From a virus: a stretch of 25,085 nucleotides of DNA. Made by a program: the position numbers and the translations under genes. The notes under the pieces were generated by a model. That model did no database searches and was not told the DNA's origin. It saw nothing but the letters and a program-made list of their open reading frames with translations. The DNA lies in the IMG/VR virus record IMGVR_UViG_3300028569_000161, positions 1 to 25,085 of that record; one strand, 5' to 3'. Below are positions 1 to 25,085 of the stretch, one piece after another (the stretch's first letter is position 1; each line of letters begins with the position of its first letter).

Positions 1-1
1 C

Positions 2-610
2 CCTGATAAGATAACTGATTTGGTTTATGATGATAAAGGTTTGGAGGATGGTTATCACAGATTAATTGCTGCCAAAATATTGAAAAAACCAAGATTTACT
101 TACAGATTAGTTGAGAACCTACAAGAATCCATAAGAAGAATATTAAGGGAAGAACTGGAACCAAAATGGAACACCGAAAACAAATATGATTACCAACACG
201 GGTTCTGTCATTACTTTGCTTACAACATTATTGGTAGATTAAAAAAACTATACCCAAATAAAAACATTAGATACTACTTAATACTGGCCGATGAGGTTTA
301 TGATTATGACGAGGGGGAAGTAGAACAATCATATTTAATTCACGCTTACATAAAGATAGACGATTTATATTTAGACTCCAATGGATTTGCAACAGAAGAT
401 GAAATAGAAAAAAGAACCCAGGATTGGTATGATGGACAATTAGAAGAACTACCAGAAGATTATAGAATAGATATTTGGCACGATGAATATAATAAAATAC
501 CTAAATATTTTCTTAACAATCAATTCTGCAATACTGGTATAATTAAAAAAGATATAGAAACATTCTTATCATACCCAGAAGTAAGAGAATTATTAAAGAT
601 TATAGATTAG
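2..610 (+). CDS. Partial protein with ParB-like DGYHR motif and papain-like Cys/His features
   Basis: The reading frame is open to the left edge, so the 5' end is missing; the first in-frame start-like codon is a TTG at 20, but the frame continues upstream. Near the visible N terminus, LEDGYHRLIAAKIL resembles the DGxHRxxAxK motif of ParB/Srx-like domains, which bind nucleotide or DNA. Further on, HGFCHYFAYNI and LIHAYIKIDDLYLDSNGF give a Cys ... His ... Asp arrangement as in papain-like or transglutaminase-like cysteine enzymes, with the His-x-D-G layout typical of that fold. The middle segment LQESIRRILREELE resembles the leader peptides of later genes. A good terminator follows 30 bases after the stop. 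The ParB-like and cysteine-enzyme readings come from short motifs only, so the function is open. Confidence 0.75.
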   Translation, partial: PDKITDLVYDDKGLEDGYHRLIAAKILKKPRFTYRLVENLQESIRRILREELEPKWNTENKYDYQHGFCHYFAYNIIGRLKKLYPNKNIRYYLILADEVYDYDEGEVEQSYLIHAYIKIDDLYLDSNGFATEDEIEKRTQDWYDGQLEELPEDYRIDIWHDEYNKIPKYFLNNQFCNTGIIKKDIETFLSYPEVRELLKIID

Positions 611-641
611 GTAAAAAGATTACAACATACTCACTCATTAC

Positions 642-670
642 AAAAGGAGACCTCACACGGTCTCCTTTTT
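642..670 (+). terminator. Rho-independent terminator
   Basis: GGAGACC (646-652) pairs perfectly with GGTCTCC (659-665) around a six-base loop, followed by a T run. It ends transcription of the gene stopping at 610. The A run before the stem may let it act on both strands. Confidence 0.85.
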
Positions 671-898
671 CATTCACTCATATATTCTAATCTTTTTACA
701 TGGGACAGAATAGTACACGTTTATTTTATATGTACCATTTTAGTTAAAATTGTCCCCCCATTTAATATGGGTCCCCCAGTATAAGTAACCAATAATGTAC
801 ACAAATATAATAACACATTTGGTATAATGTTATGGTACAACTATCCAGACATACTTTGTACCAAAGTTATATTTTAATGTTGTATTGATATTATATTT
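671..898. other. AT-rich non-coding stretch
   Basis: No open frame of coding character is seen. It holds the imperfect inverted repeat TTTGGTATAATG ... ACTTTGTACCAAAG, with TTTGTACCAAA itself nearly palindromic, and short C runs (CCCCCCA, GTCCCCCAG). This could be a promoter or operator region for the RNA candidate that follows, but no promoter box is clear enough to call. Confidence 0.4.
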
Positions 899-902
899 TG
901 GT

Positions 903-1020
903 GTCGTAGACCGACAAGAAGTGGAGTGTGGTAATGAAAGGGATTACTAATTATATCTTGATTGCAAGGTTAAACCTTGCGTAAGTGATATAAAACATAA
1001 TCCCCACATTTTACCACTTG
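903..1020 (+). ncRNA. Candidate structured RNA with four nested helices
   Basis: Perfectly complementary segments nest in order: GTGGTAA (928-934) with TTACCAC (1011-1017); GGGATTA (940-946) with TAATCCC (998-1004); TTATATC (951-957) with GATATAA (987-993); GCAAGGT (964-970) with ACCTTGC (974-980). A small GTCG/CGAC hairpin (903-906/912-915) precedes them. Internal loops of about 5-6 bases separate the helices. There is no coding frame here and G+C is higher than in neighbouring intergenic sequence. Further weak pairings downstream (CACTAAAT near 1071, ATTAGTG near 1109) suggest the RNA could extend to about 1130. It matches no tRNA or tmRNA layout, and I cannot assign a family. An inverted repeat acting in DNA, such as an origin element, is the main alternative. 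Confidence 0.5.
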
Positions 1021-1149
1021 ATTTTGTGTTATTAGTTGTGTAGATTTAAAGGGTCAATTGTTTAAGGATCCACTAAATGGGTCGTTGAAGATGTCTTTTT
1101 AATGATCTATTAGTGAACTACTAACAACATAAATGTCTGTACCTGGCTT

Positions 1150-1362
1150 ATGAACTATAACGTACCTTTTTTACTGGGAAATAGATATAGTAAAAAAAGT
1201 GGTCCTCTAGGTACCTACAGAGGGGATAAATCGATGTTCTACATACCTACAACAATGATTGCGGTGGTAGAAAGTGGGAACTATAGAGTGGTAAAAAGTG
1301 GGGAAGGGGATTGTGTTGCGTGTGAGTCATACACTTTTTTTTCAAAAAAACAAGAAATTTAA
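1150..1362 (+). CDS. Doubtful small ORF, 70 residues
   Basis: An ATG-initiated frame of 70 codons with no recognised domain. The product is basic and Gly/Ser/Tyr-rich. Its codon use (GTG, GGG, CTA) is less A/T-biased at third positions than the tagged genes downstream, and no ribosome-site or TATTTAT element precedes it. It sits between the structured RNA candidate and the HNH gene. It could be a small accessory gene of that mobile-looking segment or a chance frame in non-coding sequence. Confidence 0.25.
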   Translation: MNYNVPFLLGNRYSKKSGPLGTYRGDKSMFYIPTTMIAVVESGNYRVVKSGEGDCVACESYTFFSKKQEI

Positions 1363-1437
1363 CATTTTTTTATTAACAAAATCCTTTATAATAACCCCAA
1401 TATCGGTATATTTATTAACAAATACGGTTAATAACTA

Positions 1438-2058
1438 ATGGAAAAAAAGTGTAATAAATGTGATATTGTAAAAAATATTGAGGAATTTCAGAAATGTTCT
1501 GAATGTAAAGATGGTTATAGAAACGCGTGTAGAGAATGTAGGAAAGAAATTTCAACTTTATGGAGACAAAATAACCCAGACGCATATAAAAAATGGGTGG
1601 AAAATAATAGTGAATATGATAAAGAAAGAAAAAAAAATCATTACGAACAAAATAAAGAAACTTACATTAATCGATCAACTAATTATCGTAAGGATAATTT
1701 AGATAAAGTAAATCGATGGGTTAGGGATTATCGTAAAAAAAGATTTTCAGAAGACGAGGTTTTTAAAATGACATTTACAGTTAGAAGTCGTATTAGAAAT
1801 TTACTAAAATTAAAAAATGAATTAAAACTTGGTAAGACGTTTGAACTAATTGGTTGTTCACCCCAAGAATTAACTAAACATATAGAAAATCAATTTACAG
1901 ATGGGATGTCTTGGGATAACCACGGTGAGTGGCATATAGATCATATTATTCCATTAGCGAGTGCTAAAACAAAAGAAGATTTAATAAAATTGTGTCATTA
2001 CACAAACCTACAACCACTGTGGGCTAACGACAACCTAAAGAAAGGTAAAAGGATATGA
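1438..2058 (+). CDS. HNH homing-type endonuclease
   Basis: A 206-residue protein with the full layout of phage free-standing HNH nucleases. An N-terminal zinc-ribbon-like part has four CxxC-type cysteine pairs (C5/C8, C20/C23, C31/C34). A long basic linker with repeated Asn-Tyr-Lys segments follows. The C-terminal HNH domain shows GEWHIDHIIPLASA, then LCHYTNLQPLWANDNLKKG, where WHIDHI supplies the first His pair and the NLQPLW...N part supplies the central Asn and helix. Such enzymes nick or cut DNA and spread themselves between phage genomes. The start ATG lies directly after AT-rich sequence with no clear ribosome site. The stop overlaps the next start (ATGA at 2055-2058), so the following small gene is probably co-translated. 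The nuclease may be mobile together with the flanking non-coding RNA-like sequence, but no intron boundary could be defined. Confidence 0.93.
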   Translation: MEKKCNKCDIVKNIEEFQKCSECKDGYRNACRECRKEISTLWRQNNPDAYKKWVENNSEYDKERKKNHYEQNKETYINRSTNYRKDNLDKVNRWVRDYRKKRFSEDEVFKMTFTVRSRIRNLLKLKNELKLGKTFELIGCSPQELTKHIENQFTDGMSWDNHGEWHIDHIIPLASAKTKEDLIKLCHYTNLQPLWANDNLKKGKRI

Positions 2059-2330
2059 ACACTGTACTAGACATTTTTAATCCCCAAGTTACTAAATCAG
2101 CAAGTACCATAACTGTGACATATTGTCACGACTTATATTCTGGCACGTGTACCTACAATGAAACGGTACTTCAAGGCACCAAGTTCAAGCAACGTGTGAA
2201 TATATTAACAAATACAGATATGGGGGATGTAATAGAATACCTATACAAGACTGGGGAAGTAACTGGTCCCCAGGATTTAGAAAGAATATCATATCTTATT
2301 CAAACACATTCAAGAGCACAGATAGAATAA
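2055..2330 (+). CDS. Small unknown protein translationally coupled to the HNH gene
   Basis: A 91-residue frame whose ATG overlaps the stop of the HNH gene in an ATGA arrangement, the usual sign of translational coupling. No domain is recognised. The first half is predicted beta-rich (STITVTYCHDLYSGTCTYNE, two Cys) and the second half looks helical (DMGDVIEYLYKTGEV ... DLERISYLIQTHSRAQIE), reminiscent of a small DNA-binding or regulatory protein. Base use is richer in C and G than in the tagged genes. The coupling makes a real gene likely; its role next to a homing nuclease is unknown. Confidence 0.6.
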   Translation: MNTVLDIFNPQVTKSASTITVTYCHDLYSGTCTYNETVLQGTKFKQRVNILTNTDMGDVIEYLYKTGEVTGPQDLERISYLIQTHSRAQIE

Positions 2331-2339
2331 CTATGTACA

Positions 2340-2490
2340 CTTTTCAAAGTTAGTGTATATTTATTATAAGAGTTCATTTTCCCCACAGTAGGGAATTAGT
2401 TGTTCAGTAACCCAGGTGGTACGTAAAGATCAAGATGAATCTTAAACAACCTAATTTCTAATCCCCCTCAAATGGGTGGGGAATTTTTCT
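2340..2490 (+). ncRNA. Hairpin-rich segment ending in a terminator
   Basis: Several helices lie in a row: ACACT ... AGTGT just after the upstream gene; GAATTAGTTGTT (from about 2391) against AACAACCTAATTTC (to about 2460) with one bulge; and AAGAT/ATCTT inside it. The segment ends in CCCC (2463-2466) pairing with GGGG (2478-2481) followed by ATTTTTC. It could be the structured 3' end of the HNH transcript or a small separate RNA. No coding frame is present. Confidence 0.35.
2461..2489 (+). terminator. Probable rho-independent terminator
   Basis: TCCCC (2462-2466) pairs with GGGGA (2478-2482), followed by TTTTT. It probably ends the HNH operon transcript. Confidence 0.55.
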
Positions 2491-2668
2491 ATGTCTTATA
2501 TTTTTATAAGGTAGGTCGGAGTTTACCCTCTGCAATCCCCAAGTGTGAGACTGAACCCGTCGTCGGGATTACCATAGACAATACAAAGGTACATATAATA
2601 ATTGAGACTTCCTAATGGTCGGGTAAATTTATTTACCACCACCAAACAATTAGTGGATTATTATATAT

Positions 2669-2679
2669 GACAATATGAC
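2669..2679 (+). repeat. GACANTNTGAC repeat, copy 1
   Basis: GACAATATGAC, followed one base later by the palindrome TAGGGGACCCCTA. Confidence 0.5.
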
Positions 2680-2728
2680 ATAGGGGACCCCTACCATCAT
2701 ATTACCCCCTCCCCCCCCCATACCTACT

Positions 2729-2739
2729 GACATTATGAC
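2729..2739 (+). repeat. GACANTNTGAC repeat, copy 2
   Basis: GACATTATGAC, 60 bases after copy 1, followed directly by CGGGGGCCCCTCCGG. Confidence 0.5.
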
Positions 2740-2770
2740 CGGGGGCCCCTCCGGTATCCCCCCTATATAG

Positions 2771-2781
2771 GACATTCTGAC
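2771..2781 (+). repeat. GACANTNTGAC repeat, copy 3
   Basis: GACATTCTGAC, 42 bases after copy 2. Its first base is the last base of the palindrome CCTATATAGG, and a GGGGGG run follows. Confidence 0.5.
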
Positions 2782-2890
2782 AGGTAGAAAGGGGGGCTCA
2801 ATCCCAAAAATGAAGTATTCGTAAAAAAATTTCTAAAAAAAATTTTGGGAAAATCCGGTTTATGTTTCCACCATTATTATAACGTGGGTA

Positions 2891-2897
2891 TATTTAT
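2891..2897 (+). promoter_or_regulatory. TATTTAT start-proximal element for 2903
   Basis: TATTTAT with five bases before the ATG. First of about twenty such elements in the window; see the finding on this motif. Confidence 0.55.
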
Positions 2898-2902
2898 CTT
2901 AT

Positions 2903-3526
2903 ATGAAAAGGATTATAAGATTAACAGAATCAGATTTGATTAGATTTGTCAGACGAATTATCAACGAGGAAACATCTGGTCTTGGAGATTTTGTTGGGAC
3001 CTTAAAATCAAACTTTAATATTTCAGATGAGTTGGTCGATTTTGTTAGTGACTTTATTCAAAAATCAGATTGTAATAAAATAGAATTTACAAAATTTAAA
3101 TATCCTGCCTTAGGGGCTGCTTTACATAATGGGGTGTTAATTAATAATATGGTTCTTAATAGTTCATTGGAACTTACTTTGTTTGTCATATTTCACGAGA
3201 TTGCCCATCAGTACCAGTATAAGAAATATGGTATTGAAAAAATGTATGAATTTTATAACAATGAAATATCGGTTGTTGATACCGCCAAGTTTATGAAGGA
3301 AGTGGAAATGGTTGCCGATAATTTTGCATCCCGAAAAATTAGAGAACTACAAAAAATGGGATTGATTGATAGAAACTACGTACCAATTGAAATGTATAAA
3401 ACCGTTCCTGAAACCCAACTTGTTCATTTCATTAATAGTATTAGATCACAATTAAGGTCTAATAATATTACTTCTCAGGATGACATTAGTGAGTTTTATT
3501 ATAACTTGATAAAAGGCAACCTCTAA
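2903..3526 (+). CDS. Leader-bearing HExxH zinc metalloprotease-like protein
   Basis: A 207-residue protein. Residues 1-23 form the long type of shared leader (MKRIIRLTESDLIRFVRRII followed by NEE), predicted to be an amphipathic basic helix. The body has FHEIAHQY at 97-104 (H98, E99, H102), a classic zinc-binding and catalytic HExxH. A second motif, EVEMVADNFA at 133-142, fits the downstream Glu ligand helix of gluzincin-type peptidases. Together these make a metal-dependent peptidase likely, though the substrate is unknown and the protein is short for a secreted protease. There is no signal peptide. Inference: if the leader directs the protein to the phage head, the enzyme could act inside the virion or be delivered into the host at infection. 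Confidence 0.88.
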   Translation: MKRIIRLTESDLIRFVRRIINEETSGLGDFVGTLKSNFNISDELVDFVSDFIQKSDCNKIEFTKFKYPALGAALHNGVLINNMVLNSSLELTLFVIFHEIAHQYQYKKYGIEKMYEFYNNEISVVDTAKFMKEVEMVADNFASRKIRELQKMGLIDRNYVPIEMYKTVPETQLVHFINSIRSQLRSNNITSQDDISEFYYNLIKGNL

Positions 3527-3625
3527 TTTATTAATTACCCCCCATTTAATTAAGTGTGGAGTTTTTACAATATGTAAAGTAAAATCCTTCTAATCTTTAA
3601 AGTCGACCCCCTCTATAAAATAACC

Positions 3626-3659
3626 TCCAAAGTCAAAAAAAAAATTTTTGGAATTTTTT
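3626..3659 (+). terminator. Weak AT-rich terminator-like hairpin
   Basis: TCCAAA (3626-3631) pairs with TTTGGA (3647-3652), with A-run/T-run pairing inside, followed by TTTTTT. Upstream at 3538-3568 is a worn copy of the CCCC...GGGG terminator type (CCCCCCA ... TGTGGAG then TTTTT). Confidence 0.4.
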
Positions 3660-3672
3660 CTGGAAATTCAGG

Positions 3673-3679
3673 TATTTAT
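3673..3679 (+). promoter_or_regulatory. TATTTAT element for 3696
   Basis: TATTTAT, 16 bases before the chosen ATG. Confidence 0.45.
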
Positions 3680-3695
3680 TATTAAAGAATATATT

Positions 3696-4190
3696 ATGAA
3701 AAAAACTATACGCCTTACAGAATCAGATTTAACTAGAATTGTTAAACGAACAATTATGGAACTTGATAGGTCAACGTATTATAATGCGGCCGATGTTGCC
3801 GGTGAAAGAGGTTATAATAAACTATCTAATAAATTTCGTGAACACGGAAAAGAATTTGGTTTAAATCAAGAAAGGGATAATTGTTGTTTTATTGTTAACG
3901 TTAGAGGTGATGAAAAAATTCTAAATGTAAGAATTATAAGTGTTGAAAGTAACCCTAATTATTCTATGGACTTTGTTTTAAAAGCGGAGAATATTGATAC
4001 TGGAGCACCAATAATTTTTAACATAAATAAATTTCCTGGGAAAATGGAGTTTTATTTGAATGGGGATTATTCTTCGTTACCACAAACAAGAAAAGACGCT
4101 AAAAAAGTTTTGAAAGCGTTTGACAATGTTGGTATTGGAGTAGACGACATTGACTTAAGGTCAATATCATATGATGATAGTGGTTTTTAA
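3696..4190 (+). CDS. Leader-bearing unknown protein
   Basis: I start at the ATG at 3696 rather than an in-frame ATG at 3648, because it gives the canonical leader MKKTIRLTESDLTRIVKRTI with MEL after it, and the earlier start lies upstream of the TATTTAT element within a terminator-like hairpin. The 164-residue protein then has a charged helical part (GERGYNKLSNKFREHGKEFG) and a beta-rich middle (NCCFIVNVRGDEKILNVRII), and ends acidic (VGIGVDDIDLRSISYDDSGF). No family is recognised. A strong terminator follows within 20 bases of the stop, so this is a single-gene transcription unit. Confidence 0.85.
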   Translation: MKKTIRLTESDLTRIVKRTIMELDRSTYYNAADVAGERGYNKLSNKFREHGKEFGLNQERDNCCFIVNVRGDEKILNVRIISVESNPNYSMDFVLKAENIDTGAPIIFNINKFPGKMEFYLNGDYSSLPQTRKDAKKVLKAFDNVGIGVDDIDLRSISYDDSGF

Positions 4191-4210
4191 ATAATAAAGC
4201 AATTAATGTA

Positions 4211-4243
4211 AAAACCCCATTCCAAATAAGAGTGGGGTTTTTT
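4211..4243 (+). terminator. Rho-independent terminator
   Basis: AAAACCCCA (4211-4219) pairs with TGGGGTTTT (4233-4241) and continues into a T run. Confidence 0.88.
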
Positions 4244-4254
4244 ATTTCCCCTTA

Positions 4255-4261
4255 TATTTAT
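4255..4261 (+). promoter_or_regulatory. TATTTAT element for 4268
   Basis: TATTTAT, six bases before the ATG and directly after the preceding terminator, so it must serve this gene alone. Confidence 0.6.
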
Positions 4262-4267
4262 CTTTAT

Positions 4268-4597
4268 ATGAAAATTATTATCACTGAAAACCAAAATTAT
4301 CTTCTTAGACGAGTACAACAATTTATTGAGATTGTTGAAACGCGTATTGATGACTATGAAATGAGTGAAGATAATGCTTGGTGGTGTCGTAATGATAATC
4401 CTACTTCATTTTATGAAAGTTTTATAGATAGAACTATTGATGAATTTATTAGTCAGAACTGGGATTTCTTTCACGATGATTCTGATAAGGGTGGGGCAAA
4501 TATGGATATCAGCCTATTAAATAATATTGTTGAAGAGAACTACGGAAATTACATTATAAATATGTTTGTTCGTAAGTGTGATCAATCTCGTTGGTAA
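4268..4597 (+). CDS. Leader-bearing small unknown protein
   Basis: Start at 4268, not the in-frame ATG at 4232, which would lie inside the terminator. The 109-residue product opens with the short leader MKIIITENQNYLLRRVQQF. The rest is acidic and aromatic (DNAWWCRNDNPTSFYESF, SQNWDFFHDDSDKGG) with several Cys and Trp and no recognised domain. It resembles the neighbouring genes at 5043 and 5366 in size, leader and acidity, suggesting a locally expanded set of small proteins. Confidence 0.82.
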   Translation: MKIIITENQNYLLRRVQQFIEIVETRIDDYEMSEDNAWWCRNDNPTSFYESFIDRTIDEFISQNWDFFHDDSDKGGANMDISLLNNIVEENYGNYIINMFVRKCDQSRW

Positions 4598-4641
4598 ATA
4601 ATTAAAATTCTTCCTTTCTTATTGGGGGTATAAACCGAACC

Positions 4642-4654
4642 CGGACTTCGTCCG
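4642..4654 (+). other. Small hairpin
   Basis: CGGAC-TTC-GTCCG, a compact stem just upstream of the terminator-like hairpin at 4667. It may be part of the 3' untranslated structure of the gene ending at 4597. Confidence 0.35.
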
Positions 4655-4666
4655 TGATTTTGTCTT

Positions 4667-4688
4667 GGTCCCTTGGCGACCGTTTTTT
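4667..4688 (+). terminator. Probable terminator
   Basis: GGTC (4667-4670) and GACC (4678-4681) flank a seven-base loop and are followed by TTTTTT (4683-4688). The stem is short, so this is moderate evidence. Confidence 0.5.
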
Positions 4689-4699
4689 GAAATGGCAAA

Positions 4700-4706
4700 T
4701 ATTTAT
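4700..4706 (+). promoter_or_regulatory. TATTTAT element for 4712
   Basis: TATTTAT, five bases before the ATG. Confidence 0.55.
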
Positions 4707-4711
4707 CCTAT

Positions 4712-4993
4712 ATGAAATCCCTAATTAAAGAAGATAATATGCTAACCGAAATTGTTGATTTATATTATGAGATACCAAAAAAATTTATAGATCAGCTGGG
4801 GTTTGAGTTGTATGATGAAAATGATTCCGTTTATATTCACGAAATTCATTTTGATACACAAAATGTTGTATTTTCTTTTTATACCAAAGAATCTTGGGGT
4901 GAAGAAGTACATTATGATGATAGTGTTATTATACCAGGTAGGTTTAATGGTTATGTTCTGGTCTCAATTAAAGATTTACCAAAAGGTGTATAA
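4712..4993 (+). CDS. Small unknown protein with leader-like N terminus
   Basis: A 93-residue acidic protein starting MKSLIKEDNMLTEIVDLYYE. The opening is a shortened variant of the leader (LIKE, then LTE). The remainder alternates short beta-like strands (NDSVYIHEIHFDTQNVVFSF, then SVIIPGRFNGYVLVSIKDL) and could be a small beta-sandwich. No family is recognised. A larger-frame overlap at 4803-5021 is a shadow and was not called. Confidence 0.75.
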   Translation: MKSLIKEDNMLTEIVDLYYEIPKKFIDQLGFELYDENDSVYIHEIHFDTQNVVFSFYTKESWGEEVHYDDSVIIPGRFNGYVLVSIKDLPKGV

Positions 4994-5042
4994 ATATTAT
5001 TTTAAGAAGACTAAACCCTAAGTATTTAAAATATATGAAATT

Positions 5043-5354
5043 ATGAAAATTGTTATAACCGAATCACAACTTGAATTTATTAGAAGATACAAGGTATTAG
5101 ATAGTCTTGTTTCCGAAGCAATAGAATTTGTATCCAGTCAAGACGATGTTTGTGATTATTCATTTAAAGATTTTTTTGAAGAAGTAAAATGGCAAGTATC
5201 AGATAAATACGAAATGTTGAACTTACCAAAAGATTTGGGTCCAGAAATTGCGCAAGATTGGGTTTCAGATAATTTTTACGGTCAAATAAAAGATTTTTAT
5301 GTTGCGTATGTAGAGCCAGATTGTGAAGACTATGATGAAGAAGATGATTATTAA
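5043..5354 (+). CDS. Leader-bearing small acidic protein
   Basis: A 103-residue protein opening with MKIVITESQLEFIRRYK. The body is acidic and predicted helical, and the C terminus is a strongly acidic tail (EPDCEDYDEEDDY). A degenerate TATTTAA lies at 5023-5029. An earlier ATG at 5035 is in another frame and stops after three codons (ATG AAA TTA TGA), immediately overlapping this start, so a stop-restart arrangement is possible but may be chance. Function unknown. Confidence 0.82.
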   Translation: MKIVITESQLEFIRRYKVLDSLVSEAIEFVSSQDDVCDYSFKDFFEEVKWQVSDKYEMLNLPKDLGPEIAQDWVSDNFYGQIKDFYVAYVEPDCEDYDEEDDY

Positions 5355-5365
5355 TATATTTTAAA

Positions 5366-5668
5366 ATGAAAATAGTAATTACTGAATCACAATATAATTT
5401 CTTAAGAAGACTTCCTGCTGTTGAGGAAGAACTTAATAGACATTTAAAACGAGTTGACCCAACAAAGTTTAACGATTTTCAAGATTATGTTTCATATCTT
5501 GCAACTGCTACATTAATTTATCTTTCAGATGAAATTATAGGTAGAGAGCTTCGCGGAGAAAAATATGATTTATATACCGAATTTAAGGACTACATTGTAT
5601 ATGGGTTAAGAAACGATATAAGAAAGATTTATGATAGTGGAAAACCTGGTAGTCTATTTTCTTTTTAA
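5366..5668 (+). CDS. Leader-bearing small protein
   Basis: A 100-residue protein whose leader MKIVITESQYNFLRRL is nearly identical to that of the gene just upstream (5043), 11 bases before. The rest is helical and mixed-charge (EEELNRHLKRVDPTKFNDFQ, then YLATATLIYLSDEIIG) and ends GKPGSLFSF. The pair looks like an old duplication in which the leader has been kept while the bodies diverged. No domain is recognised. Confidence 0.82.
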   Translation: MKIVITESQYNFLRRLPAVEEELNRHLKRVDPTKFNDFQDYVSYLATATLIYLSDEIIGRELRGEKYDLYTEFKDYIVYGLRNDIRKIYDSGKPGSLFSF

Positions 5669-5690
5669 AATTATTAACTATATAACAATT

Positions 5691-5870
5691 ATGGACAACG
5701 AACTAAAAGCACAGAGGTATAATCAACTAATGTATGAATATACAAAAACACAAAATCAAATCTCATCAATAAAAGGTGAGTCACTTGAATTAAATGAAAA
5801 CCAATTAAAAACCATTCGAGACCTAGAAAATAAATTAAGGTATCTTATGGAAACGGCTTCTCGTTTGTAA
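5691..5870 (+). CDS. Small coiled-coil protein without leader
   Basis: Start placed at 5691 (MDNELKAQRYNQLMYEYTKT) because the in-frame upstream part overlaps the end of the previous gene. The 59 residues are almost entirely helical with heptad-like spacing (NQISSIKGESLELNENQLKT, then IRDLENKLRYLMETASRL), suggesting a short coiled coil. It lacks the leader and lies 22 bases after the gene ending at 5668, so it is probably expressed from the same transcript. A terminator follows directly. Confidence 0.6.
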   Translation: MDNELKAQRYNQLMYEYTKTQNQISSIKGESLELNENQLKTIRDLENKLRYLMETASRL

Positions 5871-5877
5871 TTTAATT

Positions 5878-5904
5878 CCCCATTCCTATAGAGTGGGGTT
5901 TTTT
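5878..5904 (+). terminator. Rho-independent terminator
   Basis: CCCCA (5878-5882) pairs with TGGGG (5894-5898), followed by six T. Same design as the terminator at 4211. Confidence 0.85.
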
Positions 5905-5915
5905 ATTTCATAGAG

Positions 5916-5923
5916 TATTTATA
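5916..5923 (+). promoter_or_regulatory. TATTTATA element for 5928
   Basis: TATTTATA, four bases before the ATG and right after the terminator. Confidence 0.65.
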
Positions 5924-5927
5924 ATAT

Positions 5928-6476
5928 ATGAACATCATTATAACCGAACAACAACGTAAATTTATTACAGAAATAATTAAACTTGACATTAAGGTTGGAG
6001 ATGTAATTATGGGTGGTAAATTTAAAAACAAAAAAGTTATTATTAAAACCATTGGCAAAAATGAAAAGGGGGATATTACAATTAATGGAAAACCGTTATT
6101 AAGGTTTAGATTAATAAAAGAATCTGAACATCTTAAAGGGTTATTATCAGAACTTCCACCTTTTCTTAAAAGAAGGGTTACAATGGAAGATCTAGAATGG
6201 CTTGATAAAAGTATTACTGGGGTAATTCCGGGAACACCAACAAGAAGAGACTTTGATACTTTTTGTTACGATGTCCTTGGTGATTTGCTTCACGAATTTG
6301 TGGTGGAGAGAAAAGATGATGAGATTGACACAGTTGATAGTCCGGAATATTGTTTAGTGTATAGCGAAGATGGTTTTAATGAAGTTGCATCAATTTATTG
6401 GAAATTAATGCCATTTCTTAAAAAAAGATATGAGACAAGATTACGTAATGTTTATGAAAGGAAAACACAAAGATAA
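5928..6476 (+). CDS. Leader-bearing protein with small beta-barrel-like segment
   Basis: A 182-residue protein opening with MNIIITEQQRKFITEIIKL. Residues about 22-62 (VGDVIMGGKFKNKKVIIKTI, then GDITINGKPLLRFRLIKE) have the Gly- and Lys-rich pattern of an SH3/KOW-like small beta barrel. The C-terminal part is helical (MEDLEWLDKSITGVIPGTPT, then DVLGDLLHEFVVERKDDEID, then VASIYWKLMPFLKKRYETRL) and ends in a basic tail. No enzyme motif is seen. A nucleic-acid or protein-binding role would fit the barrel plus basic tail but is only a guess. Confidence 0.83.
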   Translation: MNIIITEQQRKFITEIIKLDIKVGDVIMGGKFKNKKVIIKTIGKNEKGDITINGKPLLRFRLIKESEHLKGLLSELPPFLKRRVTMEDLEWLDKSITGVIPGTPTRRDFDTFCYDVLGDLLHEFVVERKDDEIDTVDSPEYCLVYSEDGFNEVASIYWKLMPFLKKRYETRLRNVYERKTQR

Positions 6477-6483
6477 TTAGATA

Positions 6484-6491
6484 TATTTATA
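6484..6491 (+). promoter_or_regulatory. TATTTATA element for 6496
   Basis: TATTTATA, four bases before the ATG. Confidence 0.65.
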
Positions 6492-6495
6492 AATT

Positions 6496-7143
6496 ATGAA
6501 AATACTAATAACAGAAAGACAATATGGTTTAATCCAAGAACAATGGTGGTTAACGTTTGCTGAAGCTTCAGTTTCTGAAGGTCCTAGTATGGGTTGGGGT
6601 CCAAATATTAATTTTGGTGGTGGTGTTAGTGATGCTGGTGACCCTAAAAGTTTAAAAGACACTCAAGTTCAATTAAACAAAGCGCGGACTTTAATACAAA
6701 CCGCAACAAGTTCAAAAAGTAAAATTAATAAAAAATGTTCACCCTATAACAATATTAAAATACCTATGGCAAATGCTGGTGAAATACAAGACTTTTTAAT
6801 CGCACCTGGACATCCAATAACAAAGGATTGGACTTTTGGTAATAATACCGCAACAGCACTTGGGACATATTTTTATGGAACCAAACCTGGAATAAACTCC
6901 GTTTTAAAATTATGGAACAAACTTAATGGTGAAGGCTATGATGTTGGTACAACATCTGGTTTTGGGCCGAAAATGGCAACGGCCGTTGTTTCAAAAATAA
7001 CCACAATTATTAGTAAAGTTAAAAGTGGTTGTAATACTGAATTAACAAAAATAAATAAAAGTTTAAGTAATTTAAATAAAATACAAAGTAACCTTGAGGA
7101 ATTGGAATACAAATTTTCACCAAAAGTTAGATACTCAACATAA
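6496..7143 (+). CDS. Leader-bearing unknown protein, Gly/Asn-rich
   Basis: A 215-residue protein opening with MKILITERQYGLIQEQWW. A Gly-rich stretch follows (GPSMGWGPNINFGGGVSDAG), then a soluble domain with two Cys (C76 region and GCNTELT near 179) and a helical C terminus (KINKSLSNLNKIQSNLEELE). The central part (LGTYFYGTKPGINSVLKLWN, then GFGPKMATAVVSKITTIISK) has the feel of a structural or enzymatic fold, but I recognise no family. The shadow frame on the opposite strand at its start was discarded. Confidence 0.82.
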   Translation: MKILITERQYGLIQEQWWLTFAEASVSEGPSMGWGPNINFGGGVSDAGDPKSLKDTQVQLNKARTLIQTATSSKSKINKKCSPYNNIKIPMANAGEIQDFLIAPGHPITKDWTFGNNTATALGTYFYGTKPGINSVLKLWNKLNGEGYDVGTTSGFGPKMATAVVSKITTIISKVKSGCNTELTKINKSLSNLNKIQSNLEELEYKFSPKVRYST

Positions 7144-7153
7144 AAATAATAAT

Positions 7154-7555
7154 ATGAAAAAAACTATAAGACTTTCCGAAAATGAATTAATAACTATCAT
7201 TAAAAAAATAATTAATGAAGAAATGGAAGATGAACAACCAAAAGAATTATCACCAGAAGAATGGGGAAAAATCTGGTATAAACTAAGACGTGAAAATAAA
7301 AGCTTCAATCATCCAGATATGGATAGCATGGTGTTTCCTTTTGGTGGTCTTGATTTTATGTTAAGTGAAGACGGTAAATCGTTAGAACTTATGGAATTTT
7401 TTAGAAACCCACGTAATTGGGGACACGACTATGAAAATGGTGTTGAAAAACTTGATAATTATTTTGATAAACTTTCAAAAATTATGGAAGAGTCCGGTCT
7501 TGGATTAAAATTAAAAATGGGACCTAAGTTTCATATGAAAATATTTAAATTTTAA
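7154..7555 (+). CDS. Leader-bearing small unknown protein
   Basis: The ATG at 7154 was chosen over the in-frame one at 7094, which lies inside the previous gene; it gives the long leader MKKTIRLSENELITIIKKII followed by NEE. The 133-residue product is then highly acidic (MEDEQPKELSPEEWGKIWYK), with mixed strands and helices and a Lys-rich end (LGLKLKMGPKFHMKIFKF). It follows the previous stop by ten bases without its own TATTTAT element, so it is probably the second gene of the transcript starting before 6496. Confidence 0.82.
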   Translation: MKKTIRLSENELITIIKKIINEEMEDEQPKELSPEEWGKIWYKLRRENKSFNHPDMDSMVFPFGGLDFMLSEDGKSLELMEFFRNPRNWGHDYENGVEKLDNYFDKLSKIMEESGLGLKLKMGPKFHMKIFKF

Positions 7556-7561
7556 ATTACT

Positions 7562-8017
7562 ATGGAAAATTCAGTCTTTGAAACTTTTTCGGACAAACAA
7601 ATGATTAAGTATATGAAATATGCTTCACCAATTCTTAATGAACTTGACAGACGTATTGAATATTTTTCTGATGAAATATATGGTCCAGTCGAAAAACAAC
7701 TTGCAGCACCAATTGGCGGTTCCTTATCAAGACTCGATAAGGAATATCTTTTTTATTTATATGTAAACAATGAAAATTTAGATGGTGAAAACATTAATAG
7801 ACCAACACTAAATGAAAGGACTATTAATTTTATTGTAAAAGAAACACAAATCAATTATACAACACATAGTGAAGATTTAGCAACATATGTTGATGAGTAC
7901 ATAGATCAAAGTTATTTATATCACCTAAAAGACAATGATGAAATTGATCCATGGAGTTGGGATGCTGATACTGAATATGGAGATCCAGATTATATTGATG
8001 ATGAGTGGGATTATTAA
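7562..8017 (+). CDS. Acidic unknown protein without leader
   Basis: A 151-residue protein six bases after the preceding stop. It lacks the leader (MENSVFETFSDKQMIKYMKY). The middle is helical, and the C terminus is extremely acidic with aromatic residues (DNDEIDPWSWDADTEYGDPD, then YIDDEWDY), a composition often used to mimic DNA or bind basic partners. No family is recognised. It is in one operon with the genes at 7154 and 8020. Confidence 0.8.
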   Translation: MENSVFETFSDKQMIKYMKYASPILNELDRRIEYFSDEIYGPVEKQLAAPIGGSLSRLDKEYLFYLYVNNENLDGENINRPTLNERTINFIVKETQINYTTHSEDLATYVDEYIDQSYLYHLKDNDEIDPWSWDADTEYGDPDYIDDEWDY

Positions 8018-8019
8018 TT

Positions 8020-8313
8020 ATGAATAGAGTACCTCCAGTTTTTTTAAGAAGATTTAATAGTCATAAGTTTGAAAAAATTATGAGAAAAGCTGCTATTCAC
8101 GCATATTGGGATACAAAAAATAGAGAACAGTTTAAAAGAGAATTGGCTTCATCTACAGCTGATGCTCTATTATACACAGTACATAGAATTGATCCAGAAA
8201 CACAATTAACAAAAGAAGAAATAGACGGTATTACTGATTATGTTATTGGAATTTTTAACCCAGTAATGGATTTGTATTATAACAACTTAAGAAAAGAATA
8301 CCCAATGGGTTAA
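8020..8313 (+). CDS. Small unknown protein without leader
   Basis: Start at the ATG at 8020, two bases after the previous stop; an in-frame ATG at 8005 would overlap that gene. The 97-residue product opens MNRVPPVFLRRFNSHKFEKI and is mostly helical (TADALLYTVHRIDPETQLTK, then EEIDGITDYVIGIFNPVMDL). The opening has a loose likeness to the gene at 10211 (FLMRRITPDFLKKI), hinting at a shared helical module that differs from the ITESQ leader. Function unknown. Confidence 0.78.
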   Translation: MNRVPPVFLRRFNSHKFEKIMRKAAIHAYWDTKNREQFKRELASSTADALLYTVHRIDPETQLTKEEIDGITDYVIGIFNPVMDLYYNNLRKEYPMG

Positions 8314-8320
8314 TATTTAT
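8314..8320 (+). promoter_or_regulatory. TATTTAT element for 8325
   Basis: TATTTAT, four bases before the ATG; it overlaps the region just past the previous stop. Confidence 0.6.
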
Positions 8321-8324
8321 TAGT

Positions 8325-9089
8325 ATGAAAAAATATATTCTAACAGAAGAACAATTAACAAGGGTATTAACTGAAGAAAGACCAATCAAAAAGGGTGTTG
8401 CAATTAAGTTTTCGCCAGGTAAAGATGAAGACCCAGTTTATCAGTCTCATGTGTTAGAATTTAAAGATGAACAAGAGTGGCAAGATTATAAAAAATCTCT
8501 TCCAGAAAAAAAAGAAATCATCGGTGTTATTGATATTAAAGAATCAATAAGTGAAAAAAAAAATACAGTAATTTCTGAATCCGAAATTAAAAGGGCTGAT
8601 GCCGGAAAAAAACTCCTACTAAGACACATTAAAGACGAATATCCATTTGTTATTGATATTGATATTAACTATGAAAAAAAATATGGAACTTTCGGTTATG
8701 TTAATTTTAAATTTAATCTAAATAAATTTTATGATTTTTATAATGTAACACCACCAAAAGATTACAAAAAATTTGATTTTCTTTTACCTAATCTGGAAAG
8801 TGAAGGATTATATTTATCTAGATATGTTGATGATGAATATAGAAATAAGTTTGTTAGTGAATTTAATAGAAAGTTAGAAGAACATATGAATGATTTTTAT
8901 ATGCGTTTACCAGAAAATATGAGATACTCTAAATTTGAAGATTTTTCTGATGAAGATTTTGAAAATGACGGAGATAATTTTAGAGGAGATTTGGATTTCT
9001 ATAAAAAATGGCAAAATGAAAAGGAGCCAGTTGAATTAAAAACTGATACTTTTATTCCAGTTGTTGATTTAACTAAAATAAAATTTTGA
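8325..9089 (+). CDS. Leader-bearing 254-residue unknown protein
   Basis: Opens with MKKYILTEEQLTRVLTEERP, where LTE occurs twice. A 40-residue segment (KKGVAIKFSPGKDEDPVYQS, then EFKDEQEWQDYKKSLPEKKE) looks like a small alpha/beta module. A second leader-like stretch occurs internally (VIDIKESISEKKNTVISESE, near residues 65-85). The C-terminal two thirds are rich in Phe, Tyr, Asp and Lys with no recognised motif. The internal repeat of the I-x-E pattern would give a prohead protease several possible cut sites if the leader model is right. Confidence 0.83.
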   Translation: MKKYILTEEQLTRVLTEERPIKKGVAIKFSPGKDEDPVYQSHVLEFKDEQEWQDYKKSLPEKKEIIGVIDIKESISEKKNTVISESEIKRADAGKKLLLRHIKDEYPFVIDIDINYEKKYGTFGYVNFKFNLNKFYDFYNVTPPKDYKKFDFLLPNLESEGLYLSRYVDDEYRNKFVSEFNRKLEEHMNDFYMRLPENMRYSKFEDFSDEDFENDGDNFRGDLDFYKKWQNEKEPVELKTDTFIPVVDLTKIKF

Positions 9090-9091
9090 TA

Positions 9092-9099
9092 TATTTATA
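9092..9099 (+). promoter_or_regulatory. TATTTATA element for 9105
   Basis: TATTTATA, five bases before the leader ATG of the frameshifted gene, supporting 9105 as the true start. Confidence 0.62.
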
Positions 9100-9104
9100 A
9101 TAAA

Positions 9105-9622
9105 ATGAAAAAAATTGTTAGACTTACCGAATCTGATTTAATCAGACTAGTAAAAAAAGTGAAGAATCAATTGAACTTATTAGTTCTGATGGTAAACTTG
9201 GTGATATAATCACTTCAGATATGAAAAGAGAGAAGAACCAAAATTTTTTAATTAGGAATACCGGTGGTTCCAAACAACAATGGACCGATTTAGTCTACGG
9301 TTACGTATTAAGTAATACTCTTGGTGGTCCTAACAAAAGAATTGTTAAGGCAAGTGAAAATCAAAAATTTCCACAAAAAAATAATTTAGGTGACAATTTA
9401 ATTATTTACGATTGTGACACAAAAGAACTTACTTATAGTAAACATCTTCAGACTTCGGCAAACGAGGAACAAAAAGAACGTGATGAATATTGGTTAAGTA
9501 AATACTGTTTTAAAATAGATAGATGGGATAGTAGAGTTGGTAAAAAAAGAAATATATTTAGAAACCCAAAAGATTATAGTTATACCGACCCAAAAAATTA
9601 TCCTAAGAAAAAACTAAACTGA
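9105..9622 (+). CDS. Leader-bearing unknown protein split by a -1 frame change at an A7 run
   Basis: The ATG at 9105 encodes a perfect long leader (MKKIVRLTESDLIRLVKK), but this frame stops at 9207-9209. The -1 frame, open from the same point, continues as SEESIELISSDGKLGDIITS and then the body from the ATG at 9221 to 9622. The switch point is a run of seven A (9152-9158) read as A-AAA-AAA, the heptamer geometry for -1 slippage. The body (about 140 residues) is basic and rich in Asn and Lys, with no recognised family. The frame change could be programmed, a real mutation, or a homopolymer error; if it is an error, one A is missing. Translation could also restart at 9221 and give a leaderless product. 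Its end overlaps the convergent gene by nine bases. Confidence 0.68.
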
Positions 9623-10099
9623 TAATTTATGTAATTTACAATCGTTACTAAAAAAAACATTAGTTTTACCTTTTGAATTTGTTTCGGTTATAATTACACC
9701 AAATTTATCATTAGTCATTGTTATTATTTTTACAGATATTTTAGTATCTTTTTCATTTGTATAATCAAATGTAACACAATTATTTTCTACTAACACAGAG
9801 TACAAATCACCAACAAATGTAAAATCTGGATTATTTCTTTTTGAATACCCAACAACATCGTAAGATATGTCAAATGTAAAAAAATAAAAATTTCTATTTG
9901 CTTTTTTGTAATTTGATGTAGACAAAGTATCAAAACTATTAGAATTAATTCTTGATTTTTTAAGATTTTTAATTAAAATTTGTACAGACACATACTTGTC
10001 ACCATTATTTGGTTTTATCAATGAATTGTCAATTTTTGTTTGTCCATAAACAAAATTTAAAGTCAAAAATAAAAATATTGTAAATAAGAAATTTTTCAT
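9614..10099 (-). CDS. Secreted unknown protein on the opposite strand, moron-like
   Basis: A 161-residue protein with a clear signal peptide (MKNFLFTIFLFLTLNFVYGQ), ending in Gly-Gln as in Bacteroidota signal peptidase I substrates. The mature part is beta-rich (KYVSVQILIKNL, then FYFFTFDISYDVVGY, then KISVKIITMTNDKFGVIITE) with two Cys and no lipobox, so it is probably periplasmic or cell-surface. It is the only leftward gene inside the long rightward block and has its own host-type promoter, unlike its neighbours. This layout fits a gene expressed by the host polymerase early in infection, for example for superinfection exclusion or envelope modification, but the function is not known. Confidence 0.83.
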   Translation of the reverse strand: MKNFLFTIFLFLTLNFVYGQTKIDNSLIKPNNGDKYVSVQILIKNLKKSRINSNSFDTLSTSNYKKANRNFYFFTFDISYDVVGYSKRNNPDFTFVGDLYSVLVENNCVTFDYTNEKDTKISVKIITMTNDKFGVIITETNSKGKTNVFFSNDCKLHKLSV

Positions 10100-10127
10100 A
10101 ATGTTTTTTTTTAATTGTTTTATAATA

Positions 10128-10157
10128 CAAATATATAACCTTTTTTTCTAACTACAA
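10128..10157 (-). promoter_or_regulatory. Bacteroidota-type promoter for the 9614-10099 gene
   Basis: On the minus strand, TTTG (10157-10154) is followed after 18 bases by TATATTTG (10135-10128), matching the Bacteroidota TTTG / TAnnTTTG boxes. The predicted transcript would start near 10121, about 20 bases before the ATG. Confidence 0.65.
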
Positions 10158-10198
10158 AATAATTTAACATCATTTTTAAATGTTTTGTTTTTTATAAC

Positions 10199-10205
10199 TA
10201 TTTAT
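10199..10205 (+). promoter_or_regulatory. TATTTAT element for 10211
   Basis: TATTTAT, five bases before the ATG. It lies divergent to the host-type promoter at 10128-10157. Confidence 0.55.
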
Positions 10206-10210
10206 TTGAT

Positions 10211-10531
10211 ATGAATAAAGGATTAGAATTTTTAATGAGGAGAATCACGCCAGATTTTTTAAAAAAAATACTTGCAAGAGAATTGGAAGATCAAGCACCT
10301 TGTTATTATCGTGATAAATATGGTGACTATTTTGGAAAAGGTAAATATTTGGAAGTTGTTATTGACGGCATTTCAGATAGTATATTTTATGTTTACACAA
10401 AAGATAATCCAGCTACGGATGAAGAATCTGAAAATGAAATAATAAAAGACACGGTAGAGAAACTATTTTCAAATACAATAGAAGATTACTTTGATGATTC
10501 GGATTGTTCTGATTACAACAGAGAATTTTAA
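10211..10531 (+). CDS. Small acidic unknown protein
   Basis: A 106-residue protein opening MNKGLEFLMRRITPDFLKKI, without the ITESQ leader but with a basic amphipathic start. The rest is acidic (NPATDEESENEIIKDTVEKL, then DYFDDSDCSDYNREF) with a short beta-like centre (KYLEVVIDGISDSIFYVYTK). It is loosely similar in plan to the protein at 8020. It precedes the leader-bearing gene at 10541 by nine bases and is probably co-transcribed with it. Confidence 0.78.
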   Translation: MNKGLEFLMRRITPDFLKKILARELEDQAPCYYRDKYGDYFGKGKYLEVVIDGISDSIFYVYTKDNPATDEESENEIIKDTVEKLFSNTIEDYFDDSDCSDYNREF

Positions 10532-10540
10532 TAATTATAT

Positions 10541-11101
10541 ATGAAATATCTAATTACAGAATCACAAGGGTCTAGATTGAAAAATCAATTAACACAATCA
10601 TTTAATGAAATTGGTTTTGCTGAAACAATTGATAGATATAAATTAACTATATCCCAACTTGATATAATATATAAAAATTCAAGATTACCAGAATTTAGTT
10701 GTGATGATTTAAATGAAATTTGTTCTGGTCTTATTTGGGGTAGTGATGTAAAAAAAAAATATACAACAAAAAAATATGACATTTTGTTAGATATGGACGA
10801 TTTTGTAAGTTCTGTATTTTTTCGAGTAACAGATAAAAAAACAACAAATAGTCTTGATGGTTATGCGACACCTTACTGGGATGGTAACTGTTTTTTACCA
10901 ATTGATATTGAATATTACAATTTTACAGATGATGATGGTGATTCAGATAATAAAGAAGTGACCGGTGATTGTTATGAACGATATAAATTACCAACAGAAT
11001 TTGAAAGTTTCCAAGCTATAGTAGATTGGATGGAAAATGATTATATCAAATATATAATTGATTTTTGTAGAAAGACCTTTGAAGAATTGGAAAGTGAGTA
11101 A
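10541..11101 (+). CDS. Leader-bearing unknown protein
   Basis: A 186-residue protein opening MKYLITESQGSRLKNQLTQS. The central region has aromatic and acidic residues (LDMDDFVSSVFFRVTDKKTT, then YATPYWDGNCFLPIDIEYYN), and the C terminus is helical (ESFQAIVDWMENDYIKYIID). Three Cys are scattered. No family is recognised. It has no TATTTAT element of its own and follows the previous gene closely. Confidence 0.82.
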   Translation: MKYLITESQGSRLKNQLTQSFNEIGFAETIDRYKLTISQLDIIYKNSRLPEFSCDDLNEICSGLIWGSDVKKKYTTKKYDILLDMDDFVSSVFFRVTDKKTTNSLDGYATPYWDGNCFLPIDIEYYNFTDDDGDSDNKEVTGDCYERYKLPTEFESFQAIVDWMENDYIKYIIDFCRKTFEELESE

Positions 11102-11108
11102 TATTTAT
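11102..11108 (+). promoter_or_regulatory. TATTTAT element for 11126
   Basis: TATTTAT, 17 bases before the ATG; it overlaps the last base region of the previous gene. Confidence 0.4.
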
Positions 11109-11125
11109 TAATATAAAAAATAATT

Positions 11126-11665
11126 ATGTCAAAAATATTAGTAACCGAAGAACAATTCCAAATGTTAATGAAAAGGATAACAGAAGAAGCCGCCGGATAT
11201 GACGACTATGGTGTTATGGCTCAACACGGTGGTGCTTCTATGAGAGTTTTAGTTGACTCGCTTACAGATTTATCACAAGTTCTTAGAGGTGTTGTTCATA
11301 TGTTAAAATCTGAAAATATTGAATATGTTGATTTAGAAGAAAATTTGTATCTAGTAATCGAATTAATTTCAGAAATTAATACGGCTATGGATATAGTATT
11401 TAAAGATTTTACCGAAAGAGAAGTAATTAAAACAGGTAAAATTTTACACAGAAAACTAGAGTCCTATCAAGAAAAAATTAGAATGATGCTTAATATGGGT
11501 GAAGAACTAATATCAAAAGAAAATATCATTGATAAATTAACTGATTTAACAATGAGTGTACATAGAGCTATGACAGATTACGCCGCCGAATTAAAAGTCG
11601 CAGACATAAAATTTCAAGTAAGATCTGAAAAAGGAAGACCAAAACCAAAAACTGATTTAAATTAA
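11126..11665 (+). CDS. Leader-bearing all-helical protein
   Basis: A 179-residue protein opening MSKILVTEEQFQMLMKRITE, with ITEE after the first helix. The rest is predicted almost entirely helical with long amphipathic helices (LTDLSQVLRGVVHMLKSENI, then YLVIELISEINTAMDIVFKD, then NIIDKLTDLTMSVHRAMTDY) and a basic C-terminal tail (RSEKGRPKPKTDLN). This looks like a helical bundle. It is slightly less AT-biased in codon use than its neighbours. A structural or scaffold-like role would fit the shape but cannot be shown. Confidence 0.83.
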   Translation: MSKILVTEEQFQMLMKRITEEAAGYDDYGVMAQHGGASMRVLVDSLTDLSQVLRGVVHMLKSENIEYVDLEENLYLVIELISEINTAMDIVFKDFTEREVIKTGKILHRKLESYQEKIRMMLNMGEELISKENIIDKLTDLTMSVHRAMTDYAAELKVADIKFQVRSEKGRPKPKTDLN

Positions 11666-11687
11666 GTTTTTTTTTGGTTTTATAACA

Positions 11688-11695
11688 TATTTATA
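11688..11695 (+). promoter_or_regulatory. TATTTATA element for 11710
   Basis: TATTTATA, 14 bases before the ATG, after a T-rich stretch past the previous stop. Confidence 0.5.
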
Positions 11696-11709
11696 AATAA
11701 ATTAAAATT

Positions 11710-12555
11710 ATGAGTTATTATAGAAGATTGATTGAAGAATCTGAAAAGAAAAGGATTTTGGGTTTACACAATAAAAATAGAAAAAACCCAACAACTGGTT
11801 TATTAAAAGAAGATGCTAGTCAGGCAGATTTTTATTGTGCGTCAAATGTTGGGACTTTTGTTCCAAGTATGATTAACGTTCTAAAAGCACATGATGGTAA
11901 AGTTGGTTACAGCTATCAAAGGCCGGATATGACTAAAGATCGAAGTGTTTATCTTATTAATGATGAAGGACAATATTTGCAGCCGAATGATGAAGGGTAT
12001 ACAGTTGATAGTTTTCCTGGTTGGTCTAGTGTTAATAACTATTTTGAAAGATATTGGTATTGTAAATGTGAAGGTGGTAAATGTAAAGTTGCGACCTCAA
12101 TATCCCCAAAAGAACACGAATGTAAAGCACCGCAAGGTCAAGCGTGTGGTAGAGATGGTGGACAACAAGGAACAACTCCTGGTGGACAACAAGGTGGTAA
12201 CTGTAGTAAAGGACCAATGGATCTTGCTGTGAGTATGGGATTAAATTGGAAAGAAACAAAACAAAAATGGATTGACGCTAAATGTAATGGAACAACACCT
12301 TGTATATTAGGTGACGCTACAACAAATATAAATCTTAGAAATGCACTTTGTAAAGGTACTTGGAATCCTAAAACTGGTGGTGGTACACAAACTGGAGACC
12401 AACCAACCACTGGAGAACAAAAACCTAGTACTCAAACACCAACTGGGGAACAAAAACCTAGTACTCAAACACCAACTGGGGAAATACAAAAACCTAGTAC
12501 TCAAACACCAACTGGGGAAATACAAAAACAAAAATTTATTGAGCCAACATTTTAA
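11710..12555 (+). CDS. Cys-rich protein with C-type leader and C-terminal tandem repeat
   Basis: A 281-residue protein. Its leader (YYRRLIEESEKKRILGLHNK) belongs to the third leader type, shared with 12574, 21431 and in part 23327, and is followed by GLLKED, which again offers an L-x-E site. The middle carries many Cys (FYCASN, YWYCKCEGGKCK, HECK, QACGR, NCSKG, DAKCNGTTPC, LCKGTW), suggesting disulfides or metal binding, and two Gly/Gln-rich linkers. The C terminus is a Pro/Thr/Gln repeat of 11-12 residues (TGEQKPSTQTP), a flexible stalk. The opposite-strand frames in this low-complexity part are shadows. The predicted architecture is a compact Cys-rich domain on a linker; function unknown. 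Confidence 0.83.
   Translation: MSYYRRLIEESEKKRILGLHNKNRKNPTTGLLKEDASQADFYCASNVGTFVPSMINVLKAHDGKVGYSYQRPDMTKDRSVYLINDEGQYLQPNDEGYTVDSFPGWSSVNNYFERYWYCKCEGGKCKVATSISPKEHECKAPQGQACGRDGGQQGTTPGGQQGGNCSKGPMDLAVSMGLNWKETKQKWIDAKCNGTTPCILGDATTNINLRNALCKGTWNPKTGGGTQTGDQPTTGEQKPSTQTPTGEQKPSTQTPTGEIQKPSTQTPTGEIQKQKFIEPTF
12409..12528 (+). repeat. In-frame 33/36-base tandem repeat
   Basis: Units at 12409-12441, 12442-12474, 12475-12510 (three bases longer) and a partial copy from 12511. They encode TGEQKPSTQTP twice, then TGEIQKPSTQTP, then TGEIQK. The near-identity of the units implies recent slippage or expansion. Confidence 0.9.
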
Positions 12556-12573
12556 ATAAAAAAACTAAAAATT

Positions 12574-13566
12574 ATGAATATATATTTAAGAAATTTAATA
12601 AATGAGGATGAAAGAAGACGAATTTCAAATCTTCACAATTCTAAAATCAAATCTGAATTTAAAAAATTGTTATCAGAACAAGACCCAAATTTAGTACAGA
12701 GAAATGACCCAGACTTATCACCAGAAATGAATAAATTTAATCTTGAGGGTTTCACTCTTGAGGATTTCATTGCGGCAGCTAAAGAACAAGTTGATGGTTT
12801 TCCTGAAGATGGGTTTGTTGTGCACATCCCAAAACATGGAATGGTTTGGGGTGTTAGAACAAAACTACAAGATGGAACTGTTGGTGTTAAATACTATTTA
12901 AAACAAGATGGAACCGCTGTTGGTCCAGATATGACGACTATATCAAAAAATAAATGGTATACAACTCCAATCCAAGTTAAAGGTGATAAAATGGCAACTT
13001 TAAAACCAACTGAAATACAAACTAATGCAAACCCAAGTGCTCTAACTTCAACACCTAGCGCTACTGGTTTAGGATCACAAAAATTAATGGGTGGACGAGA
13101 ATTAAATGACTTAGAAAAACAATTAAAACAACAAGCTAACCAACAAAGAAGAGCTCAGAAAAAATTAACAAAAGAAAATGTTAAAAAATGTAGAGGGACT
13201 TTTGATACTTACGTTAAGTATTTTGGGGATGAAACAAGAAAGGCAAACTTAATTAAAACACCACAAGGGGCTGAAACATTTAAAGGTTATACAGCAGAAA
13301 TTGAGTCTTGTTGTCCAATTTTTTCAAAAGATACAAAATATTTACCTAATGTACAAAAACAAAAATTTTGTCTGACACCTACGGCTGCTGGCCCTGGTTA
13401 CGAAGGGTTTAATGCTAATCCAGCTGGTGCAACTGGAGCAACTGGAGCACCAAATGCAGGACCACAAAATATGCCAGGAATGAGTGGTAAGAGTGGTAAG
13501 AGTGGTAGTGGGATGGGTAGACTTTCCGCTGAAGATCAAGAATTAAGAGATTTAGGAATACAATAA
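12574..13566 (+). CDS. Large leader-bearing protein with collagen-like C terminus
   Basis: A 330-residue protein whose leader (YLRNLINEDERRRISNLHNS) is of the third type, followed by FKKLLSEQD, an L-x-E site. A folded domain (about 50-150) contains VVHIPKHGMVWGVRTKLQDG. A long Gln/Lys-rich helix (ELNDLEKQLKQQANQQRRAQ) follows, then a Cys-bearing helical part (KKCRGTFDTYVKYFGDETRK, ESCCPIF). The C terminus has short Gly-rich repeats (GATGATGAP, SGKSGKSGSG) and ends GRLSAEDQELRDLGIQ. It starts 18 bases after the repeat protein and shares its leader type, so the two are probably an operon pair and perhaps partners. It is likely a structural or head-associated protein, by inference only. Confidence 0.83.
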   Translation: MNIYLRNLINEDERRRISNLHNSKIKSEFKKLLSEQDPNLVQRNDPDLSPEMNKFNLEGFTLEDFIAAAKEQVDGFPEDGFVVHIPKHGMVWGVRTKLQDGTVGVKYYLKQDGTAVGPDMTTISKNKWYTTPIQVKGDKMATLKPTEIQTNANPSALTSTPSATGLGSQKLMGGRELNDLEKQLKQQANQQRRAQKKLTKENVKKCRGTFDTYVKYFGDETRKANLIKTPQGAETFKGYTAEIESCCPIFSKDTKYLPNVQKQKFCLTPTAAGPGYEGFNANPAGATGATGAPNAGPQNMPGMSGKSGKSGSGMGRLSAEDQELRDLGIQ

Positions 13567-13597
13567 AAAAAGGGACTTTAAGTCCCTTTTTCTTTTT
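13565..13597. terminator. Bidirectional terminator
   Basis: AGGGACT (13571-13577) pairs with AGTCCCT (13581-13587), with an A run on the left and a T run on the right. It separates the convergent genes ending at 13566 and 13597 and serves both. Confidence 0.9.
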
Positions 13598-14022
13598 TAC
13601 TCAACCTCTAAAAGCTCCAAATCAAAAATTAACTTTTGCCCAGCCAACGGATGGTTTGCATCCAAAACAACAACACTTTCTTTTACTTCAACAACTTTTA
13701 CAATTACAGGACCATTAGGACCAAATGTTTGTAACATAGCACCTTCTTCTACTCCTTCTGGAACACGATCTTTAGGGATTTCAGTAATCAACTCGTCATT
13801 GTAGTCACCATATGCTTCAGTGTGTGGAATTTCTACCGTTTTTTTATCACCAATAGTCATATCAATTAATCCAGATTCAAAACCAGGTATTAATTGTCCT
13901 TGACCTAACGTTGCTTTAAGTGGTTCACGACCTTCATTCAATGAAGAATCAAAAATAGAACCATCTTCCAATCTACCTGTGTAATTTACAGTCACAGTAC
14001 TGTTTAGACTTACTTTGCTCAT
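13597..14022 (-). CDS. FKBP-type peptidyl-prolyl cis-trans isomerase (SlyD-like)
   Basis: A 141-residue single-domain FKBP that speeds prolyl isomerisation during protein folding. The N-terminal strand VTVNYTGRLEDGSIFDSS is the family signature (Y and the F-D pair line the active site), followed by GQGQLIPGFESGLIDMTIGD, the conserved central part. A flap-like insertion (DRVPEGVEEGAMLQTFGPNG) and the ending DANHPLAGQKLIFDLELLEV place it with the SlyD branch, which also acts as a chaperone. There is no signal peptide, so it is cytoplasmic. It lacks the leader and TATTTATA element of its neighbours and is transcribed against them. Phage FKBPs are uncommon; this may be a host-derived gene aiding folding of phage proteins. 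Confidence 0.95.
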   Translation of the reverse strand: MSKVSLNSTVTVNYTGRLEDGSIFDSSLNEGREPLKATLGQGQLIPGFESGLIDMTIGDKKTVEIPHTEAYGDYNDELITEIPKDRVPEGVEEGAMLQTFGPNGPVIVKVVEVKESVVVLDANHPLAGQKLIFDLELLEVE

Positions 14023-14201
14023 AATATTTTTTTTTATTAAGGATAGTTTATTTAAATTTAAATGTAAAACATTATCATTAAAATAATATTACAAATAACA
14101 TTCAGTATCTGACACCAAATTAAAAAAGAAATTGTTTTGAACAAAACTCCAGTTTTTCTAAAAAGTAAAAAATCTAAAAAAAATTTTTTCATAATCAAAA
14201 G
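14023..14201. other. AT-rich divergent intergenic region
   Basis: Between the leftward FKBP gene and the rightward carboxypeptidase gene. It contains poly-A/T stretches; TCTAAAAAAAATTTT here recurs at about 2831, ahead of the 2903 gene. I see no clear host-type promoter for the FKBP gene. Confidence 0.4.
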
Positions 14202-14209
14202 TATTTATA
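14202..14209 (+). promoter_or_regulatory. TATTTATA element for the 14243 gene
   Basis: TATTTATA, but 33 bases before the TTG start and with no ATG between, unlike other copies. An ATA AAA TAT TTA stretch lies where a leader MKYL would be expected (14221), in a different frame. Confidence 0.5.
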
Positions 14210-14242
14210 GTAATATACCAATAAAATATTTAAAAACCAAAC

Positions 14243-14848
14243 TTGGAATCATTAGTAAATAAAATTGTTTCGTATTTAACGACAGGGATTAATCTTGATG
14301 TTATTACAATTGATTCTAAAAATAAGAAAGAAGAAAAAAAACCAGAAGAAAATTCAAAACTACCTTCTAAAGTACAATCAGCAATAAATAAACTTAAAAC
14401 GGTTTATGGTCTTGATATTACACAAAGCCATATAGATAAAGAATTGAAACAAGAGGGCTCTTGGAGAGAAGACGCTGGGGGTGTAAACCAAGAAGCACAA
14501 ACAAGTATAAATAAACTAATAAAAGATTGTAATAGTAAATTTGGTTATTTAGGTGGTCTTGTTTCGGGTTATAGAAGTTATGACAAACAAGTTGATAACT
14601 TTGGTAGTAAAGCAGTTAAAAGGGGTATTGATAATACTCAAGCATCAAACACACTACCAGGTTTTAGTGAACATCATACTGGTAAAGCTTTTGATATTTT
14701 TAGTACAGAAGAATCTTGGTGGGATAGCAAACCAGATGTAAAAAAATGGGTTGCAGACAACGCAAGTAATTATGGTTTTAGAGTAACATATAAAACATCT
14801 GGAACATTAAGAGTTGCCGAACCTTGGCATTTATATTATACAAAATAA
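14243..14848 (+). CDS. D-alanyl-D-alanine carboxypeptidase, VanY type
   Basis: A 201-residue zinc peptidase-like protein that removes the terminal D-Ala of peptidoglycan stems or, in phage endolysins, cuts stem peptides. The VanY/peptidase M15 motif SxHxxGxAxD is complete (S142, H144, G147, A149, D151), and EPWH at 193-196 supplies the catalytic Glu and third zinc ligand; SGYRS at 108-112 is the family's substrate-side motif. A Lys/Glu-rich linker (28-40) joins it to an N-terminal segment resembling that of the next gene. The only available start in frame is TTG at 14243; an ATA-initiated leader at 14221 would need a one-base change. No signal peptide is present, so delivery would depend on a holin or on the virion. 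A lysis or entry role is likely. Confidence 0.9.
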   Translation: MESLVNKIVSYLTTGINLDVITIDSKNKKEEKKPEENSKLPSKVQSAINKLKTVYGLDITQSHIDKELKQEGSWREDAGGVNQEAQTSINKLIKDCNSKFGYLGGLVSGYRSYDKQVDNFGSKAVKRGIDNTQASNTLPGFSEHHTGKAFDIFSTEESWWDSKPDVKKWVADNASNYGFRVTYKTSGTLRVAEPWHLYYTK

Positions 14849-14856
14849 TTATAGAT

Positions 14857-15432
14857 ATGAAAAAAATCATAAAAGAATCAAACTCAAGTTCACTTGTTAC
14901 TATGTTAGTGTCTTTTTTAACATCTGGGTTAAACTTAAAAGATTTACCTTTGAGTCCAGAAAAAGACGAAACACAAATTTCTAAACCATCGTTGTCTGAC
15001 GATGATGTATATGAAGCAATACTTACTGGTGTCGGTGCTCCAGTAACAAAAGAAAATATGAAATTTATGTATGGTTGGAGACAAGCCGAGGCAGCTAAAG
15101 CCGCTTTTAACCCATTTAACACAACAAAGAAAAAAGAAAAATCAACATTTTATAATTGTCTTAGTAGAAAAGATGGTAAATGTGTTGGTGGTGTTAGAAA
15201 TTATAGTAGTCAACAAGAAGGTATTGATGCAACAATAGAAACTTTAAAATTAAGTTATTATAGTTGTATAACAAATGGTTTAAAAAATGATATTGGTGCT
15301 AAAAAAATTGCAAGACAATGTAAAGACGCTTTAAAAACTTGGGGTACTGGTGAACTTTTAGCGAAAGTTTTAGACGGAAGTAAATTAAGTCCTTCACCAA
15401 TACCAACCACAACAACAAAAACTGTAACGTAA
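14857..15432 (+). CDS. Lysozyme-like cell-wall protein with NPFNTT motif
   Basis: Start at 14857, nine bases after the preceding stop; the in-frame ATG at 14824 lies inside that gene. The 191-residue product opens MKKIIKESNSSSLVTMLVSF, a short leader followed by the segment shared with the upstream carboxypeptidase (LV...VS-LT-G-NL). The domain (70-180) shows GWRQAEAAKAAFNPFNTT, then GVRNYSSQQEGIDATIETLK and a WGTGELLAKVL ending. This is the pattern of a lysozyme-like domain found in phage tail and endolysin proteins with the NPLNTT signature. The predicted role is cutting or binding peptidoglycan. Pairing with the carboxypeptidase supports a cell-wall function. Catalytic Glu cannot be assigned with certainty. 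Confidence 0.78.
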   Translation: MKKIIKESNSSSLVTMLVSFLTSGLNLKDLPLSPEKDETQISKPSLSDDDVYEAILTGVGAPVTKENMKFMYGWRQAEAAKAAFNPFNTTKKKEKSTFYNCLSRKDGKCVGGVRNYSSQQEGIDATIETLKLSYYSCITNGLKNDIGAKKIARQCKDALKTWGTGELLAKVLDGSKLSPSPIPTTTTKTVT

Positions 15433-15647
15433 TGTTAAAGTTTTTCAAATACCTAATTGTCCAGTTGATGAATAAATATGGTTCATTTATGTGGTTTGGT
15501 ACTCACGTCTCAATGACACAAACTGATTGGAACTATTTAATAGAAACTTTTTTATGTGTAAGTGTTAACTTTTTAGTTTTATTTTCTTTATATTTGCAGT
15601 ACAAAGAAGAAGAAAATGAAAAACTACAAAAAACTAACAATACCTAA
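15432..15647 (+). CDS. Small single-span membrane protein
   Basis: A 71-residue protein whose ATG overlaps the stop of the lysozyme-like gene by one base (TAATG). One strong hydrophobic segment (IETFLCVSVNFLVLFSLYLQ, about residues 38-57) is followed by a charged tail (YKEEENEKLQKTNNT). Position directly after two cell-wall enzymes and one membrane span would suit a holin, antiholin or spanin-like part of a lysis cassette, but there is no lipobox and the assignment rests on context. Its 3' end overlaps the next gene by 32 bases. Confidence 0.7.
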   Translation: MLKFFKYLIVQLMNKYGSFMWFGTHVSMTQTDWNYLIETFLCVSVNFLVLFSLYLQYKEEENEKLQKTNNT

Positions 15648-16206
15648 AGACTCCGCTTGGAATAGAAAAGGACTATCCGCACGTATTTGGAGAAACACAC
15701 ATTGGAGAATAAGATACTTTATCGGAGGTATAAAAAACATCTTTAGATGGATTCCCGCTTTATATAAAGATAAAGATTGGGATCATTGGTATATCTATAC
15801 TATTTTACAAAAGAAAATTGAGTTCCAAAGAAAGGAAATCATCTACGCAAACCGTCATATGGAAGTTGACCGTGATAATCGTGATATGACAATTGTTCTT
15901 AATTTGATTGAAAGAGTTAAAGAAGATTATTATGGTACTGAATATCTTGATTACTCTGAAACTAAATTTAGATTCGAACCAATTGAAGGAGATAGGGAAC
16001 TTTACACAATGGAGCAAGATGTTATTTCAGAAAATTACGATGGCTATTTAAAAAAATATCCGTCAAGTGTTCGTAAAGTATTAAAAGAAAAACCTGACCT
16101 TAATAAAAAAGATTTGTGTTTCTGGGTTGCGAAACATAATGGAGAAAAGGCTCACGACCTTTTACATCAAATATTAAAAGAAAGAATGAGCTGGTGGTGG
16201 GATTAA
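15616..16206 (+). CDS. Conserved-looking phage protein of unknown function
   Basis: A 196-residue basic protein, rich in Trp, Tyr and Arg in its first third (RIWRNTHWRIRYFIGGIKNI, then DWDHWYIYTILQKKIEFQRK). The DWDHxYxYxxLxxKIxxxRxxI pattern followed by RHMEVDRDNRDM and helices is one I associate with uncharacterised proteins of large phages. The C terminus is amphipathic (FWVAKHNGEKAHDLLHQILK) and ends SWWWD. No enzyme motif is seen and there is no leader. It is coupled by overlap to the genes on both sides. Confidence 0.85.
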   Translation: MKNYKKLTIPKDSAWNRKGLSARIWRNTHWRIRYFIGGIKNIFRWIPALYKDKDWDHWYIYTILQKKIEFQRKEIIYANRHMEVDRDNRDMTIVLNLIERVKEDYYGTEYLDYSETKFRFEPIEGDRELYTMEQDVISENYDGYLKKYPSSVRKVLKEKPDLNKKDLCFWVAKHNGEKAHDLLHQILKERMSWWWD

Positions 16207-16388
16207 AAATATATAAAGTAAAAGATAAAGAAACATATAGCCAGTTAAATACGGTTTTAACTGGTTGGTGTTTTTTCAGACAGGAAAATGGTGAATACTT
16301 TATTAAGGCACCATTAAATAGTACAATTAAAAATTTAATTGAGATAGGCTCTATTACGGAATTAAATCAAACGAAGACTGAAGTATAA
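16194..16388 (+). CDS. Small unknown protein, GTG start
   Basis: A 64-residue frame with GTG start overlapping the preceding stop by 13 bases; a second GTG at 16197 is equally possible. The sequence (LKIYKVKDKETYSQLNTVLT, then GWCFFRQENGEYFIKAPLNS) reads like a small alpha/beta protein of normal composition and shares the base use of its neighbours. Its last 35 bases overlap the convergent gene at 16354. Both frames look genuine, so the overlap is probably real. Confidence 0.6.
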   Translation: MVGLKIYKVKDKETYSQLNTVLTGWCFFRQENGEYFIKAPLNSTIKNLIEIGSITELNQTKTEV

Positions 16389-16632
16389 TTTGTTTTTTAT
16401 CACCAACAACATTCCAAGCCCTTTGTACTAACATCTCAAGAGCGGAAGGAAATAATAAATCAATTTTTTCTGGTTCATCTAAATATAGGTTTACACTAAC
16501 TAAATATGAGTCCTTACTTCTTATATAAGTCATATTGCTTATTGTAACATAACTACTTTTTCCAAAAAATTCTTCTAAATCTGATTTAAATTGTTTGTCT
16601 AAAAATTTTTGTAGATACTTCTTATACTTCAT
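16354..16632 (-). CDS. Small unknown protein, leftward
   Basis: I start at the ATG at 16632 (MKYKKYLQKFLDKQFKSDLE) rather than a TTG at 16668. The 92-residue product begins with a basic amphipathic helix, then has strands (SSYVTISNMTYI, then SYLVSVNLYLDE) and a helix (FPSALEMLVQRAWNVV). The MKYKKYLQKFL opening is only faintly leader-like. It converges on the 16194 gene with a 35-base overlap and diverges from the secreted-protein operon starting at 16713. No family is recognised. Confidence 0.68.
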   Translation of the reverse strand: MKYKKYLQKFLDKQFKSDLEEFFGKSSYVTISNMTYIRSKDSYLVSVNLYLDEPEKIDLLFPSALEMLVQRAWNVVGDKKQIILQSSFDLIP

Positions 16633-16700
16633 ATAATAAAATATAACCAGTAAATATTCATTTGGCAAGTAATTTTACACATATTTAGTACTTTACTTTA

Positions 16701-16708
16701 TATTTATA
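16701..16708 (+). promoter_or_regulatory. TATTTATA element for 16713
   Basis: TATTTATA, four bases before the ATG of the secreted-protein operon; shows the element is not limited to leader-bearing genes. Confidence 0.65.
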
Positions 16709-16712
16709 GTAT

Positions 16713-17306
16713 ATGAAAATTTTATTATCAATTGTATTAATTTTTATTAATGTATTTGCGTTTACACAATGTAATGGTGTACAATCTTTCACATTAACAC
16801 CGACACCAGTAGGAAATACATATAATGCGGGTCAAGTTGTAACTATGTGTTACACAATGAATGGTTATACTCAAGCAGGTACAAACTGGATTGAAGGTTT
16901 TGATTTAAACTTAGGTCCTGGTTGGGCATCAGTTACACCACAAACAGCACCAACAAACTGTGGTGGTAATGCAACTGGTGGACAATGGGTCTGGAAGACT
17001 TCTGTAACATCAACAACAACACCTATTGTAACAGTTGGTCCTGGTTATTTCTTTGATTTAACCGTTGACGGGAATCCAGGAAATGATTTTGGTGACGCCG
17101 GCTCTTGTATATGGACGTTCTGTGTAACTTTAACTGTGGCAAACGTATGTACACCCCAAAACTTATTAATTCAAGTCACACCGGGTTCTGATGGTCTATG
17201 GGGAAGCTATACTAGCTCTTCTTGTGACTTAGCAACACCATTTAACGTATTTAACGGAACAATAAACGTAATCCCAATAGTTTTGGGACCAATAAACCAT
17301 AATTAA
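16713..17306 (+). CDS. Secreted beta-rich protein with PINHN tail
   Basis: A 197-residue protein with signal peptide MKILLSIVLIFINVFAFTQ, cleaved probably before or after the Gln, then Cys. The mature part is rich in Thr, Gly, Asn and Pro with paired Cys and many predicted strands (QSFTLTPTPVGNTYNAGQVV, then GYFFDLTVDGNPGNDFGDAG), a surface adhesin-like or Ig-like composition common in Bacteroidota exported proteins. It ends VLGPINHN, and the next protein ends LSPIQHN, a shared terminal [GS]PI[NQ]HN. First gene of a three-gene operon whose last member has a T9SS sorting domain. Probably exported to the envelope or surface; specific role unknown. Confidence 0.83.
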   Translation: MKILLSIVLIFINVFAFTQCNGVQSFTLTPTPVGNTYNAGQVVTMCYTMNGYTQAGTNWIEGFDLNLGPGWASVTPQTAPTNCGGNATGGQWVWKTSVTSTTTPIVTVGPGYFFDLTVDGNPGNDFGDAGSCIWTFCVTLTVANVCTPQNLLIQVTPGSDGLWGSYTSSSCDLATPFNVFNGTINVIPIVLGPINHN

Positions 17307-17320
17307 ATAAAAAATAAAAA

Positions 17321-17902
17321 ATGAAAAGAATTTTACTAACTTTAATGACGATGATCTCAACAATATCATTATCTCAATTAACAACAACAAATCCAGATAC
17401 GGTTTGTTATCAATCAACAGCTCTTTCTACCTATACTATACCATCTGTTGGTTCTGGAACATATACTTGGACTGTTACAGCGTCTGGCGTTATAACCGCA
17501 GGTCAAGGAACAAACTCAATTTCTGTTAACTGGTCGGCAGCAGCACCAGGATTAATACCAAATGGTGTTTCTGTAACCTATTCTTCACCCCCACCAGCTA
17601 ACTGTCCTGCAACACCAGTCAATTTAAATGTATTAATATACCAAGTTATACCAACAATTACAGTTTTAGGTCCATTTTGTGAGTCAGATCCTTGTGTAAA
17701 CCTTGTAGGAACACCTGTTGGGGGTACTTGGTCCGGTGTTGGAGTGGTTGGTAACCAGTTTTGTCCTGATAACGTAACAAATGGGACTAATGCAACCTCA
17801 ACTGTTACATATACAGTAGGTTCTGCTGGTTGTACATTCACAACATCTGTTGTTGTACCAGTATATGGAACACCAACATTATCACCTATACAACATAATT
17901 AA
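17321..17902 (+). CDS. Secreted Ig/PKD-like protein with PIQHN tail
   Basis: A 193-residue protein with signal peptide MKRILLTLMTMISTISLSQ. The mature part contains repeats of a beta-sandwich kind (GSGTYTWTVTASGVITAGQG, then PVGGTWSGVGVVGNQF) typical of PKD- and SprB-like modules in gliding-motility and T9SS cargo proteins. Cys pairs (ESDPCVNL, GCTFTTS) may form disulfides. It ends with the same short motif as the upstream protein. It follows that gene by 14 bases and overlaps the next by one base (TAATG), so the three are produced together. Confidence 0.83.
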   Translation: MKRILLTLMTMISTISLSQLTTTNPDTVCYQSTALSTYTIPSVGSGTYTWTVTASGVITAGQGTNSISVNWSAAAPGLIPNGVSVTYSSPPPANCPATPVNLNVLIYQVIPTITVLGPFCESDPCVNLVGTPVGGTWSGVGVVGNQFCPDNVTNGTNATSTVTYTVGSAGCTFTTSVVVPVYGTPTLSPIQHN

Positions 17903-18468
17903 TGAAATTAATACTGTTTGTATATTTTTTCTGTCTTTCCCTAGTCACATATAGTCAACATATGTTTGAATTGTGTGATGGGGAAAGTAAAACAGTCACA
18001 TATACCTCAATATATGGCGGTGATGGCGTAAATACGTGGACAGTTAACGGAATTGTATATGCTATGGAAGACTTAACATACACATTTACACAAACAGGAA
18101 CATATAATATAGTATTAAGACGTGAAAATGTCATTTGTTATGTTGAAGAATCAATACAAGTTGTTGTTAATGACTGTCCTGGGGTTATTTACTGGGTGCC
18201 AAACTGTTTTACACCGGATGGAAACGAGAATAACCAACTATATGGACCAATTATGGTTAATGGATATGATATAAATGGGTTTGAGTTCCTTATTTTTAAT
18301 CGTTGGGGTAACATAGTATGGGAATCTAATGACCCAAACGGACGTTGGGATGGTACTTTTAATAATAAAATGTGCACAGAAGGTGTTTATATCTGGAAAC
18401 TAGCCTTTAATGTCATTGGAAATGATGATAAAGTCACAAATCACGGACATTTAACGTTAATTAGGTAA
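17902..18468 (+). CDS. Secreted protein with T9SS type B (gliding-motility) C-terminal sorting domain
   Basis: A 188-residue protein: signal peptide MKLILFVYFFCLSLVTYSQ, a short beta domain (ELCDGESKTVTYTSIYGGDG, then TYNIVLRRENVICYVEE), and a full CHU_C/type B C-terminal domain from about residue 95. The hallmark parts are WVPNCFTPDGNENN, FEFLIFNRWGNIVWES, GRWDGTFNNK, CTEGVYIWKLAF and the ending HGHLTLIR. In Bacteroidota this domain sends proteins through the type IX secretion system to the cell surface. A phage gene with it implies use of the host's T9SS, or a virion protein built on the same fold. It is the last gene of the operon; a convergent AT-only hairpin follows. Confidence 0.93.
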   Translation: MKLILFVYFFCLSLVTYSQHMFELCDGESKTVTYTSIYGGDGVNTWTVNGIVYAMEDLTYTFTQTGTYNIVLRRENVICYVEESIQVVVNDCPGVIYWVPNCFTPDGNENNQLYGPIMVNGYDINGFEFLIFNRWGNIVWESNDPNGRWDGTFNNKMCTEGVYIWKLAFNVIGNDDKVTNHGHLTLIR

Positions 18469-18486
18469 AAAAATCGTTTTTTTTAC
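18465..18486. terminator. AT-only bidirectional hairpin between convergent genes
   Basis: GTAAAAAAA, then TCG, then TTTTTTTTAC. The stem overlaps the stop codons of both genes, leaving only 14 bases between them. Confidence 0.55.
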
Positions 18487-18929
18487 AAAAAATAGTCATT
18501 TTCTGTGTTAATTTCTTGAATTTTAAGTATTTTTACGTTTTTTCCCTTATTTTTGACTGTAATTTCCATTTCATTAGGGTAAAGTATGTTATTTTTGATA
18601 GTTTCTTCAATATCTACCTCATTTTTGGGTATTTCAGCCGTAATTAGGTAGTATTTTTCCCCACATCCAGTACAAAATGAGTGATTTGACAGTAATTCTG
18701 TCCTATTTTTGCTAAAATGTGACCCAATTTCGTCTAAATTGATGTCTTTTTTATCATTTACGACCAAAATTCGGTACCCTTTTTGTGTTTTTGGTAGGTT
18801 TTTAGCCCATTTTAGGTAGTATTCTACCTCATTTTCAGCCTCTTTTTGGCTAAAATCCATTGATTTTAGGTTTGTAGAAATAAGGGTTTTTTTATTAATT
18901 ATTTCACTTAAAACGGGTAAAATCTTCAT
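18483..18929 (-). CDS. Unknown protein with a Cys pair
   Basis: A 148-residue protein starting MKILPVLSEIINKKTLISTN, where LSE could be a much reduced leader. The middle is mixed helix and strand (YYLKWAKNLPKTQKGYRILV), then SFCTGCGEKYYLITAEIPKN, whose CTGC could bind metal or be redox active, then a Lys-rich end. The coding strand is rich in the word CCTAAAA. It has a TATTTATA element three bases before its ATG. No family is recognised. Confidence 0.8.
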   Translation of the reverse strand: MKILPVLSEIINKKTLISTNLKSMDFSQKEAENEVEYYLKWAKNLPKTQKGYRILVVNDKKDINLDEIGSHFSKNRTELLSNHSFCTGCGEKYYLITAEIPKNEVDIEETIKNNILYPNEMEITVKNKGKNVKILKIQEINTENDYFL

Positions 18930-18932
18930 ATA

Positions 18933-18940
18933 TATAAATA
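18933..18940 (-). promoter_or_regulatory. TATTTATA element (minus) for 18929
   Basis: TATTTATA on the minus strand, three bases before the ATG. Confidence 0.62.
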
Positions 18941-18946
18941 GTTTAT

Positions 18947-19102
18947 TTAACCCTTTTTCTTATTGGGTTTAATTTCTACCTCATAAGGTCCTGTATTTGA
19001 CTTATGATTATCATATTTCCAGATTAAAGTACAGTCTTCGTGGGTAATTACACGTTCAAATACCTTACGTTCTACTTGTTTTTTAACTTTCTTATCACTC
19101 AT
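18947..19102 (-). CDS. Short basic protein, 51 residues
   Basis: A small leftward frame below the usual size cutoff, from the ATG at 19102 to TAA at 18947. The product opens MSDKKVKKQVERKVFERVIT, continues HEDCTLIWKYDNHKSNTGPY and ends EVEIKPNKKKG. Its codon use matches neighbouring genes, and it fills the gap between the leftward genes at 18929 and 19408 without overlap. The short strands (FERVITHEDCTLIWKYD) look like a tiny beta domain. A leftward terminator lies just upstream, so it needs its own promoter, which I could not identify. Function unknown. Confidence 0.6.
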   Translation of the reverse strand: MSDKKVKKQVERKVFERVITHEDCTLIWKYDNHKSNTGPYEVEIKPNKKKG

Positions 19103-19129
19103 AGGGTACAAATATAGTAAATTTTATTT

Positions 19130-19157
19130 AAAAAAAGAAACCCCTCTTGTGGAGGGG
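19130..19157 (-). terminator. Leftward rho-independent terminator
   Basis: CCCCTC (19141-19146) pairs with GAGGGG (19152-19157). On the minus strand the stem is followed by TTTCTTTTTT. It ends the holin-like gene transcript. Confidence 0.88.
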
Positions 19158-19177
19158 AGTAAAAACTTGATAAAATG

Positions 19178-19408
19178 TTATTCTTGGGGTTCTTTATCGT
19201 CAGATTTAAAGAAGTTTGTAAGAAACTTACCAACAACACCAAATACAATTGATGATACAATCATAATCTTTAGTTCTTGGGTTGTAAAAATTTCTTTTAG
19301 ACTATCATATTGCCAAATACCACCTACAGCAATAATTGTAGCGACAGCTAATAAAGAGTCCCCTAATCTTCTCCACTTTTTTGGTGTGGGTTTCCAGTAA
19401 TTTTTCAT
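19178..19408 (-). CDS. Small two-span membrane protein, holin candidate
   Basis: Start at one of two adjacent ATGs (19408 or 19411); the longer in-frame start at 19483 lies inside the preceding terminator. The roughly 76-residue product opens MKNYWKPTPKKWRRLGDSLL and has two hydrophobic segments (LLAVATIIAVGGIWQY and IMIVSSIVFGVVGKFLTNFF), with a basic N terminus and an acidic C-terminal tail (KSDDKEPQE). Size, two spans and charged ends match class II holins, and the PTPKKWRxxGD opening is one I associate with small membrane proteins of Bacteroidota phages. It is not adjacent to the cell-wall enzymes but lies in the same region. Holin function is an inference. Confidence 0.75.
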   Translation of the reverse strand: MKNYWKPTPKKWRRLGDSLLAVATIIAVGGIWQYDSLKEIFTTQELKIMIVSSIVFGVVGKFLTNFFKSDDKEPQE

Positions 19409-19423
19409 CATAATTGTTTTTAT

Positions 19424-19431
19424 TATAAATA
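19424..19431 (-). promoter_or_regulatory. TATTTATA element (minus) for 19408/19411
   Basis: TATTTATA on the minus strand, 12 bases before the upstream ATG of the pair and just after the leftward terminator. Confidence 0.58.
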
Positions 19432-19440
19432 TCTTTAAAT

Positions 19441-19470
19441 AAAAAAAAGGGACAGTAGCGAATTGTCCCT
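19441..19470 (-). terminator. Leftward rho-independent terminator
   Basis: AGGGACA (19448-19454) pairs with TGTCCCT (19464-19470). On the minus strand eight T follow. It ends the gene at 19511-20062. Confidence 0.88.
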
Positions 19471-19510
19471 CTAACATTACCATAACCAGTAATGGTCCTA
19501 AGCAAAGTTT

Positions 19511-20062
19511 TTATTGTCCTTTAACTAAGTTAATACATTGTTTAAGGTATTCTTTAGCTCTTGGTGATGGTGTATACTCATCATCTTTTGTTTGTAGCGC
19601 TAAAACCCTTTCAATATCCTTAACTAATTCTGTTCCGTGTTCATTTTCTTTATATAATTCAACAATCTTATCCATTGCTTTATGACAATCACCAGTTGTT
19701 TCGTCGTGATAGTTTTTATTTCTGAATCTATTAAGATTGTGCATCATATCATAAGCTAAATGTGCTCCACCATCTTTAACGTCCTTAAAAAGTCTTATAT
19801 TATTTAGAATACCTAAAGTATCAACCATTGAATTAACGCCCATTCTTCTTTTTGAAACTCCGGGTGAATATTTTACAAATTCATCAGCTTGACCAACCAT
19901 TTCATCAAGTGGAATCATATTGTCTTCCATACATCTAGGTTTTGGTGGTTCTTTTTTCTTATTTTCTTTTTGTTCACCACCCATTTGAACATCGCCATTT
20001 TCTTTAATTACCTTTTCTATTAAAGCAACAAGCTCACTTTCTGTTAATTTTATTTTTTTCAT
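19511..20062 (-). CDS. Leader-bearing helical protein, leftward
   Basis: A 183-residue protein whose leader (MKKIKLTESELVALIEKVIK) is of the long type and is followed by ENGD, so it ends with V-I-K-E. A Lys/Pro-rich linker (KENKKKEPPKPR) follows, then a helical domain (GQADEFVKYSPGVSKRRMGV, then GAHLAYDMMHNLNRFRNKNY, then CHKAMDKIVELYKENEHGTE). Two or three Cys are present. No family is recognised. It shows that the leader occurs on genes of both orientations, so the leaders are not a single local tandem duplication. Confidence 0.85.
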   Translation of the reverse strand: MKKIKLTESELVALIEKVIKENGDVQMGGEQKENKKKEPPKPRCMEDNMIPLDEMVGQADEFVKYSPGVSKRRMGVNSMVDTLGILNNIRLFKDVKDGGAHLAYDMMHNLNRFRNKNYHDETTGDCHKAMDKIVELYKENEHGTELVKDIERVLALQTKDDEYTPSPRAKEYLKQCINLVKGQ

Positions 20063-20076
20063 ATGAGGATTTTAAA

Positions 20077-20083
20077 ATAAATA
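20077..20083 (-). promoter_or_regulatory. TATTTAT element (minus) for 20062
   Basis: TATTTAT on the minus strand, 14 bases before the ATG. Confidence 0.45.
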
Positions 20084-20107
20084 TGTTTTATTTAATCAAG
20101 TTTAATG

Positions 20108-20115
20108 TATTTATA
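20108..20115 (+). promoter_or_regulatory. TATTTATA element for 20141
   Basis: TATTTATA, 25 bases before the ATG, divergent to the element at 20077. Confidence 0.4.
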
Positions 20116-20140
20116 TTAATAAATATCTAAATAGTTGATT

Positions 20141-20749
20141 ATGTTAGACAATATTATAAAAAGAGTTTTAAATGAAGAATTAAACCACCCTATGGTTCTT
20201 ACTGAATCAGTAAGTATTTCTAAAAACCTTAAATACCATTTAGATAATAGAATACCTTTATCTGAAAATGTTTTTAGGATTTTTTCATCCTCATACCTTG
20301 AATTAATAAATGAAGTAAGAACACTTTATAATAATGGTTTAATGGATGTTAACGATGAGGACTTATGGCTTGTTGAAAGTAATTTAGGTGAGTCGGTAAC
20401 TCTTGATAATGGAAAAACGATTTGGTTAGATGTTCCATTTGAAATAAAAGAAACAATTAGTGAAGCGGTACATAGAGGAAAGAAGGTAAACCTTGGAAGT
20501 CCTTTTAGAACACCAGGTGGACCAAAGAAATTTGCCGTATATGTTAAAACTCCAGGTGGTGGAGTTAAAAAAGTAACATTCGGAGATCCAAATTTAAGAG
20601 TTAAAAACGCAAATAAAAAAAGAGCAAAATCATTTAGAGCAAGACATAATTGTGACCAGAAAAAAGATAGAACTACTGCAGGATATTGGTCTTGTAATGT
20701 TGGGAGATATGCAAAAAAATTAGGTCTTAAATCATCCAGAAATTGGTAA
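20141..20749 (+). CDS. Virion-type protein with FRARHNCD / YWSC domain
   Basis: Start at the ATG at 20141 (MLDNIIKRVLNEELNHPMVL), with two leader-like E sites (VLNEE, VLTES). The 202-residue protein has a helical middle and a conserved C-terminal domain (about 112-187): GKKVNLGSPFRTPGGPKKFA, then VKKVTFGDPNLRVKNANKKR, then SFRARHNCDQ and YWSC. I know this domain from uncharacterised proteins of marine T4-like and other large phages, often near head genes. The Cys/His residues could bind metal. The protein ends basic (RYAKKLGLKSSRNW). The domain strongly supports a phage origin for the window. Its function is not established. Confidence 0.87.
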   Translation: MLDNIIKRVLNEELNHPMVLTESVSISKNLKYHLDNRIPLSENVFRIFSSSYLELINEVRTLYNNGLMDVNDEDLWLVESNLGESVTLDNGKTIWLDVPFEIKETISEAVHRGKKVNLGSPFRTPGGPKKFAVYVKTPGGGVKKVTFGDPNLRVKNANKKRAKSFRARHNCDQKKDRTTAGYWSCNVGRYAKKLGLKSSRNW

Positions 20750-20753
20750 TATT

Positions 20754-21428
20754 ATGACACCTTACGAAAGATTCATTAACCGTAGATATGTAAAAATATT
20801 CAATCACTTTTTAAAAGAAGTTGTTGAACCGGCGGTTTATGACAAGAGCCATAAAAAAATTAAATTCAAACTTTACGGTATTTCAGTACGACCAAAAAGT
20901 TCTGTTTATGAAGCAATACCTAAAGAAGAATTATTAGATTCACAAGCCACTGTAAGTTTTTTTATTGATTCTGAACCAAGTAACCGTCTAAAAAACATTA
21001 ATTTTATTGAAGATTTAATCTTTTTAAAAGGTAGAATTTTTTTACAATTACAGGATGGTGACTGGTTGGGTTATAAATCAGAAAAGTTTCGTCTTGGACT
21101 TAATTTTAATAAAAGACCACTATACCCTTTAGATTATGTTTCAGAAGACCCAATCATTGAAAATGTATTACCTTTTTCCCAAAAAGAAAAAAACGGAATC
21201 AAAACTAGATTGTTTAAAGAAAATATAAATAGTGGTGAATTAAAATGGCATTTTGATAAACAAGATAGAAAAGTTAAAGTTGTAAAGTCTAATAACTGGA
21301 TGTTACAAATGGATAATGACATACCAAAACCTTTGAAAGAGGGTCAAACAATATTTATACCTAAAGGTGTTTATCATAGGGTAATAAAAGGTAGTGGAGA
21401 TTTGATTGTAAAAATTAAAGAATTTTAA
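20754..21428 (+). CDS. Protein with C-terminal cupin domain
   Basis: A 224-residue protein four bases after the FRARHNCD gene. The N-terminal part (1-140) is unassigned, with strands and many Lys. The C-terminal 65 residues form a small cupin: GELKWHFDKQDRKVKVVKSN (H166 and D171 at the first metal-motif position), then PLKEGQTIFIPKGVYHRVIK (P203, G205, H208) as the second motif. Cupins of this type bind a metal and either catalyse or only bind ligands. Similar WHxDxxDRxVxV ... FIPKxxYHRVxxG cupins are found in large phages. Position next to a virion-type gene suggests a structural setting; substrate unknown. Confidence 0.83.
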   Translation: MTPYERFINRRYVKIFNHFLKEVVEPAVYDKSHKKIKFKLYGISVRPKSSVYEAIPKEELLDSQATVSFFIDSEPSNRLKNINFIEDLIFLKGRIFLQLQDGDWLGYKSEKFRLGLNFNKRPLYPLDYVSEDPIIENVLPFSQKEKNGIKTRLFKENINSGELKWHFDKQDRKVKVVKSNNWMLQMDNDIPKPLKEGQTIFIPKGVYHRVIKGSGDLIVKIKEF

Positions 21429-21430
21429 TA

Positions 21431-22310
21431 ATGAAAAAAAGATTTGTAATAACAGAAAATGAAAAAAAAACATATAAGAAATTTATATGGTTTGTTAGTT
21501 GAGGTGGTTAATACAACTGGTTGTACTTTTAGTGATGTTTATAAAAACACTTTAACCGATTATAATGAAATAATGTCTAAGTATGGTAATGACTTTAATA
21601 AAGTTTCTGAAATTTTAACAACTAAAGCAAAAGAAATATTACAGAATGTAAAAAATAAGAATCAAAATGAAAATCTAGAATTTAGGTCTGCCTGTCAAGT
21701 CGCTTTAAATACTATAAGACCAAATTACCAAGATAAACCTTGGTTAATAATAGATCAGGTTAAAAATACTGTTTATTTTTTTGATAATGGTGGAACATAT
21801 TTAACTGGGACTTTAGCCATTATGGGAAAAGATAAACCAACCAAAGAATTTGATACTTGGTCTAAAATGAGTTATGACGAAAGAGTAAAGTCTGGTCTTG
21901 GTGACCCAATATCTAAAGCTGGGGGTAAATTTGCACCTACTGGTGTGTTTAACGCTGGACCAGGACAAACTTACACACAATATACGGGTGCCGGAACATC
22001 AGAAGAACCTAAAAAAAATCTTTGGTCTTATTTTGACGAATCTGGTAAAGAATTAGTACAAGCAATACACGGAGTTAAAGACACTAAAGAAAGAAGTGAA
22101 GCCTTTAAATGTGTAAATGGTACAACACTAACTAAAGATACAAATTTAGATTTATCTAGTGGTTGTATAAATTTACCAACAACTTTTTTAGATAAATTAA
22201 ATAATTTGGGAATTGATATATCCAAGTATAGAATTTTTAGCTTAGGCGATAAAGACTATTTAGTTAAAAATTCATCAAATGTTGACGATTCAAATATCAC
22301 GTCCGCGTAA
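21431..22310 (+). CDS. L,D-transpeptidase (YkuD) with leader split by a frame change
   Basis: The ATG at 21431 encodes MKKRFVITENEKK, but that frame stops at 21500-21502. The next frame (+1), from an internal ATG at 21459, continues HIRNLYGLLVEVVNTTG. Joined across the nine-A run (21462-21470), the two give ITENEKKHIRNLYGLLVE, matching the third leader type. The body has the YkuD fold: PWLIIDQVKNTVYFFDNGGT, then APTGVFNAGPG, then QAIHGVK (H204, counting from 21459) and LSSGCINLP (Cys236), with Ser in place of the usual His before GC. L,D-transpeptidases form 3-3 peptidoglycan cross-links; in a phage it may remodel or cut the wall. The product may still be made from 21459 without the first half of the leader. 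Confidence 0.88.
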
Positions 22311-23262
22311 CGTATTTAACCGCATTTAAACAAGATAAATCACTAGGATTTCCTCCAGCATAAGAAATTGCACTTTGTAGTGATTCTTCAATATCATTTA
22401 ATTTATCAAAAATAGAAACGTCTTTATATGGTACTAATTTTCTAATACCCTCAATTCTATTTGTCTTACCAGATTGTGAAGATGATGCACTACCCCAAAA
22501 TTCTTTGTACCAATGTCCATCAATTACGTTTTTAAGTTTGTCTCCTGGTGAATCTATGTATCCAGATAACATACCACCAACCATAACCATAGAAGCCCCT
22601 AAAACAAGACTTTTTGTAATATCACAATGTTCTTTTATTGAGCCGTCAGTAATAATTGGTTTTTTTGCTACCTTAACACACTTCTTAATCATTGACGCCT
22701 GCCAACCACGATTACCAAAGCCAGTTGAGTGATATGTGGTGCAAGCAGATCCTCCACCAATACCACATTTAACAGCATCACAACCCCAAGATTCCAAATC
22801 AGTAACGGCCTCTGGAGTACAGACATTCCCACCAATTAAAAATACATCTGGCATTTTATTTTTGATGTATTTAACCATTTTTTTCATTTTAATAGAATGA
22901 CCGTGAGCAATATCTACAGTGATAAAGTGTGGTATTAAATCTTCTAATACAAGTTCATCAATTAGTTTATATGAATTGTCATTTACACCAACAGATATTG
23001 AAGAAATTAAGTTATGTTCTTTCATATCTCTCACAAAAGAAACCTCATCAATATTAAATCTGTGTAATATATAAAAATATCCTTTTTTTGCTAACTCATT
23101 TGCCAACTTAACATCTATAATACTTTCCATATTTGCTGGAACTATCGGTAGTTTAAACCTATAACCACCAAATAGACAAGTTGTGTCACAATCACTTCTA
23201 CTCTCAACACGACTAAAGTTTGGTAATAATGTTATATTATCAAAATCAAAAACTCTCTTCAT
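22297..23262 (-). CDS. guaC: GMP reductase
   Basis: A 321-residue TIM-barrel enzyme that converts GMP to IMP with NADPH. The barrel is complete: FDFDNITLLPNFSRVESRSD, then ANMESIIDVKLANELAKKGY, VDIAHGHSIKMKKMV, LIGGNVCTPEAVTDLESWGC, and CGIGGGSACTTYHSTGFGNR with the catalytic Cys174, then PIITDGSIKEHCDITKSLVL, GASMVMVGG and SAISYAGG. The lack of a CBS insert and the GFGNRGWQ segment separate it from IMP dehydrogenase. The Gly in GIGGGSAC replaces the Pro usual in GMP reductases and IMPDHs. Its 3' end overlaps the transpeptidase gene by 14 bases. It likely adjusts purine pools for phage replication. It has no TATTTATA element. Confidence 0.95.
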   Translation of the reverse strand: MKRVFDFDNITLLPNFSRVESRSDCDTTCLFGGYRFKLPIVPANMESIIDVKLANELAKKGYFYILHRFNIDEVSFVRDMKEHNLISSISVGVNDNSYKLIDELVLEDLIPHFITVDIAHGHSIKMKKMVKYIKNKMPDVFLIGGNVCTPEAVTDLESWGCDAVKCGIGGGSACTTYHSTGFGNRGWQASMIKKCVKVAKKPIITDGSIKEHCDITKSLVLGASMVMVGGMLSGYIDSPGDKLKNVIDGHWYKEFWGSASSSQSGKTNRIEGIRKLVPYKDVSIFDKLNDIEESLQSAISYAGGNPSDLSCLNAVKYVTRT

Positions 23263-23315
23263 TATACTTATTTTTTTAAAAAATTAGATATATTTTAATT
23301 TATAGTCAAATAAAG

Positions 23316-23322
23316 TATTTAT
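23316..23322 (+). promoter_or_regulatory. TATTTAT element for 23327
   Basis: TATTTAT, four bases before the ATG. Confidence 0.6.
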
Positions 23323-23326
23323 TATT

Positions 23327-23926
23327 ATGAGATTTAGAAATTTAATTTTGGAAGACGGTAGAAGAAGGGATGTTATTCGTGCTGTTGTTAAAGATATTAT
23401 AAAATTATATAAGGATGAATACGAAGGTGAGTTTTATCTTCCTAATTATTATGACGAGGAAAATGATTTTTATGAGTTTCCAAATTTAGGGGAAGCTTTT
23501 GTTGTGGAAGTTGTATTAGAACAAAATGAAGATTTAGAAAGTTTTAAGGTAAATGCTAATTACTACCCTAATGAAGATATAATTGAAGTTGCTATTGAAT
23601 ATAACCCAAATAATAAAACAAGAATGACCTATGATTTGGTTGGTGAATTAAATGAGGTTATCGCTCACGAAATAAGACATATTGACCAAAAAGTAAAAGG
23701 TACTTTTAATTTGGATGGTCCAGAAGAAAAGGACCCACATAAATATTACACACAACCACACGAACTTGATGCTCAAGTTTTTGGTTTCAAAAGACTTGCA
23801 AAAATAACAAAAACACCAATGGATGTTGTTGTTAAAAGGTGGTTTAAAACACATAAAGAAGTTCATAGATTAACTGATGAACAAGCAACTGATGTTATAA
23901 GTAAAATATTAAATTATAAAAAATGA
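23327..23926 (+). CDS. Leader-like N terminus with HExxH metalloprotease-like domain
   Basis: A 199-residue protein opening MRFRNLILEDGRRRDVIRAV, related to the RNLIxEDExRR leader type. The body carries VIAHEIRHIDQ (H114, E115, H118), a zinc-metalloprotease HExxH, and 30 residues later PHELDAQVFGFKRLAK, fitting a third Glu ligand (E146). This is a second peptidase-like protein with a leader in the window, unrelated in sequence to that at 2903 except for the motif. The acidic N-terminal half (YYDEENDFYEFPNLGEAFVV) may regulate or bind. No signal peptide is present. Activity is likely but untested; the substrate is unknown. Confidence 0.87.
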   Translation: MRFRNLILEDGRRRDVIRAVVKDIIKLYKDEYEGEFYLPNYYDEENDFYEFPNLGEAFVVEVVLEQNEDLESFKVNANYYPNEDIIEVAIEYNPNNKTRMTYDLVGELNEVIAHEIRHIDQKVKGTFNLDGPEEKDPHKYYTQPHELDAQVFGFKRLAKITKTPMDVVVKRWFKTHKEVHRLTDEQATDVISKILNYKK

Positions 23927-24327
23927 GAGTTCCACCAGAATATACAGCTAAAGTAGAAAAAATAAAAAATGTTATTTTATCAAGATCTGGTTTAATATCA
24001 GAATATGGTCTTAATAATATTAAAATGGAGGTTGAAGAATTTTATACTTCTAATGATAATACTGTTTCTGAAATTGTATTTAGTCTTAGATTGAATGATG
24101 TTGTATGTGATGAATGCGATTTTGAACCACAATTAATTAGTGAAACTATTTTAGAAATAAAAAATAAATTAGAAGAAGTTTGTAGTTTTTATATTTCACC
24201 AACTTTTGAATTAAAGAGTAGTAAAAGTTCTCTTAGAGGTGTTTTATTTTATGATTGTAAAATTTGGAGGTCTGAATTTGAATACCTTACATTTGGTATT
24301 TTTTATGATGCTGGACAAGAGTATTAA
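23923..24327 (+). CDS. Unknown protein coupled to the metalloprotease-like gene
   Basis: A 134-residue protein overlapping the preceding stop by four bases (ATGA), so the two are translated together. It has no leader. The sequence is mixed alpha/beta (NNIKMEVEEFYTSNDNTVSE, then IVFSLRLNDVVCDECDFEPQ, then SSLRGVLFYDCKIWRSEFEY), with a CDEC pair. Coupling suggests a partner, inhibitor or activator of the peptidase-like protein, but I recognise no family. Its last bases overlap the convergent gene by four. Confidence 0.78.
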   Translation: MRVPPEYTAKVEKIKNVILSRSGLISEYGLNNIKMEVEEFYTSNDNTVSEIVFSLRLNDVVCDECDFEPQLISETILEIKNKLEEVCSFYISPTFELKSSKSSLRGVLFYDCKIWRSEFEYLTFGIFYDAGQEY

Positions 24328-24941
24328 GATTTAAACCTTTTTACTATTTCTAACATTAATCTTTTTGCAAAATTACCACCAAAACTAACAACTAAAAAGG
24401 CAATACTACGTTCAACCATTTCTTTTACATCAACAGAACTTCCAGATTGTGCCGCTTCATATAATTCAGGTAATATTGGAATTAAAAATGTGTAAGCCAA
24501 CATATTTGATATTTTAGAAGTTGGTATTGCTAGACTTTCAATAAAAGACAAAAAAACATTTTTTAATTTATTTGCGACTTTTAAAGCACTATCAAATTCA
24601 AAAACAAGTTCTTTTTCTTTTATCTTATTTAATACCTTACCTAACATTTCTTTATTTGAGTGGTAATATGTTAAAATTATACCGGTAGCAATTAGCGATA
24701 AATCACTAGACGACATTTCTGGGAAGTTACCTTCAATAAATTCTGAAACTGGCTTTACAAAACCAGCAATAGTAACACCCCAAGTTGTAAGAAAACTTAA
24801 ATCCAAACCGACTTGATTTTTTGTTTCTTCACTAACCTTTTTAAAAAAAGATTTTAGACCTTTTAGTTTATTTAATAGGCCATTTTGCCTTTCTTCTAAT
24901 AAAATTTTTTTATATTGAGATTCTGATATTATTATCTTCAT
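24324..24941 (-). CDS. Leader-bearing helical membrane-associated protein, leftward
   Basis: A 205-residue protein opening with the short leader MKIIISESQYKKILLEERQN, in which LLEE gives a second possible cut site. A basic linker (LLNKLKGLKSFFKKVSEETK) is followed by several hydrophobic helices (FLTTWGVTIAGFVKPV, then LSLIATGIILTYYH, then ISNMLAYTFLIPILPELYEA, then SIAFLVVSFGGNFAKRLM). These could be membrane spans or a buried helical bundle. No family is recognised. A leader-bearing protein able to insert in membranes would fit an ejected channel or pilot protein, which is only a suggestion. Confidence 0.83.
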   Translation of the reverse strand: MKIIISESQYKKILLEERQNGLLNKLKGLKSFFKKVSEETKNQVGLDLSFLTTWGVTIAGFVKPVSEFIEGNFPEMSSSDLSLIATGIILTYYHSNKEMLGKVLNKIKEKELVFEFDSALKVANKLKNVFLSFIESLAIPTSKISNMLAYTFLIPILPELYEAAQSGSSVDVKEMVERSIAFLVVSFGGNFAKRLMLEIVKRFKS

Positions 24942-24946
24942 AACAA

Positions 24947-24953
24947 ATAAATA
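24947..24953 (-). promoter_or_regulatory. TATTTAT element (minus) for 24941
   Basis: TATTTAT on the minus strand, five bases before the ATG. Confidence 0.58.
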
Positions 24954-24961
24954 TTTCGCTA

Positions 24962-24969
24962 TATTTATA
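24962..24969 (+). promoter_or_regulatory. TATTTATA element for 24975
   Basis: TATTTATA, five bases before the ATG; it sits back to back with the minus-strand copy within 33 bases. Confidence 0.58.
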
Positions 24970-24974
24970 TTTGT

Positions 24975-25085
24975 ATGACAAAGAGAGTTAAATATTTAAA
25001 AAACGCACCACTTAGTGTTGGTGACGAAGTTGTTTGTGTTAATATGGACGACGAATTTTCACCAGTAAAGGCAGGAACAACAGGT
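24975..25085 (+). CDS. Partial gene, N terminus only
   Basis: An open frame from the ATG at 24975 to the window edge. The visible 37 residues are MTKRVKYLKNAPLSVGDEVV, then CVNMDDEFSPVKAGTTG. The VGDEVVCVNMDD pattern reads like the start of a small beta-barrel (SH3/KOW-like) domain. It has no ITESQ leader. A correctly placed TATTTATA element supports the start. Confidence 0.65.
   Translation, partial: MTKRVKYLKNAPLSVGDEVVCVNMDDEFSPVKAGTTG

Follow-up and report, generated by a model that had tools for sequence, protein, structure and literature searches.

Features of the locus

The window analysed here is a 25,085-base virus fragment from IMG/VR, and all positions are given in window coordinates. 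An island of C/G runs and short repeats occupies part of a 572-base gap between c1, a small conserved ORF, and the ORF at 2903-3526 (Table 1). Three iteron-like repeats had been described in this island by a sequence-only reading of the DNA; exact copies were located on the plus strand at 2669-2679 (GACAATATGAC), 2729-2739 (GACATTATGAC) and 2771-2781 (GACATTCTGAC), and checking by coordinate returned the same spacing of 60 and 42 bases. The pattern GACANTMTGAC matches three times in the whole 25,085-base record, each time in the island, and at least two copies of the repeat were present in none of 2000 dinucleotide-preserving shuffles of 2331-2902. The palindromes TAGGGGACCCCTA and CCTATATAGG, the GGGGGCCCC block (2741-2749) and the C9 run were also found as described.

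Analysis of composition revealed that a makeup wholly unlike the rest of the window is an overstatement: the GC content of the island is 0.39, and other 500-base windows reach 0.404. Since 293 of 2000 dinucleotide-preserving shuffles of 2331-2902 contained as many C/G runs of at least five, such runs are not improbable for the local composition. The distinctive trait is nevertheless the runs, as three of the window's five C/G runs of six or more fall in the island, and the island patch ranks top in the window by a G4Hunter-type score. The extent first assigned to the feature, 2620-2800, ends too early: the feature runs past 2800, and its best-conserved part is 2746-2853. This stretch of about 110 bp is hereafter called the element; looser repeats lie upstream of it.

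Table 1. Features mapped around the element, in window coordinates
Feature	Position	Strand	Basis
Left-array gene with NLQESIRRILREE tag, open at contig start	2-610	+	Tag sequence
Non-coding block before c1, conserved; its end in relatives is site 1 (CTGACATTTTGACAAAATCAAG..TTATTAACA)	926-1316	+	Comparison
Degenerate site 1; TTATTAACA retained at 1370-1378	1321-1378	+	Comparison with relatives
HNH endonuclease-like ORF between site 1 and c1	1438-2058	+	PF01844, E=0.0073, below curated cut-off
c1, small conserved ORF of 91 aa, left of the element	2055-2330	+	19 of 26 loci
Terminator-like hairpin and T-run, possible end of left transcription unit	2466-2481	+	Consensus match only
-7 element TACCTTTG of putative Bacteroidota-type promoter, leftward away from the element	2584-2591	-	Motif match
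Iteron-like repeat 1, TGACAATATGACA	2668-2680	+	Sequence
Palindrome TAGGGGACCCCTA	2681-2693	n/a	Sequence
CCCCCTCCCCCCCCC run including C9 (2711-2719); minus strand G-rich	2705-2719	+	Top G4Hunter-type score in window
Iteron-like repeat 2, TGACATTATGACC	2728-2740	+	Sequence
CCGGGGGCCCCTCCGG block, imperfect palindrome; most relatives have CCCCCTCCCCCC(T)CCG here	2739-2754	n/a	Alignment
Conserved core (GTATCCCCCC..TGACATTCTGACA, GGGGGG, TCAATCCC, TATTCG, A/T-tracts)	2746-2853	+	blastn; 26-locus alignment
Palindrome CCTATATAGG; relatives have CCCATATATG	2762-2771	n/a	Alignment
Iteron-like repeat 3, GGACATTCTGACA, the conserved copy (consensus TGACATTTTGACA)	2770-2782	+	Alignment
GGGGGG(C)TCAATCCC block	2791-2805	+	Alignment
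TATTCG, then A/T-tracts (consensus AAAAAATTTCTGGAAAAATTTTTGGGAAAAA); possible unwinding/bent-DNA element	2816-2853	+	Identity 0.72
Right array start; TESQ/LTESD-type tags at 2903, 3696, 4268, 5043, 5366, 5928 and others	2903-11665	+	ORF starts

A perfect palindrome similar to the iterons (GTGACATATTGTCAC) occurs within the coding sequence of c1 (2114-2130). Hairpin inserts of the GTGTCGGTCTCCGACAC type stand beside CTCCACT/AGTGGAG at 900-930 in the window and in the loci L100, L103, L088 and L012; their place varies (upstream of c1 or of the element), resembling a small mobile palindrome. Minus-strand genes for an FKBP-type peptidyl-prolyl isomerase and an IMP dehydrogenase/GMP reductase lie at 13597-14022 and 22297-23262.

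Conservation of the element in related viruses

Relatives were identified through the neighbouring genes and then through the sequence of the element itself. The 17-mer CCGTATCCCCCCCATAT matched 22 IMG/VR contigs, once in each, so that these phages can be found by a simple DNA tag. Together with G009 and G001, which match longer search patterns with one and two mismatches respectively, and the diverged G028, these contigs make up 25 relatives, or 26 loci with the window; G010 was left out of the loci as a near copy of G009. The element was single in every matching record (7 of 7 and 18 of 20; n=25, with G010 included and G028 not), the two blanks among the 20 records scanned being G008 and G011, which gave no element match. 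G028, a 310-kb contig with a related pattern, also has one copy. Two other candidates, G029 and G030, had a 19-mer in common and the rest of the element absent, and were dropped.

Of 13 loci compared by blastn, 10 showed the conserved core, and two of the 10 are near copies. The mean pairwise identity of the three parts of the core was 0.80, 0.66 and 0.72, and that of the flanks and the looser upstream C-run part was 0.41-0.46. The internal order is fixed (C-runs, CCGTATCCCCCCCATATATGACATTTTGACA, GGGGGG, TCAATCCC, TATTCG, A/T-tracts), and the alignment consensus reads CCCCC(T)CCCCCC(T/C)CCGTATCCCCCCCATATATGACATTTTGACAgg..aaaGGGGGgTCAATCCC..aaaTgAaaTATTCGtaAAAAAATTTCTGGAAAAATTTTTGGGAAAAA; the copy in the window is diverged among the aligned loci. 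The G-run score was highest at the element in all three contigs scored, and an A+T-rich stretch, the conserved A/T-tracts at 2823-2853, adjoins the iteron and G-run directly on the right.

The repeats are not scattered through the genomes. Whole-contig counts of the 13-mer TGWCATTYTGWCA were two in G003 (296 kb), three in G002 (257 kb) and one in G001 (273 kb); five of these six copies belong to the element or to a second site described below (site 1), the exception being one 13-mer in G002. Flanking genes differ between loci although the element is conserved, and its persistence even where the flanks change is the opposite of the absence from relatives with conserved flanks that had been named as evidence against a functional site. 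Our analysis supports the element as a conserved, single-copy, cis-acting DNA site, autonomous of the flanking genes. A dedicated cis site made up of iteron-like repeats and G/C blocks is supported; the choice among the functions offered with it (origin, packaging, recombination or operator) does not follow from it.

Analysis of the sequence beside the element revealed TGGCA[TC] at -130..-10 in 13 of 25 loci (0.54 expected). DnaA-box-like sites, TTAT[TC][AC]ACA, occur at -220..+20 in 16 of 25 loci (1.41 expected), which are not 16 independent events because the loci share ancestry; they are absent from that interval in the other nine, the window included. Expected counts were derived from the same loci, the relatedness of the loci applies to the TGGCA[TC] count as well, and G025 was omitted from both counts as its contig begins at the element. 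In a 257-billion-base collection of cellular genomes the 17-mer had four exact matches, each within or overlapping a predicted ORF of an unrelated bacterial contig that lacks the other parts of the element; all four were rejected as chance. The intergenic region, the downstream gene and c1 gave no match in isolate phages (50,697 records for the region and c1), and no description of the element or of the paired tags described below came up in literature searches of an open-licence library.

The element is oriented, and its C-rich strand is the coding strand of the flanking gene arrays, as would be expected of an element acting as RNA, whether a structured leader, a non-coding RNA or a C-rich Rho-loading site. 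A hairpin in the block upstream of c1 also co-varies (GTCC-TAAA-GGAC with GACA-TAAA-TGTC). However, consensus folding of that block is weak, folding of the element is barely stronger than that of shuffled sequences (z -0.05 to -1.47), and pairing of the C-run with the G-run is altered or lost in G005, G021 and G022. Rfam gave no match at gathering score in the window and one sub-threshold hit among the relatives L078, L100 and L089. Function at the RNA level is therefore hardly probable. A large structured RNA upstream of c1 was considered and is not claimed, as hairpins co-vary locally yet consensus folding is weak. A tRNA search gave nothing usable.

Two tagged gene arrays

The element divides two gene arrays with different N-terminal tags. 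The array proteins are otherwise unrelated, and their common part is a short N-terminal tag (NLQE..ILREE on the left, TESQ/LTESD..VIKE on the right). Counting with broad patterns on both strands, 9 kb each side, NLQE..IRRILREE or LIRHILKE tags on the strand of the element were found in 71 genes to the left and two to the right, both of the latter in G028, and TESQ/LTESDLTRIVKR tags in 10 genes to the left and 172 to the right. An earlier count limited to the plus strand, with narrow patterns and uneven flanks, gave 67 and 0 for the NLQE type and 8 and 175 for TESQ. Tagged genes on the minus strand numbered eight on the left (seven in G004) and one on the right; G004 and G028 are the exceptions to the left/right rule. 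TESQ genes were present on the right in all 24 loci that have a right-hand ORF.

Genes of the left array are mostly packed head to tail. The motif TATTTAT is found upstream of 102 of 150 right-array genes, compared with 14 of 59 left-array genes. In most right-array genes TATATTTAT (in some TATTTATAAATA) recurs shortly before the start codon and is possibly a phage promoter.

Both tags contain the [LI]xE prohead-protease motif, and the genomes carry a gp21-type protease (PF03420, 6 of 6 contigs). Processing sites of T4 Alt are given as ITE-6 and LTE-619 in passages of two papers (PMC5694885; PMC3012670). The tags MKIIITE/SQ and ..LTE/SD resemble these T4 protease sites and therefore look like capsid targeting sequences. 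The arrays possibly represent a large set of packaged, injected proteins, which would likely form a counter-defence reservoir. A search with the tag consensus in isolate phages gave only two chance-level matches (E about 9).

Second site, c1 and signals for transcription

A second copy of the 13-mer, site 1, lies 0.7-2 kb upstream of the element, just before c1. It carries TGACATTTTGACA in 17 of 18 aligned relatives, mostly followed by TTATTAACA; the iteron count is one to three copies in the element and one at site 1. The structure model of c1 is confident (pLDDT 90.7), and a structural search gave no match at E<=0.001. The HNH endonuclease-like ORF that precedes c1 in the window is missing from that place in L007, the closest relative. 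More than one locus has HNH endonuclease-like ORFs near the element: the window (1438-2058) and, as cluster 7, G005 (+64), G007 (+684 and +2479) and G019 (+118).

Minus-strand motifs left of the element were called putative promoters on the basis of TTTG..TAnnTTTG, the Bacteroidota-type promoter consensus. The -7 core was found in 15 of 25 loci (2.86 expected) and the full bipartite motif in 10 of 25 (1.04 expected), the window not being among these ten. An ORF of 45-72 amino acids on the minus strand (cluster c3), similar to small membrane proteins, lies left of the element in eight loci; many of these ORFs end near IxDxDLEP-like residues, and their leftward transcription may start at the putative promoter next to the element.

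The location of site 1 ahead of c1 and the minus-strand promoter motifs adjoining the element make control of transcription the main rival to a role in replication. A phage regulator would bind TGACA..TGACA both in site 1, at the promoter of c1, and in the element, where the right array begins; the A/T-tracts would be UP-like, and the element would insulate the left operon from the right array and drive divergent transcription. The position of site 1 directly upstream of c1, followed by ATATTTATTAACA, agrees with such a role, as do the promoter motifs on the minus strand, the terminator-like hairpin, the element's place before the first gene of the right array in all 24 loci that have a right-hand ORF, and the unequal distribution of TATTTAT between the arrays. 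However, the distance from the element to the first gene ranges from about 60 to more than 600 bp and the first gene varies, unlike what is seen with an operator or promoter. A conserved unit of more than 100 bp with fixed spacing and long C-runs also exceeds what a regulator site needs, and the promoter-like motifs of right-array genes are their own. Overall, transcription control is a possible explanation of the element, and a doubtful one.

Genome context and gene turnover

The carriers of the element are large uncultivated T4-like viruses of bacteria, that is, T4-type jumbo phages. G003 has T4-type genes for portal, major head protein and tail sheath and a DnaB-like helicase. All six contigs searched have a gene for the gp21-type prohead protease, which follows the element downstream at a distance of 54-84 kb; for G028 this holds only on a circular reading of the contig. 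Terminase_6C was found in none of the six. The N-terminal half of the G003 portal ORF (L047:2873-5965, 1031 aa) also matches HNH endonuclease families, which suggests an inserted endonuclease or intein. As to kind, the element belongs with the cis-acting control sites of T4-type phages; what is unusual is its position between two tagged arrays.

A single-copy, oriented element could also be a pac- or cos-like packaging site or genome terminus, and contig ends do cluster at it, with 3 of 27 within 100 bp (0.10 expected) and 7 of 27 within 2 kb (1.96 expected). The overhangs of 21, 47 and 84 nt, however, fit assembly-graph breaks at a core common to co-occurring relatives, and most contigs, large ones included, pass straight through the element. 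A review passage describes T4 genomes as circularly permuted (PMC3016281), and the head genes here are of T4 type; the order of genes around the element agrees with circular maps, and the prohead protease gene is 54-84 kb away. A packaging function is accordingly very improbable. The contigs that end within 100 bp of the element are G014, G016 and G025, probably through assembly breaks.

Gene sharing was compared among three collinear contigs, G001-G003 (257-296 kb), in 10-kb bins, after removal of the first 20 residues (the tags) from proteins longer than 70 amino acids. The fraction of ORFs common to all three was 0.10 in the bins at -10..0 and 0..10 kb and 0.53-0.77 from -140 to -60 kb. Because other bins were also poorly shared (0.03 at +80..+90 kb; 0.13-0.28 over -60..-10 kb), the element lies inside a broad variable region and not at a unique point. 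Homologs stand at similar distances from the element in the three contigs: between -140 and -60 kb the median shift per bin was 1.0-5.3 kb, and on the right of the element it was larger, up to 28 kb. The element is constant while the neighbouring genes turn over.

Very low gene sharing around an element that stands between differently tagged arrays (71/2 and 10/172 genes left/right) would also be seen at an integron-like site of recombination or cassette insertion, at which tagged cargo genes are received on either side, and the recurrence of HNH endonuclease-like ORFs beside the element (in the window, G005, G007 and G019) fits such gene capture. However, the 13-mer and GTATCCCCC are absent from the gene junctions of the arrays and confined to the locus except for the one 13-mer in G002, the element is always single, and no recombinase gene was noticed beside it in a general inspection. 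The near absence of the 13-mer from other parts of the contigs speaks against an att-like recombination site. Gene capture is thus an improbable account of the element.

Replication initiation as the favoured reading

We propose, with a probability of roughly 45%, that replication in a group of uncultivated T4-type jumbo phages is initiated in a region whose conserved core is the island, and that this region is also a hotspot of gene turnover. An origin is favoured by the anatomy seen in the sequence: iteron-like sites, DnaA-box-like sites, a core of G/C runs and a block of A/T-tracts. Also in favour are the single copy per genome, the higher identity of the core than of its flanks, the near confinement of the 13-mer to the locus, the stable distance to other genes, the low gene sharing on both sides, the DnaB-like helicase of G003 and the precedents among T4 origins. 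An initiator encoded by the phage, or else DnaA of the host acting with a phage partner, would bind TGACATTTTGACA and the TTAT(T/C)AACA sites; the long G/C runs would hold the DNA as a G-quadruplex or R-loop, an altered form of the duplex, and strand opening and loading of a DnaB-type helicase would take place at the A/T-tracts. Repeated initiation and recombination-dependent restart would then make the flanks a hotspot of gene exchange, and in this proposal the two capsid-targeted cargo arrays therefore meet at a constant site.

Several observations speak against this reading. GC skew, which the sequence-only reading had put forward as a check, shows no switch at the element in G001-G003; both GC skew and third-position skew follow gene strand in these three long contigs, and an origin is unsupported by skew. 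Such a switch is usual, though not required, at origins of the iteron type. The iterons, one to three, are few for an iteron origin, and nine of 25 loci, including the window, lack the DnaA-box-like sites. The 13-mer of site 1 is in an operator-like position just upstream of c1, no DnaA homolog was found in the eight contigs searched, and c1 is without a structural match. Origin-linked turnover is further opposed by the poor sharing of other parts of G001-G003 (0.03 at +80 to +90 kb).

Should the island prove to be an origin, a group of uncultivated T4-type jumbo phages would have a candidate initiation site defined by sequence, and the position of the origin would be linked to very fast gene turnover. 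The further step, in which initiation and recombination driven by the element renew two arrays of capsid-targeted, probably injected proteins, with one tag per array, is unlikely on present evidence; if it is true, a T4-type jumbo phage keeps a constant site amid a constantly renewed effector library.

Comparison with known systems

The G-rich R-loop primers of mitochondrial CSB II and of the ColE1 type have a G5-6 A G5-6 tract on one strand. Like these, the tract of the element could in principle form a G-quadruplex or R-loop. As in integrons, with attI and a cassette array, a fixed site stands beside arrays of variable genes; unlike in integrons, there are no repeats at the gene junctions here, and the genes have their own promoter motifs or operon packing.

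The arrays resemble Alt and the internal proteins with capsid targeting sequences of T-even phages in that diverse proteins have just a short N-terminal tag in common, and in that the tags contain ITE and LTE, as do the T4 Alt processing sites (PMC5694885; PMC3012670). The present arrays differ in having two distinct tags, in two arrays around one element, and many genes per genome.

With the T4 origins the element has in common that its carriers are also T4-type, as judged by head and tail genes. According to passages of a review (PMC3016281), T4 oriE has 12-nt iterons, direct repeats that are short, evenly spaced and retained where related phages are syntenic, for which the same passages describe the link to oriE activity as not established, and oriF and oriG have an A+T-rich unwinding element beside a promoter; both types are precedents for an origin-type site. 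The T4 origins share no common motif among themselves, whereas the element is dominated by its long C/G runs and a single 13-bp double-TGACA motif, and DnaA-box-like sites lie nearby.
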